From Symmachiella dynata (GTDB lineage: Bacteria; Planctomycetota; Planctomycetia; Planctomycetales; Planctomycetaceae), in the NCBI RefSeq assembly GCF_007747995.1, contig NZ_CP036276.1:502001-566000 (forward strand): a DNA stretch of 64,000 nucleotides, in the 5' to 3' direction. The stretch's first letter is position 1; each line of letters starts with the position of its first letter. The position numbers were made by a program, and so were the translations under genes. Positions 1-64,000 of the stretch are shown piece by piece. The notes below the pieces were generated by a model, which was given only the letters and a program-made list of their open reading frames with translations, had not been told where the DNA came from and ran no database searches.

Positions 1-440
1 TCCAAGCAGTACTCGATGCCTTTCCCGAAGAAGCAACCGTGCATATCGCTCGCTTGGAAGGGACAGCCATCGGCGGTGGGTTCACCATGTCCAACGGCGC
101 CGCGTGGGAAATTCCCTGGGCTTCGAGCCTGAGAACATACAACAAGCTGTGCGTTAACCATGTGATGTATTGGCACATGTTGGAACAAGCCTGCGCCGCT
201 GGAGCGATATCGTTTCGCTTCGGACGCAGTACTCCCGATTCAGGGACCTACAAATTCAAAAAGCAATGGGGGGCTCAACCGGTCAACCTGTACTGGTATC
301 TGTTGCCGGCCAAACCGGGGCTGGTTCCCGATATGTCACCCCCCAAGGAATCGTACGGCAAGGCGGCCGAAATCTGGCAAAAACTACCGGTCTGGCTCAC
401 ACGCATCATCGGTCCGCAAATCATTCGCAAAGTAGCCTAA
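1..440 (+). CDS. FemAB-like GNAT-fold protein, C-terminal part (5' partial)
   Basis: The reading frame is open from base 3 and ends at TAA 438-440, so only the last ~145 residues are seen. The segments FTMSNGAAWEIPWASSL and FRFGRSTPDSGTYKFKKQWG match the C-terminal half of FemAB-related acyltransferases found in PEP-CTERM/exosortase polysaccharide clusters. That family has a duplicated GNAT fold and is thought to transfer an aminoacyl or acyl group to a cell-surface substrate; the substrate here is unknown. It is followed 48 bp later by a polysaccharide deacetylase on the same strand. The exosortase itself, if present, would lie to the left of the window. The family call is fairly sure, the role is inferred. 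Confidence 0.75.
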   Translation, partial: QAVLDAFPEEATVHIARLEGTAIGGGFTMSNGAAWEIPWASSLRTYNKLCVNHVMYWHMLEQACAAGAISFRFGRSTPDSGTYKFKKQWGAQPVNLYWYLLPAKPGLVPDMSPPKESYGKAAEIWQKLPVWLTRIIGPQIIRKVA

Positions 441-488
441 GCCCGTGCGATTTTCCGCGCACGTAATTCTAAAACCTCGACGATCAAC

Positions 489-1490
489 ATGACTGCAAAC
501 CTGTTAATCACCATCGATACGGAAGAAGAGGGCCTGTGGGGCGGTCAGTACCGCACTACCGGGAACACCGTGGAAAATGTGTGCGCTGGTGTCGGTCGAT
601 TTCAAGAACTGTGCGACCGGTATCAGATTCCTCCAACCTACGTGATCGATGCACCTGTCGTGACCGATGCCGACTGTGTGGATCTGTTGCGAAAGATCCA
701 GGACGACGGACGCGGAGAGATCGGTACGCACGTGCATCCCTGGTGCAATCCGCCACAGGATTCCTATTGGGACAAGCAGACTTCGTTTCTGTGTAATCTG
801 CCCGAAAAATTACAACGCGAGAAAATCGTCTGGCTGACCGATGAAATCGAAAAACAGTTCGGCCGCCGTCCCACCTCGTTCCGTGCGGGACGGTACGGAC
901 TCGATATTGTGGGTGCGCGAATTTTACGTGAACTCGGCTACACCGTCGATTCCAGCGTGATTCCCTTCAGCAACTGGTCATCCGAAGGGGGGCCGAATTT
1001 CGAATACGCGCCGCACACGCCCTATTTCGTCGGCGATCGTGGCTTGTGCGAACGATGTGAAACCGGTTCCTTGCTCGAGGTTCCCGTCTCCGTCGGATTC
1101 AATCGTCCCGATTTCCAACGAGCGCAGTCGATTCGGAATTTTGCCATGCTGCCCTGGTTGCGGCGGATGCGGAGCGTCGGGATCCTCGATCGGTTGGGCA
1201 TCGTGCGTCGCATCAAATTTAGCCCCGAACAGGCGCGGGCACAGGACATGAAACAACTCATCGACGCCTATCTGGCTGGCGGGGCACCGGTGATGGTGAT
1301 GTTGTTTCACAGCACTTCGCTGGTGGCAGGGCAATCGCCGTATGTGAAAACGGCAGAGCGTCTCGAGGAGTTTTTCGCCGATTTGGCGGAAGTGTTCGAA
1401 TATTGTTTAACGCAACGCGGCATGGTGCCCGCCACGTTGAGTGGGTTTGCCGAGCAGTATACACAATCGCCCAGTATGGCGACGACGTAA
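489..1490 (+). CDS. Polysaccharide deacetylase family protein (WalW-like)
   Basis: This 333-residue protein starts with the NodB-type first motif ITIDTEEEG near residues 7-15, giving the catalytic Asp. A metal-site motif THVHPW lies near residues 79-85, followed by FRAGRYGLD near 136. No signal peptide is seen, so it probably acts in the cytoplasm on a lipid-linked or nucleotide sugar, or on nascent polysaccharide. It is longer than a bare NodB domain, with an uncharacterised C-terminal ~100 residues ending in an FHSTSLVAG segment. It sits between the FemAB-like gene and a GT2 glycosyltransferase, which supports a job in exopolysaccharide assembly. The exact substrate cannot be told. Confidence 0.85.
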   Translation: MTANLLITIDTEEEGLWGGQYRTTGNTVENVCAGVGRFQELCDRYQIPPTYVIDAPVVTDADCVDLLRKIQDDGRGEIGTHVHPWCNPPQDSYWDKQTSFLCNLPEKLQREKIVWLTDEIEKQFGRRPTSFRAGRYGLDIVGARILRELGYTVDSSVIPFSNWSSEGGPNFEYAPHTPYFVGDRGLCERCETGSLLEVPVSVGFNRPDFQRAQSIRNFAMLPWLRRMRSVGILDRLGIVRRIKFSPEQARAQDMKQLIDAYLAGGAPVMVMLFHSTSLVAGQSPYVKTAERLEEFFADLAEVFEYCLTQRGMVPATLSGFAEQYTQSPSMATT

Positions 1491-1553
1491 TCAATATTGC
1501 TGGTTCGGTTCGTTTGGGATCGAAACAGCGATACCTGTAGAGAGGGTGATATC

Positions 1554-2591
1554 GTGGAGGAAGCGGAACTCATTTCCATCGTGGTTCCTATGTACAACGA
1601 GGAAGGCAACGTCCGCCCGTTGTACGAGGCGATCGTCAAAGAATTCGACGAACTGTGGTGCACGTTCGAGTTGATCTTCGTCGACGACGGCAGTAGTGAC
1701 GAATCCGTGGCAACTGTCAAAAAGCTGCATGACACGGACGCGCGAGTCAAATTGGTGCGCCTGTCACGGAACTTCGGCCATCAAGTGGCGCTGACTGCAG
1801 GGTTGGAAGCCGCGCGGGGGGCGGCCGTCGTCATGATGGACGGCGACTTGCAACACCCACCGGCGCTGATTCCCGACATGATCGCCCGTTGGAAGGAAGG
1901 CTACGACATCGTCTATACGGTGCGTGAAGAGACCGAAGGCGCGGGTTTCATGAAACGTTTCACAGCCGCCGGTTTCTATGGGTTGATCAATCGTTTGGTC
2001 GATACGCACATCGTCCCCAATGCCGCTGACTTCCGTTTGATGGATCGCAAAGCGTTGAATTGCCTCAACAGTCTGCGCGAGCGGAATCGATTCATCCGTG
2101 GGTTGGTGAGTTGGATTGGTTTTAAACAATACGCCATGCCCTATACGGCCGCCAAACGGCATTCCGGCGTGACGAAATATTCATTCACAAAAATGTTCGC
2201 CTTTGCCGTTGACGGGATCGCTTCGTTTTCGACGTTGCCGTTGCGATTTTCAGCGGCCATTGGTTTTGTCGCCGCGATTTCGGGACTCCCGTATGCGTTG
2301 TGGGCGATCTATCTTAAGTTGTTCACCGACCAGTCCGTCTCCGGTTGGGCGTCGATGGTTGTCGCTGTCCTGTTTCTGGGGGGCGTGCAATTGATGACGC
2401 TCGGAGTGATTGGCGAATACGTCGGCAGGATTTATGAAGAGGTCAAAGGCCGACCGTTGTACATTGCCAGCGAAACCGTGGGATTTGATCACCCTCAAGC
2501 AAGCACGGATAGCAATCACGATCATGTGGTGGAGCCCCCCACGAATCGGCCGGCAGAAATCGCTGCCGGTGCGGCTCACACACAGTCGTAG
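1554..2591 (+). CDS. Family 2 glycosyltransferase with two C-terminal membrane helices (GtrB/DPM1-like)
   Basis: The GT2 fold is shown by VPMYNEEGNVRPLYEAI near the N-terminus, DDGSSDES, and the metal/nucleotide-binding MDGDLQHPP. Two hydrophobic stretches near residues 225-255 and 265-295 resemble GtrB/DPM1-like enzymes, which move a sugar from a nucleotide donor to polyprenyl phosphate. GTG 1554 is chosen because AGAGGG lies about 8 bases upstream; an in-frame start at 1497 has no comparable site. The tail after the second helix is long, polar and probably disordered. It likely primes lipid-linked sugar for the surrounding exopolysaccharide cluster. Confidence 0.88.
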   Translation: MEEAELISIVVPMYNEEGNVRPLYEAIVKEFDELWCTFELIFVDDGSSDESVATVKKLHDTDARVKLVRLSRNFGHQVALTAGLEAARGAAVVMMDGDLQHPPALIPDMIARWKEGYDIVYTVREETEGAGFMKRFTAAGFYGLINRLVDTHIVPNAADFRLMDRKALNCLNSLRERNRFIRGLVSWIGFKQYAMPYTAAKRHSGVTKYSFTKMFAFAVDGIASFSTLPLRFSAAIGFVAAISGLPYALWAIYLKLFTDQSVSGWASMVVAVLFLGGVQLMTLGVIGEYVGRIYEEVKGRPLYIASETVGFDHPQASTDSNHDHVVEPPTNRPAEIAAGAAHTQS

Positions 2592-2688
2592 CGGTTCGGA
2601 ATTTCTTCTGTACTACCAACAGTCCAAACTGGCGCACCGTGCGCGAATTTTTATGCGGCGACGCGAGGCCCGCACGGAACGCACACTG

Positions 2689-2765
2689 CGACGGCAAGCC
2701 GTCGGTTTGGGATGATTGAGAGTCACGCTCGGAAATCTGTGTTTCATCCGTGTTCAATCTGTGGC
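2689..2765. repeat. Composite dispersed repeat (palindrome plus CCGTG/CTGTGG motif)
   Basis: A 26-bp string at 2689-2714, beginning CGACGGCAAGCCGTCGG (itself a palindrome), recurs identically at 49932-49957. In both places it is followed within ~25-75 bp by copies of the TTTCATCCGTGTTCAATC / CTGTGGCTAA motif. Further copies of the latter motif lie near 42830, 42955, 49050 and 50045. This fills most of the gap 2592-2822 before the next gene. Confidence 0.7.
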
Positions 2766-2822
2766 TAAGAAAACAGCAGCCCTGTTGGGTTGCGGCACTG
2801 CTGCATTAGGTTTGTGATACCT

Positions 2823-3758
2823 ATGAGACGAGTCATCATTAACGCCGACGACCTCGGGATTTGCGAGGGAACGAATGTGTCCATCAGTCGGGCGCATCGT
2901 GAAGGCGTATTGACCAGCGCCAGTTTGATGGCCAACGGAGCGGCCTTCGACCATGCGGTGGAGACGGTTGTCGATCCCAATCCCGAGTTGGGGATCGGTT
3001 TGCATCTTTGTCTCACCAGCGGCGTGAGCGTGCTTGCTCAGGATCATCTCAAAGATCTGGTGGGCGACGACGGGCATTTTCGTCACGGATTTGTGTCGCT
3101 CGCCCGGGCGGCGCGGTCAGCGGCTCCGGAGTTTCTGCAGCAGGTCGAAGCAGAATTGGATGCGCAGTTTCAGCGTGTGCGTGACGCCGGCGTCCACATC
3201 GATCATGTCGATGGGCACCGTTATTTTCATGTGATCCCCGGTGTCTTCGAAATTGTCGCGCGCTTGGCACTGAAACATGATTGCCAAGTATTGCGGTATC
3301 CTCGTGAACGACTCGGACCGTGGGGACTTTGGACTCGCCCAGGTCAGGCCCAGCGACGCCTATTGAACGTCCCCAAACAAATCATCCTCTCGCGGTTTAC
3401 GCGAGCCGCCCAAGCACATCAGCCTCGGCCGGAAGGGACGGAGCATTTTCACGGTGTGCTCGACAGCGGTGCCGTCACGTCGCAGTCCCTATTGCGTTTG
3501 CTGTCCAACCTACCGGCGGGCACGATCGAGATCGTCACACATCCCGGCGGCGTGCGCGATACTGGAGCTGCCACTTGCACGGCTGACGATTTGAAATTCC
3601 TCCAATCCCCGGATCGGCTGTTGGAGTTCGAGGCACTCGTCGACCCGGGCATAAAGTCATTCGTTGAACAAAACGGCATTCAATTGCAGCGATTTGCGGA
3701 TATTGCGACTGAGGATTGTGCAGTCCCTGCTGCGAAGTGTTCAGGAAGCCTACCTTGA
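2823..3758 (+). CDS. ChbG/HpnK family (YdjC-like) carbohydrate deacetylase
   Basis: The N-terminus IINADDLGICEGTN carries the metal-binding Asp pair of the YdjC/ChbG family, and DHVDGHRYFH near residue 130 gives the His residues. HPGG near residue 240 is a third conserved block. Family members deacetylate N-acetyl sugars such as diacetylchitobiose or hopanoid-linked GlcNAc. At 311 residues it is of normal family length. ATG 2823 begins exactly at the conserved strand; an upstream in-frame ATG at 2790 would add an unlikely Cys-rich leader. Together with the deacetylase at 489 it gives the cluster two unrelated deacetylase folds. Confidence 0.87.
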   Translation: MRRVIINADDLGICEGTNVSISRAHREGVLTSASLMANGAAFDHAVETVVDPNPELGIGLHLCLTSGVSVLAQDHLKDLVGDDGHFRHGFVSLARAARSAAPEFLQQVEAELDAQFQRVRDAGVHIDHVDGHRYFHVIPGVFEIVARLALKHDCQVLRYPRERLGPWGLWTRPGQAQRRLLNVPKQIILSRFTRAAQAHQPRPEGTEHFHGVLDSGAVTSQSLLRLLSNLPAGTIEIVTHPGGVRDTGAATCTADDLKFLQSPDRLLEFEALVDPGIKSFVEQNGIQLQRFADIATEDCAVPAAKCSGSLP

Positions 3759-4663
3759 GTTCGCAACCACCCACTGTTGTCGAGATGTCGCCTTCGTCCG
3801 GATTGCCTCCCTGTCCGCTGTGTGGAGCCTCCGAGACGAAAGCGATCTACCAATTGACCGGTTATCGAGTTGCCCGTTGCACCTCGTGTCACTTCGACTT
3901 CAACGGAGATTTTCAAGGCGGCGGTGAAACCGGGCAGACCTTTGACCGTGACTATTACATGGAAGCGCACCGTGCCGCATTTGCGAATCATGCAAAAGAC
4001 TACTCCAAAGATCCCAGCCTCAAAGTATTTGAAAACCGACTAAAGCAAGTGGAGGCGCAAATTGGCGTTGGCCGTGTGTTGGACGTCGGACCCGGACTGG
4101 GGACATTTGTCAAGATGGCCTCGACGCGCGGCTGGGATGCCGAAGCAGTAGAAATCAGCGAATACGCTGCCAACCACATTCGGGAAACCCATGGTCTGCA
4201 GGTCTTTAATGGAGACCTGCAAAAATTCCCCGGGGAAGACGAATCGTTCGACTTGGTCACTTTTTGGGACTCGGTCGAGCATGTCGCCTATCCCAAGGAA
4301 AATTTAGAAACGGCATACCGGCTCATCAAACCGGGCGGCATGATCTTGTTGACGACGGATAACTTCGACTGCCTTGTGGCGGATATCGCGAGTTTGTTTT
4401 ACAAGGCGACGGCCGGTTGGTGCACCTATCCGTTGGAGCGGGTTTTTATTGATCGCAACTACGGGTTTTTCACCGATGAGACGTGCCGGGCTCTTGTGGA
4501 ACGCGTCGGATTTCACGATGTCGTGATCGACAAAATGGAATATCCGCTGGAAAAAATTAAACTGAGCGTGCTGGAACGCTTAGCGCTGGCTTCGATTTAT
4601 GGAATGGCAAAACTGACTGGACGACAGGCTCAGATCACCGTGATGGCGAAAAAACCACAATGA
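3755..4663 (+). CDS. Class I SAM-dependent methyltransferase with N-terminal zinc-ribbon-like motif
   Basis: About 302 residues. The N-terminus has CPLCG and CTSCHFDF, a four-Cys ribbon typical of sugar C-methyltransferase-like proteins in polysaccharide clusters. The SAM-binding motif VLDVGPGLGTF and the FDLVTFWDSVEHV motif follow. TTG 3755 is chosen: AGGA at 3743-3746 is 8 bases upstream and the TTG overlaps the TGA stop of the previous gene, implying translational coupling; ATG 3785 is the alternative. The ATGA at its end overlaps the next gene. It probably methylates a sugar or sugar nucleotide of the exopolysaccharide. Confidence 0.83.
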   Translation: MSSQPPTVVEMSPSSGLPPCPLCGASETKAIYQLTGYRVARCTSCHFDFNGDFQGGGETGQTFDRDYYMEAHRAAFANHAKDYSKDPSLKVFENRLKQVEAQIGVGRVLDVGPGLGTFVKMASTRGWDAEAVEISEYAANHIRETHGLQVFNGDLQKFPGEDESFDLVTFWDSVEHVAYPKENLETAYRLIKPGGMILLTTDNFDCLVADIASLFYKATAGWCTYPLERVFIDRNYGFFTDETCRALVERVGFHDVVIDKMEYPLEKIKLSVLERLALASIYGMAKLTGRQAQITVMAKKPQ

Positions 4664-6243
4664 AACCACTGACGACGAACGACAACTCTGTAATTCCCAA
4701 ATCCTATCGTGCGCTACTGCTGGTGATGATATTGGCATCGGTCCTCCCGATTTGGGCGACCGACCATTTTCCATCGCAGAACGGGCCGTGGTATCTGCTG
4801 GCATCGCACGTCATGCGGAACTACGAGAACCCGGAATTCAACTATGCCGACTATTACATCCGGCACTGGCACCCGATCCCGCACGCGCTGCATACGTATT
4901 TGATGTTTGCGTTTTCCTATGTCGCGCCGCCGTTGATTGCCATGAAGCTTGCGCTGACGGTTTACGCCATCGCATTGCCGCTGAGTATCTTTTATTTCCT
5001 TTCCATTGCTGCGCCCGATAAACGCTTCTTGGGATTTTTTGCCTTTGTATTGATCCATCACTACACGTTCTATCGCGGCTACCACAACTTTTGCCTCAGC
5101 ATTCCACTCTATTTTTTCAACCTGGGGTATTGGCTCAAACACAAAGACGATTTCAAACTCAAACATTCGCTCATCATGGCTGTGATGACATCGTTTTTGT
5201 TTGTGGCGCACCTGTTTGGATTCTTGCTATTGGCGTGCTCCATCGGTTGGTACCGCTGGATCGAAACGAAAAGTTTCATCAAAGGCACGATTTCCGCCGT
5301 CACGGCCAGTTGGGCCGGGTGGCTATTGTTATTGGATTTTATCTATCTCAACTCGCAAGAAAATTCGTGGGCCGACCCGGATGAATTGGAGTTCTTGCGT
5401 CCACACACCGCGGTCGAATATGTCTTCCGCAAGTTTTTCTACTCCATGTCCGTTCCCGCCTACATCTTGGGGGCGGCGATGCTCGTTTGGCCCACCTATT
5501 TGCTGTGGCGGCGGGTCTCGCAATCCCCTGGTTCCTGGGGGCAAAAAATACGCAGCACGATCACCCATCCGATGGTCGCGTTGTTTCTTGTACTCTGCGT
5601 GAGTTACTTCTTCGTACCGTACAAAGTCATCAACTGGCACTACGCCAACTCACGGTTACTGCCGTTCATCTTCATCCTCGCGCTGGCATGTGCCGGTCCC
5701 ATTCCTCAATGGGGAAAACGGCAGCGCGGCTTTCAGGCCTGTTTTCTTGCAACGGTCTGTGCGGCAGGTATTGGGATTGATCTCTTGATGTCCTGGGAGG
5801 TCGTTGAAGCCGAGAAAAAAATCGCCAATTACACCTCCGGGATCGAACATTTCGACGCGAATTCTACGCTGCTGCCGATTCATCTCGATAACCCCGCTCG
5901 AGGGCAAGTGCGACCACTGACGCGCGCCCACGAGTATTACAACATCGCCAAAGGAGGCGTCAATAACGAGGGGGCCGCCTACTTTAATACGCTCGTGCCG
6001 ATTTGGTATCGCGAATACCCAGTGTCGAAAATGCTTCCCGACTATGACGAAAAAGCTCCTGAGGAATCCATCCAATCTATCTCAAAGGTGTACGACTTTG
6101 TGTTAGTCATGGGGGACGATGACGAGTTGCGGACTCGGTTAACCAATGCAGGGTATTTGAACGTACACACAGCCGGTAATGTCGATTTGTTTCGCAATCA
6201 AAAGAAACTCGGAAACAAATCGTCAACATCCCAGGGATCCTGA
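4660..6243 (+). CDS. Polytopic membrane protein, glycosyltransferase-like, unknown function
   Basis: This 527-residue protein has about ten hydrophobic segments and a soluble C-terminal ~130 residues. The loop after the first helix contains acidic and aromatic residues (WATDHFPSQNGPWYLL), a position where PMT/ArnT-like GT-C enzymes keep a catalytic Asp. It starts in a four-base ATGA overlap with the methyltransferase, so the two are co-translated. It resembles the 523-residue protein at 15120 in size, helix layout and an early Asp-containing loop. A role as a GT-C-type lipid-linked sugar transferase is an inference; a pure hypothetical protein is the safe label. Confidence 0.8.
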   Translation: MKPLTTNDNSVIPKSYRALLLVMILASVLPIWATDHFPSQNGPWYLLASHVMRNYENPEFNYADYYIRHWHPIPHALHTYLMFAFSYVAPPLIAMKLALTVYAIALPLSIFYFLSIAAPDKRFLGFFAFVLIHHYTFYRGYHNFCLSIPLYFFNLGYWLKHKDDFKLKHSLIMAVMTSFLFVAHLFGFLLLACSIGWYRWIETKSFIKGTISAVTASWAGWLLLLDFIYLNSQENSWADPDELEFLRPHTAVEYVFRKFFYSMSVPAYILGAAMLVWPTYLLWRRVSQSPGSWGQKIRSTITHPMVALFLVLCVSYFFVPYKVINWHYANSRLLPFIFILALACAGPIPQWGKRQRGFQACFLATVCAAGIGIDLLMSWEVVEAEKKIANYTSGIEHFDANSTLLPIHLDNPARGQVRPLTRAHEYYNIAKGGVNNEGAAYFNTLVPIWYREYPVSKMLPDYDEKAPEESIQSISKVYDFVLVMGDDDELRTRLTNAGYLNVHTAGNVDLFRNQKKLGNKSSTSQGS

Positions 6244-6292
6244 TCGATCTATCCCTACAGTCGACCACCACGCACCCCACCAGAAACGCCCG

Positions 6293-7339
6293 ATGCCATT
6301 TGAGATCGTAGAGGAATCGTTAGACGTCGCCCGCGATGATGCCATCGCCGTATTGGACGCCACCCGGCAACATGCGGTCGATCGGTCGCGGTTTCAATGG
6401 TTGTATTGCGACAATCCCGACGGACCCGCCGTGCTCTGGGCCATTCGCAAAACAGAAACGGGCGAAATGGCAGGCTTTACCGTCGCCCTTCCGCGGCGGA
6501 TGCTTGTCGATGGCCAGTTGCGACATGCTTGGAACGGGGCCGATTTTTCGATTTTACCTCGATTTCGCACTTTGGGACTGGCTCTCAAGCTGCGCCGTGC
6601 AGCCAAGAACGGGGTTGATGACCAGCGCGTCGATTTTCTGTATGCCCATCCCAACGAAAAAATGGCCGTCATCCATGCAAAAGTCGGACATTCTCCGATC
6701 GGCGAGATGGTCCGCTACGCCAAAGTGCTCAGAACCGCACCGTACATTCAGCGCAAGGTGGGCAACAACGCACTGGCAACAGTCGGGGGAGCCATGCTCG
6801 ATCCACTGTTGCGAATTGCCGGAGCGGAGACCCGCCATCGTGCAAAATGCAACACATCGCTGATGGACATCACAAATATTGATGAACGTTTTGACAAACT
6901 CTTCGCCAATGCCGCCCCTGCGCGGGGCGTGATCGGGGTCCGCGATTCAAGATATTTGCGTTGGCGATACGCCGAAAACCCGCTGGAAACAGCACAAGTC
7001 ATTATCGCTGAGGAAAACGGACAACTTTGCGGTTATCTGGTGATGACCACCCAGCAGGATATGGGAGTCATCAAGGATCTGTTTCCGATGGATCGCCCCG
7101 AAGTGGCGCGCGACTTGCTCGCTACTGCTATCCGACAGGGACGCAAACAGGGGCTGAACAGCCTGTCGTTTACCATGTTGTGTTCAAACCCCTTGATCTC
7201 TTCGCTGGTGGAGTTCGGATTTCGTCAAAGAAGCGGATTGTCACAAATGTACGGATATGCACCGGAATCCAGCGAGCTCCGGGCGACTCTGTTGGACGTC
7301 AATGCTTGGTGGTTGACGGTCGGGGATCGCGACGTTTAA
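6293..7339 (+). CDS. GNAT family N-acetyltransferase, probably two GNAT units
   Basis: At 348 residues it is about twice one GNAT domain. The first half (to ~165) has ALWAIRKTETGEMAGFTV and a following strand-helix pattern like an acyl-CoA fold. The second half has YLRWRYAENPL and IIAEENGQLCGYLVM, another GNAT-like block. ATG 6293 is chosen because the upstream in-frame extension back to 6179 overlaps the previous gene and has no domain match. It ends the first run of the exopolysaccharide cluster; a 396-bp gap follows. It may acylate a sugar or a peptide precursor; the substrate is unknown. Confidence 0.8.
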   Translation: MPFEIVEESLDVARDDAIAVLDATRQHAVDRSRFQWLYCDNPDGPAVLWAIRKTETGEMAGFTVALPRRMLVDGQLRHAWNGADFSILPRFRTLGLALKLRRAAKNGVDDQRVDFLYAHPNEKMAVIHAKVGHSPIGEMVRYAKVLRTAPYIQRKVGNNALATVGGAMLDPLLRIAGAETRHRAKCNTSLMDITNIDERFDKLFANAAPARGVIGVRDSRYLRWRYAENPLETAQVIIAEENGQLCGYLVMTTQQDMGVIKDLFPMDRPEVARDLLATAIRQGRKQGLNSLSFTMLCSNPLISSLVEFGFRQRSGLSQMYGYAPESSELRATLLDVNAWWLTVGDRDV

Positions 7340-7735
7340 CCGGTGTATCCGTCAAATCAATCTTGCGCATCGACTTCCGGCATCGGAACGGCCTCCGTAA
7401 ATTGGCCAGATTGCGGTCCATGTGTCAGGATGGAGTGATTATGCGGTGAACGTAGAAACAAAATATTTTCGACCCGAAACGACAATCCACCGGGTGGACT
7501 GATGTGCAGGTGGACGGGTTTTGTGCTATTCTTTTTCCGTGTTTGCCATATTCGACGTGTTGATACGCCTAATTCTGGCCGATCACGTACTTTCCCTAAG
7601 AGAAAATGACCATAGGGGTTTTGTACAATCCGCGTGAGTCAGCACGTAGATTTCTCATTGATGGGTTGGGGCAAGATTTTGCAGCGGTTGCTGAGCCGGT
7701 CTTTCTTATTTCTTCTCCGTGTTGATTAGCAATAG
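7340..7735. other. Intergenic region upstream of the acyl carrier protein operon
   Basis: 396 bases without a convincing gene. It presumably carries the promoter of the ACP/LarA-like/ligase operon. No clear -35/-10 pair with good spacing and no -24/-12 (sigma-54) element with the required GG-N10-GC spacing could be found by eye. Confidence 0.4.
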
Positions 7736-7972
7736 ATGAAAAACGAAATTCGAACGTACTTGACGAACAATCGCGCCTCGTCCGAGGCAGGCCAATTCGA
7801 TGATCAAGAGTCACTGCTTGAGGCAGGAGTCATTGACTCGATGGCAATGGTCGACTTGATTGCCCACTTGGAAAAAACCTATTCGATCACCATCGACGAA
7901 GATGACATGGTTCCCGAAAACTTCGATTCGGTCGAAGCGATCGTGACTTATGTCACCGGCAAACAGGGGTAG
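7736..7972 (+). CDS. Acyl carrier protein
   Basis: A 78-residue acidic protein with the phosphopantetheine attachment motif GVIDSMAMVDLI, the acceptor being Ser35, followed by HLEKTYSITIDEDDMVPENF, the standard helix II-III pattern. This is not the fatty-acid ACP, whose motif is DSLD; it is a specialised carrier. It is followed by a LarA-like protein and an AMP-forming ligase. In XrtA/PEP-CTERM clusters a dedicated ACP and an acyl-AMP ligase often occur together, so an acyl or hydroxyacyl group is probably activated and carried for modification of the polysaccharide. Confidence 0.9.
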   Translation: MKNEIRTYLTNNRASSEAGQFDDQESLLEAGVIDSMAMVDLIAHLEKTYSITIDEDDMVPENFDSVEAIVTYVTGKQG

Positions 7973-8019
7973 CAGCACTGGTTCAGTGATTCGCAGTTAA
8001 TTAACCGTACGGGATGACA

Positions 8020-9276
8020 ATGTCTGAGATTAGCGTCGAACTTCCTTGGGGGGCTTGGTACCGCGACGAATTACATCGTCTGCAGTTGCCCGGTCATTGG
8101 GAAGTCGACGTCTTGGCACCTGCCGGAGGACAGGCATGCACGCCGCAGGACATTCAAGCAGCGATCACCGCACCGATTGATAGCCCACCGCTGGCGGAGT
8201 TGGCCGCTGGAAAAACGTCGGCGTGTATCGTGATCGATGACATGTCCCGACCCACCCGTACAGCCATGATCCTGCCGCCGTTGTTGAATCAATTGCGGCA
8301 GGCCAGCATTGCCGATTCGGCCGTCTCCATTGTGATGGCCACCGGTTCGCATGGAAACGTTCCCGCTGAGGACATCGCCAAAAAAGTCGGTCCGGAAATC
8401 GCGGCAACCTATCGCGTCGAATGCCACGATTGCCGCGGCGACTTGGCTCCAACCGGCATTGCCTACGGCGACCGTGAACTGCGCGTCAACCGTACATTCT
8501 ACGAAGCGGAATTGAAGTTGGGCATTAGCTCGATCCTGCCGCACTCCTTTGCTGGATTCAGCGGCGGCGCAAAACTCGTTTTGCCGGGATTGACCGACGT
8601 CCAGGCGACCGCCCGCAGTCACAAATTTGTGCAACTCGGTCTGCGAGGCGGAGCAGATCCTGATCGCAACAAATTCCGCAGCGAAGCTGAACAACTGGCT
8701 CGGACTCTCGGGATGGAATTTATTGTCTGCGTCGTGAGCAATCAACAGCGCGATCCGAGTCATGTATTCGCCGGCGACATCGTGGCTGCGCATCGCGCCG
8801 CCTGCCATGCCGCCCCGGGGGTTTTCTCTACGGAATTGCGACGCGACTACGATTGCCTGATTCTCAATGCTTATCCGAAAGACAATGACCTCATACAAGC
8901 CGAAAACGTTTTCATTGCCTTAAAGACCGCGAAGTCGCCGACCGTTGGCGATGACGGCGTGATTGTTGTGACGACCGCTGCGTCAGAAGGGGTGGGACAG
9001 CATGGACTGTTCGAGCCGGGCGGCCTGAGCTATCGTCCTCCGCAGCCTAAGCGTTTTTTGAAAAACCGCGAGCTATGGCTGTATGCTCCGACGGTCACCA
9101 CGCAAAATGCGCGCGCTCTCTATTGGGAGGGCTATCCCGTTTTTCAACGGCCTGAGGAATTGACGGCCGCCTTGAATCAGCGGTTTCCGCAGCCAACCCG
9201 CTGCGGCGTATTCCCTTGTGCTCCCATGCAACAGGTCAGCGACGCGCGCGGCGCGGTGATGGGGGTGGCGGTATGA
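8020..9276 (+). CDS. LarA-like (lactate racemase N-terminal domain, DUF2088) protein
   Basis: About 418 residues. VIDDMSRPTRT corresponds to the LarA DxTRP block, ATGSHG to the His of the substrate site, and LPHSFAGFSGGAKLVLPG to the His/Lys region, where Lys tethers the nickel pincer cofactor in lactate racemase; RSHKF is a possible further His. So the metal and cofactor ligands look retained. ATG 8020 has GGG six bases upstream; ATG 8014 is two codons earlier. It ends in an ATGA overlap with the ligase. No larB, larC or larE is seen, so any cofactor must be made elsewhere. It may racemise or epimerise a hydroxyacid destined for the carrier protein; this is inference. Confidence 0.85.
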   Translation: MSEISVELPWGAWYRDELHRLQLPGHWEVDVLAPAGGQACTPQDIQAAITAPIDSPPLAELAAGKTSACIVIDDMSRPTRTAMILPPLLNQLRQASIADSAVSIVMATGSHGNVPAEDIAKKVGPEIAATYRVECHDCRGDLAPTGIAYGDRELRVNRTFYEAELKLGISSILPHSFAGFSGGAKLVLPGLTDVQATARSHKFVQLGLRGGADPDRNKFRSEAEQLARTLGMEFIVCVVSNQQRDPSHVFAGDIVAAHRAACHAAPGVFSTELRRDYDCLILNAYPKDNDLIQAENVFIALKTAKSPTVGDDGVIVVTTAASEGVGQHGLFEPGGLSYRPPQPKRFLKNRELWLYAPTVTTQNARALYWEGYPVFQRPEELTAALNQRFPQPTRCGVFPCAPMQQVSDARGAVMGVAV

Positions 9277-10823
9277 AAACACTCTTCGCACAATTTCAAG
9301 AGCGCGTAACAGCAGCGCCGAATCGCGTAGCGGTCCATCACCGTAATTGCGATACGACCTATTCGGACTTGGCCCGCAGTTCCGCTGCGGTCGCCGCTTG
9401 GTTACAAGCACAAGGGCTACAACATGGCGATCGCGTCGCGGTGCTGATCCCCAATAGTGCCGCCTTCGTTGCCGCCTACTTGGGAATCCAAGCTGCCGGA
9501 GGCGTTGTTGTTGCTCTCAATCCGGATACGACTCCGCACGAACTCACCAACACGCTGGGCGATTGTGCACCGTTTGGCGTTGTCACCGGAGCAGCCGCGG
9601 AAGCACCCTTGTCGCAGGTTGCCGAAAAATTGCCGAGCGTCCGCGTCGTGGTTCGCGTGGATGAAAAATCGGCTCCGGTTTTTCCACAGTCCTGGAAAAT
9701 CGCCGCCTGGGCCGATGTCGCACAACACCCCGTCTCGCAATCGCCAGCGCTGCCACAGTTGGAAGACATTGCACAAATCATTTACACATCCGGCACGACC
9801 GGCAAGCCCAAGGGGGTCACGCTCAGCCACGGCAACGTCGCCGCCAATTGCGCTTCGATCGTCGAGTACCTGAGGCTCTCGGCCGACGATAGTGTGTTGG
9901 TCAGTTTGCCCTTTTTCTATTCGTACGGAAACTCGTTGCTCTTCACACATTTGGCCGTCGGAGGCCGATTGGTGTTGGCATCCGACACGGTCTTTTGGAA
10001 CCGCGTGCTAGATATGATGCAACGCGAACGGACAACCGGATTTTCCGGAGTCCCTTCGACCTATGCGATGTTGCTGCACAAATCCGATTTTCGCACGCGG
10101 GAGTTTCCTGAGCTAAGATATCTCACATGTGCCGGCGGAGGACTTGCGCCGGCGGTCGTCGATCGGCTGCGTGACGTCGTGCCGAACGTCGAATTGTTCT
10201 TGATGTACGGACAAACCGAAGCAACCGCGCGGCTTTCGACTTTGATGCCCAATGAAGTCGACACAAAACTGGGATCAATTGGCCGGGGAATTCCCGGAGT
10301 CGAATTGTCAGTGCTCGACGATACGAATACTCCAGTTCAACCGGGCGAAGTGGGAGAGATTGTAGCGCGCGGCGAAAACCTCATGCAGGGGTACTGGAAC
10401 GACCGCACGGGAACCGAACGCGTCATTCGCGAAGAAGGTTTGCGGACAGGCGATCTCGCCAGGGTGGATGAGGACGGATATCTGTTCATCGTGGGCCGCA
10501 AATCGGACATTATCAAAAGCGGCGCCTATCGAATTAATCCCAAGGAATTGGAAGAAGTCATATTAAAATTGCCGGGCGTTGCTGAAGTCGCCGTTGTGGG
10601 TCTGCCGGACGAAATCCAAGGCGAATCCATCGTGGCCTTTGTCGTGCATTCGGCCAATGAAGTGGAAACAACCGCGGAGGTGATTTTTGAACATTGTCGA
10701 AAACATCTGCCGCGTTACAAAATGATCCGCGACGTGCGATTTGTGGACAGCCTCCCCAAGACGCCTAGCGGAAAAATTAGAAAAAATGACCTAAGAAATG
10801 TGGACGACTCGGTGCCTGCTTAA
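9273..10823 (+). CDS. AMP-dependent acyl ligase (class I adenylate-forming enzyme)
   Basis: 516 residues with every hallmark of the family: YTSGTTGKPKGVTLSHGN near residue 170 (P-loop), YGQTEATAR near 315, TGDLARVDEDGYLFIVGR with the hinge after it, and the C-terminal catalytic Lys in PKTPSGKIRKNDLR near 500. It starts in a four-base overlap with the LarA-like gene, fixing ATG 9273. It most likely adenylates a carboxylic acid and loads it on CoA or on the carrier protein encoded at 7736. Substrate identity cannot be read from the sequence. Confidence 0.92.
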   Translation: MKTLFAQFQERVTAAPNRVAVHHRNCDTTYSDLARSSAAVAAWLQAQGLQHGDRVAVLIPNSAAFVAAYLGIQAAGGVVVALNPDTTPHELTNTLGDCAPFGVVTGAAAEAPLSQVAEKLPSVRVVVRVDEKSAPVFPQSWKIAAWADVAQHPVSQSPALPQLEDIAQIIYTSGTTGKPKGVTLSHGNVAANCASIVEYLRLSADDSVLVSLPFFYSYGNSLLFTHLAVGGRLVLASDTVFWNRVLDMMQRERTTGFSGVPSTYAMLLHKSDFRTREFPELRYLTCAGGGLAPAVVDRLRDVVPNVELFLMYGQTEATARLSTLMPNEVDTKLGSIGRGIPGVELSVLDDTNTPVQPGEVGEIVARGENLMQGYWNDRTGTERVIREEGLRTGDLARVDEDGYLFIVGRKSDIIKSGAYRINPKELEEVILKLPGVAEVAVVGLPDEIQGESIVAFVVHSANEVETTAEVIFEHCRKHLPRYKMIRDVRFVDSLPKTPSGKIRKNDLRNVDDSVPA

Positions 10824-11166
10824 GTCGGTAGGACCTGTTTCAGAATCTAGTTGCAGAATGTTCTGAAAACGTGCAGATTCAGTGTCAGCGGGACACGATG
10901 GAGATCTTTTGAAACGACTTAATTGGAAAATTATCGAGAAATTCACAGAATTGCCACAATGACATTTACATAGGTATGGCAACCTAAGAAATTAGAGGCT
11001 TATCGCCGCTCAGGCAGCTAAGCCGCAAAATCGGGCCATGTAACGGAAAACAAGTTTTTTTGGGCAGTCCTAGACATGGTGCCGTTGGTTAAGAATCGCC
11101 ACCGGGACGATAAAAGACCGCGCACCATCGATAGACAACCGTGGAGATCCACCAGGAGTCGGCCCC
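10824..11166. other. Intergenic region upstream of the membrane-anchored epimerase
   Basis: 343 bases with lower GC than the flanking genes and no convincing coding frame. An AGGAG at 11152-11156 is the likely ribosome binding site of the next gene. No clear terminator or promoter could be fixed. Confidence 0.4.
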
Positions 11167-12732
11167 GTGTTTAACATGAAAAAAATGAAAATCACTAAAG
11201 CGCAGACCGTCCGTTTAGTCGCTGACGCGGCTCTGATCAATGTTGCTTTTATCGCTGCCTTGGCGCTGCGATTCTTCCTGTTTGTCGCCATGCGACATCA
11301 AACTCAGGTCGACTACGAAAATGAGTTCTGGTCGCTGGTCACCGCCTATTGGCAAAACGCGATTCCACTGACGTTGGTCTCGCTGGTGGTCTATTCACTC
11401 AGCGGATTTTACACTTACAGCCGCGTCTACCAGGGGCGCTACAAAGCTCTGGTCGTGGCGCAAGCCGTCGCCCACAGCTATTTGATTTATGGCGTCGCGG
11501 TCTATTTTCTGGCCGACCGTCTCGACATGGTCGAAATCCCGCGGATCGCATTCGTCATGGCCTGGCTGATGAACACCGGCCTTACGCTGGCCTCGCGAAC
11601 ATGGACCTCGGTTTGGGAAAAAGTTGTCCGCCCCGAACGCGACGCCAAGCTGCGAGATGTCGATTCCAAAGTCCGCAGTGTCCTCGTCATTGGTGGAGCC
11701 GGTTACATCGGCTCAGCCTTGTTGCCGAAACTGTTGGAGAAAGGCTACCGCGTTCGCGTGCTGGACATGTTTCTGTTCGGCCAAGAGCCAATCGCCAAAA
11801 TTGCTAATCACAAAAATCTAGAGCTGGTTAAGGGAGACTTCCGTCACGTCGAAAAAGTGGTGGAAGCCATGCGTGGAATGGATGCCGTCGTGCATCTGGG
11901 AGCCATCGTGGGTGATCCGGCTTGCAATCTCGATGAACGTGTGACCGTCGCCGTCAACCTGTCGGCCACGCAAATGATCGCGCAAGTTGCCAAAGCCTCA
12001 GGAATTCGCCGCTTCATCTTCGCCAGCACCTGTTCGGTCTACGGAGCCTGTGACGAACTTCTCGACGAACGCTCAGAAGTCGAACCGATTTCGTTGTACG
12101 GACACACGAAACTTGCCGCAGAAAATGGCCTCAAGAACATGGCGGACGCGAATTTCGCACCCACCTTGCTCCGGTTCGCCACGATCTACGGTCTCTCGGG
12201 ACGCACACGGTTTGACTTGGTGATCAACGTCCTGTCTGCCAAGGCCAAAGTCGACGGGCAAATTACTGTCCACGGTGGTGACCAATGGCGGCCGTTCGTA
12301 CATGTTGACGACGCTGCATTGGGCGTATTCACAGCCTTGGAAGCCCCGCTGTCGGTCGTCGGAAATCAAACCTTCAATGTCGGCTCGGATGAGCAAAATC
12401 ATACGATTGGCGAAATCGGCCAAATGGTCAAAGACCAAGTCTTTACCGCCGAATTGATTTGCGAGGAATCGAACACAGACAACCGCAATTACCGAGTCAG
12501 CTTCCAAAAGATCCGCAACCTGCTGGGCTTTACTCCGGCATGGACGATCGAATCCGGGATCAGCCAGGTTCTCGAAGCTGTCGCCAGCGGCGAAGTCCAA
12601 GACTACCGCGACGACAAATACAGCAACGTCAAATTCCTCAGCGGCTCCGGCGTGATCGAATTGGTCCGCGCCGACGACGACTGGTCGAAGCTGCTCAACG
12701 AGACAAGCGACACGTCGCAAGTCCCTGTTTAG
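11167..12732 (+). CDS. Membrane-anchored NAD-dependent sugar epimerase/dehydratase (FlaA1/CapD-like membrane part joined to a GalE-like domain)
   Basis: Residues ~10-155 contain four hydrophobic helices like the membrane region of CapD/FlaA1-type proteins. From ~175 on a Rossmann domain begins with VLVIGGAGYIGSALL. The catalytic pair is SLYGHTK (YxxxK) with the upstream STCSVYG serine motif. The catalytic part resembles extended GalE/RfbB-like SDRs rather than the usual CapD 4,6-dehydratase, whose motif is GAGGSIGSE. GTG 11167 follows AGGAG by 10 bases; ATG 11176 is possible. It probably changes a nucleotide or lipid-linked sugar at the membrane face. The fusion is the unusual point. Confidence 0.85.
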   Translation: MFNMKKMKITKAQTVRLVADAALINVAFIAALALRFFLFVAMRHQTQVDYENEFWSLVTAYWQNAIPLTLVSLVVYSLSGFYTYSRVYQGRYKALVVAQAVAHSYLIYGVAVYFLADRLDMVEIPRIAFVMAWLMNTGLTLASRTWTSVWEKVVRPERDAKLRDVDSKVRSVLVIGGAGYIGSALLPKLLEKGYRVRVLDMFLFGQEPIAKIANHKNLELVKGDFRHVEKVVEAMRGMDAVVHLGAIVGDPACNLDERVTVAVNLSATQMIAQVAKASGIRRFIFASTCSVYGACDELLDERSEVEPISLYGHTKLAAENGLKNMADANFAPTLLRFATIYGLSGRTRFDLVINVLSAKAKVDGQITVHGGDQWRPFVHVDDAALGVFTALEAPLSVVGNQTFNVGSDEQNHTIGEIGQMVKDQVFTAELICEESNTDNRNYRVSFQKIRNLLGFTPAWTIESGISQVLEAVASGEVQDYRDDKYSNVKFLSGSGVIELVRADDDWSKLLNETSDTSQVPV

Positions 12733-12760
12733 GCACGAACAGCATTCCAAACCAATCCAA

Positions 12761-12792
12761 TGGGCCTCCTCACAATCGAGTGGAGAGGCCCA
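12761..12792 (+). terminator. Stem-loop after the epimerase, terminator-like without T tract
   Basis: TGGGCCTC at 12761-12768 pairs with GAGGCCCA at 12785-12792, with partial pairing inside. It lies 29 bp after the stop at 12732. No run of T follows, so it may be a transcript-end hairpin or only a stabilising structure. The rest of the 304-bp gap 12733-13036 shows nothing else. Confidence 0.4.
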
Positions 12793-13036
12793 TCGTTGTG
12801 CCGTCGACCGTCCGCCGAAGAAAATCTGTGTCCACGCGACCTGCAGCGCCTCAGACCGTCGAGAAATGCTTCTCTGAGCAGCACGATCGCCGTCGCGATT
12901 CATACGACCGTCAAAAAAAACAGCGCCTGGTCGGCCCACGCTGCGCCGAAGGGCGGATTGTCAGGTATATTTACCGGTCGGCACTGCCGATTTTTCTTTG
13001 ATTGTCAGGCTTACCTAATCCCAGAGGATTGGCAAA

Positions 13037-14215
13037 TTGACTAAAACGACGACACTGGCCCAGCATAAAATCCCCTTCTTCTTGCCGACCATCGGTGAAG
13101 ACGAAATCAACGAGGTCGTCGACACGCTCCGTTCGGGATGGTTGACCACCGGGAAAAAAGCAAAGCAGTTCGAGCAAGAATTCGCCGACCGCGTGGGGGC
13201 AAAACATGCCATCGCCGTGAACTCCTGCACAGCTGCGCTGCACTTGGCGCTCGAAGCACTCGGCATTGGTCCCGGCGACGAAGTCATCGTCCCAACACTG
13301 ACGTTCGCCTCGACGGCTGAAGTGGTTGTGCATCTGGGGGCAACACCGGTCTTGGCCGATTGCCGACCCGATACGCTCAACATCGATCCCGCATCGATCG
13401 CCGCAAAAATTACGTCGAAAACCAAAGCGATCATTCCGGTGCATTACGCCGGCCAACCGTGCGATATGGACGCGATTCACGCGGTCGCCCAAGAGCACAA
13501 ATTGCCCGTCGTGGAAGATGCGGCTCACGCAATCCCGGCGCGGTATGGCGAGCGGGCCGTCGGAACGATCAGCGACATCACCTGCTTTTCATTCTACGCG
13601 AACAAAACCATCACCACCGGCGAAGGAGGGATGGTCACAACCGATTCGGACGACCTGGCTGCCCGGATGCGAATCATGTCCCTGCACGGCATCAGCAAGG
13701 ACGCCTGGAAACGCTTTAGCGCCGAAGGCTCGTGGTATTACGAAATCACCGCTGCCGGATTCAAACACAACATGACCGATGTGGCTGCGTCGATCGGTTT
13801 GCATCAACTCCGGCGGTGCGACGAATTTTGGGAAGGCCGCACCCGCTGCGCCGAGTTTTACAACCGCGCATTCGCCGACGTTCCCGAAGTTCAAACGCTC
13901 ACGGTCGATCCTCAAAATCAGACCTCTTGGCATTTGTATGTGATCCAATTGCACCTGGACAAACTCTCCATCGATCGCGGCGAATTTATCAACCGCTTGA
14001 ACGCTGCCGGTGTGGGGACGAGCGTGCATTACATGCCGCTACACATGCATCCCTATTATCATGAGACGCACGGTTACCAAGTCGATGATCTGCCGGTGGC
14101 CAAGTCTGCTTTCGAACGAATGCTTTCGCTGCCGATTTATCCGCGACTCAGCGACGACGAGCTAAAATACGTCGCCGATACAGTACAGGCGATCGTGGCG
14201 GAGACGCGTGCATGA
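13037..14215 (+). CDS. DegT/DnrJ/EryC1/StrS family PLP aminotransferase
   Basis: 392 residues. The N-terminus IPFFLPTIGEDEINEV with SGWLTTGKK is the classic start of the sugar aminotransferase family. VVEDAAHAIPARY holds the PLP-contacting Asp and SFYANKTITTGEGG holds the Schiff-base Lys near residue 193. TTG 13037 is used: AGAGGA lies 8 bases upstream and the preceding sequence is not coding-like. It probably transfers an amino group to a keto-sugar nucleotide; the epimerase just upstream and the sugar transferase overlapping its end (ATGATGA) point to an amino sugar as the first sugar of the repeat unit. Confidence 0.93.
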   Translation: MTKTTTLAQHKIPFFLPTIGEDEINEVVDTLRSGWLTTGKKAKQFEQEFADRVGAKHAIAVNSCTAALHLALEALGIGPGDEVIVPTLTFASTAEVVVHLGATPVLADCRPDTLNIDPASIAAKITSKTKAIIPVHYAGQPCDMDAIHAVAQEHKLPVVEDAAHAIPARYGERAVGTISDITCFSFYANKTITTGEGGMVTTDSDDLAARMRIMSLHGISKDAWKRFSAEGSWYYEITAAGFKHNMTDVAASIGLHQLRRCDEFWEGRTRCAEFYNRAFADVPEVQTLTVDPQNQTSWHLYVIQLHLDKLSIDRGEFINRLNAAGVGTSVHYMPLHMHPYYHETHGYQVDDLPVAKSAFERMLSLPIYPRLSDDELKYVADTVQAIVAETRA

Positions 14216-14802
14216 TGAAACGCATGTTTGATTTATTGGTTTCGTTTTGCGGACTGTTGTTGTTGTGGCCGGTGCTTTTGGTTTCAGCGGTGTTAGTCAA
14301 ATTGACCTCGCCCGGACCCGCCTTGTACCGGCAACAACGCATGGGGCTCAATTTCCAACCCTTCGACATCCTCAAGTTCCGCACGATGGTTGTCGACGCT
14401 CACAAATTGGGGGGACAGATCACCGCCGGCCGCGACCCGCGCATTACTTCGGTTGGTCACTTTTTACGCAAAACAAAAATCGACGAGCTGCCGCAGCTAA
14501 TCAACGTCTTTAAAGGCGAAATGAGCTTCGTCGGACCGCGCCCAGAGGTCCCCCGTTATGTGGAAATGTTTCGAGACGACTATGCGGAACTGTTGAAAGT
14601 CCGTCCCGGAATTACCGATATCGCTTCGCTCAAATACCGGCACGAGTCCGAACTGCTCGGGGAATCCGACAACCCGGAAACCACATACACCCAAGTCATC
14701 CTTCCCGACAAAATCGCCCTCGCCAAAGAATACATCCGCCGCTCGTCGATCCTATTTGATCTTCAATTGATCTTTAAAACCGTATTGCGAATGGCGGAGT
14801 AA
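14212..14802 (+). CDS. Polyprenyl-phosphate sugar-1-phosphate transferase (bacterial sugar transferase)
   Basis: 196 residues: one N-terminal membrane helix ([20 protein letters not shown]) followed by the compact catalytic domain with KFRTMVVDA, the conserved [19 protein letters not shown] and GPRPEVP motifs, and RPGITDIAS. This is the small PglC-like monotopic form without the multi-helix region of WbaP. It attaches the first sugar phosphate to undecaprenyl phosphate, starting each repeat unit. It overlaps the aminotransferase by four bases, so the sugar it uses is probably the amino sugar made by that enzyme. Confidence 0.94.
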
Positions 14803-15119
14803 TTTCTGATTCGGGCTTTGGCGACGGGTGTGATTAACCTACGGGGCGATGATCGCCCGCTTGGTGATGCGTCTGCGGTAGCCGTTACTCAGGTGCATAG
14901 ACCTCTTCCACAACCATGATGTTCGGGCAGGTTGTATCATCGTTACTGGTTGCGGTATGGCATCCGGTCGCCACACCGTTACGGGCTGCTGTCAGAAGTG
15001 ATCTTTCACTTTAACGGTTCTCGAATTGCGTAAGTTCTATTTCGCCTCGACATGGTTATGATTTTGCTCGCTACCGAATCTGATTCCCCGGCAGTCCCGA
15101 TCGTGGGGAGCCTGCCGAT
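14803..15119. other. Intergenic region with possible regulatory hairpin before the next membrane protein
   Basis: 317 bases without a gene. The right end (15089-15117) folds into a stem that includes the ribosome binding site of the gene at 15120 (listed separately). Nothing else recognisable was seen. Confidence 0.4.
15089..15117 (+). promoter_or_regulatory. Hairpin covering the ribosome binding site of the 15120 gene
   Basis: CGGCAG at 15089-15094 pairs with CTGCCG at 15112-15117, and CCC pairs with GGG inside. GGGGAG at 15105-15110, nine bases before ATG 15120, falls in the structure. This could reduce translation initiation or act as a conditional switch. Only the base pairing is seen; regulation is inferred. 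Confidence 0.45.
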
Positions 15120-16691
15120 ATGAGCAAGAATTCATCTCTCGCGGGCAGTGAGTCCATCAGTCATGAGGTGCAGAGCGCTGGGGGGAGGGCACAACTATAT
15201 GGGTCAGTTATTCACTGGCGCTATGGGGTCTTGTCACTCTTGCTCATCGGGTTGATGCTGTCCGCCACCTTGGAACGCGATTGGGGCGGGGATTTTTGGG
15301 AGCATAGCGCTGTCGTGCGCGAATTGGCGGAAAATCCATGGTCGCCTCAACATCCGCAATTTGCCCTCGATGCACCGCACGCATTTTACTCGCCGTATTC
15401 CATGATCGTCGCCTTGGCATCGCGAGGTCTCGGTCTTTCACCCATTCGGACACTTGCGATTGCGGGAATTTGCAATCTGGCCCTGGTTTTGTTTGGGTTA
15501 CGATGCTTCATACACACTCTGCCACTTAGCAAGGGCACCTCGTTTTGGACGCTGTTGTTCACACTGATTCTATGGGGCGCATTTCCTTGGGACTGGAGTG
15601 GATTTTTACATCTCCGGATATTGGACAATGTGCTGCCCTACCCATCGACGTTTGCCACCGGGCTTGCGTTTGTGTGTTATGCCGCGTTTTATCGTTATCG
15701 GCAAACCGGTCGCTACTGGTTGTTGGCCGTTTTGCTCATCGCTTTTCCGGTCATCCTGATCTGTCACCCACCCACAGCGGCGGCCGCGTTCCTCGTGTTG
15801 TGTGGCCTCAGTCTTGCAGAAGGAATGCAATCGGTCCGTCAGTCTCTAATGCTATTGGCCGGTTTGGGTGTCTGGTCGGGCATCGTGGTTTCGCTGTGGC
15901 CCTATTTCCCTTTTTGGGGGATTGTCACATCTAGCGATGCAACCAACATCAAGGAATTTCATGCAACAGCTCTGTTGTTCTATCAAGACGTGCTTTCCCG
16001 AATATTTCCAGCGCTGTTGGGATTGCCGTTCCTTGCGCTACGCTTCTGTTCAAATCGACGCGATCCGTTGCCACTGATTTTTGTGGTGCTTGTTGCCGCC
16101 TATGCCGTGGGCCCGATGTTCGGTCTTTGGCAATTCGGTCGTATGATGCCCAGCCTGGTGCTTGTATTGCACATCACCCTCGCTGACCGGGTCGCATATA
16201 TCGAACAGCGCGCTCTTTCCGGTGCGGTGAAATTGCGGAATCTCATGGCAATGTATATTGTCGTCGGTGCGAGCCTATTGATGTGCGCCGACCTGTGGAA
16301 CGTCTCGTCTCGGTTCCACCATTGGATTCCGGAACACGATCCCAACGCGGAGTATGAATTTCTAGGCGACTATGTTGGTCAATACGATGTCGTCCTCAGT
16401 GACCTAAAGAGCAGTTGGATTGCCCCGACGTTCGCTGGGAGGGTCGTTGCTGTGCCCCATCCTCAGGCGTTCGTCGATTCCCACGAAATTCGTCGCCAGG
16501 ATCTTGACCGATTTTTCAGGGGCGATACGCCACAAACTGAACGAGAAACAATTCTCAAAAAGTATTCCGGGCGCTTCATATTAATCAATCGCCGAAACAA
16601 TGATGTGAGCATCGAATTCATGGAGCAAGTCCGCCAACTTGGCGACGCTGTCTATGAACGCGGCGATATCACTCTCATAGCCCTCAGATAA
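15120..16691 (+). CDS. Polytopic membrane protein, GT-C-like, unknown function
   Basis: 523 residues with about ten membrane helices and a soluble C-terminal ~120 residues ending NRRNNDVSIEFMEQVRQ. The first periplasmic loop has ERDWGGDFWEHSAVVRELAENPW, with acidic residues where GT-C glycosyltransferases keep the catalytic Asp. It looks like a distant relative of the protein at 4660. It overlaps the following GT4 gene by one base (TAATG). A role in polysaccharide repeat assembly, for example as a sugar transferase or polymerase-like protein, is inferred from context only. Confidence 0.8.
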   Translation: MSKNSSLAGSESISHEVQSAGGRAQLYGSVIHWRYGVLSLLLIGLMLSATLERDWGGDFWEHSAVVRELAENPWSPQHPQFALDAPHAFYSPYSMIVALASRGLGLSPIRTLAIAGICNLALVLFGLRCFIHTLPLSKGTSFWTLLFTLILWGAFPWDWSGFLHLRILDNVLPYPSTFATGLAFVCYAAFYRYRQTGRYWLLAVLLIAFPVILICHPPTAAAAFLVLCGLSLAEGMQSVRQSLMLLAGLGVWSGIVVSLWPYFPFWGIVTSSDATNIKEFHATALLFYQDVLSRIFPALLGLPFLALRFCSNRRDPLPLIFVVLVAAYAVGPMFGLWQFGRMMPSLVLVLHITLADRVAYIEQRALSGAVKLRNLMAMYIVVGASLLMCADLWNVSSRFHHWIPEHDPNAEYEFLGDYVGQYDVVLSDLKSSWIAPTFAGRVVAVPHPQAFVDSHEIRRQDLDRFFRGDTPQTERETILKKYSGRFILINRRNNDVSIEFMEQVRQLGDAVYERGDITLIALR

Positions 16692-17926
16692 TGCATCAAC
16701 CTATGAAAATTCTCTTCTTACAAAAGCGACCGCTGTTCCCCGCCGATATGGGGGGCAAGATCCGGACTCTCAACGTTCTACGTTACCTAGCCGCCTGGCA
16801 CGAGGTCACCTACTTGTGCAACGTGCAAGCGGGTGAGGAACCGGGGGTGCAGGAGATGCGCGAGATTGGCCTGCGGGTCGAGACGGTTCCCTGGGTCGAG
16901 ACGCCGCGGAGTACGCTCAAATTCTATGGAGAACTTGCGGCCAACCTCTTCTCCCCGAATCCGTACAACGTCGATAAGGATTACGATCCCCAGTTGCGCC
17001 GGCGGGCTGAGGAGTTGCTGGCTGCTGAACAGTACGATTTGGTCGTCTGTGATTTTGTGCAGATGGCCCGTAACGCCATCGGCCTCCCGGCGGCGGCTAA
17101 GGTTCTGTTTGAACACAACGTCGAAGCGCAGATCTTCGAACGGCATGCGCAGCAAGACGAGGGTTGGCTGCGCAGAAAATACATGGGGCTGCAATGGCGC
17201 AAGATGCGACAGTTTGAAGGAGAAGCGGGGCAGCAATTCGACGCTGTCGTCGCCGTCAGCCACCAAGACAAAGAGACTTATATCCGCGATTACAACTGGG
17301 ACCATGTGCAGGTGATCGATACGGCGGTCGATCTCGATTTCTTTCAACCCGACCCGGCTGCCGAACAGCCGCACCGGATTGTGTTTGTGGGGTCAATGGA
17401 TTGGCTTCCCAATCAGGATGGTGTCCGGCATTTCGTGGAGCAAGTTTGGCCGTCGATTCGCCAACGATGTCCCGAAGCCGAATTCCGCGTCGTCGGTCGC
17501 AATCCCACGCCGATGGTTGAGCAATTGGGCCGCGCACCCGGCGTTGAGATCATGGGCACCGTTCCCGACATTCGCCCCTTCTTAGCCGAAGCCGCGTTGG
17601 CCGTCGTCCCGCTGTTAGTCGGCGGTGGGACGCGATTGAAGATATTTGAAGCGATGGCCATGCAAAAAGCAGTCGTTAGCACGCCCTTGGGGGCCGAAGG
17701 ATTAGAAGTTACCTCCGGCGACAATGTGCAACTCGCCAACGCCGGCCCCGATTTCGCCAACGCCGTCGTCGATTTGTTGCAAGATGCGGACAAACGCCAC
17801 AAGATGGCTGCTGCGGCGCGTCAACTGGTCGAGGAAAACTATTCCGCCGAAACAGTCGCCCGACAATTCGAAGCGATTTGCATCCAAGCCGTCGATTCTC
17901 AAAAAACTGCCGCCGGCACGGTCTGA
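16691..17926 (+). CDS. Family 4 glycosyltransferase (PEP-CTERM/XrtA cluster type)
   Basis: 411 residues. The N-terminus KILFLQKRPLFPADMGGKIRT is typical of the GT-B sugar transferases of exosortase-associated clusters. The C-terminal half has FVGSMDWLPNQDGVRHF, then VVPLLVGGGTRLKIFEAMAM, the GT4 donor-binding block with its E-x7-E-like pattern. No signal peptide; a cytoplasmic or membrane-peripheral enzyme. ATG 16691 overlaps the previous stop (TAATG); ATG 16703 is also possible. It ends overlapping the VanZ-like gene. It should add one sugar of the repeat unit. Confidence 0.9.
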   Translation: MHQPMKILFLQKRPLFPADMGGKIRTLNVLRYLAAWHEVTYLCNVQAGEEPGVQEMREIGLRVETVPWVETPRSTLKFYGELAANLFSPNPYNVDKDYDPQLRRRAEELLAAEQYDLVVCDFVQMARNAIGLPAAAKVLFEHNVEAQIFERHAQQDEGWLRRKYMGLQWRKMRQFEGEAGQQFDAVVAVSHQDKETYIRDYNWDHVQVIDTAVDLDFFQPDPAAEQPHRIVFVGSMDWLPNQDGVRHFVEQVWPSIRQRCPEAEFRVVGRNPTPMVEQLGRAPGVEIMGTVPDIRPFLAEAALAVVPLLVGGGTRLKIFEAMAMQKAVVSTPLGAEGLEVTSGDNVQLANAGPDFANAVVDLLQDADKRHKMAAAARQLVEENYSAETVARQFEAICIQAVDSQKTAAGTV

Positions 17927-18420
17927 TGACGTTCCACGATCACCATCGCAAATCGCCCGTTGTCGCGAAGAGAGCGGCCCACTTGCCCGTACGGCTGTGG
18001 TGGGGCGCGGTCGTCGCATATTTTCTGCTGCTCAGCTATCTGCTGCTCACGCCGCATCCGTTGTGGTTCATGGGGACGGCTGGCGTAGCGGCTGAGGAGA
18101 CTGTGGATAGCACGCTGGCGGACTATGCGCAGCACGCTCTCGCCTATGCCGTGTTGGGGGGGCTGATCACCCTGGCTGCGGTGGGCAAGTCATTCCGGTT
18201 TCGCTGTGGCTGGCTGACGGCAGCAGTGGCACACGGAGTTCTCTGCGAAGTCCTGCAACATTTCATTCCCCACCGCCATTTTGGCGCGCATGATGCATTG
18301 GCCAATGCTGTGGGGGTGATGGGCGGTTGGGCAATGGCGATGCTTCTCTGCCGTTTGCCGGTGGTCCGTGCCATGACCATGTCGGTTTCTGTCCCTGACC
18401 CGGACATCGTCCGCAATTGA
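17926..18420 (+). CDS. VanZ family membrane protein
   Basis: 164 residues with four membrane helices. It shows the VanZ-like pattern YAQHALAYAVLGGLI, then EVLQHFIPHRHFGAHDALAN followed by a final helix. VanZ proteins are named for teicoplanin resistance but are common at the ends of exopolysaccharide clusters, where their job is not settled. ATG 17926 overlaps the TGA of the GT4 gene (TGATG), so it belongs to that operon. It is the last gene of the forward polysaccharide cluster; a stem-loop follows. Confidence 0.85.
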   Translation: MTFHDHHRKSPVVAKRAAHLPVRLWWGAVVAYFLLLSYLLLTPHPLWFMGTAGVAAEETVDSTLADYAQHALAYAVLGGLITLAAVGKSFRFRCGWLTAAVAHGVLCEVLQHFIPHRHFGAHDALANAVGVMGGWAMAMLLCRLPVVRAMTMSVSVPDPDIVRN

Positions 18421-18474
18421 TCGGCGCGGCTGCTAAGTAACGGCGTGTCTGCTAAGTAATCACGAGCAAAATGC

Positions 18475-18502
18475 AACGGCGAGGCGAAGACGCTTCGCCG
18501 TT
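18475..18502. terminator. Stem-loop between convergent genes
   Basis: AACGGCGA at 18475-18482 pairs with TCGCCGTT at 18495-18502, with further pairing inside. It sits between the VanZ-like gene (ends 18420) and the reverse-strand PIN/TRAM gene (ends 18569), so it may end transcription from both sides. A short direct repeat CTGCTAAGTAA lies just before it (near 18430 and 18450). Confidence 0.5.
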
Positions 18503-18568
18503 ACTCTTGCGCGGAGCACGTGCTGGTGGCATGCATTTTTCAATGCGCCGTTAGGCCGCACGCTGTGG

Positions 18569-19591
18569 TCAATGCTCGTCGTGGTCCCACAGTTTCCCGA
18601 AGATCATACGGCCGGCGCTGTTTTGCAGGACGCTGGTGACGATAATGTCTGCATCGGTGCCGACAAGGTCGCCCGCCGCTTCGCACACGACCATCGTGCC
18701 ATCGTCGAGGTATCCCACGCCTTGACCGACGCTTTCTCCTTCTTTGATGACCTTGATCTGCATCCGTTCGCCCGGGAGATAGCGGGGCTTGAGCGAATTG
18801 GCGACGTCGTTGAGATTCACCACATCCACGCCTTGCACGCTGGCGACCTTGTTCAAATTGAAGTCGTTGGTCACCACCCGCCCGCCAAGTTCCATCGCCA
18901 CTTCCACCAACCGTTGATCGATCGACAGTCCCTTCGATTCCTCACCATTTTCAACATGGTGCATGCGGACGTCGGTTTTCTCGTCGGCCTGTAAACGCGC
19001 CAAAATATCCAGCCCACGACGGCCGCGATTTCGCCGCAGTTTTTCTTTGCTGTCTGCGATATTTTGAAGTTCCTTGAGCACAAATGTCGGCACGATCAAT
19101 TCTGAGTCAAGCACATTGGTATCGACCATATCGGCGATCCGCCCATCGATGATCGCACTGGTGTCCAAGATAAAAGGACGGCCCCCTTTGACCTTTTTAG
19201 AAAACTCAACGTAGGGAATGATGAAGCGAAAATCGTCCCTCGTATGCAATAACCACGTCACGCACAAATAAGGGGCTGTAATACTTGTCAAAATTTTGAC
19301 AAGATTCCCGTAGTTGGAATTAACGAGTGCCGGTTCCAATGCTTGGTTCAAGAGGTTGCTCAACAACCACCCCACCAATAGCCCGAAGTAAATCGCCGAT
19401 ATCACTTGCAGGCTAAATCGCCTCAATCCGAAATCCAACAATGTGGCTGCCTGTGTGATCAACATCAGCACGACAAACGAAACAACGGGATAATCAGCGA
19501 CTATCTCTGGGCGGTTTTCCGAACTGACGAACATGCCTGCCGCGCCTGCGCAGACAATCAAATAGATCGAACGAATGATGATGAATAGCAT
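18569..19591 (-). CDS. PIN/TRAM domain membrane protein (YacL-like)
   Basis: About 340 residues. Four membrane helices fill the first ~115 residues. A PIN domain follows with the catalytic-type Asp in FILDTSAIIDGRIADM, then ELQNIADSKEKLRRNRGRRGLDIL. A C-terminal TRAM RNA-binding domain spans roughly LKPRYLPGERMQIKVIKEG to the end. The architecture is that of YacL-type putative membrane ribonucleases. The start at 19591 follows AGG by about 7 bases on the reverse strand; the in-frame ATG at 19627 has no site and would add a non-membrane leader. Single gene with no obvious operon partners. Confidence 0.9.
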   Translation of the reverse strand: MLFIIIRSIYLIVCAGAAGMFVSSENRPEIVADYPVVSFVVLMLITQAATLLDFGLRRFSLQVISAIYFGLLVGWLLSNLLNQALEPALVNSNYGNLVKILTSITAPYLCVTWLLHTRDDFRFIIPYVEFSKKVKGGRPFILDTSAIIDGRIADMVDTNVLDSELIVPTFVLKELQNIADSKEKLRRNRGRRGLDILARLQADEKTDVRMHHVENGEESKGLSIDQRLVEVAMELGGRVVTNDFNLNKVASVQGVDVVNLNDVANSLKPRYLPGERMQIKVIKEGESVGQGVGYLDDGTMVVCEAAGDLVGTDADIIVTSVLQNSAGRMIFGKLWDHDEH

Positions 19592-20091
19592 GCTACACCT
19601 AAATAGCGAATGCGATGGAGATCGCATTTTGGATTGAAAGTTGCAGGGATTTCAGACCTGCTGAAAACTGCGCCCGTGGGAAAATCCATGCAGTGAACAG
19701 ACCACTGCAGCAACCCAAATCAGCGATTTGGATGTGCTAAGAGATTTCAAAAAAGTCCTGCAATATCTATCTGCGGCGCATGCTTCAGATCAGGACGGTA
19801 AGGCCAGTCAACAAAAATGCCGTTCGGCGACGGTTCGAATGTGAGCCACTTCACAAAATTGTCGTCTGTTTTGAACCAAGAATCAAGCAGCCTTGCCACT
19901 TCGATCACGTCTTGTTGGCTGTTCCTATCAGCACTCGCGGTCCCGGAGTCATAGTAACTAGTGTGATACCCTTGTCTACCGGCCCGCTTTTTGGGGTGCG
20001 AATGGGTGGTTTTGTGGGCTTGCCACCAGCACCGCACGTATTTTCCCTACAGATGTGGGCACTTGCAAAACTTCCCCGCAACGGCGCGGCG
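19592..20091. other. Low-information gap with a short hairpin and a possible decayed reading frame
   Basis: 500 bases with lower GC than the neighbours. TGCAGTG (19689-19695) and CACTGCA (19703-19709) form a small hairpin. A reverse-strand frame at 19747-20037 is listed separately. Nothing else is recognised. Confidence 0.4.
19747..20037 (-). pseudogene. Possible remnant of a small hypothetical gene
   Basis: The reverse strand has an open frame whose last ~55 residues look protein-like (VIEVARLLDSWFKTDDNFVKW, then PNGIFVDWPYRPDL), while the first ~35 residues are rich in His, Lys and Arg and look like chance translation. An overlapping frame at 19905-20105 also reads partly plausibly, which would fit a frameshifted or truncated gene. 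No domain is recognised and no good ribosome binding site is seen. It may equally be a small unknown gene or chance. Confidence 0.25.
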
Positions 20092-20595
20092 TCACTTTGC
20101 TTCATCGCCCAGGGTCTCTTTTAACAAATCGTACAAAGCATGCAATGATTGCGGAATAACCGTCGTATCGGAGATCACAGTCATAAAATTCGTATCGCCG
20201 CTCCAGCGCGGTACGATATGCCAATGCAAATGCCCCGGCAGCCCCGCGCCGGCGACATGTCCCAGGTTCAGCCCGATATTGAATCCCTGGGGAGAGAGGC
20301 TTTGCTGCATGGCCGAGGTCATTTGCTGCAAGACCTGCATGCACTCCAGCATCTCCTCATCATCCAATTGCCCAAAATCCCCCTTATGGGCGAGCGGCGC
20401 AATCAGCAAATGCCCGTTGTTGTACGGATACCGATTCAAAACGGTGATTGTCCGCGGACCGCGCGTCACGACCAGATTCTCAGCGTCGTTTTGCTCCGCA
20501 ATATACCGGCACAAAAAACAATCCGGCCCGGATTCGTCCTTAGGCTCTTTGATGTATTGCAACCGCCAGGGCGCCCAGAGGATTTCTTGCGACAC
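20092..20595 (-). CDS. HIT family nucleotide hydrolase/phosphorylase
   Basis: 167 residues. The HIT motif appears as GHLHWHIVPRW (H-x-H-x-H) near residues 123-133, and CFLC near residues 26-29 with a downstream His could bind zinc, as in the Ap4A phosphorylase-like branch. NRYPYNNGHLLIAPLAHKGDF is the strand before it. The family cleaves dinucleoside polyphosphates or AMP-lysine-type compounds; the exact substrate is not readable. The start codon is GTG at 20595. It may share a promoter region with the LysM lipoprotein gene 60 bp upstream. Confidence 0.93.
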   Translation of the reverse strand: MSQEILWAPWRLQYIKEPKDESGPDCFLCRYIAEQNDAENLVVTRGPRTITVLNRYPYNNGHLLIAPLAHKGDFGQLDDEEMLECMQVLQQMTSAMQQSLSPQGFNIGLNLGHVAGAGLPGHLHWHIVPRWSGDTNFMTVISDTTVIPQSLHALYDLLKETLGDEAK

Positions 20596-20655
20596 GGTTT
20601 CAGGACTCTTTTGATCTGGGGTGAAGGAATTTGCTATGGTACGTGTGAGGATCTC

Positions 20656-21042
20656 TTACCGCGCCGGCGGCAGAAAAATCGACTGCCCCGGCTGCAGTGT
20701 CGAGGTCGCGTCTAAACCATTGCTGTCCAGCAGTCGCGACAACGGAATTTGGTGGGCGCGGGCGATGCCCGAGAGTGTATCCCCCTGCCGGACTTGATAA
20801 TACTGCTGCGTTTCACTGCGGTCGGGGATGTCGACGATTTGAGAAACAGGCACATGTTTGATCGGCCCTGGATTCGGCGTGAAGTCGCCGCTTTGCTGAG
20901 ACACCACCGGTCCCGGCGTCTGTTGCGTGACGGGCCCCGTGCCGGGATCAATCACTTGATGGCCTCCGCAGCCAGCCATCATGACCAGAGACAACACAGG
21001 CAAAAATCGAAGTTGTCGGTCGGCATCAGAATCAGCATACAC
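20656..21042 (-). CDS. LysM domain lipoprotein
   Basis: About 128 residues. A signal sequence ends in the lipobox MMAGCG, so the mature N-terminus is a lipid-modified Cys. A Pro/Gln-rich linker follows, then one LysM domain: YYQVRQGDTLSGIARAH, LLDSNGLDA, LQPGQSIFLP. LysM binds N-acetylglucosamine-containing glycans such as peptidoglycan. GTG 21042 follows GGAAGGA by about 9 bases; a TTG at 21060 overlaps that site and is less likely. It lies upstream of the HIT gene on the same strand. Confidence 0.87.
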   Translation of the reverse strand: MYADSDADRQLRFLPVLSLVMMAGCGGHQVIDPGTGPVTQQTPGPVVSQQSGDFTPNPGPIKHVPVSQIVDIPDRSETQQYYQVRQGDTLSGIARAHQIPLSRLLDSNGLDATSTLQPGQSIFLPPAR

Positions 21043-21142
21043 AATCCAGGATCCTTCCAATTCGATTCAGGCATCCGCTGCACAGTACGACCCAGATTCT
21101 AACGCGTTTGCCGACACATGAAAATGCCGGTCCGGGGCAGGC

Positions 21143-21294
21143 GGCTTGAGGCTTGAGGGGACAGGCGTGAGGGGAGTCAATTGGGCGTCGAGCGCAATAG
21201 GAATGTCGAATGATCAATCGAAACCGCTTGACATCCGATGTCGTATTGCGGCCTCCGAGATCTTTCTCAAGCCTGTCCCCTCACGCCTCAAGCC
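21143..21294. repeat. Inverted repeat that supplies the end of the neighbouring gene
   Basis: A 24-bp arm at 21143-21166 (GGCTTGAGGCTTGAGG...) matches the reverse complement of 21271-21294 with one mismatch. The right arm encodes the last four residues and the stop of the reverse-strand gene that ends at 21281. A related string of GGCGTGAGG/GGCTTGAGG words occurs at about 48020-48060. Confidence 0.75.
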
Positions 21295-22417
21295 GATCAG
21301 CCCCCGCCGGGAGCGATGGGTCTGCTTGGAGCGAAGGGGCTGCTGGGGGTGTCCCACGGCGCAGCCAGCCGGAGAGGGTCCCGTAGGCGCGTTTGATCAG
21401 GCTGCCATCCAGTACGCCCTCGGTGATCGTGGCTTCGTCGCTGGAGAAGTTCGTCCAGACAGCATCGATGTACGGGGCGTACGACTGGCTAACGGTCGCG
21501 TAGAAACCTTGTTCGTTCATCGTCTTCAGTGAATCCGCATAGTGACCGATGACCACTTCATTAAACAAAATGCCGGCCACGCTGATGCCGGTCATCGTTC
21601 CCGTCGCCACCGATTGTGCTTTGCCGAGACTGTGCATGGTGACCGCCGTTGAGACATTCAACAGACTCACATTGTCCCGTCCGGCAATCTCGCGCATTTC
21701 ATTCCAATAGCTGGTGATTTCCGATTCCGGAATGATCGACGTATAGTTGGCTGCCGAAATCGCCGCCCGCGTTTCGTCCAACGACTTTTTGAGTTCGTCC
21801 ACCGACAATGGAGGCGCATCGATCAAACCGGCTGCCTGCCCGGATGCATTCCGCACAGCATCCAAAATGTCGTCCACCTGCTCAATCGTCGAAGTCTCGT
21901 CGATCAATCCTTGTGTCTTCAATTCGGTCGCCAATTCCTTGGCATACACCTGCGTTCCGTACGCCACGTCGCTGACAATTGCCAGCATCCACATCGGCGA
22001 GAGATGCATCATCGATAGACCCGCCAGATCGACAAAGTTGCCCACCGCCTTGCGGGCCATATAGCTCTCCATCCCCGCTTCCGCTTCAGCAACTTCAGCC
22101 GGTTTCGTCTTGCCAATATCCTCGGTGAGGAACCGCAGCGAATTTCGGACAACCACCTCATAGGTCTTGGAATTATGAAAGCCCCGCGGCACCAACAATT
22201 CCGCCGCTTCACGCGCCGCTCCGGACGCCAATGCCACCGTACTGCGCACCGTCCGCTCAGGCAGCGATAAGGTGTAGAGCAAATACTGTGTCAAATCCGG
22301 CGCGGCGACGTCCAGCGGTACATGCTTTCCGCACGAAACACATTTCAAATGCCCGGCCAACGCTTTTTCATCACTCAGCTCACCCTGGCAACGGGGACAA
22401 CAATGGTCGGTGGTCAT
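21281..22417 (-). CDS. Conserved-looking hypothetical protein with N-terminal zinc ribbon
   Basis: 378 residues, not recognised as a known family. The N-terminus has CCPRCQGEL and CVSCGKHVPLD, a two-CxxC zinc ribbon. A mostly helical region follows with LLYTLSLPERTVRSTVALASGAAREAAELLVP, and two hydrophobic helices (near MWMLAIVSDVAYG and GISVAGILFNEVVIG) suggest membrane association. The end is Pro/Ala-rich and its last codons come from an inverted repeat. ATG 22417 is chosen because it has GGGG upstream, while TTG 22426 overlaps that site. Function unknown. Confidence 0.75.
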   Translation of the reverse strand: MTTDHCCPRCQGELSDEKALAGHLKCVSCGKHVPLDVAAPDLTQYLLYTLSLPERTVRSTVALASGAAREAAELLVPRGFHNSKTYEVVVRNSLRFLTEDIGKTKPAEVAEAEAGMESYMARKAVGNFVDLAGLSMMHLSPMWMLAIVSDVAYGTQVYAKELATELKTQGLIDETSTIEQVDDILDAVRNASGQAAGLIDAPPLSVDELKKSLDETRAAISAANYTSIIPESEITSYWNEMREIAGRDNVSLLNVSTAVTMHSLGKAQSVATGTMTGISVAGILFNEVVIGHYADSLKTMNEQGFYATVSQSYAPYIDAVWTNFSSDEATITEGVLDGSLIKRAYGTLSGWLRRGTPPAAPSLQADPSLPAGADRLEA

Positions 22418-22726
22418 GCGATTCAATCCCCAATTTATTGATTAAATTGTGCGACAGCACGTCTCTCTCAAATAGAGGTCTATCCTTGAATAACGGGTAC
22501 TTCTGCCCATTGGATCACAAGAATTAGCATTTCCTCCCGGGTAATTCCCCACTCAGACAAGACGATTGCCGGGCGTCCTGGCGTTTTGCTTGCGACTTTT
22601 CCGGTTACGGGAGGGAATCTGAGAATGCTCAGGTTGGCGAAGATTCGATTTCGTCCTGCCGATGCGATCTCACAGCAGGCATGGTGACTTTACAATTCTC
22701 CATGTTTTTTGGGCAAGGACGCTCTC
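22418..22726. other. Divergent intergenic region
   Basis: 309 bases between two divergent genes, so both promoters should lie here. No clear -35/-10 pair, operator or repeat was recognised. AAGGA at 22715-22719 is the ribosome binding site of the right-hand gene. Confidence 0.4.
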
Positions 22727-23575
22727 ATGAAATTCCAATGGAAGGCAGCATGCGCACTCTGTGCCGCCCTGATGTTCGTCGGCTGTACGCGTGTGGTTGT
22801 TAAAAAAGATCCCGGATACGACGACAAAGGATTTCGGTATTACCGGCCAAAACCCTATCTGTTTATAACGCCCGGAACGAGCGGTGGTGGCGGGCCCAGT
22901 ACGTTTTCTATTCAGCAAGGAAAACCACTGGAGATCAAAACCAGCCAAACCGGTAATGCGGGGGAGATCGCACAAGCCGGCTATCAGCTGTCCGACACAG
23001 ATGCCGATGTGACTGACGCGAATACATTTCAAAAACTTTCTGCGCCGGGGGCTCCCCAAGCTCCGTCAAAGATCTCCATCGATCTTGTCTACATGCCCGA
23101 TTTCGCTGAGGAATACTCGGTCGAATTGAAACCCGGCCTAGGCATCGGCGAGTTAAGCATGGAATTGGAGGATGGCTGGAAGCTGACCAGCGTGGGTATC
23201 AAAACGGATCAACAAGTCGATGAAATCATCAGTAGCGTTGCGGAAGTTGTGGAGGCTGGTGGCGGATTATTGGCCCCGAGAGGGGAAGCAACCAGTGATG
23301 GGGGTGCACCTGTTGGACCCCATGGGATCTACGCCACAAACGTCCCCTTCGGATTCTACGAAGCAGTGATCGCCTGTGATCCGTGCGGCCGCAAACAATT
23401 GTATGGTTGGCGCTACGTCGGCTTTATGCCGTTTCAAAGTTGTCCCACGCAGCCTTGCGGCATGCAGACCGTGGGATGCGAAACAGACGTAGGCACGATC
23501 TTTGGATTGGTGTGGGTGAACGGAATTTTGCAATTCGCAGAAATCGGCGAGATTCCCCGCCAACCGCAACCGTAA
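22727..23575 (+). CDS. Hypothetical lipoprotein
   Basis: About 282 residues. A signal sequence ends in the lipobox MFVGCT, so it should be anchored in a membrane. The rest is a secreted-type protein with no family I recognise: a Gly-rich stretch (TSGGGGPSTFSIQQG), a middle region IDLVYMPDFAEEYSVELKPGLG and a Cys-containing C-terminal part (CDPCGRKQLYGWRY, SCPTQPCGMQTVGCETD) with five or more Cys that may form disulphides. ATG 22727 follows AAGGA by 7 bases; the in-frame start at 22709 overlaps that site. Single gene, probably ended by the hairpin at 23640. Confidence 0.78.
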   Translation: MKFQWKAACALCAALMFVGCTRVVVKKDPGYDDKGFRYYRPKPYLFITPGTSGGGGPSTFSIQQGKPLEIKTSQTGNAGEIAQAGYQLSDTDADVTDANTFQKLSAPGAPQAPSKISIDLVYMPDFAEEYSVELKPGLGIGELSMELEDGWKLTSVGIKTDQQVDEIISSVAEVVEAGGGLLAPRGEATSDGGAPVGPHGIYATNVPFGFYEAVIACDPCGRKQLYGWRYVGFMPFQSCPTQPCGMQTVGCETDVGTIFGLVWVNGILQFAEIGEIPRQPQP

Positions 23576-23639
23576 CCGAATTTGCCCATCACAAGATTAC
23601 ACTGAAAAATAATTACAGCGGATGTTTTTTTTAAGACTG

Positions 23640-23675
23640 GGGGCGTCATCGGCCTGTATCTGTCGGTGACGCCCC
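23640..23675 (+). terminator. Stem-loop after the hypothetical lipoprotein gene
   Basis: GGGGCGTCA at 23640-23648 pairs with TGACGCCCC at 23667-23675. AATTT follows, a weak T tract; a T8 run precedes the stem at 23625-23632. It lies 65 bp after the stop at 23575. A terminator is likely but not certain. Confidence 0.55.
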
Positions 23676-23832
23676 AATTTCGTAGACAATCTGGTACATC
23701 GCAAACTTTGCGCTTGGAATTCGAGCGCGTCTCTGCACCCTCGTCGCCCTGGGCATTTCGGCGGAAACTGGTATTCTGTGTCAAAGCGAACTCGAGAATA
23801 CACCGCTGATTCCATCCGCAGATAATTCCCCC

Positions 23833-24834
23833 ATGACTTCCAAGTCGCAACCCGTACATCTGGTCACGCAGCAACCTTTGAGCATGACGACTGCTGGGTT
23901 GTGCGTATTGATGTCGGCACTGTGGGGTGCCAATGCTGTCGCTGTCAAATTCTCCACCGTCGATATTCCCGCGATCTCCACTGCATTGATTCGCTTCGTG
24001 CTCGCAACGCTATTTATGCTGCTTTGGTGTCGCTGGGAAGGCGTCGGACTAAAACTAAATCGGACACAGTTCCGGTCGGTGCTCATCACGGGCGTCTTGT
24101 TATTTTTGCAGATCGGCGCATTTCATCTCGGGGTGGCCCGATCGAGTTCCTCGCACGCGACGCTGTTCGTCAACACCTATGTCTTTTGGGTGGTGGCCTT
24201 AGAACATTTTGTGATGCGGGCGACGCAACTTTCCTGGAATCGCATGCTGGGGCTGCTCATCGCCGGATCAGGCGTCGTGCTGATCGTGGCGGTCGACACA
24301 CAAAACACAACACCCACCAAAGGCGATCCCGCGACACTCGCAGGCGACCTCATGTTGTTGGCCAGCGGATTTTTGTTAGGCGTCAAGATCATCTACACCA
24401 AACACGCGCTACGTAAAGTGCAACCGGGGCCCCTCACATTTCATAGCGGCCTCGTCGGTGTCGTGCTGTTTGCGATCTACACCACACTCTTCGAAGGAGT
24501 GAACCTACTCCACGTAACACCGGCTGTGATTTGGCAATTCAGCGTCGAGCACACCCCTTCGCTGTTGGGGTTATTGTATCAAGGCGTGGTGGTGGCCGGC
24601 TTCTGTTTCGCACTCTCGGCGTTGCTACTGCGACGGCACGCCGCTTCACAAATCTCAGTCTTCAGTTTCGCCTCACCGCTATTTGGCCTAACGTTCAGCG
24701 TCATCTTCCGCGGCGACCAACTCTCCCCCTGGCTAGCCGTCGCCGCCCTATGCGTCATCGTCGGCATCTGGCTGGTAACGGCGGTGAAAGCACGTGGAGA
24801 AAACGGCGTTCCATCGAAGAAATCGGCTCGATGA
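23833..24834 (+). CDS. DMT superfamily (EamA) transporter
   Basis: 333 residues with about ten membrane helices in two EamA repeats. The first repeat begins LCVLMSALWGANAVAVKFS, a typical EamA start, and ends with GVVLIVAVD; the second begins with LAGDLMLLASGFLLGVKIIYTK and ends in the last helix before a short basic tail. Members export metabolites such as amino acids or move nucleotide sugars; the substrate is unknown. It appears to be a single gene with weak ribosome binding signals. Confidence 0.9.
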   Translation: MTSKSQPVHLVTQQPLSMTTAGLCVLMSALWGANAVAVKFSTVDIPAISTALIRFVLATLFMLLWCRWEGVGLKLNRTQFRSVLITGVLLFLQIGAFHLGVARSSSSHATLFVNTYVFWVVALEHFVMRATQLSWNRMLGLLIAGSGVVLIVAVDTQNTTPTKGDPATLAGDLMLLASGFLLGVKIIYTKHALRKVQPGPLTFHSGLVGVVLFAIYTTLFEGVNLLHVTPAVIWQFSVEHTPSLLGLLYQGVVVAGFCFALSALLLRRHAASQISVFSFASPLFGLTFSVIFRGDQLSPWLAVAALCVIVGIWLVTAVKARGENGVPSKKSAR

Positions 24835-25213
24835 GCAATCATCTCTGACGCGAAGCTCATTTTGCGCGAACCCTTCCGCAGTTTTCGTATCTAATGGGAA
24901 ACCAGTCTATCGCATCGAGCAAAAAACTATGACTACTTTTTTCTTCAACCAAGCCTCTTACACATTTGACTCGTCATTCGATGGCGAGGCGGAGACGGTG
25001 TCGGTCTGAAGCATTTCCGAAAACCCAACCTCAGCCCGCCCAGTGAATTCGCTTGGCGGGCTGTTTTTGTTTCTGCAGTTGGATTTCTCTGTTTAAGTCG
25101 CAACTACTGCCCTGGCGCTGCATGGGCACAAAAAGGCTGCCGAGGCTGCTCTCCTTGTCGGCTGGTCAGTGGGCGCGGTGCAATTCCTCACTTCGAAAGG
25201 AGTACTTTGAGCA
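24835..25213. other. Intergenic region with an orphan terminator upstream of the EF-Tu-like gene
   Basis: 379 bases. A 26-codon open frame at 24930-25010 (MTTFFFNQASYTF...) has no good ribosome binding site, yet a rho-independent terminator follows at 25033. AAAGGAG at 25196-25202 is the ribosome binding site of the EF-Tu-like gene. No tRNA is present. Confidence 0.45.
25033..25073 (+). terminator. Rho-independent terminator
   Basis: AGCCCGCC at 25033-25040 pairs perfectly with GGCGGGCT at 25055-25062, followed by GTTTTTGTTTC. It is a good intrinsic terminator. It lies 199 bp after the DMT transporter and 140 bp before the EF-Tu-like gene, so it may end a long transporter transcript, a small unannotated transcript, or shield the next gene from read-through. 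Confidence 0.8.
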
Positions 25214-26389
25214 ATGGTTCAGAAAGTTCACGTGAATGTCGGGACAATCGGTCACATCGATCATGGTAAAACAACGTTGACGGCGGCCATACTGGCTGTG
25301 CAGGCGTGCCGTGGAATGGCCCAAGCCAAAAGCTACGCGGATGTTTCCAAAGGAGGGACCGTGCGTGATGAGACGAAAACGGTAACCATTATCACGAGTC
25401 ATGTGGAGTACGAAACCGAGCGGCGCCACTATGCGCATGTTGACTGCCCCGGCCATGCCGATTACATCAAGAACATGATCACCGGCGCGGCTCAGATGGA
25501 CGGCGCAATTTTGCTCACGTCGGCGGTTGACGGTCCGATGCCGCAAACACGTGAGCATATCCTGCTTGCGCGACAGGTCGGTGTGCCGCATATCGTGGTG
25601 TTCGTCAACAAGTGTGACCTCGTCGACGATCCGGATATCATCGATCTCGTCGAGATGGAAGCCCGTGACCTGTTAACCAAATACGGCTACAAGGGTTCGC
25701 AGGTGACAGTCATCCGAGGGAATGCCAAAGGCGCTCTGGAGCATCCCGATGATCCACAATTTTCTGGGTGTATCGAAGAGTTGCTGGCCGCTTTGGATAC
25801 GGAGATTCCTGATCCATACCGGGATGTCGACAAACCATTTTTGTTGGCAATCGAAGGTGTGCATCAAATCGAAGGACGCGGAACGGTGGTCACGGGGCGT
25901 ATCGAGCAAGGTCTCGTCCGTGCCGGTGACGATGTCGAGATCCTGGGGCTAGCGGAACCGATTCGTACGGTTTGTACAAGCGTGGAAGCGTTCCGGCAAG
26001 TGTTGGATGTTGGTTCCGCCGGTCAAAATGTTGGTCTGTTGTTGCGTCGAGTGAAGCAAGATCAAGTGTGTCGCGGTCAAGTGATCGCGGCGCCCGGTAG
26101 TATATTGCCTCGCCGAAAATTCCAGGCCGAAATTTATGCATTGACGAAGGAGGAAGGAGGACGCCATTCTCCATTTTTTAATGGTTATCGTCCTCAATTC
26201 TACTTCCGGACCACGGATGTGACAGGTGATACGAAGTTGGTTGGCAAGACCGAAATGGTCCTACCGGGCGACTCAGTGTCGGTTCGAATCGGCTTGGATA
26301 AGCCGGTTGCTTTGGAACCGGGCACACGTTTCGCGATTCGTGAAGGAGGTCGGACTGTCGGCTCCGGCGTAGTAACCGAAGTCGATTGA
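25214..26389 (+). CDS. Divergent elongation factor Tu paralogue
   Basis: 391 residues, full EF-Tu length with all three domains. Kept: GHIDHGKT (13-20), Thr58 and Thr61 of switch I, DCPGH (77-81), NKCD (132-135), GRGTVVTGR, and the domain 3 block [13 protein letters not shown]. Changed: the usual ARGITIN of switch I reads TKTVTII, the loop before it is rewritten, and the G5 motif GSALKAL reads GNAKGAL (169-175). No tRNA-Trp, secE or nusG follows, so this is not the main tuf locus. GTP binding looks possible but altered; whether it delivers aminoacyl-tRNA is uncertain. It faces a GyrB-like gene, with a strong hairpin between them. Confidence 0.9.
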
Positions 26390-26405
26390 CAGTCCCTTGG
26401 CAACG

Positions 26406-26436
26406 CACCACTCGTCGCAACGCGCGGCGAGTGGTG
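26406..26436. terminator. Strong hairpin between the convergent EF-Tu-like and GyrB-like genes
   Basis: CACCACTCG at 26406-26414 pairs with CGAGTGGTG at 26428-26436, with CGC/GCG extending the stem towards a small loop. It sits 17 bp past the EF-Tu-like stop and 31 bp past the GyrB-like stop, so it can serve both transcripts. No clear T tract follows on either strand. Confidence 0.6.
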
Positions 26437-26466
26437 TCTGTAAAAGCAAGTTGAGTTGCCACGTCA

Positions 26467-27105
26467 TCACGACAACAGCAGGCGTTCGCCGGTAACATCA
26501 TCATCGAGCGTGATATGACAATTCGAGATTGCGAATTGTTGGTCCGTAAACCATCGTTGAAATGCGGGAATGTCGAATTGCGTTTCTCCTAGGAGGGAGC
26601 GGTCTGGCAGAAAGCTGATTTGTTCCCATGTTTTAGTAGTGTCGCCTATCTCGGCGAAGGGACCGACCGGGGCTCCTCGTTGATACTCTTGTCGCCAATG
26701 CCGGGCATCGATACCACAATCGACTTTCAGCCACTCGCTCAGTGCATTGACAACGACGACCCCCACTCGACACAGATCTTTATTGACGGCACGTTTGGCA
26801 TCACGGCAAGCGTACATGATCGTCAAGAGACTCTGAATGGCTGGCAATCCGTCGCTGCCGATGAGTGGAAGCGGTAGCCCGTTGTCCCAAATGGCGATAC
26901 TCCCGTCACCGCGGATTGTTATGCGAATCTCTGTTGCGCAACCTTCGAGTGCGTTGTCCAGTGAAATGCACAGACATTCCTGCACGAGAGAATTCACTGC
27001 ATGCCGCTGGCCGAATTCAGGCAAATACATGGTCGGCCGAGCACGAATCCCGTCTGTTGCACTGAACGAATTTATTGGCTGTGTGTTATCGCGAGAATTT
27101 GACAT
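26467..27105 (-). CDS. Degenerate GyrB/ParE-type GHKL ATPase-domain protein
   Basis: 212 residues that align with only the N-terminal ATPase domain of GyrB/ParE: IRARPTMYLPEFGQ matches the RKRPGMYIG-type start, VQECLCISLDNALEG matches VYEVVDNSIDEALAG, WDNGLPLP matches DNGRGIP, and VGVVVVNALS matches VGVSVVNALS. The catalytic-type Glu43 and Asp74 remain, but the Asp-Asn pair of the Mg site reads Cys46-Ile47 and the Gly-rich ATP lid (GGLHGVG) reads DLCRVG. The transducer, TOPRIM and other gyrase parts are missing. It is therefore unlikely to be a topoisomerase. A good extended -10 promoter lies just upstream (27135-27143). Confidence 0.82.
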   Translation of the reverse strand: MSNSRDNTQPINSFSATDGIRARPTMYLPEFGQRHAVNSLVQECLCISLDNALEGCATEIRITIRGDGSIAIWDNGLPLPLIGSDGLPAIQSLLTIMYACRDAKRAVNKDLCRVGVVVVNALSEWLKVDCGIDARHWRQEYQRGAPVGPFAEIGDTTKTWEQISFLPDRSLLGETQFDIPAFQRWFTDQQFAISNCHITLDDDVTGERLLLS

Positions 27106-27134
27106 GACGCATTCCCCTTTGACGAGAGAGTTGT

Positions 27135-27143
27135 ATTATAACA
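27135..27143 (-). promoter_or_regulatory. Extended -10 promoter of the GyrB-like gene
   Basis: On the reverse strand the sequence is TGTTATAAT, a perfect TATAAT with the TGn extension. No good -35 is present at 17 bp, which is normal for extended -10 promoters. The leader to the start codon at 27105 is about 20-25 bases and contains AAAGGGG as ribosome binding site. This is the clearest sigma-70-type promoter in the window. Confidence 0.65.
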
Positions 27144-27207
27144 AATTCCACGTCCTTCAGACTCTGACTCAGTGGTTGGTCGACACACGCTAGATGAAAC
27201 ACGCCCC

Positions 27208-27693
27208 ATGATCGGCATCCTCGCGGACACACACAATCACGTCAAACGCACACTGGCCGGTGTGCGGGTGTTGCAAGAGCAGGGGGCGGAGGTGTTGGTG
27301 CATTGCGGCGATTTGGCGAGTCCCGAAATCGTCGAGATCTGCGCCGTGCTGCCGCTGTATTTTGTGTTCGGCAATCACGACGCGGACAGCGCCGCTGATT
27401 TGAAACAGGCAGCCAAGAAACATGGGGCAACCTGTCTGGAGTGGGGCGGGCAGTTCGAGCATCGCAGCAAACGGATCGCCGTCGTCCACGGCCACATGAC
27501 GATCGACCTGCGGCCGTTGCTGGAATCCGAACCCGATTACCTACTCACTGGCCACACCCACACCGCCCGCGACTGGCAATCCGGCCCCACCCGCCGCATC
27601 AACCCCGGCGCATTGTTCCGCACCAGCGAACCATCCGTGGCGCTGTTGGATGTGGTGGCGGATGACGTGCGGTTCTTACGGGTAGTTGTGTAG
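27208..27693 (+). CDS. YfcE/MJ0936 family metallophosphoesterase
   Basis: 161 residues with the full calcineurin-like motif set: GILADTHNH at the start, HCGDLAS, FGNHDAD, VVHGHM and TGHTHT. These bind two metal ions. Family members hydrolyse phosphodiesters, often cyclic nucleotides or unknown metabolites. ATG 27208 begins directly at the conserved first strand; an upstream in-frame start at 27172 adds 12 residues without family match. The end is GC-rich and close to the convergent TcmP gene. Not obviously part of the neighbouring systems. Confidence 0.92.
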   Translation: MIGILADTHNHVKRTLAGVRVLQEQGAEVLVHCGDLASPEIVEICAVLPLYFVFGNHDADSAADLKQAAKKHGATCLEWGGQFEHRSKRIAVVHGHMTIDLRPLLESEPDYLLTGHTHTARDWQSGPTRRINPGALFRTSEPSVALLDVVADDVRFLRVVV

Positions 27694-27735
27694 TAACAAC
27701 TTGAGAAGTGATTTTAGTGGTCGGAAATGACGAGT

Positions 27736-28644
27736 TCACAAACGCACTGTTTCGCCACCAGAAAGGATATCTGACGCAATTTTGGCACCCGTCGCCTTCG
27801 GAGTAGCCAATAGCAAGAAATAAAGGTGACCACCTTTTGAATTGCGAATCAAAGCTGCTTTGGATACGTGTCCAAAGGCCTTTTTCAACCGAGCGCGGTA
27901 CCAACGTAAAAGCGCTATACCAGAGTTTTCTGATTTTTCATCAATTTCTTCACCGAACAAGTTGAATTGTGGCTTATATAGTTCCCTGTACCAATCGGGC
28001 GAACCAAAGTATCTATCAAGCTTTTCCCGACTTTTTTTAGTAAGCTTCGTCGAATCACGGGGCAGGAGTCGTTGGATAGCCATCCCTACTGGAAAATTTA
28101 AAAACACTTCGATTGCTTCTGTTTGGGCGAGGTTTTGAAGAGTATCCCACCCCACCTGCATTCCGAAGGGATCAAGAAAGACGACTGCTCGGTTCGTTTT
28201 CCAATTAACTTTTTTGGAATTGACGACGCGATTCAGAAGAAACTCGTTGCAATCCAATTTGTGAATTGAAATGCTGCGAGAAGTTCCAAATTCTTCTTTC
28301 AATTGTTCGAGTTCAGTGGCGCGTTCAGCATTTTTTTCGACGAAAATATAGCCCGAAAATGGATTGTTAAGTTCTAGAGCGATCCTCGGAGAGCCTGCCA
28401 GAAAGGCTTGGTGTTCCGGTTGTTGAGATCCATCATGCGATAAATCCAGCAGTGCAGATTCAACTTCGAGTTCATTGACCTCCTTGTCACGTACCTGGTG
28501 CTTTCCAGGGCCAGCAAACGCATCAATGTAATAATAGCCTTCACACCAACTCTGTTTTCGCATGATCGTTGTGTAGGCATTCAAGTACTTCCCTAAGCGA
28601 TCAAGTTTGTCTTTCGCCCACGGACCAACTGTGCTGGAAGCCAT
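27736..28644 (-). CDS. Three-Cys-motif partner protein TcmP
   Basis: 302 residues resembling the TcmP family, which occurs next to Gp37/Gp68-like three-Cys proteins, as here. The visible motifs look like a Rossmann methyltransferase: YIDAFAGPG (39-47) as motif I, FVEKN (101-105), KLDCNEF (129-135) and VVFLDPFG (154-161) as a DPPF-like site. The C-terminal part is polar, with HLYFLLLATPKATGAKIA near the end. It starts 24 bp after the DUF5131 gene on the same strand, with GAGG 8 bases before ATG. Its base composition is clearly poorer in G+C than its neighbours, suggesting transfer. Enzymatic role is inferred, not known. Confidence 0.88.
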   Translation of the reverse strand: MASSTVGPWAKDKLDRLGKYLNAYTTIMRKQSWCEGYYYIDAFAGPGKHQVRDKEVNELEVESALLDLSHDGSQQPEHQAFLAGSPRIALELNNPFSGYIFVEKNAERATELEQLKEEFGTSRSISIHKLDCNEFLLNRVVNSKKVNWKTNRAVVFLDPFGMQVGWDTLQNLAQTEAIEVFLNFPVGMAIQRLLPRDSTKLTKKSREKLDRYFGSPDWYRELYKPQFNLFGEEIDEKSENSGIALLRWYRARLKKAFGHVSKAALIRNSKGGHLYFLLLATPKATGAKIASDILSGGETVRL

Positions 28645-28668
28645 ATTGCATCCTCAGAAATGGAGATA

Positions 28669-29478
28669 TCACGCGCTCGCCACCTCCAACAACTCATGTT
28701 CGATTTTTGAGCGCAATGTTTTTCGAGTTACCGTATCCGCCATCGCATGGCGTGAGATCTCCGGAAACTCGTCATAAGTCCGTCCCTCCAACTCCCGCCC
28801 CGCCAGTTTCTTCCGCACACCGCCCCATTGTTTGAAGAAGAACGGCACGCCTGCAGCGGAGCATTGTTCGCGGATGTTGACGACCCAGTCCGGGCGCATT
28901 GGGCGCGCACCGGCGCCGCTTTCGCCGCCGACGATCACCCAGTCAATGCCGCTCAAATCGAACGTGCCAATATCTTCCAGGAGTGGTTCGATCGACAGGA
29001 ACGTCATCGCTGCCCCTGCGTGACGAAGATGGTCAATTCGCGGTAGGCCGTGCCGGCGGTTTTCGACGCTGGTCCCCCACCAAATGTGCGGTTGCTGCGC
29101 GGCGGCCCGGAGCTTGGTTTGCAGTAAGTCTTGTAGACGTTGCGATCGTTTGGTCAAAACTTGATACACGTGCCAGTTGGCTGTGCACATCATTTCCACC
29201 ACCGCTTCTATGTAATCGTCCGGCACGTCTTCGTGAAACAGATCGCTCATGGAATTCACGAACACCATTTTCGGTTTCGACCATTTGAGCGGCTCCGTCA
29301 GTTTTTCTGGAACGAGTCGCAGGTCAAACCCCTGTTCATAGGGATGCCCCGGCACGCCGCGAAAACGTTCAGCAAACGTCTCCGCATAGCAATGCTTGCA
29401 GCCGGGGCTGATTTTGGTGCAACCCCGCATTGGGTTCCAGGTTGCATCGGTCCATTCAATTTTTGAGCCGTCACTCAT
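28669..29478 (-). CDS. DUF5131 (phage Gp37/Gp68-like) three-Cys protein
   Basis: 269 residues. The N-terminus IEWTDATWNPMRGC leads to a Cys triad C20-x6-C27-x2-C30 (CTKISPGCKHCYAE), like an iron-sulphur cluster motif of the radical-SAM kind. Later blocks are VFVNSMSDLFHEDVPDDYI, WHVYQVLTKR, WGTSVEN, FLSIEPLLEDIG and WVIVGGESG, which are constant in the family. No signal peptide; cytoplasmic. It is first of a two-gene operon with TcmP and has AGGTGATCA before ATG 29478. The biochemical role of the pair is unknown; a nucleic-acid-modifying reaction is a guess. Confidence 0.9.
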   Translation of the reverse strand: MSDGSKIEWTDATWNPMRGCTKISPGCKHCYAETFAERFRGVPGHPYEQGFDLRLVPEKLTEPLKWSKPKMVFVNSMSDLFHEDVPDDYIEAVVEMMCTANWHVYQVLTKRSQRLQDLLQTKLRAAAQQPHIWWGTSVENRRHGLPRIDHLRHAGAAMTFLSIEPLLEDIGTFDLSGIDWVIVGGESGAGARPMRPDWVVNIREQCSAAGVPFFFKQWGGVRKKLAGRELEGRTYDEFPEISRHAMADTVTRKTLRSKIEHELLEVASA

Positions 29479-29834
29479 TGATCACCTCGTTGTGTACATG
29501 TGTACATTATTGTCTTGCTGGCGCTGTATTGCAACGGAATTCCTACATCATTTCAAAAAAATCAGCCATGCCAAAACCGTATTGGTGCGGACTGGGGTGG
29601 GGATAGTCTCAAGCAAGTTACGACTTCGACGCATGTCAAAGACGCCGACAGTGTCGGTTGCGCCGAATCCCCCTCTTGCGCCGGCGGCGGGTGCTGGCGG
29701 GTATGCGAAGTGCGGATAAATTGGGCAGGAAGGCTAAAGGGGGTAGCCTGTGCGTGTCGAAGAAAAGAGATGAACGGGCAACGTCTGGTTGTCGGACGTA
29801 CGAAATACTGACACTTTTTGGGGATAACGGAGAG
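29479..29834. other. Divergent intergenic region, with a TGTACA dyad near its left end
   Basis: 356 bases between the DUF5131 gene (reverse) and the YTV-repeat gene (forward), so both promoters should be here. The TGTACA dyad is listed separately. GGAGAG before 29835 is the ribosome binding site for the YTV gene. No other signal was recognised. Confidence 0.4.
29493..29506. promoter_or_regulatory. Possible operator: two TGTACA half sites
   Basis: TGTACA-TG-TGTACA at 29493-29506, two palindromic hexamers 8 bp apart, lies about 15-28 bp upstream of the DUF5131 start codon on the reverse strand, a place where a repressor would block transcription or the leader. No regulator gene is adjacent. 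The repeat is seen; operator function is inferred. Confidence 0.4.
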
Positions 29835-31214
29835 ATGAAACACGCATTTTGGATCTCCGTCGCCGCCGGGCTATTCTTGGTTGCATGCGACGGAACTACA
29901 GCCGAAGCAGGATATTGTGGAGCAGCGAACTACTCATGCTGCCCAACGTCCTGTTGTGCCCCGAGCGGGGACTATTGTGCCGCGAAATCGAACTGCTGCA
30001 CCTGCTACAAGCAAGTGCGGGAAGTCAAATGGGAAAAAGAACAGTACACATGCTGCAAAACAGTGTATGACACTGTCTGCGAAAAAGTGCCGGTGCAATG
30101 CACTCGCAATGTGTACGAAACACGCTATCGCGATTGCTGCTACACCGTCTGCAAGCCGGTCTACAAGACTTGCTACCGCGACGTTTGTTGCACGGTTCGC
30201 CGGCCGGTTTACAAGACCTGCTACCGCGATGTCTGCTGCAAAGTTTGCAAGCCGGTCTACAACACCTGCTATCGCGACGTGTGCTACACGGTCTGCAAAC
30301 CGGTCTACAAAACCTGCTACCGCGACTGCTGCTACACGGTCTGCAAGCCGGTTTATAAGACCTGTTACCGTGACGTCTGCTGCACGACCTACAAACGCGT
30401 CTGCGAAACCAAATATCGCGACTGCTGCTACACGGTCTGCAAACCAGTCACGGAAACCAAGACGATCGACGTTTGCTGTGGCGAATGGAAAACCGTTACG
30501 GAACACTGCCCCGGTCCTGTGGTTTGCAAATGTGTTTGCGATCCCGGTACCTGGGAAACCAACTGCTGTGGTTGCTGCATCTACAAGCCGGGTTGCTGCC
30601 GCATGGTCAAACAACAGTGCCCCGGCACGACGATTTGCCGCAAAGTCTGGTGCCCCAAGACGGTCAAAAAGACTGTGTGCTGCACCCGTTATGTCACGGA
30701 AACCAAGCATCGCCGCGTGCCTTACACCTGTGTGAAATGCATCCCGTGCACGACAACCAAGAAGGTTCCGTACACGACTTGCAGCTACGTCCGCGAATGC
30801 AAAACGCGTCGCGTGCCGTACACGACCTGCACGATGGTTCGCCAGTGCTGCCACAAGAAGGTGCCGTACCGTACTTGCCGCATGGTCACCGAATGCGTCA
30901 CCCGCAAGGTGCCGTACACGACCTGCACCTACAAGTGCGAAACCATCACCAAGAAGGTGCCGTACACAACTTGTCAACACGTGACGCAAACCTGCACCCG
31001 CAAGGTTCCGTACTGTGTCTGCAAGCAAGTTTGTGAGACGAAGTACGTCACACGTCGCAAATGCGTGCCGCGTCAGGTTCAGGTCACCTGCACCCGCTGC
31101 GTGCCCCGCGTCACCTGCAAAATGGTGCCGGTCCAGGTCTGCTGCCCCGCCGACCCGGGATGCTGTGCCCCATCCGATTGTGCGGCTCCGCAAACCTGTT
31201 GCGAGTCCAAGTAA
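29835..31214 (+). CDS. Secreted cysteine-rich YTV-repeat protein (planctomycete cell-surface type)
   Basis: 459 residues. A signal sequence (HAFWISVAAGLFLVAC) precedes a Cys-rich mature chain. Two repeat blocks have a 16-residue (48-bp) period: residues ~95-210 with units such as YTVCKPVYKTCYRDVC, and ~305-420 with units such as KKVPYTTCSYVRECKT. Between them lies a Cys/Gly part (CNCGC-like). Such YTV proteins are known from planctomycete cell walls and may cross-link through disulphides. ATG 29835 is chosen because of GGAGAG just upstream and the signal peptide; earlier in-frame starts add non-signal sequence. A perfect terminator follows. Confidence 0.87.
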   Translation: MKHAFWISVAAGLFLVACDGTTAEAGYCGAANYSCCPTSCCAPSGDYCAAKSNCCTCYKQVREVKWEKEQYTCCKTVYDTVCEKVPVQCTRNVYETRYRDCCYTVCKPVYKTCYRDVCCTVRRPVYKTCYRDVCCKVCKPVYNTCYRDVCYTVCKPVYKTCYRDCCYTVCKPVYKTCYRDVCCTTYKRVCETKYRDCCYTVCKPVTETKTIDVCCGEWKTVTEHCPGPVVCKCVCDPGTWETNCCGCCIYKPGCCRMVKQQCPGTTICRKVWCPKTVKKTVCCTRYVTETKHRRVPYTCVKCIPCTTTKKVPYTTCSYVRECKTRRVPYTTCTMVRQCCHKKVPYRTCRMVTECVTRKVPYTTCTYKCETITKKVPYTTCQHVTQTCTRKVPYCVCKQVCETKYVTRRKCVPRQVQVTCTRCVPRVTCKMVPVQVCCPADPGCCAPSDCAAPQTCCESK

Positions 31215-31300
31215 TCGGTGAAAAGTAAGACGCTGGTTGTTTTCGTCCCAGGGCGACGAAATGACTAGTTTGGTGGCAAACTTGAATCCTTGCCCGTTCG

Positions 31301-31337
31301 ACAGGGGTCGGCTGAAAAGCCGACCCCTGTTTTCGTT
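31301..31337 (+). terminator. Strong rho-independent terminator after the YTV gene
   Basis: ACAGGGGTCGGCT at 31301-31313 pairs perfectly over 13 bp with AGCCGACCCCTGT at 31318-31330, with a GAAA loop, and TTTTCGTT follows. It is 86 bp past the stop at 31214 and is the best intrinsic terminator in the window. Confidence 0.9.
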
Positions 31338-31584
31338 GAGTGCCTCTCAAATCATCCACCCTGACGCCTCCCTCCTTGGCAGAACATTTGAGAGGGAGAT
31401 GGACCATGATGTGCTGTGAAAAAACTCAAGATTGCTCAACCAGGCGGCAAAACTGATTCAATCGTCACAGCTTGTCCGGCCGATACATCTTACGGAGCGG
31501 AGCAACCCACAGGCGCGCGGACGCGCTACGTACGGGTGTGCACCCCCGCTCGGGACCTTGTTTCGGCCAGGAGATTCTAACGCG
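31338..31584. other. Gap upstream of the epimerase operon
   Basis: Together with the terminator this makes a 370-bp gap. It should hold the promoter for the operon 31585-34807; no clear -35/-10 pair was found. AGGAG at 31568-31572 is the ribosome binding site of the epimerase gene. Confidence 0.4.
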
Positions 31585-32502
31585 ATGAAGATATTGGTCA
31601 CCGGTGGAGCAGGCTATGTCGGCGTGCCTTTGGTCTCCGCGCTATTGGATGCCGGACATCAAGTCACGATTGTCGACAATTTCATGTTCGGCTTCGAATC
31701 TGTGCTGCATCTTGTTTCGCGGCCGAATTTGAAGATGATCAAAAACGATGTCCGCAACGAGGACCTCTCGTATCTCGATGACAGCGACGTCGTCTTTCAT
31801 CTGGCCGCCATCAGCGGGTATCCCGAGTGCGAAGCCAATCCCAACTCAGCGCAGCGGATCAACCTCGATGCCTCGATCCGTATTTCCGATCATCTCTCCA
31901 AAGATCAACTGTTGGTCTTCGCCTCGACGACCTCCATCTACGGTGCATCCGGTTCGGTCAGTGATGAAGAGACCGAGGTCGCTCCGGTGAGCTTGTACGG
32001 CATGACCAAACTGCAGGCCGAACGGGTGATTATGCAGCGCGAGAATTCGATCTCGTTACGCTGGGCAACCGTCTTCGGCGTGGCCCCCCGCATGCGGTCC
32101 GGGTTGATGGTCAATGACTTCGTACAAAAAGCAATACACGAAGGAACGTTGGTGCTCTATTCGGGCGATTCCAAACGGACCTTCATGCACGTCAACGACA
32201 GCGTTGCTGGATATCTCTTCGCGCTGGAGCACGTCGACCAAATGCGAGGCGGCGTCTTCAACATGGGCAGCGAGGAGTTGAACTACTCCAAACGGGATAT
32301 CGCCGAAAACATCCATCGCTACGAATCATTCGAAATCGTCGATTCCAGCATGTGCGACAAAGACGTGCGGCATTTTTATGTCTCGTACGCTAAAGCCAAG
32401 GCGCTGGGATTTGAATGTCAGTATTCACTCGACGATGGCATCGTGGAGTTGATCAAGCTGTATCGCTTTTTCAATCCGCACTCGTTTATTAAAGCGATTT
32501 GA
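31585..32502 (+). CDS. NAD-dependent sugar epimerase/dehydratase (extended SDR)
   Basis: 305 residues. The N-terminus MKILVTGGAGYVGVPL is the Rossmann glycine motif of GalE/RfbB-like enzymes. The active site shows FASTTSIYGASG and SLYGMTKLQAE (YxxxK). GDSKRTFMHVNDSVAGYL and GGVFNMGSEELNYS are later family blocks. It likely changes a nucleotide sugar at C4 or C5. It resembles the catalytic part of the 11167 protein, but without membrane helices. ATG 31585 follows AGGAG and coincides with the first strand. First gene of a four-gene run ending at 34807, though a fold-back repeat separates it from the cupin gene. Confidence 0.9.
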   Translation: MKILVTGGAGYVGVPLVSALLDAGHQVTIVDNFMFGFESVLHLVSRPNLKMIKNDVRNEDLSYLDDSDVVFHLAAISGYPECEANPNSAQRINLDASIRISDHLSKDQLLVFASTTSIYGASGSVSDEETEVAPVSLYGMTKLQAERVIMQRENSISLRWATVFGVAPRMRSGLMVNDFVQKAIHEGTLVLYSGDSKRTFMHVNDSVAGYLFALEHVDQMRGGVFNMGSEELNYSKRDIAENIHRYESFEIVDSSMCDKDVRHFYVSYAKAKALGFECQYSLDDGIVELIKLYRFFNPHSFIKAI

Positions 32503-32505
32503 AAT

Positions 32506-32657
32506 GAGTGGCCGGTGGCCGGTGGTCAGTGGCCAGACAGACTCGTTTGTAGGTCATGCTGTGCATGACGCTGCTTGGGGAAATGTGAACCTATTGAGCG
32601 ATGTCATGCACAGCATGACCTACGGTTCTGGCCACCGGCCACTCGCTACTGGCCACT
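32506..32657. repeat. Nested fold-back (MITE-like) element
   Basis: A perfect 21-bp inverted repeat, GTAGGTCATGCTGTGCATGA... at 32549-32569 and its complement at 32603-32623, is nested inside outer arms of GTGGCC/GGCCAC words (about 32506-32535 and 32629-32657). The whole 150-bp piece can fold back on itself. It lies between the epimerase and cupin genes, ending a few bases before the ribosome binding site of the latter. Confidence 0.8.
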
Positions 32658-32677
32658 GAGAACCTGGAGATACGTCG

Positions 32678-33085
32678 TTGGCTACGATTGAAAAAGATGG
32701 CGTGCGATTGGCGACGCTGATTACCGTGGCGGATCGTGCGGAGGGACTTAGTTTTTTCTCCGAGGATGACGACTTCATCCAAGTCGGCATGTGGGGGTAT
32801 GACGCGGGCAAACATTTGCAGGCGCATATTCACAATGTCGTGCCGCGGCAAATCGACCGTACCCAAGAAGTGATCTGTGTGCTAACCGGACGAGTGCAAT
32901 GCACCGTGTTCGATGAATCGGAACAACGCGTCGAACAGGTTGTGCTGGAAGCGGGCGATGTCTTAATCCTGCTCCGCGGTGGGCATAGCTACGACATTCT
33001 CGAAGACGGCACGCAGGTTTTAGAAGTCAAAAACGGTCCCTATCCTGGGCCGGATGCTGATCGGAGGCGGTTTGACGGTGAGTGA
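32678..33085 (+). CDS. Cupin domain protein
   Basis: 135 residues with a cupin barrel: KHLQAHIHNVVPRQI gives metal-site His residues, TQEVICVLTGRVQCTVFD follows, and LEAGDVLILLRGGHSYDIL gives the second motif with its His. Small cupins in sugar clusters can be isomerases, dioxygenases or regulators. TTG 32678 has CTGGAGA 7 bases upstream and no ATG exists near it. It overlaps the next gene by 8 bases, so they are coupled. Function is open; a role in the sugar-modification operon is inferred. Confidence 0.85.
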   Translation: MATIEKDGVRLATLITVADRAEGLSFFSEDDDFIQVGMWGYDAGKHLQAHIHNVVPRQIDRTQEVICVLTGRVQCTVFDESEQRVEQVVLEAGDVLILLRGGHSYDILEDGTQVLEVKNGPYPGPDADRRRFDGE

Positions 33086-33638
33086 TGTCAAAGTCCATCT
33101 TGGTTGCGGCAAGCGCGAAATGCCGGGTTACCTGCACATCGACCTAGCCGATTTTCCGCACATCGATCATCAGCACGATATCGCCACGCTGCCCATGCTG
33201 AGCGACGATAGCGTGCAACTGATCTATGCCTCGCATGTGCTGGAATACTTTGACCGCATCGAAGTTGCCGCTGTGTTGCGCGAATGGCGGCGCGTGCTTG
33301 CGCCGGGGGGAACGTTGCGACTGGCTGTTCCCGACTTCGCCGCCTTATCCCGCGTCTATCAGGAACAAGGCGATCTGGATCTGGTCATCGGCCCGATCTT
33401 CGGCCGCTGGGAAGTCCCCGGGACGGACATTGTCGTTTTTCACAAAACGGTATACGACTTCGCTGCCCTCGAACAAGTTCTCGGCGACGCCGGTTTTACC
33501 AACGTGCGGCATTGGGAGTGGCGTGAAGTCTTCGTCGGCGAGTTGGCCGGCTACGACGACTATTCGCAAGCGTACGTTCCGCACATGGACAAAGACAACG
33601 GCCTGTTGACCAGCCTCAATGTGGAAGCCACCAAATGA
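33078..33638 (+). CDS. SAM-dependent methyltransferase
   Basis: About 186 residues. The start VHLGCGKREMPGYLHIDLADF is a compact motif I/II typical of polysaccharide-cluster methyltransferases; VQLIYASHVLEYF and REWRRVLAPGGTLRLAVPD follow in the order expected. GTG 33078 has GGAGGCGG 7 bases upstream and overlaps the cupin gene; an in-frame ATG at 33054 is further from any site. The end overlaps the aminotransferase by four bases (ATGA). It probably methylates a sugar or adjusts the end of a polysaccharide. Confidence 0.88.
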   Translation: MSDVKVHLGCGKREMPGYLHIDLADFPHIDHQHDIATLPMLSDDSVQLIYASHVLEYFDRIEVAAVLREWRRVLAPGGTLRLAVPDFAALSRVYQEQGDLDLVIGPIFGRWEVPGTDIVVFHKTVYDFAALEQVLGDAGFTNVRHWEWREVFVGELAGYDDYSQAYVPHMDKDNGLLTSLNVEATK

Positions 33639-34807
33639 ACTTCATCCATCAAATCGAACCGTATCTGACCGAGAACGATATCGCTGCCGTGACGGACTAC
33701 CTCCGCTCCGGCGGATGGTTGACGGAATTTCAAAAGACGGCGGAGTTTGAACAACGACTGGCGGAATTTGTTTCGGCCAAGCATGCCACGGTTGTCACCA
33801 GTGGAACGGCGGCGTTGTATCTGTCGCTGTTGGCGCTGGGCATCGGTCCGGGCGATTCGGTGATCGTCCCCGACTTTACGATGATCGCCACGCCGAACGT
33901 CGTGCGCTGGGCGGGGGCTGAGCCGATTCTGTGCGACGTCGATCCGCAAACCCTCTGTTTGGATCTCAACAAAGTCCGACTGCGTCCCGATACGTTGGCG
34001 ATGATCTACGTGCCGATCAATGGCCGTAGCGGCGACATGCAACAGGTGCGGCAGTTTTGCCGCAGTCACGGACTGGTGCTGATCGAGGATGCCTGCCAAG
34101 CGCTCGGTTCGCAATCAGCGGGACAAAAACTCGGCACGTTCGGCGACGTCGGCGTGTTTTCGTTCACCCCACACAAGATCATTACCACAGGGCAGGGGGG
34201 CGCCATTGTGACCAACGATGACGCTGTCGCTGAAAAAATCCGCAAATTAAAAGACTTCCATCGGCTGCAACCGGGCGTCGATCAGCACGATGGAATTGGC
34301 TTCAACTTCAAGTTCACCGACCTGCAAGCAGTGATTGGCATTGAACAGCTCAAGATCATCGAAGAGCGGATCGAAGGCCGGCGAAATGTGTGGCGGACCT
34401 ATGCCGAGCAGCTGGCCGACATTGAGTGGCTGCAGTTTCTACCGTTGGGTAGCGACGACACCGTACCGTGGTTCGCGGATGCATTACTCAACGGCGTGCA
34501 GAAACAACCGTTCTTGGATTACATGAAACAAAACGGCATCGGCTGCCGCACGTTTTACCCGCCGTTGCACACGCAGCCCCCTTATGCCGATCAAACGGGT
34601 GAGTTTCTGGTCTCGAGCGATATCGCAGCGCGGGGCGTGTGGTTACCGTCGTCGATTCAAATGCCCTCCGACGAACTCAACCGGGTGGTGGAGACAATTC
34701 GAGCGTACACGCCGCAAGCGATCGAGGAACAACAAACTCCGCTCCCCAAGCCGCACTGGGATTTGGCAAAGTCGCGCGTTGAAAGTCAGCAATCCGCATC
34801 GGATTGA
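33635..34807 (+). CDS. DegT/DnrJ/EryC1/StrS family PLP aminotransferase (second copy)
   Basis: 390 residues. SGGWLTEFQKTAEFEQRLAEF near the N-terminus, TSGTAALYLSLLALGIGPGD, VLIEDACQALGS with the PLP-binding Asp, and FSFTPHKIITTGQGG with the Schiff-base Lys identify the family. It differs clearly from the copy at 13037, so they should act on different keto-sugars. It overlaps the methyltransferase gene by four bases. The last ~25 residues are a Gln/Pro-rich tail overlapping the convergent reverse-strand gene by 22 bp. Confidence 0.92.
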   Translation: MNFIHQIEPYLTENDIAAVTDYLRSGGWLTEFQKTAEFEQRLAEFVSAKHATVVTSGTAALYLSLLALGIGPGDSVIVPDFTMIATPNVVRWAGAEPILCDVDPQTLCLDLNKVRLRPDTLAMIYVPINGRSGDMQQVRQFCRSHGLVLIEDACQALGSQSAGQKLGTFGDVGVFSFTPHKIITTGQGGAIVTNDDAVAEKIRKLKDFHRLQPGVDQHDGIGFNFKFTDLQAVIGIEQLKIIEERIEGRRNVWRTYAEQLADIEWLQFLPLGSDDTVPWFADALLNGVQKQPFLDYMKQNGIGCRTFYPPLHTQPPYADQTGEFLVSSDIAARGVWLPSSIQMPSDELNRVVETIRAYTPQAIEEQQTPLPKPHWDLAKSRVESQQSASD

Positions 34808-35196
34808 CGCTTGTCGCTCGACGGGACCCAGGTGTTGGCCCCTTCGGAGAGTCCACGAATGTCCTCCACTGAGGGAGGCCGATTCGGAGCTTCCATCTCG
34901 GATCGTTTCACGCGTTTGACTTTGACTTTGACCTTTTCTTTTTTGGGGCCCAAGCCGATCAAAGCGCCGTAACGTTCCTTCAGCGAGCGGCCATCGCGAT
35001 GATCACTCACCAACCAGACCAGGAACAGACACCCCAGGGTGACGGCTGCCATGATCCCGAACACACGTGGCGGATCGGGGCTGAATAACAAAATGGCTAC
35101 GCTGACAAACAGGATGCCCCCGGCGACGACAAACGCCACAGCCAGATAGGCGACCGCTTTGTCACCCGATCGTCCGCGATTTCGACCAGTTACCAT
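34786..35196 (-). CDS. Small membrane protein, unknown function
   Basis: About 136 residues. Two membrane helices (AVAYLAVAFVVAGGILFVSV and FGIMAAVTLGCLFLVWLV) in the first ~75 residues, then a very basic stretch KKEKVKVKVKRVKRSE and an acidic, Pro-rich tail with the likely cytoplasmic end. No family recognised. ATG 35196 follows GGGAGG; a TTG at 35208 overlaps that site. It lies 53 bp after rseP on the same strand, perhaps cotranscribed, and its end overlaps the convergent aminotransferase gene by 22 bp. Confidence 0.7.
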   Translation of the reverse strand: MVTGRNRGRSGDKAVAYLAVAFVVAGGILFVSVAILLFSPDPPRVFGIMAAVTLGCLFLVWLVSDHRDGRSLKERYGALIGLGPKKEKVKVKVKRVKRSEMEAPNRPPSVEDIRGLSEGANTWVPSSDKRQSDADC

Positions 35197-35248
35197 TGCG
35201 CCTCCCAAGACGGACCGGGGAATCCGCGGCCGCCGTTGCCGGCACCGC

Positions 35249-37309
35249 TTACATTTTCCACCAGCCGAGCAAGTGCATGAAAATGTCGAGGGACAAGACC
35301 CACAGCATCAAACACAAGACGAAACATAACCCCACATAATTTGCGGCGATCATGACTCGTTCACTTGCCGGTTTACCACGAATTCCTTCCCAGATCAAGA
35401 AAACCATATGCCCGCCATCTAGGACAGGAATCGGCAGGAAGTTCAGCACGGCCAAACTAACGCTCAATAGGCCCAAAAACCAAAGCAGATCGCCTAGGCC
35501 TTTTTCGGAAAAATGGTACGCCGTTTCAGCGATCCCCAACGGACCCCGCAGCGCCTTGGGCGAAACGCGACCCGTCGCTAGATTGCGGAGCGTGAGATAA
35601 ATTTCCAGCAACGAAGACTTCGTGCGGTTGTAGGCCAACGACAGGCTTTCGCCATAGGTGGCCGCTTTGCGGCGTTCGGTGAGCATGTTGAGGGGGATTC
35701 CCCGAATCGGCAGATACCATTCGCTGCCCATCTGATCGCGCGGTTGGGGAGCGAGTTTTTTGGTCGTGTACTCTTGCCCCGAATCCTGTTCGGAGATTTG
35801 CAAGACAACTTCTGCTTCCGGATGTTGTTGCATCGCCCAAAACGCGAACGCCCAATTGATCGGGTCCTCACTTTTGTTGTCAAAAATTATCGGTTTGGCT
35901 TCTTGGGTGATCGGCGGAAAGAACTCGATGCTTTTAATAAAGCTCGGCTTGCCTCCGCGATTCACTTCTCCAAAGGCGGGGCTTCCCTCTTCGACTTTGA
36001 GGACCAACGGCATCACTTGATAGCCGATCCCGATTGCCGGAATGGTCAGTGGGATCGAAGGACCCGTCGGGGTTTCGGTCCAACCGGGACGGTCATCGGG
36101 TGTGATGGTGCATTCGATCGATTCTTCCTGTCCGGACGTGCTGCGTTTCACGCGAATTTTGATTTCCTGCCCGTGCAATGTCGCCAGGTAATCGGGCAAT
36201 TCTAAAGCGTTTAAGTCAGCGCCGACTTCGCGTTCGCCATCGGTCTCGCTGATGATGTGTGTGATCTTGTCGTCAACGGCCAACGGTGGTTGGGCGGTTG
36301 TTGCCGGTGAACCCTGTTGGATGGCCGTAATCGGCCCGATATCCATTTTCAGGCCCAATGTATGGAAATAGTTGGGCGGGGTTTTGATTTCGTGTGTTGT
36401 CGGCGTCTCGCCTTTTTTACCCCGTTTGACGGTGAACGTGACTTCTTGCCCGCGGCGCCGCGCCAAGACGTTTTGCAGATCGGCATAGCCTGAAATATCA
36501 ACTTCGTCGATCTTGACGATCTCGTCTCCGCCCTCAAAGGGAGGGGTAGATTTTGCGGCAGCTGTGCCCGGGATCGTCACGGTTGCTTCTTCCCCCTCGG
36601 CGGCCTGCGGCAACCGCATGCCCAGGCTGGGGGCTACGCCGACGGTGGGGATGATGTCGCCGGTTTTGGGGACGAGCGTGGTCGTGAAATCCTCTTCGGT
36701 CATCTTCACGCCGTCATAAATCCGGCGAATCCCCTTCACATGGACATCGCCAGAGGAGAGCGCGATTTCTTGCCGCAGATCGATAAACCTTAGCGGCCGA
36801 CCGGTGCGACCGTTCACCTGTGTGAATTCGTCTCCCGTGCGCAGACCCGCGACCCAAGCAGGATCACCTGGCCGGGTATAGCCGACGACCGCCGGTGTGA
36901 ATTCAACGCCCAATTTGAAGGCGAACAGGAAGAACAGTACTGAGGTGAGCAGGTTCATGATCACGCCGGCGGAGATAATCGCCATCCGCTGCGGCACCGA
37001 CTTGGCGGTGTAGGAGCGTGGATCCTCGGCGAGATCTTCGTCGGTTTCTTGGCTGGGATCCATATCGTCCTGGCCGAGCATCTTCACGTATCCCCCAAAG
37101 GGAATCAGCGAAAGCGCATACTCGGTTTCCCCCCACGTCCGGGACCAGATCACCGGTCCGAAACCGATGCTGAATCGCTCCACATTGACGTCGCACCATT
37201 TGGCGACGGCAAAGTGGCCCAACTCGTGGATGAAAATGACAAAGCCCAGACCCAGCGCCGCCAAAAGAATGCTGGGAACTGAACTCAACGACAAGGCTAG
37301 GATCGCCAC
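35249..37309 (-). CDS. rseP: RseP-like site-2 protease, enlarged
   Basis: About 686 residues, against ~450 for typical RseP. The first membrane helix carries the zinc motif HELGH (28-32), and the last third carries LDGGH near 630 with the third zinc ligand Asp. VERFSIGFGPVIW and PFGGYVKMLGQDD follow the first helix, as in the family. The long middle has PDZ-like blocks (GDEFTQVNGRTGRPLRF, GGDEIVKIDEVDISGYADLQN and at least one further unit), which accounts for the extra length. GTG 37309 follows AGGAG by 8 bases and overlaps the end of dxr; ATG 37333 would lie deep in dxr. It cuts membrane-bound regulators such as anti-sigma factors. Confidence 0.92.
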   Translation of the reverse strand: MAILALSLSSVPSILLAALGLGFVIFIHELGHFAVAKWCDVNVERFSIGFGPVIWSRTWGETEYALSLIPFGGYVKMLGQDDMDPSQETDEDLAEDPRSYTAKSVPQRMAIISAGVIMNLLTSVLFFLFAFKLGVEFTPAVVGYTRPGDPAWVAGLRTGDEFTQVNGRTGRPLRFIDLRQEIALSSGDVHVKGIRRIYDGVKMTEEDFTTTLVPKTGDIIPTVGVAPSLGMRLPQAAEGEEATVTIPGTAAAKSTPPFEGGDEIVKIDEVDISGYADLQNVLARRRGQEVTFTVKRGKKGETPTTHEIKTPPNYFHTLGLKMDIGPITAIQQGSPATTAQPPLAVDDKITHIISETDGEREVGADLNALELPDYLATLHGQEIKIRVKRSTSGQEESIECTITPDDRPGWTETPTGPSIPLTIPAIGIGYQVMPLVLKVEEGSPAFGEVNRGGKPSFIKSIEFFPPITQEAKPIIFDNKSEDPINWAFAFWAMQQHPEAEVVLQISEQDSGQEYTTKKLAPQPRDQMGSEWYLPIRGIPLNMLTERRKAATYGESLSLAYNRTKSSLLEIYLTLRNLATGRVSPKALRGPLGIAETAYHFSEKGLGDLLWFLGLLSVSLAVLNFLPIPVLDGGHMVFLIWEGIRGKPASERVMIAANYVGLCFVLCLMLWVLSLDIFMHLLGWWKM

Positions 37310-38463
37310 TGCTGTATCTCCTCTCGCGCCCATCCGTCCTGCCGTAATAATTCAGTCATGGTCGGATCGGGGTCGAAATTGTGAGCATCTAAAATCGCGC
37401 GACAGGCGCGAGGGATTTCGGAAAAACGAAGGTCGCCCGCCAAAAACCGAGCCACCGCTCCTTCATTGGCGGCATTCAAAACCGCCCCGCACGTACCGCC
37501 CCGCTCGGCAACCTCAAAGCCCAGTTGCAACCCGGGGAAATTTTCCAGGTCCGGCGGATCGAATTGTAGGTTCATACCAGTCGACCAGTCCAGCTTGCGT
37601 GCCACTCCACTCACGCGGCGGGGATAGGTCAACGCATACTGAATCGGCAATTTCATGTCGGGCGGCGATAACTGGGCAATCACAGAGCCGTCCACGAACT
37701 CCACAAACGAATGTATGATCGATTGCGGGTGAATGACAACTTCAATTTGGTCCACAGACAGCCCAAATAGCCATTTTGCCTCAATTATTTCCAGCGCCTT
37801 ATTCATCAATGTCGCCGAATCGATCGTGATTTTGGCACCCATATCCCAAGTCGGGTGTGCCAGCGCCATTTCCGGGGTGACGTCCGTTAGCTGCTCCCGT
37901 TTCCAGCCGCGAAACGGTCCGCCGCTGGCGGTGAGCACCACCCGTTTGACCTCGCTGGGGTGTCCTGATTTCATCGCCTGATAAATCGCGCTGTGTTCGC
38001 TGTCGACGGGAATAATCGTCGCCCCATGTTCGGCGGCTGCCTTCATCATCAACCCGCCGGCCATGACTAAAGGTTCTTTATTGGCAATGCCGACCCGCTT
38101 ACCGGCCGAAATGGCGGCCGAGACGCCGCGCAAACCGGCGACTCCCACAATTCCACAGATGACAACATCCGCTTCGTCCGCTGCTGCGACATCTTCAATG
38201 GCATCGGTCCCAAAGCAAAGTTCGGTGTCGCTGCCGAATTCCGAGGTCTCCACGCGACTGCGAATACGCTCGTCGCTGAGTACGGACCACCGGGGGCGGT
38301 ATTTACGACTTTGAGCGGCCAAGTCCCGCCAACTGGTGTGCGCGGTCAACCCGAGCACTTCCATGTTGTTCCCCAACCCCTCGACGACCTCAAGACAACT
38401 CGTGCCGATCGAGCCGGTCGAGCCAAGGATCACAATACGGTTGTGCGAGGAATCGTCGTTCAT
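37297..38463 (-). CDS. dxr: 1-deoxy-D-xylulose 5-phosphate reductoisomerase
   Basis: 388 residues. IVILGSTGSIGTSCLEVV is the NADPH-binding start; IANKEPLVMAGGLM, IPVDSEHSAIYQAM (metal-binding Asp and Glu) and LTASGGPFRGW with MGAKITIDSATLMNKALEIIEAKWLF are family signatures. The enzyme makes 2-C-methyl-D-erythritol 4-phosphate in the non-mevalonate isoprenoid pathway. dxr followed by rseP is a common gene order in bacteria, and the two overlap here. The start is ATG 38463 with no strong ribosome binding site. No lipid genes such as uppS or cdsA lie between them. Confidence 0.97.
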   Translation of the reverse strand: MNDDSSHNRIVILGSTGSIGTSCLEVVEGLGNNMEVLGLTAHTSWRDLAAQSRKYRPRWSVLSDERIRSRVETSEFGSDTELCFGTDAIEDVAAADEADVVICGIVGVAGLRGVSAAISAGKRVGIANKEPLVMAGGLMMKAAAEHGATIIPVDSEHSAIYQAMKSGHPSEVKRVVLTASGGPFRGWKREQLTDVTPEMALAHPTWDMGAKITIDSATLMNKALEIIEAKWLFGLSVDQIEVVIHPQSIIHSFVEFVDGSVIAQLSPPDMKLPIQYALTYPRRVSGVARKLDWSTGMNLQFDPPDLENFPGLQLGFEVAERGGTCGAVLNAANEGAVARFLAGDLRFSEIPRACRAILDAHNFDPDPTMTELLRQDGWAREEIQQWRS

Positions 38464-39005
38464 AAAATAATGACTACGGCAACAGGATTGCTAGCGGACT
38501 ACGGGTGGGACTTGCACCCGTTTGCTGTACGCGTCAATTGCCGCGCCAACCGATGCTGGTCTTTGAATTTAAAGTTGGACTATTTGGTCGACAGGCTCGA
38601 ATTGGGGCGTTGGCGCGTTCAGGCCACTGCGCAACGACTGTTTGCAGCGGAAAAAATTCATATCTAAGCTGTCCAGCGACCAATCAGCGGATGATTTTAG
38701 AAGTTGCCCTCATTTCTCGCAAGTGGCATTCAGCAATGATGTTAATGACGCTCAGGCGACCAAAGTGTCGAAGAATCGTCCGCTGCGAACAGCACCCGAT
38801 CCCATTTCAGCACGATCTTCGATTTTCACCAAAAGTCGGCTATAAATGGCAACAACAGCTCATAAGCTCGCGTCCCGCCCAGATCTTTACCCATTGGAAC
38901 TCAATGGACTCCCCACAACGACCACGAGGCCTCCTAAAATACAACAGAACTCTCCCCCCGCGGTTTTCCACAGCCTAAAGCCCACAGCCTAGAGCCTAAT
39001 AAAAA
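38464..39005. other. Gap between dxr and the decarboxylase gene
   Basis: 542 bases with no convincing gene. The right end has a run of word-like direct repeats, CACAGCCTAAAGCC / CACAGCCTAGAGCC at 38965-38998, just before the next start codon. Similar CCTAGA/TTAGGC words occur at about 48065-48085. Promoters for both flanking genes should be here but were not fixed. Confidence 0.4.
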
Positions 39006-40655
39006 ATGTCCTACCTCGACATCGTCAGTGAACTGCAAACCGCTTTTCCGCAACCTGTCTCCGATCGGTTGCATGATTCGTATTTTGTCTTCTCCTTCAT
39101 GCGTGCGCTCGACCAGCTGGATGCGATGAAATCGGTTAAGCCGTTGTTGGGGCAACCGATTGAGTTGGACTACGACAGTGCTCGGCAGCGACGGATGGAG
39201 GACGCGCCGCACTCGGTCGAAGAGGTTTCCGAAGAGTTGGTCGGATATCTGTCCGGCATGTTCATTTGGGGACATCCCCGCTCGCAGATCAACGTTGGCC
39301 CCTCACCCACAATCCCCAGCGTGATCGGCGGATTGCTGCCGTCAATCTATAATCCCAATCTGTGCAGTGACGAATCGGCGCGGGGCGTCGTGATGGCGGA
39401 GTTGGAATCGGTGGCGATGACGGCCGACTTGGTGGGTTACGATCCGCAACGGGCGGGCGGCTTATTCACGTTCGGCGGAACCGGTACCACGTTATACGGC
39501 GCGAAAATCGGTCTCGAAAAAGCTTGCCCCGGGACCATGACCCACGGCATTCGCGAACCGGCGCACTTACTCTGCTCCACGCAGGCGCATTACGCCTGCC
39601 AAACGGTCGCAGGGTGGATGGGATTGGGGCATCAAAACGTGGTGCACGTGCCGAGCGATCCAGAAAACGCCATCCGCCCCTGCCTGCTGGAAACCCATTG
39701 CCGCGCGTTGTTGGATCGCGGAGTAAAGATTGCCGTGATTGTCGCCACGATGGGAACCACCGACGCATTTGGGTTGGACGACCTGCAAACGATTTATGAT
39801 TTGCGCGAACAGTTAATCAGCGACTATGACCTGGACTATCGCCCGCACATTCATGCCGACGCCGTCATCGGTTGGGCTTGGGCGGTGTTTAATGACTACG
39901 ACTTCGAAACCAATCCGCTGGCATTTCCCCCGAGAACAATCCGGTCGTTGGCCGGCACGCGGCGGCGCATCAAGCATCTGCATCTGGCCGATTCGATGGG
40001 CATCGATTTCCACAAGACCGGCTTTGCGCCGTATGTCTCGAGCCTATTCTTGTGCAAGGATGCGGGGGACTTAAAGTTGATAACGCGCGACGAAGAGACG
40101 ACGCCGTATTTGTTCCAAAGCGGCAAATACCATCCCGGCAAATATACGTTAGAAACGACGCGCAGCGGCAGCGGTCCCATGGCGGCGCTGGCGAACTTGA
40201 GGCTGTTCGGTAAGGACGGCCTGCGTTCGTTGTTGGGGCATCTGGTGTCGATGGCTGAGTCGCTGCGGGAACACTTGGATAGCCATCCGGCGATTCACGT
40301 ACTCAACGGCAAAAACTTCGGCCCGGTGACACTCTTCCGCGTCTACCCCGACGACGTGGATACCTTTTCGTTCCCAGACCGCGAACAATCCGACGCGCGG
40401 CATCGAGAACAGTTATTACAATACAACGACTATAATCGCCGCGTTTTTGAATTGATCCAAGATGAGGCCCTGCAAGGCCGTGGAGTCGTGTTGTCGTTAA
40501 CAGACTGCTATCGCGAAACAGACTACGGCGAACCGATCGTAGCACTCAAGTCCTACATCATGAGCCCCTTTTCGACCGAATGGTACGCAGGCCAGGTGCT
40601 GGAGTCGGTACTCCGCGCGCGGGAGTTAGTGGCCCAAGATTGTCAGCCGGAGTGA
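39006..40655 (+). CDS. Group II PLP-dependent decarboxylase
   Basis: 549 residues. GGTGTTLYGAKIGLEKA is the PLP phosphate region, STQAHYACQTVAGWMGLG follows with the ring-stacking His, IVATMGTTDAFGLDDL precedes the Asp-containing HIHADAVIGW, and DSMGIDFHKTGFAP carries the Schiff-base Lys. These are the markers of glutamate/tyrosine/aromatic-amino-acid decarboxylases. The N-terminal ~85 residues are longer than usual. The amino-acid substrate cannot be read. It stands alone with a repeat-rich gap on both sides and no obvious partner, so its pathway is open. Confidence 0.9.
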   Translation: MSYLDIVSELQTAFPQPVSDRLHDSYFVFSFMRALDQLDAMKSVKPLLGQPIELDYDSARQRRMEDAPHSVEEVSEELVGYLSGMFIWGHPRSQINVGPSPTIPSVIGGLLPSIYNPNLCSDESARGVVMAELESVAMTADLVGYDPQRAGGLFTFGGTGTTLYGAKIGLEKACPGTMTHGIREPAHLLCSTQAHYACQTVAGWMGLGHQNVVHVPSDPENAIRPCLLETHCRALLDRGVKIAVIVATMGTTDAFGLDDLQTIYDLREQLISDYDLDYRPHIHADAVIGWAWAVFNDYDFETNPLAFPPRTIRSLAGTRRRIKHLHLADSMGIDFHKTGFAPYVSSLFLCKDAGDLKLITRDEETTPYLFQSGKYHPGKYTLETTRSGSGPMAALANLRLFGKDGLRSLLGHLVSMAESLREHLDSHPAIHVLNGKNFGPVTLFRVYPDDVDTFSFPDREQSDARHREQLLQYNDYNRRVFELIQDEALQGRGVVLSLTDCYRETDYGEPIVALKSYIMSPFSTEWYAGQVLESVLRARELVAQDCQPE

Positions 40656-40686
40656 CGTGGATTGGGCAAACAGAAAAAACAAAGGC

Positions 40687-40874
40687 CTCACGCAAAGTCG
40701 CAAAGCCCGCAAAAGAGGCGCAGGGGATCGACCACGTTGTGAATGACGGCTGCTTGGCGGGGATGCCGTTTCTGTACTTGATTTGTTTCAGCGCGTTGGA
40801 CGCGATCCACACCAGCTGATATCCAGCGCTATCGTCGTTGCAAATCTCTTTGCGAGCTTCGCGACTTTGCGTGA
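40687..40874. repeat. MITE-like 188-bp element, copy 1
   Basis: Ends are inverted repeats: CTCACGCAAAGTCGCAAAG... at 40687-40713 matches the complement of 40848-40874 at 25 of 27 positions. Copy 2 at 40949-41136 has the same length and similar interior. Both interiors include a short shared protein-like string (PFLYxIxFSALDxIxTS on the + strand). Confidence 0.85.
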
Positions 40875-40948
40875 GGCTTTCTTTCAACCCACGATTGGAT
40901 CATCATCCCCGCGTTACGAGTCCCTGTGCCCAACGCCAAAGTAAAAAA

Positions 40949-41136
40949 CTCACGCAAAGCCGCGAAGGCCGCAAAGACATCATCGGGAGAAACCGATTCC
41001 AACATGGCGGCTGTGTGGTGCGGATGCCGTTTCTGTACTCGATTTATTTCAGCGCATTGGACGTGATCTACACCAGCTGATACCCAGCACTATCGTCGTT
41101 GCAAATCTCTTTGCGAGCTTTGCGGCTTTGCGTGAG
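40949..41136. repeat. MITE-like 188-bp element, copy 2
   Basis: CTCACGCAAAGCCGCGAAG... at 40949-40976 matches the complement of 41109-41136 at 26 of 28 positions. The ~45 bp after each copy (TTTCTTTCAACCxACGATTG...) are also alike, so a ~260-bp unit was duplicated in tandem. The sequence between 40656 and 41198 holds nothing else. Confidence 0.85.
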
Positions 41137-41198
41137 GATTTCTTTCAACCAACGATTGATCCACATCCCCGCGTTACGGGCGACTCCACTTCGTCACC

Positions 41199-41999
41199 CT
41201 AACGATAGGACCGACCGCGCGGCGTTTGCCAAACTGTTGCCGCCGATGGGGCGGGAACGAATTTTTTGCTGGCGGTGGTCGTTGAGCTGCGATAACCGTC
41301 GTAGCGATCGTTGGATGCTGCTCGACGCGGAATGCTTGTGGAACGTGACACGTTTGTGGAGCGACCCGATTCATCGAATTCAGGATCCGGCACCGGCGCC
41401 AATGATGAACTCTCGTAGGAGCGACGCGGAATCGGATTCGTAGCCAACGGTGTGGAGATCGGTGCGGTGACGATGGGTGTCGATAGCGGCGGCAACAGGG
41501 CCGTGTTGTATGTTGTATAGACCGGCGGGATATAGCTGGTCGTGTAAGACGTTTGGTAGCTGATGCGTTGTTCGGGAACCAACTGTGTCGTCACCCGCGG
41601 AATTCGCCGCGTGACTTGATAGGGCACGGTCCGTTGCGAGAGTTGGGTTTGATACCCTTGCTTGGCAACGGTCTTGGTGGTGAGCTTGGGCACCCAGACC
41701 TGTTGGTAGCTCCCTTCATCCACGGTCACATTTTCGTACGTCGTCACCGGCACGCTTTGGTAGAAAGATTCTTGCCGGTATTCGGTTTGTGCCACGTCTT
41801 GATAGGAGATTTGTTGCTGTTGGCGGTATTGCGTCGAGACCACCGGCTGCACATAGGCCTGTGTCACCGGTTGCGGAGCTGGCGCCGCGCAGGTCGTACA
41901 ACAATCAAAACAAGGCAGTCCCCATTGTGCACGAGCCACGTTTCCGGAGCCTGCACTGATTGCCAAAAAGATTACGCCGCACGAGATGACTCTCAACAT
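41199..41999 (-). CDS. Secreted Tyr/Gln/Thr-rich protein, unknown function
   Basis: 266 residues. A signal sequence (ISCGVIFLAISAGSGNVARA) precedes a short Cys cluster (CFDCCTTC) and a long low-complexity part rich in Tyr, Gln, Thr and Val, with repeating V-P-Y/T-x-V words (SFYQSVPVTTYENVTV, SQRTVPYQVTRRIPRV). The rhythm recalls YTV-type proteins but with few Cys. The end is Ser/Arg/Thr-rich. It is a probable cell-surface protein. No family is recognised with certainty. It runs towards the tandem 188-bp repeats. Confidence 0.78.
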   Translation of the reverse strand: MLRVISCGVIFLAISAGSGNVARAQWGLPCFDCCTTCAAPAPQPVTQAYVQPVVSTQYRQQQQISYQDVAQTEYRQESFYQSVPVTTYENVTVDEGSYQQVWVPKLTTKTVAKQGYQTQLSQRTVPYQVTRRIPRVTTQLVPEQRISYQTSYTTSYIPPVYTTYNTALLPPLSTPIVTAPISTPLATNPIPRRSYESSSLAPVPDPEFDESGRSTNVSRSTSIPRRAASNDRYDGYRSSTTTASKKFVPAPSAATVWQTPRGRSYR

Positions 42000-42393
42000 G
42001 TTTCCTAATCTCCCTTCGTCGCCTGTGATTCTTTACTAAGGATCACTGAGGACGATTGTTTTCATCTCAATGAACGATTCGGTGGCCCGCTTGAATACGA
42101 TGTTCCACACAACAACCGCACGAAACAAACTCTACGGTTCACTCATCGGCAAAATCGTCAAACTCGGATTATTTTAATTTGGCCGCAGCGAATAAAAGAT
42201 TACGAACCGCTCTGATCTGGGCGTCAAAATTCCGGCGGGATGTCGGGAATTGGGGCGAGCGTGTTGACTGAGGACGCTGGCGTCGGCTCCGAGACTCCGC
42301 TAGAATGCGGAACTTCGTTGTGAAATACATTTCAGGCGGCGCGGCGGATCAACGGATCCGCGACCGTCAGCCAGTCTTAGCGGAACTCGATCG
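42000..42393. other. Divergent intergenic region
   Basis: 394 bases between divergent genes, AT-rich in the middle (about 42165-42200). Both promoters should lie here. A TTGACT at 42261 has no -10 at the right distance. No repeat or RNA gene recognised. Confidence 0.4.
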
Positions 42394-42807
42394 ATGTTGG
42401 AATCGTTTAAACTTCTGTTGTTAGCAGTGTGGCAGGTCGTATGGGAAGCGGGTGTCGTGATCGGCCCCTGGATTCCTCTCATTGCTTGGTGCGTCTTCTG
42501 GCTGTTTGCTGTGAATTGGAACAAGCTCCGCGTGGTCCTGCGTGGCGGCGGATGGATTGCTTTGTTGCTGATTTGTGCTGCAGCTGTCCTGGTCTGGGGT
42601 TCAGTCGCCCCGGGGACGCATGACTTCGGCATTCCCGGCGAGGATTACGCCGGCAACTCAAACTTCGTCGGAAAAACCGTCTACGTCACCGGCTTGCTCT
42701 GCATCATGCTGCTCTGCGGAGCGGTGCAAAACAGCGGGGCCTGCGATCGATTTTGCAACTTCTCCGACGATCTCGACGAAGAACCAGCGGACGCTGCCCA
42801 CCATTAG
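42394..42807 (+). CDS. Small membrane protein, unknown function
   Basis: 137 residues with three hydrophobic segments: VVIGPWIPLIAWCVFWLFAV, GWIALLLICAAAVLVW and VYVTGLLCIMLLCGAV. Between the second and third is a short, probably exposed loop with GTHDFGIPGEDYAGNSNF. The tail is acidic with Cys and two final His. No family recognised. It begins with an ATG preceded by GGAAC. The planctomycete-style sulfatase follows 98 bp later with a dispersed repeat in between. Confidence 0.65.
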   Translation: MLESFKLLLLAVWQVVWEAGVVIGPWIPLIAWCVFWLFAVNWNKLRVVLRGGGWIALLLICAAAVLVWGSVAPGTHDFGIPGEDYAGNSNFVGKTVYVTGLLCIMLLCGAVQNSGACDRFCNFSDDLDEEPADAAHH

Positions 42808-42827
42808 ATACAGAAAAGTATAATAAT

Positions 42828-42861
42828 TTAGCCACGGATCTACACAGATAAAACACGGATA
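42828..42861. repeat. Dispersed CCACGGAT-type repeat copy
   Basis: TTTAGCCACGGATCTACACAG... between the membrane protein and sulfatase genes. It is the complement of the ATCCGTGTTCATCCGTGGC string that lies inside the sulfatase leader (42953-42984), so the two copies form a wide inverted repeat around the sulfatase start. Confidence 0.7.
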
Positions 42862-42905
42862 GAAGACAGAAAAGACTCGCGACGACCAAAATTTAGGAGA
42901 GACCG

Positions 42906-44561
42906 ATGAGCAACGTTTCGGCGACACCTCCTAGTAATCGTAGGGTCGACTTATCCGTGAAGATCCGTGTTCATCCGTGGCTAAAAATCTTTCGCCGCAT
43001 CGCGTGGTTACCGGCCATTGTCGTTGCCTGTTTCGCGCCGCAGGCTGCTGCGGCGGAGCGGCCTAATATTGTCATCATTATGGCTGATGACATGGGGTAT
43101 TCCGACATTGGCTGTTATGGCGGCGAAATCGACACGCCGCATCTCAATCGTCTGGCTGAGAGAGGATTGCGGTTCACGCAATTTTATAACACCTCCCGCT
43201 GTTGTCCGACGCGGGCATCGCTGCTCACAGGGCTGTATTCCCACAGTGCCGGGATGGGCGGGATGGTCAATAAGCGTGCAACGGGGAAGGGGACCGATTC
43301 CCCTTATCAAGGATTTCTAAACGACCATTGCCTCACCATTGCCGAAGCGCTCAAACCGGCGGGGTACAACGTGTTGATGTCGGGAAAATGGCACGTCGGC
43401 GAGCAGCGTCCGAATTGGCCAACCGACCGCGGCTTTGATCGGTACTTCGGTCTGATCAGCGGAGCGTGTAATTATTGGAAAGTCGACGAAGGCCGCCAAA
43501 TGGCCTTGGAAGACCAACCCTACACACCGCCGGCCGACGGCAGTTTTTATATGACCGATGCGATCAGCGACTACGCTGTTAAAATGGTCGACGAATACGG
43601 CCGCCGGGATGAACCGTTTTTTCTTTACGTAGCCTACACCGCTCCGCACTGGCCATTGCACGCTTGGCCAGAGGACATCGAGAAGTATCGCGGCAAATAT
43701 CGCGGCGGCTGGGAAGCACTTCGCAAACAACGGCACGCGCGGATGATCGAAGGGGGCATCGTCGATGCCGACTGGCCACTCTCGCCACTCGATGCGAAGC
43801 CGTGGGACAATCTGTCAGAACAAGAGCAAGCAGAATTCGATTTGAAGATGGCCGTCTATGCCGCGATGATCGACCGCATGGACCATGGGGTGGGGCGAAT
43901 CGTCGAACAGATCCAAGCGGTGGGGGAACTTGAGAACACGCTGATTCTGTTCCTGGCCGACAACGGCGGCTGCCACGAAAACCCCGTTCGCAGCGAAGTC
44001 CCCGGCACACCCCCCGGTCCCCGAGACAGCTATCTGGCCTATGGAAAAAATTGGGCCAACGCCAGCAACACGCCGTTTCGTCGCTACAAACATTGGGTGC
44101 ACGAGGGGGGAATCTCCTCGCCGCTCATCGCGCATTGGCCCGCTGTGGTGAAATCCGGGAAACTCACCCAGCAGGTTGGGCATGTCGTCGACTTAATGGC
44201 GACCTGTCTGGACGTCGCCGGCGCGGATTATCCGGAAACGGTCGACGGCAAATCCATCCACCCGCTCGACGGCAAAAGTCTGTTGCCGATTTTAGAAGGC
44301 AAACAACGGACCGGGCATGAGATGCTATTTTGGGAGCACCTGGGCAGCGCCGCCGTCCGGCAGGGAGATTGGAAACTCGTCTCCGCCGAGGGAGGACCGT
44401 GGGAGTTGTACGATCTCAGCAAAGATCGCACCGAACTCAACGACCTAGCGAAGACCCATCCCGAAAAACGAGATGAACTCCTGGCTGCGTATCGCGCCTG
44501 GGCCAAAAAAACCGGCGTCCGCCCACCCAAAAAATCCCGAAAGAACCGCAAACACAAATAG
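42906..44561 (+). CDS. Arylsulfatase (family S1), secreted
   Basis: 551 residues. After an unusual ~35-residue leader comes a signal-type helix (RRIAWLPAIVVACFAPQAAAA), then RPNIVIIMADDMGYSDIGCYGG with the metal-binding Asp pair, the sulfatase signature CCPTRASLLTG near 98 (the first Cys becomes formylglycine), GKWHVGE and LFLADNGGCHENP. It removes sulfate esters, in planctomycetes often from algal polysaccharides. AGGAG lies just before ATG 42906. Residues ~15-28 are a translation of the dispersed CCGTG repeat, so the leader was partly built from repeat DNA; a later start within the gene is possible. Confidence 0.93.
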   Translation: MSNVSATPPSNRRVDLSVKIRVHPWLKIFRRIAWLPAIVVACFAPQAAAAERPNIVIIMADDMGYSDIGCYGGEIDTPHLNRLAERGLRFTQFYNTSRCCPTRASLLTGLYSHSAGMGGMVNKRATGKGTDSPYQGFLNDHCLTIAEALKPAGYNVLMSGKWHVGEQRPNWPTDRGFDRYFGLISGACNYWKVDEGRQMALEDQPYTPPADGSFYMTDAISDYAVKMVDEYGRRDEPFFLYVAYTAPHWPLHAWPEDIEKYRGKYRGGWEALRKQRHARMIEGGIVDADWPLSPLDAKPWDNLSEQEQAEFDLKMAVYAAMIDRMDHGVGRIVEQIQAVGELENTLILFLADNGGCHENPVRSEVPGTPPGPRDSYLAYGKNWANASNTPFRRYKHWVHEGGISSPLIAHWPAVVKSGKLTQQVGHVVDLMATCLDVAGADYPETVDGKSIHPLDGKSLLPILEGKQRTGHEMLFWEHLGSAAVRQGDWKLVSAEGGPWELYDLSKDRTELNDLAKTHPEKRDELLAAYRAWAKKTGVRPPKKSRKNRKHK

Positions 44562-44590
44562 CCACCGGTTCCTGCGCTCCGGGCATCCCT

Positions 44591-44615
44591 GGTTCCCAAA
44601 CTCCGTTTGGGAACC
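44591..44615. terminator. Hairpin after the sulfatase gene
   Basis: GGTTCCCAAAC at 44591-44601 pairs perfectly over 11 bp with GTTTGGGAACC at 44605-44615, with a 3-base loop. It lies 30 bp after the sulfatase stop and 58 bp from the convergent gene's stop. No T run, so it may be a bidirectional stabilising hairpin or a dispersed palindrome rather than an intrinsic terminator. Confidence 0.5.
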
Positions 44616-44672
44616 CACATTCTCGAAGCTCCGCATCGAGTCCCATCCGCGCAATAGCTACGCCACAAAAAA

Positions 44673-45506
44673 CTAAGTCGCCGCCCCCACAAAACTCGTC
44701 CCAGCTGTTTCTGCCGCAGCCGTCATCGTCCGGTAACCCACGCGGGCCGCTTCTGTGAGTTCCATGTTCGTAAAACACTCCACCGCCATCGTGCCGGCAT
44801 ATTTGTGTTTCGCAGCTACGGCAACCAACGGCGCATAATCCATGCTGCCTTGCCCCGGAATATGATGCGTCCATTTCGGATACTTGCCGACGTAGTCTTT
44901 CAAATGCGTATGCCGAACCCGATTAGCAAAACGATCAAAGAACTTCACGGGATCAATGTCGATCAATTCCAAATAACAGGGATCGAAGTTCACACCAAAA
45001 TCGTCGGAGCCAACGTCGTCGAATAGCCGTTGGAGGGCATCGGGCGAATCGTCGATCCAGGTTGGCCAAATGCCATCGACCGCCAGCGAGACATGTTTTG
45101 AAGATCCGTAATCGGCGGCAGTGCGAATGGTTTTTGCTGTTTTTTTCCACAAGGCCTCCGGAGCAATCCCCTCTTGCGGCCCACCCATATGAAACGTGAC
45201 GACCGGTGCGCCGACATCGACGGCCAAATCAACGCTCCCTTTCAAATCGAGCGGCTTGCCGGCGGCGATGGTCCCCGTCAATTCCGCATGCGTTATCACC
45301 GCTGCCACGCGGAGGCCAAACCGCTCCGCTGTCTCGCGCGTCAATTTCCGCCGCGCGGCATCAAACGATCGGGGGTCGCTGGATTTTCCATGCGTGCCGG
45401 ACACGTCCACCCGCGTATATCCTACGCCGGCGGCAAAGGCCAACGTCTCCGGGATCGGCAGGTCGAGGACATCGGTGTAGCTGTAGGTGTAAAACGAGAG
45501 GTGCAT
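44673..45506 (-). CDS. Sugar phosphate isomerase/epimerase (AP endonuclease 2-type TIM barrel)
   Basis: 277 residues with a TIM-barrel pattern: LSFYTYSYTDVLDLPIPE at the start, VGYTRVDVSGTHG, VVTFHMGGP, VSLAVDG, FGVNFDPCYLEL (metal-site Asp), VRHTHLKDYVG (His and Asp) and AVECFTN (Glu) near the end. These are the usual metal ligands of xylose-isomerase-like sugar isomerases. ATG 45506 is chosen; a TTG at 45518 adds four residues. The true substrate is unknown; the VCBS-repeat gene and the sulfatase on either side suggest glycan breakdown. Confidence 0.87.
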   Translation of the reverse strand: MHLSFYTYSYTDVLDLPIPETLAFAAGVGYTRVDVSGTHGKSSDPRSFDAARRKLTRETAERFGLRVAAVITHAELTGTIAAGKPLDLKGSVDLAVDVGAPVVTFHMGGPQEGIAPEALWKKTAKTIRTAADYGSSKHVSLAVDGIWPTWIDDSPDALQRLFDDVGSDDFGVNFDPCYLELIDIDPVKFFDRFANRVRHTHLKDYVGKYPKWTHHIPGQGSMDYAPLVAVAAKHKYAGTMAVECFTNMELTEAARVGYRTMTAAAETAGTSFVGAAT

Positions 45507-45600
45507 GGTTCTTCTCAATCCGCTGTGGGAAAGTCACAGTGTGCGCTGTCGACCTAGCATTGTGATGTTACGACGAAACGATCCGCAACAGTCGATTTGC

Positions 45601-47931
45601 CTATTCCCTTGAACGACGGTCAATGGGGACAATGTCCAGTTGGGGACGCTCGGCCATTTCGATAGCAGCATGGCTGAAAAACGGATACACGCTCCATTCC
45701 ACGCACGTCAACACGTCCGGCTTGCCGTCACCATCCATGTCGGCAACCCACGGATGAGGTCCATGTGAGGTGACTTTGATTGGTTTGCCGAAACAGCTTA
45801 ACGTCCGCGGCGCATCAAAGAGTGGATCGGTGGCGGTACCCACATTCTTTAGCAAATAGATGCTGCCTTGCTCGGGGCGCGTTCCGGCGCAGCTGTAGAT
45901 CAAATCTTGCAGCCCGTCCCCATTCCAATCCGTCGCGCGAAACGATTCCGTCCAATGCGAGGTCCGTCCCACGATCGCATCATCGATCAACCGCCCGTCA
46001 GCCAGTTTCAGTGGAGCCTGTTTGCGCAGCCTCAACTTGCCCGATTCGTCGCGATATTGCGCAAACAGAGTTGCCTTGCGCGTGAAGCCATCATGGGTCA
46101 CGAAATCGGCGAATCCATCCCCGTTAAAATCCGCGACGGCAATTCCAGTGCGCCAAAAGAAAGGCCGCTGCTTCTCATAAGGATACGGCTGGTTCGGTAC
46201 GGACTTGTCCCCCGCCAATCGCGCCGACTCGGCAATCATCGCCGGCGTATCGGGATACCCGTCGCAAAGAATTTGTCGCTGCGCCGAGAATTGTGGTTGG
46301 CTACGCGTGCCGATATTTTTGTACCAGAAAATTCGATTGGTTTCGTTGGGCAGAATCAAATCGGGCAGGTCGTCCCCGTCCCAATCCGCGTAGACGGGAA
46401 AGGGGTAGCCCATGTTGTGCCAATGTTTGCTATCCAGGATGTCGTCGCGCAACAAGCGAATCGGCTGACCATCCGCTAAAATTTGCTTGGCTTCCGCATA
46501 AGCCGGCTGAGTCTTCGTTCCCTCGTTGATCACGATCCGCGGCCATCCATATCCGCCGCCCACCAACAGATCTTGATCCCCATCACCATCCCAATCGCAA
46601 ATACACGGCCAAGCTTGATCGCTCAAGACTAAAACCGCCGACTTCGATTTGGCTTCGTCGAAAAGTTGAAACCGCGCAGTGTCGTTCTCGCTCGGAAGGT
46701 GTTCGTAAAACGAAACGCGTTGATAAACGTCATGTTGCACCAGCAGGCCGCGACGCGGACCGTCGGGGACAGCCGCCAACTCGCTACACCAGTTTGCGTC
46801 GATGTCTCTTAATCGTTCTGCTGCAGCAAAGGTTGGAGGATCACCCCCGAGATTCTTTCGCCATGCTACACGCCGCGCGCGGGGGTCTTCGTCCGAGCCG
46901 TCAAGCAAGCAAACCGCATCCAACTGGCCGTCTTGGTCGACATCCAAGAAACACGCAGATTGTCCGGCGTCAATGGTTGCGGCGGGCGCCAATTGAAGCG
47001 GCCACCCTTCAGGATTGGTATTCTTCAGATACGTATCACCCACCACAAAGTCGACGGCACCGTCGCCGTTCAGATCCACCGCACGGCATGTGCCCCATTT
47101 GGCCCCCTGGCGTGAAACGCTTCCCGCAGCGACCAACATCGGCCATCCCCCCGCATCATTGCGGCCGCTGTTGAGGTAAAGGTGCAACTCATCGCCCCGC
47201 CGCGGCGAATAGACGACATCAATGAGTCCGTCACGATTAAAATCCGCGAAATCAGCGCGCATGTAGATCGAGCTGAAATGCTTAGGCTCCGTAGCGTCGG
47301 CAGATTCCAAATAGCGCAGGCGGGTCAGCTCCCCGAACTCCAATTCATCCTTCCCGCCCACGCGCGGAAAGGCGATGATTCCATCCCAAGGCTCGCCGGC
47401 ACGGTAGGCATAATTCCAGCAGCCCAGCAAATCGCGTCGGCCGTCGCCGTTGATGTCGATCAACCGGCTCTGATAACTGGGGCTGACCGGACGCCCGACC
47501 CCGGCGTTATAACGCAAGAGATCGCCGGTCCCGATTTGCGGCGTGAATTTCGGCACCTGCACCCCCGGCCGCTGCGCAACGCTACGAAAGCGAATTTCGT
47601 ATTTCGTGTGCGCGGGATCGCGTGCGACCCATTCCACACGTCCCCGATCACCATGCGCAAAGTTTTCACGCAGCGCATGAGAAACCGTTTGACCTGTTGC
47701 AACGTTGTGAACGGTAATCGAATCAGGATCCAGAACCCCAGTCGCACCGAGTTCAGTGATTGCCGCAGCGAAGTCAATTTCCGGATCGAGCGGAACCTGG
47801 GCGAACGGCAACTTGGACGTGACCGTCACCCGAATCGCCAGCATCCTCCCAGGCGGATCAGCCGCCCGCACATCGGCCAGTAACCCGGCATTCATGCTCG
47901 CGCATAAAACAAGAATTGCGTTCCACCGCAT
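45601..47931 (-). CDS. Secreted FG-GAP/VCBS repeat protein
   Basis: 776 residues. A signal sequence (AILVLCASMNAGLLADVRA) is followed by an Ig-like opening region and then at least nine calcium-binding-like loops, for example DINGDGRRDLL, DFNRDGLIDVV, DLNGDGAVDFV, DWDGDGDQDLL, DFNGDGFADFV, DWNGDGLQDLI and DMDGDGKPDVL. Such loops make the blades of integrin-type beta-propellers. It is exported and probably binds a glycan or acts as a surface scaffold; a lyase domain was not recognised. ATG 47931 is used; a TTG at 47949 would add six residues. It is in tandem with the sugar isomerase gene. Confidence 0.9.
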   Translation of the reverse strand: MRWNAILVLCASMNAGLLADVRAADPPGRMLAIRVTVTSKLPFAQVPLDPEIDFAAAITELGATGVLDPDSITVHNVATGQTVSHALRENFAHGDRGRVEWVARDPAHTKYEIRFRSVAQRPGVQVPKFTPQIGTGDLLRYNAGVGRPVSPSYQSRLIDINGDGRRDLLGCWNYAYRAGEPWDGIIAFPRVGGKDELEFGELTRLRYLESADATEPKHFSSIYMRADFADFNRDGLIDVVYSPRRGDELHLYLNSGRNDAGGWPMLVAAGSVSRQGAKWGTCRAVDLNGDGAVDFVVGDTYLKNTNPEGWPLQLAPAATIDAGQSACFLDVDQDGQLDAVCLLDGSDEDPRARRVAWRKNLGGDPPTFAAAERLRDIDANWCSELAAVPDGPRRGLLVQHDVYQRVSFYEHLPSENDTARFQLFDEAKSKSAVLVLSDQAWPCICDWDGDGDQDLLVGGGYGWPRIVINEGTKTQPAYAEAKQILADGQPIRLLRDDILDSKHWHNMGYPFPVYADWDGDDLPDLILPNETNRIFWYKNIGTRSQPQFSAQRQILCDGYPDTPAMIAESARLAGDKSVPNQPYPYEKQRPFFWRTGIAVADFNGDGFADFVTHDGFTRKATLFAQYRDESGKLRLRKQAPLKLADGRLIDDAIVGRTSHWTESFRATDWNGDGLQDLIYSCAGTRPEQGSIYLLKNVGTATDPLFDAPRTLSCFGKPIKVTSHGPHPWVADMDGDGKPDVLTCVEWSVYPFFSHAAIEMAERPQLDIVPIDRRSRE

Positions 47932-48009
47932 CGTATGTTCCAATCTCAACAGATTGCTCGTGCTGCCAATCCAAGTTTCACCATCATAAACAGCCGATAC
48001 CCAACGGGC

Positions 48010-48085
48010 CAGGGGGGGGCAGGCGTGAGGCGTGAGGGAACAGGCTTGAGGAAAGAGGCGATAGGCTTTAGACCTTAGGCTATAG
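48010..48085. repeat. Word-like repeats upstream of the purU-like gene
   Basis: GGCAGGCGTGAGGCGTGAGG and GGCTTGAGG words at 48018-48052, then TAGGCTTTAGACC / TTAGGCTATAGG at 48062-48083. The first part relates to the inverted repeat at 21143-21294 and the second to 38965-38998. They fill most of the gap before the next gene. Confidence 0.55.
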
Positions 48086-48179
48086 GAATGGCGCCACTAA
48101 GCCGTAAGACCATCCTGACACAACCACTGGCCACCGGCCACTTTTTTCTGCCTACTGTCTACTGCCTACTGGAAAAGCC

Positions 48180-49046
48180 ATGCAAGTCATCATCACCGCT
48201 GTCGGGCCTGATAATCGTGGGTTGGCCGATCCGATTGTGCATCATGTTTCGACGTCGGGTGCGAACATCAGTGAAATCCAGATGTACGACCACGATGCGG
48301 AGCGGATCTTTGCTATGTTGCTCCGCATCGAATGGCCGGGCGATTCGCCATCGGTGGATGAACTGCGGGAGAAGATGAATGAGATTGGCCAGCAGACCGG
48401 ATTGTCGATTCGCACCTGGTCACGTCCGCAGCCGTCAAGAAAACCGCGGTTGGCGATCTGTACGACCTATCGCCCCGAACCGGCGCTGGCTGTTCTGCGG
48501 GCGATTCGTGATGGCCGTATTAAGGCCGATCCGGTGGTGATGCTCGGCAATCGCAGTGCCGTGCAGGGGGTAGCGGAGCAGTTTGATGTGGATTGGCAGA
48601 TGGTGGGGGACGGAAAAGGAAATCCCGACAACGATCGCATGGTCGAGATCTTTGACGAATACGACGTCGACTACATCGTGCTCGCGCGTTACATGCGCAT
48701 TCTGCCGGCGAGTACCTGTTGGCGTTTCGCCGGGGGACGGATCATCAACCTACACCACGGCCTGCTCCCCCCCTTCCCCGGCTTCCGCCCCTACCAAGAC
48801 GCCTTCGAACACCGCATGCTCACCTACGGAGCAACGATCCACTTCATCGTCCCCGAACTCGACGCCGGCAATCAAACCATCCACCAAGCGACCTTCACCG
48901 TCACTCCCGGCACGCCCCTGCAAGAAATCATCCGCATCGGCGAATCAGACCACGAACCAACCTGTTTGGTTGAAGGCCTGAGGCGGGTGGTCGATCGCGA
49001 AGTGGAGCTACACTTCCACCGCGTGGTGGCGACGGGTGGGAGTTGA
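48180..49046 (+). CDS. purU: Formyltetrahydrofolate deformylase-like protein
   Basis: 288 residues: an N-terminal ACT-type domain (VIITAVGPDNRGLADPIVHHV) and a formyltransferase-fold C-terminal domain, as in PurU. Asn190 and His192/193 of INLHHGLLPPFPG are kept. In PurU and GART the third catalytic residue is an Asp (QD-V in PurU); here the aligned position reads IHQATFTV, Ala237, so the Asp is gone. Deformylase activity is therefore doubtful, although the ACT-plus-formyltransferase layout is that of PurU. A GGAA before ATG 48180 is a modest ribosome binding site. It may use another folate or ligand. Confidence 0.82.
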   Translation: MQVIITAVGPDNRGLADPIVHHVSTSGANISEIQMYDHDAERIFAMLLRIEWPGDSPSVDELREKMNEIGQQTGLSIRTWSRPQPSRKPRLAICTTYRPEPALAVLRAIRDGRIKADPVVMLGNRSAVQGVAEQFDVDWQMVGDGKGNPDNDRMVEIFDEYDVDYIVLARYMRILPASTCWRFAGGRIINLHHGLLPPFPGFRPYQDAFEHRMLTYGATIHFIVPELDAGNQTIHQATFTVTPGTPLQEIIRIGESDHEPTCLVEGLRRVVDREVELHFHRVVATGGS

Positions 49047-49047
49047 G

Positions 49048-49085
49048 TTTTTAGCCACGGATGAACACGGATGACACACGGATGA
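49048..49085. repeat. Dispersed CCACGGATGAACACGGATG repeat
   Basis: TTTTTAGCCACGGATGAACA..., right after the purU-like stop and 10 bp before the transposase element. Same family as 2738, 42828, 42953 and 49970-50060. Confidence 0.65.
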
Positions 49086-49094
49086 AAGGCTGCA

Positions 49095-49802
49095 AGGGTG
49101 GCCCCGAAAGATTCTTTCGGGGCCGACGAAGTCGGCAGGAGAGGTTCAATTTAGTCGACCCAACCAATCGGCACGCCCACGGTTCGCTTCTCTAAATACC
49201 AGCGTGCGGAACTCCATTTCCAATCAGCACATTTCTGAACCAAGTCGGCACGCACAGGATTCTGGTGCATGTACTCCAGCTTCTCGGTGAGTTTTGCCAC
49301 GGAATAAATCTCGAACGAGTAATACTTCGGCGTCCAGATGCTGTCTGGAACGTCACTGTTTTGGAAATAGGCTGAGTTTCCCTCGCGGTACCATTTTCGA
49401 ATTGCGTGGCTCGAAAGACGTTTCCAATGTTGGATAAAGCGGCTCAATTGGCCGGTCTCCGAGAATCGGATCACGGCGTGCACATGGTCGGGCATCACCA
49501 CGAAACCCACACACGTCGCGGAGCGGTTTTGCAGTTGCGTGTTCAATTGCCCGAGCAGAATTCGTTTTGGGTGCTCTTCATCGAGTAATCTGCGACGTCG
49601 ATGACACGAGAACGTCACGAAGTGGCAGTAGAGTTGGTTGCCGTATTGGCGGCGATTGTCGGACATAGCTGGATCATGTGCGAACGTTTGCGCTGGATCA
49701 AGAAAATTCAGGTTGCTGAAGGTGAAATTATTCTGCGGCCACTCAAAACGTTACAAGCTCCTGCGGCTGCGCCGCCCCGAAAGAATCTTTCGGGGCCACC
49801 CT
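49095..49802. mobile_element. REP-type element with a RAYT transposase gene and perfect inverted ends
   Basis: A 28-bp inverted repeat flanks the gene: 49095-49122 (AGGGTGGCCCCGAAAGA...) and 49775-49802 are exact reverse complements. Each arm contains a 21-bp palindrome, CCCCGAAAGAWTCTTTCGGGG, with an A/T centre. The whole is 708 bp. This looks like a REP palindrome pair (BIME-like) bounding the REP-associated tyrosine transposase gene, the natural substrate of that enzyme. Confidence 0.88.
49151..49666 (-). CDS. REP-associated tyrosine transposase (RAYT, Y1/IS200-like)
   Basis: 171 residues. FVVMPDHVHAVIRF gives the HUH metal-binding motif (His61, His63), and KLEYMHQNPVRADLV gives the nucleophile Tyr132. 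WKWSSARWYLE is a typical late RAYT block. These enzymes cut single-stranded REP hairpins and spread them; they are domesticated relatives of IS200/IS605. It is complete and has no stop or frameshift. It lies between two perfect inverted repeats with palindromic cores. Whether it moves itself is unclear, because IS200-type ends are normally not inverted repeats. Confidence 0.93.
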   Translation of the reverse strand: MSDNRRQYGNQLYCHFVTFSCHRRRRLLDEEHPKRILLGQLNTQLQNRSATCVGFVVMPDHVHAVIRFSETGQLSRFIQHWKRLSSHAIRKWYREGNSAYFQNSDVPDSIWTPKYYSFEIYSVAKLTEKLEYMHQNPVRADLVQKCADWKWSSARWYLEKRTVGVPIGWVD

Positions 49803-50294
49803 CTCGCGTTCTATTCGCTGTCTACGCTGGATGAACCAAAAGAAAATCCGAGTTTCATCCGTGCGACGAACGATTCAAAGTTTTACGTCGAAAATCATTC
49901 GGTCACTCTCTTTGACTAGGATCGCTGTGCACGACGGCAAGCCGTCGGTTTGGGATGTTGTGTTTCATTCCTTTGAATCTGTGTTTTATCCGTGTTTAAT
50001 CTGTGGCTAAAAAATATTGTCATTTTGATTGCGGCTCCGCTGCGCCGTGTGAATCCGTGGCTAAAAAACCACACCAATTAAGATAACCACACGTCTCAAA
50101 ACCGCCTCCCAAGCTGGTCTTGCCCCATCAACCGCTTCGCGATATTCTCCCCGCCACTAATCCCCTCGCGGGAGATGGTGTTGCTGTGGTGATGCGTTTG
50201 TCCGCATCGGTTGCCGGCAACTCCACCCCAGCAAAAATCGTCTCTCAATTCTCTCGCGATCACTTCCCAGCATTTATTACGGAGCTCGGCCATC
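49803..50294. other. Gap with dispersed repeats upstream of the TPR lipoprotein
   Basis: 492 bases. It holds the second copy of the composite repeat (49932-49957, identical to 2689-2714), followed by three TCCGTG/CTGTGGCTAAAA words near 49990-50065. No gene recognised. GGAG at 50281 is the ribosome binding site of the next gene. Confidence 0.5.
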
Positions 50295-51194
50295 ATGAGT
50301 ATGGTCTCCCGTTCGCGCCTGACGCGTTCTCGCCGGTTCGCTTGTGTCGCCCTCGTTGTCTTTGCCGGTTGCAATGCAATGAATGGCACAATGAATAACG
50401 AAGTCGGCAAGAATTATTATAAGGCCGGCAATTATACGATGGCTAAGGATGAGTTTCAGCGAGCCGTGATCAATGATCCGGACAACGCCGACTACATCCA
50501 CAATCTCGCCGCCGCTCACAAAAAACAGGGGCAGGTCGGCGAAGCGGAGCGGCTGTACCGGCATGCGATCACCGTGAACCCCGAACATCAACCGTCGTAT
50601 CACAGCTTGGCGCTGCTGCTCAACGAACAGGGCCGCCAAGGTGAGACACTTTCCATGCTGCAAGCCTGGAAAGAAACCCAACCGTACAACACCGAGCCGT
50701 ATATCGAACTCGCTTGGATGAACCGCGAACAAGGCAATCTGGCCGCGTCGGAACAATTGCTGACGCAGGCGCTGCGGATCCGCCCCAACGATCCGATCGC
50801 TTCGGCACAATTGGGACAGGTCTACGAAGACACCGGACAAAAGGATCGGGCATTGGCGATGTATCAGCGTTCGCGATTCTCGCAATGGAACCAACCCCAG
50901 GTCGAATCGCGGATGACGGCTCTGATGCGCGAGAACCCGCAAATCAGCTCCATCGGATCGGCCGTTTATGCGCCCACCCCCTGGACAACAGCGCAAAACG
51001 GTTACCCGCAACAACAAATGGCCAATTATCCGCTGCCAAACTACTCCGCAGCGACGGCCAGTGTGCCCCAAGCTGTGATCACCGAGCGACCGATTGCCCC
51101 GGTTCCAGACCCGAATATGCAAATCGGCGCGCCGATTCCGGGAAACAGCGGAACACAAATCAGCAACGGCGAAGCGTTCGTACAGCCGTTTTAG
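50295..51194 (+). CDS. TPR-repeat lipoprotein
   Basis: About 299 residues. The signal sequence ends with the lipobox VVFAGCN. About five tetratricopeptide units follow: [80 protein letters not shown] and [20 protein letters not shown]. The last ~100 residues are Pro/Gln-rich and disordered-looking. TPR proteins act as protein-binding scaffolds, here at a membrane. ATG 50295 has GGAG 10 bases upstream and fits the signal peptide; the start at 50211 adds 28 non-signal residues. Partners unknown. Confidence 0.87.
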
Positions 51195-51834
51195 TACGAA
51201 CGTGCGATTTCAATTCCGGGTGATTTTCCTAACCTCGGCATATCAAACAACTTTGGCGGCGGGGTGCCACTGGCGGCTTGTCCGCCAGTGCGGTTGGCGG
51301 TCGAGTTTTTCCATGCCGGCGGACGTCATACGACGCGCAATGCTGGGCGAGCCCGCAGTGGAACGCGATTGGCGGACTATGAACTAAAGTCACCGAGCGC
51401 TGTCTTATTAGGCGGTCACCCCCAGGTGTTTTTGCCGCTTTGTGTGCAAGTTTGCGATTTCCGCGCTGCTAGCGGTTTCGTGACCCTTGGCGCTACGCCT
51501 GTCTCCACTAAGCTAGTGCTTTGTCAGGGTGAAATCCTAGGGTTGGGCTCCTGCTTTGCCTGTGCAAGTTCGATTGATTGAATTTGTTACAAAGCACTGG
51601 CGGTGCCAGTGGCACCCTCAATTTTCAGGTTTGACACAAACCACTCGCGCGCCGGATGCCACTGCTGGATTGCCAGCACTGTCTTACCGGGCGGGCGGTT
51701 ATGCATTGGCAGGCAAGCTGCTGGTGGCACCCTTTTTAAACGGACTGCGAATTCACTGGGTCGATCTGCAGGAAACGGTACCCGCTATTTCGATGGCGAA
51801 TGTGTGCTGAGCAATCATTTTTGGGAATCGGATA
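51195..51834. other. Repeat-rich gap before serA
   Basis: 640 bases without a gene. It has copies of the GGGTGCCACTG/CAGTGGCACCC fold-back family: a short form at 51262-51290, a fragment near 51599-51617, and a full 79-bp copy at 51654-51732 (listed separately). The serA promoter was not fixed. Confidence 0.5.
51654..51732. repeat. 79-bp fold-back element, copy A
   Basis: GGATGCCACTGCTGG... to ...GGTGGCACCC. It matches copy B at 60568-60646 in length and layout: outer arms GGxTGCCACTG/CxGTGGCACCC, inner GCTGG(A/C)TTGCC and a shared spacer with TTxTGCATTGGC / TTCTGCACTGGC. The copies have diverged at about a quarter of positions by eye. Confidence 0.75.
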
Positions 51835-53469
51835 ATGTTTAGAGTATTGATCACCGACAATCTGTCCCCGGCTGGGATGGAAGTTTTAAAAAATCTGCCC
51901 GGTATTGAGGTCGATGTCCGTCAGGGCCTTTCGCCGGAAGAGGTCCGCGAGGCGCTCAAAGAGGCGGACGGCATTATTATTCGTAGCGCGACGAAACTGA
52001 CGCCGGAATTGCTCAAGGACCAGCCGCGACTCAAAGTGGTCGTTCGCGCCGGTGTGGGTGTCGATAACATCAACCTGCCGGCCGCCACCCGCGAGGGAAT
52101 TGTGGTGATGAATACCCCGGCGGGCAACACGACCAGCACGGCCGAACATACCGTGGCGATGATGATGGCCCTGTCGCGAAACATCGCCCCCGCCGCAGCC
52201 AGCATGAGCGCCGGACGCTGGGACCGCAAACTGTACACCGGAACGCAGCTCTCGGGTAAGACGTTGGGCATTGTCGGTCTGGGACGGATTGGCTTGTCGG
52301 TCGCCAAACGAGCTCAAGGGTTGGAAATGAAGATTGTCGGCTTCGACCCGTTTCTGTCCGCCGAGCGGGCAGCCGAATTGGGGATCGAGCTGCATCGAGA
52401 TATCGACGATCTGGTTCCGCTGTGCGATTACCTGACAGTGCACACGCCGCTGACGGATGAAACGCGGGGCATCATCAATGCCGCGCGTCTGGCCAAGATG
52501 CGCAAAGGGGTGCGGATCATCAACTGCGCTCGTGGCGGAATCGTCGACGAGAATGATCTGGCCGATGCAATCGAAGCAGGACAGGTGGGCGGCGCAGCGC
52601 TAGACGTGTTTACCTCCGAACCCCCTACCGACGACCGCTTGGTCAAGCTGCCGCAGGTACTCAGCACGCCGCACCTGGGGGCTTCGACAGAAGAAGCCCA
52701 GGAACTGGTGGCGGTGGAAGCGGCCGAACTGATCAGCGGGTTTTTGCTGCGGAATGAAATTCGTCATGCCGTCAATTTGGCGCCGGTCTCGGCAGCGGAG
52801 ATGGCCGAGATTCGTACGTACCTCGACCTCAGCCGGCGTTTGGGTTTGCTGTTAGCGCAGCATCCGAAGGCGGGAGGAATCAAAAGTGCCCGTATTATGT
52901 ATCGCGGCGAGGTGGCGGCGAAGAACACAAAATTGATTACCGCCAGTTTCACCTCGGGGCTACTCGAAGCAGCGATGGATGATAACGTGAATATCGTCAA
53001 CGCTGAGTTGATGGCCAAAGAGCGGGGGATTGAGATCACCGAGTCGAGTTCCTCAGAAATCGGCGATTTCTCGACACTGATTCAGGCGACGATCGATACG
53101 GATAACGGCCAACCGACTGCTGCCGGGACGGTCTTCGGCAAGCAATTTTTGCGATTGGTCCGGTTGGGAACGTTTTCGCTGGATGCCTATCTGGATGGGC
53201 TGATGTTGATTTTTCGGCACCGCGACGTGCCCGGTTTGATCGGCTACATCGGCACGATGTTCGGCGAACATGGCGTGAATATCGCGCACATGTCCTTAGG
53301 GCGTGAACACGACGAACAGGGAGGCAACGCGATTGCGGTGCTGAATCTGGACAACGCTCCCACGCAAGAGATTATCGCCGAAATCTGTGCGCATCCCGAT
53401 GTGACGAGCGTCGAACTGGTCAAACTCCCCCCCGCCGGCGCCCCGTTGCCTTGGCTGGATCGCGGTTGA
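51835..53469 (+). CDS. serA: D-3-phosphoglycerate dehydrogenase, long form
   Basis: 544 residues. The N-terminal substrate domain has RSATKLTPELL and VRAGVGVDNINLPAAT; the NAD-binding domain has GKTLGIVGLGRIGLSVAKR. INCARGGIVDENDL carries the catalytic Arg and STPHLGAST the catalytic His (280). About 145 residues follow for an intermediate domain, then a C-terminal ACT domain (PGLIGYIGTMFGEHGVNIAHMSLGR), which is the site of serine feedback in the long SerA form. It catalyses the first step of serine synthesis. Single gene with a repeat-rich upstream gap. Confidence 0.97.
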   Translation: MFRVLITDNLSPAGMEVLKNLPGIEVDVRQGLSPEEVREALKEADGIIIRSATKLTPELLKDQPRLKVVVRAGVGVDNINLPAATREGIVVMNTPAGNTTSTAEHTVAMMMALSRNIAPAAASMSAGRWDRKLYTGTQLSGKTLGIVGLGRIGLSVAKRAQGLEMKIVGFDPFLSAERAAELGIELHRDIDDLVPLCDYLTVHTPLTDETRGIINAARLAKMRKGVRIINCARGGIVDENDLADAIEAGQVGGAALDVFTSEPPTDDRLVKLPQVLSTPHLGASTEEAQELVAVEAAELISGFLLRNEIRHAVNLAPVSAAEMAEIRTYLDLSRRLGLLLAQHPKAGGIKSARIMYRGEVAAKNTKLITASFTSGLLEAAMDDNVNIVNAELMAKERGIEITESSSSEIGDFSTLIQATIDTDNGQPTAAGTVFGKQFLRLVRLGTFSLDAYLDGLMLIFRHRDVPGLIGYIGTMFGEHGVNIAHMSLGREHDEQGGNAIAVLNLDNAPTQEIIAEICAHPDVTSVELVKLPPAGAPLPWLDRG

Positions 53470-53544
53470 TCCGACAACGCAACAAGCGGACCGCACTAGA
53501 GCGCACCTTCCCACGATCCATGTCAGGTCCAGGGTGGTCAGACC

Positions 53545-53683
53545 CAAGGTGGCTGGGGACGAGCAGTAGCTCGCCCCCAGGTCGTTTGACTCCACGATGC
53601 CCAACTCACTGGGGCGCTCAACTTACTGAGACGCCCAACTCTCTGGGGGCGGATTTTGTCCGTCCCCAGCCACTCATGATAAA
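53545..53683. repeat. Hairpins and short direct repeats between serA and ridA
   Basis: Two CTGGGG...CCCCAG stem-loops, around 53553-53581 and 53644-53672, flank three direct repeats of a ~19-bp unit (GCCCAACTCACTGGGG, GCTCAACTTACTGAG, GCCCAACTCTCTGGGG). It may function as a transcription end for both convergent genes or be a REP-like element. Confidence 0.6.
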
Positions 53684-53712
53684 AGAGTTCCGGCGTTATG
53701 CGGGGATGATTT

Positions 53713-54174
53713 TCAATCGCGGACTTCAAAAATCACTTCGACCTCGACGGCAATGTTGAAGGGGAGTGAGCCCATGCCGACGGCGCTGCGGGCGCCGCGG
53801 CCTTTTTCGCCGAAGACTTCGACCATCAAGTCGCTAAAACCGTTGATCACTTTGGGGTGATGCCGGAAATCGGCGGTGGCATTCACCATGCCCAGCGCCT
53901 TGACCAAACGCTCCACCCGGTCGAGCGAGCCCAGGTAGTTCTTGATGGTCGACAAAATGCACAGTCCCACGAGCCGGGCCGCTTCGTTGCCTTGCTCTTC
54001 GGTGAGGTCATCGCCCACCCGCCCTTGGATCTGCTTGCCATCGGCGTGCAACGGGCCGTGTCCGGAGACGTAAATCAGGTTGCCGACCTGGACCACCGGC
54101 ATGTAGGTTCCAGCGGGGACTTGGGGGGCGGGAAGTTCTAGTCCGAGTTCTTGAATTTTTGCGTCAGCGCTCAT
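53713..54174 (-). CDS. ridA: RidA family protein
   Basis: 153 residues. VVQVGNLIYVSGHGPLHADG and the late block GARSAVGMGSLPFNIAVEVEVIFEV, with Arg and the following Gly/Ser, mark the RidA/YjgF/YER057c trimer family. Members deaminate reactive enamine/imine intermediates formed by PLP enzymes. The protein carries an N-terminal extension, and a conserved-looking region NATADFRHHPKVINGFSDLM. AAGGA is about 11 bases before ATG 54174. Single gene, convergent with serA. Confidence 0.9.
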   Translation of the reverse strand: MSADAKIQELGLELPAPQVPAGTYMPVVQVGNLIYVSGHGPLHADGKQIQGRVGDDLTEEQGNEAARLVGLCILSTIKNYLGSLDRVERLVKALGMVNATADFRHHPKVINGFSDLMVEVFGEKGRGARSAVGMGSLPFNIAVEVEVIFEVRD

Positions 54175-54256
54175 GGTTGTGATTGTCCTTCAGTTGTGAG
54201 AGTCATGATCCGGGCGAAGCGTACTTGCCCGGGGAGATTTGACTTTCAAGATAGAC

Positions 54257-54294
54257 GCCCTGCGTCCTGTTGCCAAATGCCAGGGCGGTTTTTT
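54257..54294 (+). terminator. Intrinsic terminator without an obvious gene
   Basis: GCCCTG at 54257-54262 pairs with CAGGGC at 54281-54286 (7 bp with flanking C/G), followed by GGTTTTTT. No forward gene ends nearby: serA stops at 53469 and ridA is on the reverse strand. It would end a short forward transcript starting in about 54180-54250, or an antisense transcript to ridA. The remainder of the gap 54175-54631 shows nothing else. Confidence 0.6.
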
Positions 54295-54631
54295 GGGTCG
54301 GTATCTCAATAATCACCCCTCTAAAAACGGCTGTCGACGCAGATTGTGGATTTCGCTATGCTCCGCGACCGTTTTGCCGCATTGGACCGGCAGAAATTGC
54401 CGGTGGATTGTCGCGAGTGCAGCTTTTACTAAAAAATTGCCGAATTCAGCGGTGGCCCCCCGATACATCCGACCCTTTGGCGTGTTTATTGCAAGTTGTG
54501 TCAGACTCAATTGCATCGTTGCAATTGGTCGATTGATGACAGTGAAGATGCGAAATGATTTCGCATTGTATTAGGCCAAATCACCGCGCCGCCAATTGTT
54601 GAGTCAGCGTGGATCCATGGAGGGAACGATC

Positions 54632-55276
54632 ATGCCTCGCCTATATAAGTCGTTTTGCTATTTCGTCGGCTGCGTTTTCGTGGTGCCTTTATTTGCCGGG
54701 TGCCGCAGTATGAATCATACCGAAAACGGTGCGCTGGTCGGTACCGGCATCGGAGCCACTACCGGTGCGATCATCGGCCACCAGTCCGGGCACGGCGAAG
54801 GAGGCGCGCTGATCGGTGCCGCTGCAGGAGCATTGGGCGGGGCATTGGTCGGCAATGCACAACAGATGTCCGAAGAACGGGACGCTGCCGTTGCCGCTGC
54901 TCAGCAGGCAGAATGGCGCCGTCATGCTGACGCTCAAGCCGTGACCAATCAAGATGTGATCCGTATGGCGCGTGGCGGACTGTCGGAAGAGGTGATTGCC
55001 GGCACGATTCGCAGTCGCGGCGGACGTTTTGATCTTTCTCCCGATGCGCTGATCGTTCTCAAATCCGAAGGCGTTGGGGATGGCGTGATACAGGCCATGC
55101 AAACCAGTGGCGGGCCGCAATATGTTGCCGGCGCAACAACCGTGAATCCTCAGACGGTAATGACCGTCCCCGGTCCCCCGTCCACGGTGTATGTCGCACC
55201 GCGTCCCACGGCTCAGATTGTGATTGGCCCGCGGCGCTGGCATCGCCGCCCGCGGCTGCACCGTCGCTATTGGTAA
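54632..55276 (+). CDS. Glycine-zipper lipoprotein
   Basis: About 214 residues. The signal sequence ends with the lipobox LFAGCR. A glycine-zipper membrane segment follows: ALVGTGIGATTGAIIG and GGALIGAAAGALGGALVGN, the Gly-x3-Gly pattern of SmpA/Rcs-type surface lipoproteins. The middle has NQDVIRMARGGLSEEVIAGTIRSRG, like a small helical domain seen in planctomycete lipoproteins. The C-terminus is Arg/His-rich and may bind nucleic acid or anionic polymers. ATG 54632 has AGGG 7 bases upstream; ATG 54617 and TTG 54596 are earlier in-frame options. Confidence 0.85.
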   Translation: MPRLYKSFCYFVGCVFVVPLFAGCRSMNHTENGALVGTGIGATTGAIIGHQSGHGEGGALIGAAAGALGGALVGNAQQMSEERDAAVAAAQQAEWRRHADAQAVTNQDVIRMARGGLSEEVIAGTIRSRGGRFDLSPDALIVLKSEGVGDGVIQAMQTSGGPQYVAGATTVNPQTVMTVPGPPSTVYVAPRPTAQIVIGPRRWHRRPRLHRRYW

Positions 55277-55464
55277 AGGCAAGTTGACAAACATTATATT
55301 GCGTAGGTGTGTCGTAACTGGTTTCGTATGAAAGGTTTGCGAGGATTGGCGTGGCCTCGAAAAATTCTGGCAAACACCCAATTTTTACGTAACTTTTACA
55401 AAACGATGACACTGCAAAACGCGTATTTGCTTAGAATTCTTCGACTCGGTTTGGACACCGAACA
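55277..55464. other. AT-rich region upstream of the small ORF and desaturase
   Basis: 188 bases, richer in A+T than its surroundings around 55375-55440, as expected for a promoter region. No unambiguous promoter motif was fixed. Confidence 0.3.
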
Positions 55465-55638
55465 ATGTCCTTCAATTCGATGGACATGCCGATCGTAAAC
55501 AGCAAGGAACTGCTGGATGCAGTTCAAACGGGCCGTGCAATTGCCGGCCATGAAATTCGGGAGAGGGAAACAATCCTCTTTCGCGCAATCGGCAAACTTT
55601 CGCAAGCAAAAGCTGACAAAATAAGGGGAGCAGTCTAG
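55465..55638 (+). CDS. Small protein coupled to the desaturase, unknown function
   Basis: 57 codons from ATG 55465 to TAG 55636-55638, overlapping the GTG of the desaturase by one base (TAGTG). The sequence looks protein-like: MPIVNSKELLDAVQTGRAIA then GHEIRERETILFRAIGKLSQ. It is amphipathic and helical with no membrane helix. No strong ribosome binding site precedes it; ATG 55480 is a second option. Overlap with the next gene and codon-like base use argue for a real gene or an upstream regulatory ORF. No family is recognised. Confidence 0.5.
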   Translation: MSFNSMDMPIVNSKELLDAVQTGRAIAGHEIRERETILFRAIGKLSQAKADKIRGAV

Positions 55639-56681
55639 TGTCGCCACAAGCCACGCAAACCAAACCGACTACACAAACGCCACCGCGTAACCATAAATTA
55701 GACCGTCACTCGATCAAATCTCCCGCGACGCGCCCCGAGCGATCGAGAACGGAGGAGCGTCAGGCGGGAAAACGCCGTCAAATGCTGGAAGGTACGCCAA
55801 GTACGTTCCGGTTTCGTGATCAATTTCCCAACGGCATCAATTGGGTGACCACCGGCTGGATGACGGTCATGCACGTCGGTGCCGTAGCTGCCCTGTGGTA
55901 TGTCAGTTGGCAAGCCATGGTGGCGTTCTTCATTTTGCACTACATCACTGCCTGTTGGGGCATTACGCTGGGTTATCACCGGCTGCTGACCCACGGAAGC
56001 ATGGTTGTTTCCCGCCCGGTTCGCTATTTCTTTTCGCTGTGTGGAACACTCTCCGCCGAAGGCAGCCCGCTGTTTTGGGTCGCCAACCATCGCAAGCACC
56101 ATGTGCTTTCCGACCATGAAGGGGATCCGCACTCCCCCAACCAGGGATTCTGGTGGTCGCACATGCTGTGGTTCCAACCCAAAGATACCGCCGAACAGGA
56201 ATTGGAGCTGTTCAAACGTTGGGCGCCGGACATGTACAACGATCCGGTGCAACGCTTCTTGCACAAGACCTTTATCCTGTATCCGATTTTACTCGGATTC
56301 GGGCTGTTCGCGATCGGCCAATGGGCCGTCGGTGGACTGGGAATCTCCTTCGTACTGTGGGGACTCTGTGCCCGCATGGTTGTCTGCTACCACTGCACGT
56401 GGTTTGTGAATTCTGCCACGCACGTTTGGGGTTATCGCAACTACGAATCCAGCGATCGCTCACGCAACCTGTGGTGGGTGGCGCTGTTGTCCTACGGCGA
56501 AGGTTGGCACAACAACCACCACGCCCATCAACGTCTGGCGAAGCACGGACACCGTTGGTACGAAATTGACGTCACCTACCGCACGATCTGGGTGTTGGAA
56601 AAACTTGGCTTGGCCACGAACGTCCAAGACAAGTTGCCCAAACTCGGACCACTGGCCGATGGCCCGGCGAAGCTTAACTAA
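55638..56681 (+). CDS. Acyl-CoA (delta-9 type) fatty acid desaturase
   Basis: 347 residues. The three His boxes are seen: GYHRLLTHGS (HxxxxH), NHRKHHVLSDHEGDPHSP (HxxHH) and HNNHHAHQ (HxxHH) near residue 295. Four membrane helices (VMHVGAVAALWYVSW, AFFILHYITACWGITLG, then two near LYPILLGFGLFAIG) hold the di-iron site. The first ~50 residues are basic and disordered. GTG 55638 has GGGGAG 7 bases upstream. It inserts a double bond into fatty acyl chains, which adjusts membrane fluidity. A small coupled ORF precedes it, which suggests translational control. Confidence 0.95.
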   Translation: MSPQATQTKPTTQTPPRNHKLDRHSIKSPATRPERSRTEERQAGKRRQMLEGTPSTFRFRDQFPNGINWVTTGWMTVMHVGAVAALWYVSWQAMVAFFILHYITACWGITLGYHRLLTHGSMVVSRPVRYFFSLCGTLSAEGSPLFWVANHRKHHVLSDHEGDPHSPNQGFWWSHMLWFQPKDTAEQELELFKRWAPDMYNDPVQRFLHKTFILYPILLGFGLFAIGQWAVGGLGISFVLWGLCARMVVCYHCTWFVNSATHVWGYRNYESSDRSRNLWWVALLSYGEGWHNNHHAHQRLAKHGHRWYEIDVTYRTIWVLEKLGLATNVQDKLPKLGPLADGPAKLN

Positions 56682-56727
56682 TCAGCGTCGGCCCCTTGGT
56701 CGGCCCTTGTGCCTAATGCCTGCGAGG

Positions 56728-57468
56728 CTACTGTCCGAGTGCGGAACTTACGACCGCCTGCAGTGCCTCGCTCGGTGTGCCGGTTAATTGAGTGACATCC
56801 AGTCGCGGCAGAGCGGGCAATTCGTCCCATGCCGCGCCACTCTCTTCCCCAAGACTGTCCCCCGCGCCCAACCAAGCAATGAGGGCTGGGGCCGGGTTGG
56901 TGGCAATGGTCTGATGAAAGACCGCATCGGCAAATTGCTTTTGCAGCATCCCGCAGAGCTCGCTACGTTGTTTCTGACTTCCTCCGCAGATCGCGACATC
57001 GAGCGGCCGCGGCAAGAGCCGTTGACGCAATTCCGCCACGGTCACGCCTTTGACCGGGTGCACGATATCTGCGGCGATTTCCGAGAGCGGATCGAGTACA
57101 AAACGCCGGTACCAGCAGGCGGGGTGCGGCAGGATCAACCGAGGCTCATTGCAGACCAAATCGCCGTAAAAGATGATATCGATGTCGAGGGTCCGTGGTC
57201 CCCACCGTTTTTCGCGGGTCCGGCCATGTCGCAATTCGGTGGCTTGCAGCAAATCGAGGAGTTCGAGCGGGGGCAGACTGGTCTCAATTTCGGCAGCCGC
57301 GTTCAGAAAAGCATCTCCGGCATCTTCGCCGACAGCGGCGGTTGTGTGGGAGTTGCTGACCTGGCCGACGGAAACAGCCGGCTGGGAATTCAACTCCTCG
57401 AGACAGCGAGCAAAGGTCTCGGCGACGGCACCGGCATTTCCGCCCAGTGCCAGAAAGCATTGCGGCAT
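56728..57468 (-). CDS. folK: 6-hydroxymethyl-7,8-dihydropterin pyrophosphokinase with C-terminal extension
   Basis: 246 residues, while typical FolK is ~160. FLALGGNAGAV is the N-terminal block, REKRWGPRTLDIDIIFYGD carries the metal- and ATP-binding Asp residues, and LILPHPACWYRRFVLDPLSEIA is the standard late motif. The extra ~85 residues have FADAVFHQTIATNPAPALIAWLGAG and VTQLTGTPSEALQAVVSSAL; they resemble no domain I know. FolK adds pyrophosphate to the pterin in folate synthesis. No other folate gene is near. The start is ATG 57468; the Flp-type pilin gene lies just upstream on the same strand. Confidence 0.92.
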   Translation of the reverse strand: MPQCFLALGGNAGAVAETFARCLEELNSQPAVSVGQVSNSHTTAAVGEDAGDAFLNAAAEIETSLPPLELLDLLQATELRHGRTREKRWGPRTLDIDIIFYGDLVCNEPRLILPHPACWYRRFVLDPLSEIAADIVHPVKGVTVAELRQRLLPRPLDVAICGGSQKQRSELCGMLQKQFADAVFHQTIATNPAPALIAWLGAGDSLGEESGAAWDELPALPRLDVTQLTGTPSEALQAVVSSALGQ

Positions 57469-57547
57469 AAGAGGTTTTCATTCGTGATCCGTCGCTAGAA
57501 TAGCGACCATCACGAGGGCCTTCCGTGGGGCTCGAAGTAGGAAACGA

Positions 57548-57706
57548 TTACAGCTGAGCTGCGATTCCCCCCCAGAGACCTCCGGTTCCGACGCCAAATG
57601 TGGAGATGGCGGAGATCGCGGATAAGAGAATCAGGCCCAGCATCACCGCATATTCTACAGCGGTTGTGGCGTCTTCGTCGAGCAAAAATTGTTTGATCGC
57701 GTTCAT
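57548..57706 (-). CDS. Flp/Fap-type IVb pilin
   Basis: A 52-residue protein. The sequence MNAIKQFLLDEDATTAVEYA followed by VMLGLILLSAISAISTF is the Flp pilin pattern: short acidic leader, a Glu next to a Tyr (the E5-like residue and the EY pair of Flp pilins), then one hydrophobic helix. AGGGA lies 7 bases before ATG 57706. Mature Flp subunits are polymerised by the Tad secretion machinery; no tadA, rcpA or cpaA gene is present in the window. Related lone pilin genes are common in planctomycetes. It is 79 bp upstream of folK. Confidence 0.85.
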   Translation of the reverse strand: MNAIKQFLLDEDATTAVEYAVMLGLILLSAISAISTFGVGTGGLWGGIAAQL

Positions 57707-58087
57707 ATTGACTTCCCTACCTATCTAGAGTCGCCCTGGTGAGACGAGCGACTGTCCCTTGGTTTCCAAGTTGAACAAGGGGGTATTAAAACACTAGGTT
57801 GTAGAATTCCGTCCGTCAAATCAAAATTTGCGGAAAGTAGCGAACGAATCGGGGGCTGTTTCGCTTCGGCAACAGGCTAGGACGACTCCTGGAGTCGTGT
57901 TATCCGGGTTGATGCCGAAATGCCACAGTTTCGGTCAATGTCACTGGAGAAATTGTTCCGTTCCTGCGAAAATGAAAAAATGTCGTGATCGACGCGGGGC
58001 AGACGGAGACGATTCGCGATGTCGCAATCGACCAAGCTGCGTAACCCGCATCACGTTTACCTGTGAAAACCCGGGAGGAAGTTGTTT
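57707..58087. other. Intergenic region between the pilin and infA genes
   Basis: 381 bases between divergent genes. ACGACTCC (57882-57889) and GGAGTCGT (57891-57898) form a tight hairpin with a one-base loop. GGAGGAA at about 58074-58080 is the strong ribosome binding site of infA. Promoters for both genes should be here. Confidence 0.45.
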
Positions 58088-58306
58088 ATGGCCAAAGAAG
58101 AGGCCATCGAAGTTGAAGGTGTAGTCACCGAAGCATTGGCCAATACGCAATTTCGCGTTGAGTTGGAAAATGGGCATATGGTTCTGGCCCACGTTGCCGG
58201 GAAGATGCGCAAGCACTTTATCCGTATTGTCCCAGGCGACCGTGTCGTCGTTGAAGTCTCGCCCTATGACCTCAACCGTGGACGCATTGTCTTTCGCGAG
58301 CGCTAA
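58088..58306 (+). CDS. infA: Translation initiation factor IF-1
   Basis: 72 residues, normal IF-1 length. [20 protein letters not shown] is the usual opening, [24 protein letters not shown] is the OB-fold core and [21 protein letters not shown] the ending. It binds the A site of the 30S subunit during initiation. ATG 58088 follows GGAGGAA by about 7 bases; the in-frame start two codons earlier has worse spacing. It stands alone, away from ribosomal-protein operons. Confidence 0.98.
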
Positions 58307-58397
58307 CGCGATTTGTTCGCCACGACCGGATTCCCTAATTCCGGCTCTGCCTAGCTGATTGTGGGCCTACGGTCCGCCTATTCCGCTATGGAGCCTG

Positions 58398-58928
58398 ATG
58401 ACACGTCGCATGGAGGAGACCCCACCCGTGCCTGATGAGAGAGCGTCTGCGCCTGAATCGTCGGTCGATCCGTCCGATTTGCCGTTCGTGCAACTCTACA
58501 CCGACGGTGCCTGTCGCGGAAATCCCGGACCGGGGGGGTGGGCGTATATTCTCAGGTATCCCGCCACGGGCGCCGAAAAGGAAGCCTCCGGCGGCGCGCC
58601 CGATACCACAAACAACAAAATGGAATTGCAGGCCGTTCTCTCCGGTCTGAGCGCCCTGAAACGGACCAGTCGCGTCGAGGTGATTACCGATAGCACCTAC
58701 GTCGCCAAGGGCTGCAGCGAATGGATGCCCAAGTGGAAAGCCAACGGCTGGAAACGCCGGGAAGGCAAGTCGCTCAAACCGGTCAAGAACGAAGACCTTT
58801 GGCGGGAAATGGACGCGTTGCTGGCCAAGCACTCCGTCGGGTTCCAAATCGTAAAAGGACACGCCGGACATCCCGAAAACGAACGCTGCGATGAACTCGC
58901 CGTAGAAGCCGCCGAACAATATCGTTAA
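58398..58928 (+). CDS. rnhA: Ribonuclease HI
   Basis: About 176 residues. The catalytic acidic set is present: YTDGACRGNPGPGGW, NNKMELQAVLSGLSAL (Glu), VITDSTYVAKGCSEW (Asp) and HAGHPENERCDELAVEAA (Asp). The basic handle NGWKRREGKSLKPVKN is also kept. It cleaves the RNA strand of RNA-DNA hybrids. An N-terminal ~35-residue acidic, Pro-rich extension precedes the domain. ATG 58398 has GGAG 5 bases upstream; ATG 58410 and an upstream start at 58359 are other choices. It lies 91 bp after infA and may share its transcript. Confidence 0.97.
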   Translation: MTRRMEETPPVPDERASAPESSVDPSDLPFVQLYTDGACRGNPGPGGWAYILRYPATGAEKEASGGAPDTTNNKMELQAVLSGLSALKRTSRVEVITDSTYVAKGCSEWMPKWKANGWKRREGKSLKPVKNEDLWREMDALLAKHSVGFQIVKGHAGHPENERCDELAVEAAEQYR

Positions 58929-59108
58929 CGGGTATCGCTCAGCGGTCTCCGGGAGGACGAAGCTCCCGCTGAGCCACATCGGTACAATGAGGCAGGGCCT
59001 GGCCGAGGTTTATCTGCGCGAGATCGCGGATTGATCGTGCGCGGATCGCCTGTTTCGAGAATCACAGCGACCAACGGGAGCGGCCCACTCGCAACAGAGC
59101 GGCAGCTC

Positions 59109-60398
59109 TCACCCAGCGACCACGCCGCCTATGCGGTCTTTGCCGACCCAGGGGCGTAGGACTTCGGGGATGATGATGGAGCCGTCTGCTTGCTGGTAGT
59201 TTTCCCAGATGGCGATCAAGGCCCGTGTCACGGCGACGGCGGTACCGTTGAGCGTGTGGGCGATATGCGTCCCTTTGGTATCCTGTGATTTGTAACGGAT
59301 GGCCAAACGGCGGGCTTGGTAGTCGGTGCAGTTGGAGGCTGAAGTGACTTCGCCGAACGTTCCAGCTTCACCCCGTCCCGGCATCCAGGCTTCGAGATCG
59401 TATTTGCGGTACGCCGGTCCGCCCAGGTCTCCCGTGGCGGTATCGACCACCTGATAGGGAATGCCTAGGGATTGGAACATATCCTCTTCGATCGCCACAA
59501 TCTCATCGTGGATCGCGTCGGATTGATCCGGGCCGGAGACGACGAACATCTCGACTTTGGTGAACTGATGCACACGGTAGATCCCTCGCGTCGCAGCGCC
59601 GTGAGCGCCTGCTTCGGTCCGGAAACAGTGAGACAGTCCCGCCACCTTGATCGGTAGCTTTGCGGTATCCAAAATCTGGTCTTTGAACATGCCACCCAGC
59701 GTGATCTCAGCTGTTGCGACCAAGCTTAGGTCGGTCTTCTCCACGGAGTAAATCTGTGCTTCCGGTCCGCGCGGGATGAATCCAATGCCTTCCAGCACCG
59801 TATCGCGGGCCAAGTCGGGCGTCGTGTGCAATGTGAAACCGGCGGCGGCGACTTTCTGCATTGCGAATTGGATGAGCGCCATTTCCATCAGCACGGCTTC
59901 ATTTTTCAGATAGTAAAAACCGTGTCCGGCGACGCGTGAACCCGCTTCTAAGTCGATCAGGTCATGCTTCTCCGCCAGTTCGACATGGCTCAACGGGGGA
60001 AAGTCGAATTTGGGGATTTCGCCAACTTGCCGCACGATCCGATTGGCGTCGTCGTCGTTGCCGACCGGCGCATCGGGATGCGTCATGTTGGGGACCAGGG
60101 ATTGTGCGCTGTACAGTTCGGCTTCCAGGTCTCGGAGCTCCGCTTCGTTGGCGGCGATTTTCTGTTTGAGTTCCTTACCGTGAGCGATCAAGGCCTGTTT
60201 TTTTGCCGCGTCGGACTCCTGGGGAATCTTGCTGGAGGACTCCTTGTGCTCGTGCCGCAGTTTGTCGCCGCCGGAAATCAATTCACCCCGCTGCTGCCGC
60301 AGTTGGACGATCTTATCAATGTCCGCAGTCACGCCGCGGTCGCGGCAGTTTTTTGCGACTTCGTCGGCATGATCACAAATGAATTGCAGGTCCAACAT
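59109..60398 (-). CDS. serS: Seryl-tRNA synthetase
   Basis: 429 residues. An N-terminal coiled-coil arm (residues ~25-105, with VQLRQQRGELISGGDKLRHE) leads to the class II catalytic core: YLKNEAVLMEMALIQFAMQK, FRTEAGAHGAATRGIYRVHQFTKVEMF (motif 2) and GEVTSASNCTDYQARRLAIRYK near the end with motif 3 nearby. It charges tRNA-Ser. It has normal length and no damage. The gene is single, with a fold-back repeat upstream. Confidence 0.98.
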   Translation of the reverse strand: MLDLQFICDHADEVAKNCRDRGVTADIDKIVQLRQQRGELISGGDKLRHEHKESSSKIPQESDAAKKQALIAHGKELKQKIAANEAELRDLEAELYSAQSLVPNMTHPDAPVGNDDDANRIVRQVGEIPKFDFPPLSHVELAEKHDLIDLEAGSRVAGHGFYYLKNEAVLMEMALIQFAMQKVAAAGFTLHTTPDLARDTVLEGIGFIPRGPEAQIYSVEKTDLSLVATAEITLGGMFKDQILDTAKLPIKVAGLSHCFRTEAGAHGAATRGIYRVHQFTKVEMFVVSGPDQSDAIHDEIVAIEEDMFQSLGIPYQVVDTATGDLGGPAYRKYDLEAWMPGRGEAGTFGEVTSASNCTDYQARRLAIRYKSQDTKGTHIAHTLNGTAVAVTRALIAIWENYQQADGSIIIPEVLRPWVGKDRIGGVVAG

Positions 60399-60441
60399 CA
60401 GAAGAGACTCTTTCTTGGCGTAATTGTTTGTCCGTCAGTTC

Positions 60442-60518
60442 CGTAGGGCAGACTCCCGCCTGCCGTTTTGGAAATCATTCCCTATTGTAATGCACGGCAG
60501 GCGGGAGCCTGCCCTACG
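60442..60518. repeat. 77-bp fold-back element upstream of serS
   Basis: A 24-bp arm at 60442-60465 (CGTAGGGCAGACTCCCGCCT...) matches the complement of 60495-60518 with one mismatch. The loop is ~29 bp. It is in the leader or promoter region of serS. Confidence 0.8.
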
Positions 60519-60567
60519 CTTGATTGTGTATTAGCAGCCCGTTGAAAACCAAAAACATCCAGGAGTT

Positions 60568-60646
60568 GGGTGCCACTGCTGGCTTGCCCAGCAGTGTTTT
60601 GCCGGTCACACGTTCTGCACTGGCGGACAAGCCGCCAGTGGCACCC
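60568..60646. repeat. 79-bp fold-back element, copy B
   Basis: GGGTGCCACTGCTGGCTTGCC... to ...GCCGCCAGTGGCACCC. Outer arms are 60568-60578 and 60636-60646. Homologous to copy A at 51654-51732. It lies in the 338-bp gap 60399-60736 between serS and the peptidase gene; a GGTGCGTTGCGACGCACC palindrome at about 60702-60719 also lies there. Confidence 0.8.
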
Positions 60647-60736
60647 ATTCTCATCATGCTGGGGCTTGTTGAATTGGGTGAATTATTCTGACTGCATAGG
60701 AAGGTGCGTTGCGACGCACCCTACGAATAATGCTGG

Positions 60737-62110
60737 TTATTTTTCGGCTAAGTAGTGTAATAAGTGGGCGCTGGCACGGGTGCCGCGGTGGAAGTCTTGG
60801 AGGTTAAAATGTTCGTTGGGGCTGTGCAAATTGTCAGTGTTTTGCCCCCATCCTAACAGCAGTGTATCGATTCCCAGAATCTCCCGAAAGGATGCCACCA
60901 CCGGGATGGAACCCCCTTCGCGAATCAAAACCGGCGGCGTTCCAAAGGCGTCGTCGATCGCGCGGCTGGCGGCAGCGGCGAATGGTCCGGTCATATCGAC
61001 CACCATGCCGTTGCCCCCATGTTGGTCGGTGAATTCCAACTCCACCCCCGCCGGACAAAGCGACTGCAAATGCGATTTGAGCGCCGCTGCTACCGATTGG
61101 GGATTTTGATCCGGGACGAGGCGGCAAGTGATTTTGGCGGTGGCGAACGAGGGGATGATCGTTTTCGGGCCTTCTCCTTGATAGCCCCCGTAAAACCCGT
61201 TGATTTCACACGTCGGACGTGCCCAGCGGCGTTCGAGCGTGGTATAGCCTTCTTCGCCGAATGTCTCTTTTACGCCGATTTTCTCTAGGAAAGAGGCTTC
61301 GTCGAAGGGAAGGTTCGCGAATTGTTTGCGTTCCCCGTCGGTCAACGGAATCACACCGTCGTAAAACCCCGGAATCGTGACCCGGCCGTTTTCGTCGACG
61401 AGTGATCCCACCATTTTCGCCAACGCATTGACCGGATTGGCAATCGCGCCGCCGAAGACGCCGCTATGCAGGTCTTGCTTCGGTCCCCGGAGTGTGACTT
61501 CACACGCCATGATGCCCCGCAGGCCGTAGGTGATGGCCGGCATGCCGGGACCGTATTGGCTGGTGTCGCTGACGACAGCCACATCGGCGGCAAGATCCTC
61601 TTTGCGGGTCTCTAGAAAATGATCGAGGTTGTTGCTGCCGACCTCTTCTTCGCCTTCGATGATTACCTTCACGTTGACCGGCGGGGCGTCTTGGGTCTTC
61701 GTCCAGGCTTCGATCGATTTGAGATGCGTGTACAGTTGTCCTTTGTTGTCGGTCGCCCCGCGTGCATAGAGATTTCCGTCGCGCTCGTGCGGATCGAAAG
61801 CGGGGGTGATCCAATCCTCCAGTGGATCGGGGGGCTGCACGTCGTAATGGCCGTAGACCAAAACGGTGGGGACATCTTCGGAGACGATGCGGGAGCCGTA
61901 GACAATGGGAAAACCGGCTGTCTCGACAACTTCAACATTCAATCCGGCGTCGACCATTTGAGCGCGCACGAACTCAGCCGCTTTCGTCATTTCCGCCGCA
62001 AAGGCCGAATCGGCACTGACGCTGGCAATCCGCAGAAAATCCTTCAATTGCTCGACATTCCGCTCAGCATGTTCTGTGAGATACTGATCGACCGATTCCA
62101 GGGCATTCAT
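60737..62110 (-). CDS. M20/M28-type metallopeptidase (dipeptidase)
   Basis: 457 residues. [15 protein letters not shown] gives the first metal-binding His and Asp, [19 protein letters not shown] carries the bridging Asp, and [10 protein letters not shown] the catalytic Glu pair. [18 protein letters not shown] is the dimerisation-domain strand, as in PepD/CPG2-like enzymes. No signal peptide, so it is cytoplasmic and should cleave short peptides. GAAGGA lies about 10 bases before ATG 62110. The YihY gene is 93 bp upstream on the same strand. Confidence 0.93.
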
Positions 62111-62202
62111 CCGTGGGCGTCCTTCGGGTAGGGAGTCTCGAATAAAACAGGCGCGCTGATCTTAACACGAAACGACTCATTTTGAAGCCGGTTTTGCCGC
62201 AA

Positions 62203-63753
62203 CTATTCGCTGGTTGACGAGCCACTGGCCGGGGTGACGGGGACCAGGGAGGCCAGTGTGGCCTGAGCGGCGAGTTTTCGTTGTGTGTCGCGGAGACGTT
62301 CCAGCATCGAGCAGCGTCGGCCATCGCCGGTACTGTCGGCCATTTCAAAGCCGACATTCATGAGTTGATCGGCGGAGATCAGTTCCGGGGGTTGCGCCAA
62401 GGTGACTGTTTGTTTGTCGTGATCCAAATAATGCAACATACCTGCGTCGACCAAGCGGTCGAAGATTTGGGAGACCACCGATGCGGGCAATGAGGCTTCG
62501 TCAGCGATTTTTTGCACGGATGTTTGCTGGCTGTGATTGAACCGTCCCGTCACGATTTCCATCACCGTCAACACAGCAGCGGGATCGATCAAGCCGATCG
62601 TTTCGCGTTTGCGTTCGATTTCATCAAGCCGTCGGCCGTGCAGCATTTGCAATGCGGCGCTGACTTGCAAGCCGAACAAGACTCCCAGCCACATCAAATA
62701 GACCCAAAACATGAAGAGCGGCACCAGCCCCAATGAGCCGTACAAATGGCTGATCGTAAATGCGTTGGCCAGATAAGCCCCCATGGTCCGTTTGCCGACT
62801 TCCAGCATCAACACCGTGACCAATGCACCGATCGCCGCTGGTTTGCCGGCAACTTCTGTGTTGGGGACGAGCGTATAGACCCCGAACATGAATAGCCATT
62901 CGATGAGCACCACCCACAAGAATCCGCCAATATCGATCAACCATTGCCAACGGCTGCGCGGCGGGGACGCGGCCTTTGTTTTTCCGTCAGGTTGTGCGGC
63001 GGCAGTTGCTGCGTTGGCCGTGTCCGTGTCAAGCAGTCGTGCGGCTTGTTCCTCGTCGAGGGCGGTTTCGGCAACGGCTTGGGCGGCATTGGAATCTAAC
63101 AGTGTGTCGATTTGTCCGTCGAGATAGACCGCCAAGCCTAAGGCAGCGGGGCTGATCGTGAGGATGAACCAATACAACGGCACGCGCCGCACCCAGGACC
63201 GCCCTTCGGGCGCACGGTAGATGGTATTGAAACTGTTTTCGATGGTGACCATCAGACTGATCGCCGAATAGATGATCAGCGCCAACCCCACCCAACCCAC
63301 AGCTGCCAAATTGATTTCAGCAGCTTTTTCAATCAGTGCGACAATCCACTCCTTGAGGTTGATGCTCTCCTCAGCCTCGCCGTTCGGTCCGGCGTTCCGA
63401 TCAACAACATGGATCTGAGCCAAGCCGATTTCATCCAGAAAGCTTTCGACCTGAGATTGAAAGTCGGGGATACCAATAATCGCCCGGACCAGAATCGTGG
63501 CGACAATTAATACCGGCAACATGCCGAACAACACGCGATAAGCGAGCGCAGCTGCCATTTGCGGAGCACGGTCGTGTCGCAATTGCCGTGCGCCAAACCG
63601 CGATAGGTCGTAAGTGAACAGCGCAGCGCGTTGCCAACGATCCAATTCGCTCCGCGGCTGTGTGACCACGCGCTTCAGCCAGACCAGGGCGTATTGAATG
63701 AATTGGCGGATCTTCTCAATCATCGCTTTCCGACTCCAGTGTGATTTAGGCAT
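62203..63753 (-). CDS. YihY/BrkB family membrane protein with extra regions
   Basis: 516 residues. The YihY core shows ALAYRVLFGMLPVLIVATIL, NSFNTIYRAPEGRSWVRRVPLY and GASLGLVPLFMFWVYLMW-like helices (LYGSLGLVPLFMFWVYLMW), five or six helices in all. Two unusual parts exist: an Ala/Asp-rich insert of about 60 residues (LLDSNAAQAVAETALDEEQA) between core helices, and a C-terminal ~130-residue part with a winged-helix-like region (SVQKIADEASLPASVVSQIF). The old name RNase BN does not apply; transport or membrane integrity is more likely. ATG 63753 has AGGA upstream. Confidence 0.87.
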   Translation of the reverse strand: MPKSHWSRKAMIEKIRQFIQYALVWLKRVVTQPRSELDRWQRAALFTYDLSRFGARQLRHDRAPQMAAALAYRVLFGMLPVLIVATILVRAIIGIPDFQSQVESFLDEIGLAQIHVVDRNAGPNGEAEESINLKEWIVALIEKAAEINLAAVGWVGLALIIYSAISLMVTIENSFNTIYRAPEGRSWVRRVPLYWFILTISPAALGLAVYLDGQIDTLLDSNAAQAVAETALDEEQAARLLDTDTANAATAAAQPDGKTKAASPPRSRWQWLIDIGGFLWVVLIEWLFMFGVYTLVPNTEVAGKPAAIGALVTVLMLEVGKRTMGAYLANAFTISHLYGSLGLVPLFMFWVYLMWLGVLFGLQVSAALQMLHGRRLDEIERKRETIGLIDPAAVLTVMEIVTGRFNHSQQTSVQKIADEASLPASVVSQIFDRLVDAGMLHYLDHDKQTVTLAQPPELISADQLMNVGFEMADSTGDGRRCSMLERLRDTQRKLAAQATLASLVPVTPASGSSTSE

Positions 63754-63888
63754 TGATTCCTACAAGGCTGGTTAAGGAGCCAGCAGTGTGGGAATGCCGC
63801 GCATCCCGATTAGGAATCGGGAGGCCATTGGTCGTGCAGAAAAATTTCGGTGCAGTGTGAAAAGCCCGCTCACGACGGCATCGATCAG

Positions 63889-64000
63889 TCACTTTTCTTC
63901 GCCCAACTCGCTGTTGATCACGTCGATCATTTCCCGCAACCGTCCGATGCCGTGCCGGTCGAAGCGAAAGACCAATCGTGGTAAATCGAGGAGATGTTCT
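63889..64000 (-). CDS. C-terminal fragment of an unknown protein (5' partial)
   Basis: On the reverse strand the frame is open from the right edge to a TGA at 63889-63891. The visible ~37 residues include LLDLPRLVFRFDRHGIGRL, then REMIDVINSELGEEK. It reads like a real protein end: well-spaced hydrophobic residues and an acidic-basic tail. The start is outside the window. Nothing in it allows a family call. Confidence 0.6.
   Translation of the reverse strand, partial: EHLLDLPRLVFRFDRHGIGRLREMIDVINSELGEEK

Follow-up and report, generated by a model that had tools for sequence, protein, structure and literature searches.

In the Dlt system, the ligase DltA and the carrier protein DltC load a small chiral acid for decoration of the cell surface. 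The cassette described here, from a 64,000-nucleotide stretch of the Symmachiella dynata genome (the window), has a putative hydroxyacid isomerase and an acyltransferase of the GNAT type where the Dlt system has DltB and DltD. The likeness involves no close sequence relation, the acyl carrier protein (ACP) of the cassette matching DltC weakly (32 bits against a cut-off of 68). A further precedent is the RfbK/RfbL (WbeL) pair of Vibrio cholerae O1, a ligase and a carrier dedicated to a 2-hydroxy acid (3-deoxy-L-glycero-tetronyl), the genes of which sit inside a surface polysaccharide cluster, as the cassette does (PMC12208996). This resemblance is one of description, and the available portion of that account mentions no LarA-type isomerase. 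The acid of this precedent is racemised by LarA homologues (PMC11770544). With the LarA superfamily (Lactiplantibacillus plantarum LarA, I. pallida LarA, Mar2, and GntE2), the cassette protein shares the fold, the residues binding the nickel-pincer nucleotide (NPN), and both catalytic histidines, and the window genome contains larB, larC, and larE. Unlike these proteins, it lacks K298 and Y294 and is tied to an ACP, a GNAT, and a ligase.

Gene organization and conservation of the cassette

The cassette is composed of the following genes, given in window coordinates:

6293-7339, + strand: acyltransferase with tandem GNAT folds, probably the enzyme that transfers the acyl group once loaded
7736-7972, + strand: acyl carrier protein with the phosphopantetheine serine Ser35 (PF00550; 78 amino acids)
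8014-9276, + strand: LarA-like NPN enzyme of an unnamed subfamily (PF09861; 420 amino acids)
9273-10823, + strand: AMP-forming acyl ligase of the ANL family (PF00501 and PF13193)

The ACP and LarA-like genes are separated by 41 bp, and the letters ATGA at 9273-9276 place the start codon of the ligase (9273) over the stop codon of the LarA-like gene. The ACP, LarA-like, and ligase genes thus form the tight, same-strand unit reported in a preliminary description of this DNA. That description counted three genes and missed the GNAT; the set is of four, since the tandem GNAT heads the cassette in related loci.

The comparison covered 25 loci, namely, the window, a 97% copy of it (L041), and 23 loci from a single scan for contigs with [IV][LI]NAYPKD or [VI]x[LV]PWGAWY. 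Residues K289, W12, and W15 were therefore partly chosen for, as they lie within these patterns, whereas positions 294 and 298 lie outside them. The set includes two near-copies (L069 and L070), two short contigs or cut genes (L067 and L068), and three loci that have no ACP (L071, L072, and L073). Within the locus DNA, an ACP is found in 20 loci, a GNAT in 18, and a ligase in 15. The order GNAT-ACP-LarA is contiguous in 15 of the 25, labelled Planctomycetaceae, Nitrospirota, Deltaproteobacteria, Calditrichota, and others. The ACP comes directly after the GNAT in 17 of the 18 GNAT-bearing loci and adjoins LarA in 16 of 25, with one gene between them in 2 more. The core of the cassette is GNAT-ACP-LarA, with the ligase as the loosest partner. 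Several of the 10 loci with no ligase in their DNA are short contigs, but L065 and L066 lack one despite approximately 10 kb on each side. The locus counts place this arrangement beyond chance, and chance adjacency was ruled out because the gene order is kept across phylum labels.

Pairwise protein distances point to co-divergence of the cassette genes. With relatedness of the genomes left in the data, the correlations were 0.92 for LarA-GNAT (18 loci), 0.91 for GNAT-ligase (11 loci), 0.89 for ACP-GNAT (17 loci), 0.81 for LarA-ACP (20 loci), 0.73 for ACP-ligase (14 loci), and 0.68 for LarA-ligase (14 loci), each with a permutation P value of 1/5001. In one syntenic sugar cluster, the window carries GNAT-ACP-LarA-ligase, genome G028 carries GNAT-ACP-ligase, and genome G040 carries the GNAT alone, a series in which LarA appears as an add-on to loading and transfer.

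In a tree built without the truncated L068, the cassette group forms a single clade with weak support (61/33). When the LarA-like protein was searched against genomes of the family, 35 of 101 gave matches, but only 6 contained close orthologues (at least 303 bits, 47 to 100% identity); the remaining matches are ordinary LarA homologues aligning over approximately residues 7 to 345. A phylum-level search of 392 genomes (six-row profile, E value of 1e-50, at most four candidates scored per genome) retrieved the window's own copy and four ordinary LarA homologues, so that the cassette looks sparse in Planctomycetota, although the limit on candidates may have concealed some members.

Carrier protein, ligase, and acyltransferase

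Alignments were made of 16 of the 18 GNATs (A2), 19 of the 25 LarA-like proteins (A3), and 19 of the 20 ACPs (A4). The ACP matches the Pfam phosphopantetheine-binding family with 32.2 bits (cut-off of 20.8), and Ser35 is invariant in all 19 aligned sequences; its resemblance to the AmcB and DltC models is weak, all scores being far below cut-off. The ligase matches AMP-binding with 306 bits (cut-off of 29.9) and AMP-binding_C with 84 bits (cut-off of 24.5), and contains the motifs YTSGTTGKPKG, YGQTE, TGDL, GRKSDIIK, and KTPSGK. Its second-best NCBIfam model is the exosortase A-associated acyl-CoA ligase TIGR03098, at 386.4 bits, below the cut-off of 592.35.

The GNAT scores 20.8 bits with Pfam Acetyltransf_1 (cut-off of 20.7). 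Its AF2 model (pLDDT of 93.0) shows two GNAT folds in a single chain and superimposes on NMT (1iyl) with a Z score of 23.6 (RMSD of 4.8 over 313 residues) and on Eis2 (9mva) with a Z score of 23.2 (RMSD of 3.3 over 299 residues). NMT/Eis-like tandem GNATs share the whole-length fold (Z of about 22 to 24, RMSD of 3.0 to 5.2, 281 to 318 residues) and a conserved C-terminal tail with the cassette protein at only 7 to 14% sequence identity. In NMT, the C-terminal carboxylate is the catalytic base; all 18 cassette GNATs have a D-R-D near the C terminus. Unlike in NMT and Eis, the acyl donor is probably a small acyl-ACP.

A LarA-like protein with a kept cofactor site and an altered substrate pocket

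The LarA-like protein matches Lar_N (PF09861) with 141 bits (cut-off of 23.3), and its AF2 model (pLDDT of 91.9) has the two-domain fold of LarA (8ezh; Z of 40.9, RMSD of 2.8 over 387 residues). The nickel-site motifs first noted in this protein are present. The NPN residues D72, R75, and K184, the last equivalent to the lysine to which the preliminary description had tied nickel-dependent racemisation, are kept in 24 of 24 cassette-group proteins covering these sites, and H200 and Q295 are kept in 25 of 25. The catalytic histidines are H108 (24 of 24 proteins covering the site) and H174 (23 of 24), the exception being L072, with arginine at position 174. A degenerate LarA devoid of its cofactor site is ruled out by the retention of the NPN residues.

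The substrate pocket is different. In LarA, K298 contacts the carboxylate and Y294 the 2-hydroxyl of D-lactate (PMC11623692, PMC7583248). In the window protein, these residues are asparagine and isoleucine, respectively. Of the 25 proteins in the cassette group, 1 has lysine at position 298, compared with 30 of 31 LarA homologues outside it, a contrast that holds against these controls and not against every LarA group, as they come mostly from one family and PMC7583248 reports further groups without K298. Position 298 is asparagine in 15 of the 25 and otherwise glycine, threonine, serine, alanine, or leucine. Position 294 is tyrosine in none of the 25 but in 28 of the 31 controls (these being 31 of 32 chosen loci, with L006 giving no phmmer match). 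The sole member with K298, L073, has no ACP, GNAT, or ligase beside it. The cassette group is thereby set apart from LarA, Mar2, and GntE2, in which K298 is conserved. R75 and Q295, which make further carboxylate contacts, are kept. When Y294A was introduced into the I. pallida enzyme, the tethered NPN was no longer bound (PMC11623692); proteins of the cassette group, in which this tyrosine is naturally missing, may therefore bind the cofactor more weakly or not at all.

In a comparison of 21 of the 25 cassette rows (without L062, L068, L072, and L073) with 29 of the 31 control rows (without L004 and L005), basic residues specific to the cassette clade were found at K124, K204, R222, R261, and K289, which could serve an acidic ACP. 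K289 is present in 21 of 21 cassette rows, against leucine in 28 of 29 controls. An N-terminal PWGAWY motif faces gaps in all 29 controls, and YPKD replaces the YPLD of other LarA proteins. None of the curated NCBIfam LarAH activity groups was reached, the best being LarAH6 malate racemase, with 202.9 bits against a cut-off of 500.

We tentatively favor, at somewhat less than even confidence, a distinct LarA subfamily, found in cassettes of several phyla, that would work on an ACP-tethered hydroxyacyl thioester with no free carboxylate. A rather less likely reading is that the enzyme interconverts the D and L forms of a free 2-hydroxy acid, from which a stereospecific ligase takes its enantiomer before loading and transfer. 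Characterized LarA enzymes do use free 2-hydroxy acids (PMC7583248, PMC11770544). The cassette group also retains R75, Q295, and the two histidines, and K289 could take the place of K298 in binding a free carboxylate. If LarA merely supplied one enantiomer, a relative that works without it would be expected, and G028 is such a case. Against this reading stand the replacement of K298 in 24 of 25 proteins and of Y294 in all 25, the tight tie to the ACP, and the scores far below cut-off with every NCBIfam LarA equivalog model matched. The sequence of events proposed earlier, in which a free acid is racemised and then activated, likewise fits badly with the loss of the carboxylate and 2-hydroxyl contacts.

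The same two losses, together with the missing H174 of L072, would also suit a different hydride reaction, such as a one-directional inversion, an oxidation, or an internal redox reaction of the acyl group or sugar, with no racemisation, and PMC7583248 suggests that LarA homologues lacking residues such as K298 or H174 may act in this way. We consider this quite unlikely, as 23 of 24 proteins retain the two catalytic histidines. In the established mechanism, these residues alternate between the roles of acid and base during inversion (PMC12611868).

Polysaccharide context and a proposed acylation module

Downstream of the ligase, the window contains three sugar genes:

11167-12732, + strand: NAD-dependent sugar epimerase/dehydratase (PF01370, 156 bits)
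13037-14215, + strand: DegT/PseC-type sugar aminotransferase (PF01041, 467 bits)
14212-14802, + strand: initiating polyprenyl-phosphate sugar transferase (PF02397, 206 bits)

The epimerase/dehydratase is a conserved downstream neighbor in 5 of the 25 LarA loci and is found also in G028 and G040. The aminotransferase, which scores 397 bits with TIGR03588 (below its cut-off of 423.5), is a candidate source of an acceptor amine. An exosortase (TIGR04178, 74 bits, cut-off of 23) lies approximately 30 kb upstream of the cassette, beyond the window, so that the exosortase cluster named in the preliminary description applies loosely. A paper on exopolysaccharides and exosortase (PMC1569441) makes no mention of ligase, carrier protein, acyl carrier, AMP-binding, or FemAB; for the earlier statement that carrier and ligase are known partners in exosortase clusters, the support found here is thus the name of TIGR03098 only.

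The best explanation for the whole, held at just under even confidence, is a four-gene acylation module. A small acid, for which a 2-hydroxy acid is the likeliest candidate, would be activated by the ligase and loaded onto the phosphopantetheine arm of the module's own ACP. With an NPN supplied by LarB, LarC, and LarE from other parts of the genome, the LarA-like protein would set the configuration at C2 through proton-coupled hydride transfer, its substrate most probably being the hydroxyacyl thioester on the ACP and not the acid in free form. The tandem GNAT would then acylate an amino sugar, its amine supplied by the DegT aminotransferase, within an exosortase-associated exopolysaccharide. 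The genes present, their conservation, the folds, the kept NPN site, the losses of K298 and Y294, the larB, larC, and larE genes, and the polysaccharide setting are computational results; we infer the acid, its carrier-bound state, the isomerisation, and the amino-sugar acceptor. The four-gene set suggests that an acid group is adjusted by the LarA-like enzyme before attachment to a sugar. The idea of a hydroxyacid isomerase coupled to activation and loading for polysaccharide decoration is partly supported, in that an NPN-type enzyme is tied to activation and loading; its order of steps fits badly, nothing in the evidence points to lactate or a lactyl group, and lactate was dropped as the favored substrate.

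It is very unlikely that the module instead produces a small molecule, either lipid-like or an N-acyl amino acid. Genes for synthases of N-acyl amino acids often adjoin those for exosortases, and acyl-ACP is used in the route proposed for stieleriacine (PMC7293339); the GNAT fold also resembles NMT and Eis, acylators of peptide and aminoglycoside amines. The neighborhood argues for a polysaccharide. The window cassette adjoins the three sugar genes listed above, and the GNAT of G040 remains in the same sugar cluster with no ACP, ligase, or LarA. In a locus from Calditrichia (L070), the neighbors of the cassette are a flippase, a Wzy-type ligase, and glycosyltransferases, and in one from Nitrospirota (L056), they are a Wzy-type ligase, a deacetylase, and a UDP-sugar dehydrogenase.

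Every LarA substrate known so far has a free carboxylic acid (PMC11623692), and a conserved enzyme group in which the loss of K298 goes with a constant ACP partner would extend nickel-pincer chemistry to thioesters. Titles and opening parts of abstracts, with subscription papers mostly outside the scope, yielded no description of such a cassette, no paper joining the nickel pincer with an acyl carrier protein, and none joining lactate racemase, exopolysaccharide, and acyl carrier protein in a gene cluster. Within the literature searched, this would be the first NPN enzyme whose substrate is bound to a carrier, and also the first linked to the acylation of a polysaccharide. The window genome encodes five PF09861 proteins, and the module would explain what one of them does. 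It would also predict the stereochemistry of acyl groups on exosortase-type exopolysaccharides, for which natural pairs with and without LarA exist as test cases.

Genes for cofactor biosynthesis

As first described, no lar biosynthesis gene is near the cassette. In the 7.77-Mb genome, where the window spans 0.502 to 0.566 Mb, larB lies at 5.79 Mb (268.7 bits, cut-off of 175), larC at 5.37 Mb (472.4 bits, cut-off of 22.1), and larE at 3.51 Mb (314 bits, cut-off of 150). The finding of all three rules out their absence from this genome, a case that the preliminary description had raised against nickel-dependent racemisation.

Among the 24 locus genomes, larB is over cut-off in 16, larC in 17, larE in 15, and all three together in 14. 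None is over cut-off in six metagenome-assembled genomes (MAGs) of unstated completeness (G475, G479, G480, G481, G484, and G487), which counts against the proposed NPN-dependent module. In the last five of these, no PF09861 protein besides the LarA-like one is present; four carry the cassette, and G487 (L073) has none of its other genes. All three lar genes are over cut-off in G483, of which G484 is a near-copy, and among relatives of G480, larC is found in 8 of 20, G480 counted. In G472, G473, G474, and G483, larB, larC, and larE are all over cut-off and the LarA of the cassette is the sole PF09861 protein. In two of these, the Nitrospirota MAGs G472 and G474, larC (matched over the first 229 of 375 positions only), larB, and larE adjoin one another approximately 26 kb from the cassette.

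Organization and genomic setting of the cassette

The genes for a carrier protein (ACP), a LarA-like protein and an AMP-forming ligase, described preliminarily as one operon, were recovered at these positions in the open reading frames, the DNA and the Pfam matches, with an ATGA overlap between the last two. A fourth gene, encoding a GNAT, lies upstream of the ACP gene. The window covers 502,001-566,000 of a 7.77-Mb, single-contig genome, that of a planctomycete judging by its relatives.

6293-7339, +, GNAT, fourth gene of the cassette
7736-7972, +, ACP (Pfam PP-binding)
8014-9276, +, LarA-like protein (Pfam Lar_N)
9273-10823, +, AMP ligase (Pfam AMP-binding)
16691-17926, glycosyltransferase related to TIGR03087 (252 bits, cut-off 317)

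The gap between the GNAT and ACP genes is 396 bp in the window and 395 bp in its 97% relative, G066; at other loci these genes are at most about 125 bp apart or overlap. Pfam matches downstream in the window identify a sugar epimerase, a DegT-type aminotransferase and an initiating sugar transferase, and an exosortase is encoded about 30 kb upstream. A BLAST protein cluster that includes an XrtA FemAB protein occurs in 8 of 25 loci (the member scanned, from L054, scored 278 bits against TIGR03019, over the cut-off). L070 carries genes of the chain-length, flippase, O-antigen ligase and glycosyltransferase types, and L056 encodes an O-antigen ligase together with a deacetylase and a UDP-sugar dehydrogenase. 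The predicted model of the GNAT (pLDDT 93.0) has a tandem GNAT fold like that of NMT and Eis. A D-R-D motif near its C terminus is invariant; in NMT, the catalytic base is reported to be the C-terminal carboxylate (PMC4964394).

Distribution and gene order

In a single scan of genome contigs, a six-row profile of LarA-like proteins identified 23 loci, which with the window and G066 make 25; the scan took contigs with [IV][LI]NAYPKD or [VI]x[LV]PWGAWY, motifs that are thus partly chosen for. Searching the open reading frames of these loci with the window proteins retrieved the ACP in 20, the GNAT in 18 and the ligase in 15. GNAT, ACP and LarA genes are contiguous in 15 loci (the window, L041, L052 to L056, L058, L059, L061 to L064, L069 and L070); one gene separates ACP from LarA in L065 and L066, and L060 has ACP-LarA and lacks the GNAT. 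The ligase directly follows LarA in 10 loci (only a fragment in L060), lies elsewhere in 5 (in pieces in L074) and was not found in the locus DNA searched for the other 10. The three-gene order of the preliminary description, uninterrupted and with a whole ligase, occurs in seven loci (the window, L041, L053, L054, L056, L058 and L061).

The titles of the metagenome-assembled genomes (MAGs) include Planctomycetaceae, Nitrospirota, Desulfobacterales, Deltaproteobacteria, Calditrichota, Acidobacteria, Gemmatimonadetes and others. With shared ancestry left in, pairwise distances among GNAT, ACP and LarA correlate at r of 0.81 to 0.92, against 0.68 (LarA) and 0.73 (ACP) for the ligase, making the former three the best co-travelling genes. 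The cassette is real and conserved, and no description of one was found in the literature searched.

The L052 contig is labelled "Nealsonbacteria" (Candidatus), yet belongs to a 9.1-Mb genome; the name is probably wrong, since its GNAT, ACP and LarA are 54, 60 and 57% identical to those of the window. In L057, a B12-binding radical SAM protein (8569-9966) is encoded directly upstream of the LarA-like gene, the ACP gene lies some 7 kb off, and the locus yielded no GNAT.

The predicted nickel-pincer nucleotide site

The predicted LarA-like model (pLDDT 91.9) aligns with LarA over its full length (Z 40.9, rmsd 2.8, 387 residues). In the cassette group alignment, D72, R75, H108 and K184 are retained in all 24 rows covering them, H174 in 23 of 24, and H200 and Q295 in 25 of 25. 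By fold and cofactor site, the protein belongs to the LarA superfamily, and it lies outside every characterised LarA activity group.

The cofactor biosynthesis genes larB, larC and larE, which the preliminary description had not seen near the cassette, are all present elsewhere in the window genome, as they are in each of the six high-quality planctomycete genomes that carry the cassette. Among the 24 genomes of the 25 loci, all three are over cut-off in 14 and one or two in 4. The cassette protein is the sole PF09861 protein in G472, G473, G474 and G483, which have all three genes. In two of these, larC-larB-larE share a contig with the cassette (G472, C41:186178-188334, Lar_N match beginning at C41:214163; G474, C9:70781-72940, Lar_N match beginning at C9:98622), with the larC match ending by position 229 of 375. 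None of the three is over cut-off in the other 6 of the 24 genomes, all MAGs. Against a nickel-pincer enzyme, the LarA-like protein is the sole PF09861 protein in five of these six (G479, G480, G481 and G484, with the cassette, and G487, with the LarA-like gene alone). G484, however, nearly duplicates G483, where all three genes occur, and larC is unevenly distributed among G480 relatives (8 of 20, G480 included).

The substrate half of the active site

In the LarA of I. pallida, the carboxylate of D-lactate is reported to touch Arg73, Gln295, Lys298, His107 and His173, and its 2-OH His107 and Tyr294 (PMC11623692); Lys298 is described as common to LarA, Mar2 and GntE2 (PMC7583248). Residue 298 of the cassette group is N in 15 loci, G in 3, T in 3, and S, A, L and K in one each, the sole K298 being in L073, with no ACP, GNAT or ligase nearby. 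Y is absent from position 294 in 25 of 25, replaced by L, I, V, F or C. Of 31 further LarA homologues retrieved in the same searches, 30 have K298 and 28 have Y294. Because the cofactor residues are kept and K298 and Y294 are lost, the nickel half of the site is intact and the acid-gripping half rebuilt, though R75 and Q295 stay.

Further group-specific residues are W12, W15, K124, K204, R222, R261, K289 and H330, of which W12, W15 and K289 are partly due to scan motif selection. A thioester on ACP offers the enzyme no carboxylate to hold, and the acidic carrier with its arm must be given a way in; the site changes would fit such a substrate. Equally, K289 could serve as a substitute lysine, and the Y294A substitution in I. 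pallida LarA is reported to have destroyed cofactor retention (PMC11623692), which speaks against this reading; for these two reasons we infer, rather than conclude, that the substrate is carrier bound. This is the new claim, and it is open to direct test.

H174 is replaced by Arg in the Gemmatimonadetes-labelled LarA-like protein of L072 (9995-11173), whose gene adjoins those of a sugar-isomerase-like protein and a short-chain dehydrogenase, with no ACP. This protein possibly catalyses a different reaction with the cofactor.

Relatives without LarA and proposed function

Of the 101 family genomes searched, 8 encode a close GNAT (at least 346 bits): six with the cassette LarA, plus G028 and G040, neither of which gave a LarA-like match at E 1e-20 in the 101-genome search. 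The G028 sugar cluster (L097) runs GNAT-ACP-ligase-epimerase-aminotransferase-sugar transferase, as in the window except for LarA; the same cluster in G040 (L098) runs GNAT-epimerase-aminotransferase-sugar transferase, lacking ACP, ligase and LarA. Identities to the window GNAT, ACP and ligase are 49, 60 and 51% in G028 and 44, 57 and 53% in LarA-bearing G015, which places the two sets about equally close to the window by sequence, LarA or no LarA. Since G028 lacks only LarA and G040 keeps the GNAT without the other three, the GNAT is the constant part; ACP and ligase would feed it, and LarA would be an added tailoring step.

Most likely, the cassette serves stereocontrol of an activated hydroxyacyl group en route to an amino sugar: the LarA-like enzyme would set the stereochemistry of the group after activation, and the group would then pass to the amino sugar. 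In function, the closest precedent is that of Vibrio RfbL and its carrier RfbK, described as acting on 2,4-dihydroxybutanoic acid (PMC12208996), an acid that LarA homologues reportedly can racemise (PMC11770544).

The clusters of G028 and G040 offer natural with- and without-LarA comparisons for that of the window. Distant GNATs in L101 (G083, 4540-10868) and L102 (G031, 3595-9981) adjoin an ACP and a ligase, with asparagine-synthase-like and NAD-synthase-like enzymes in place of LarA; these appear to be the same loading-and-transfer module with other tailoring enzymes. Elsewhere, the window encodes a protein of short Cys/Tyr-rich repeats (29658-31214, with motifs such as CYRDVC and VPYTTC) and a repetitive Tyr/Gln-rich protein (41199-41999).
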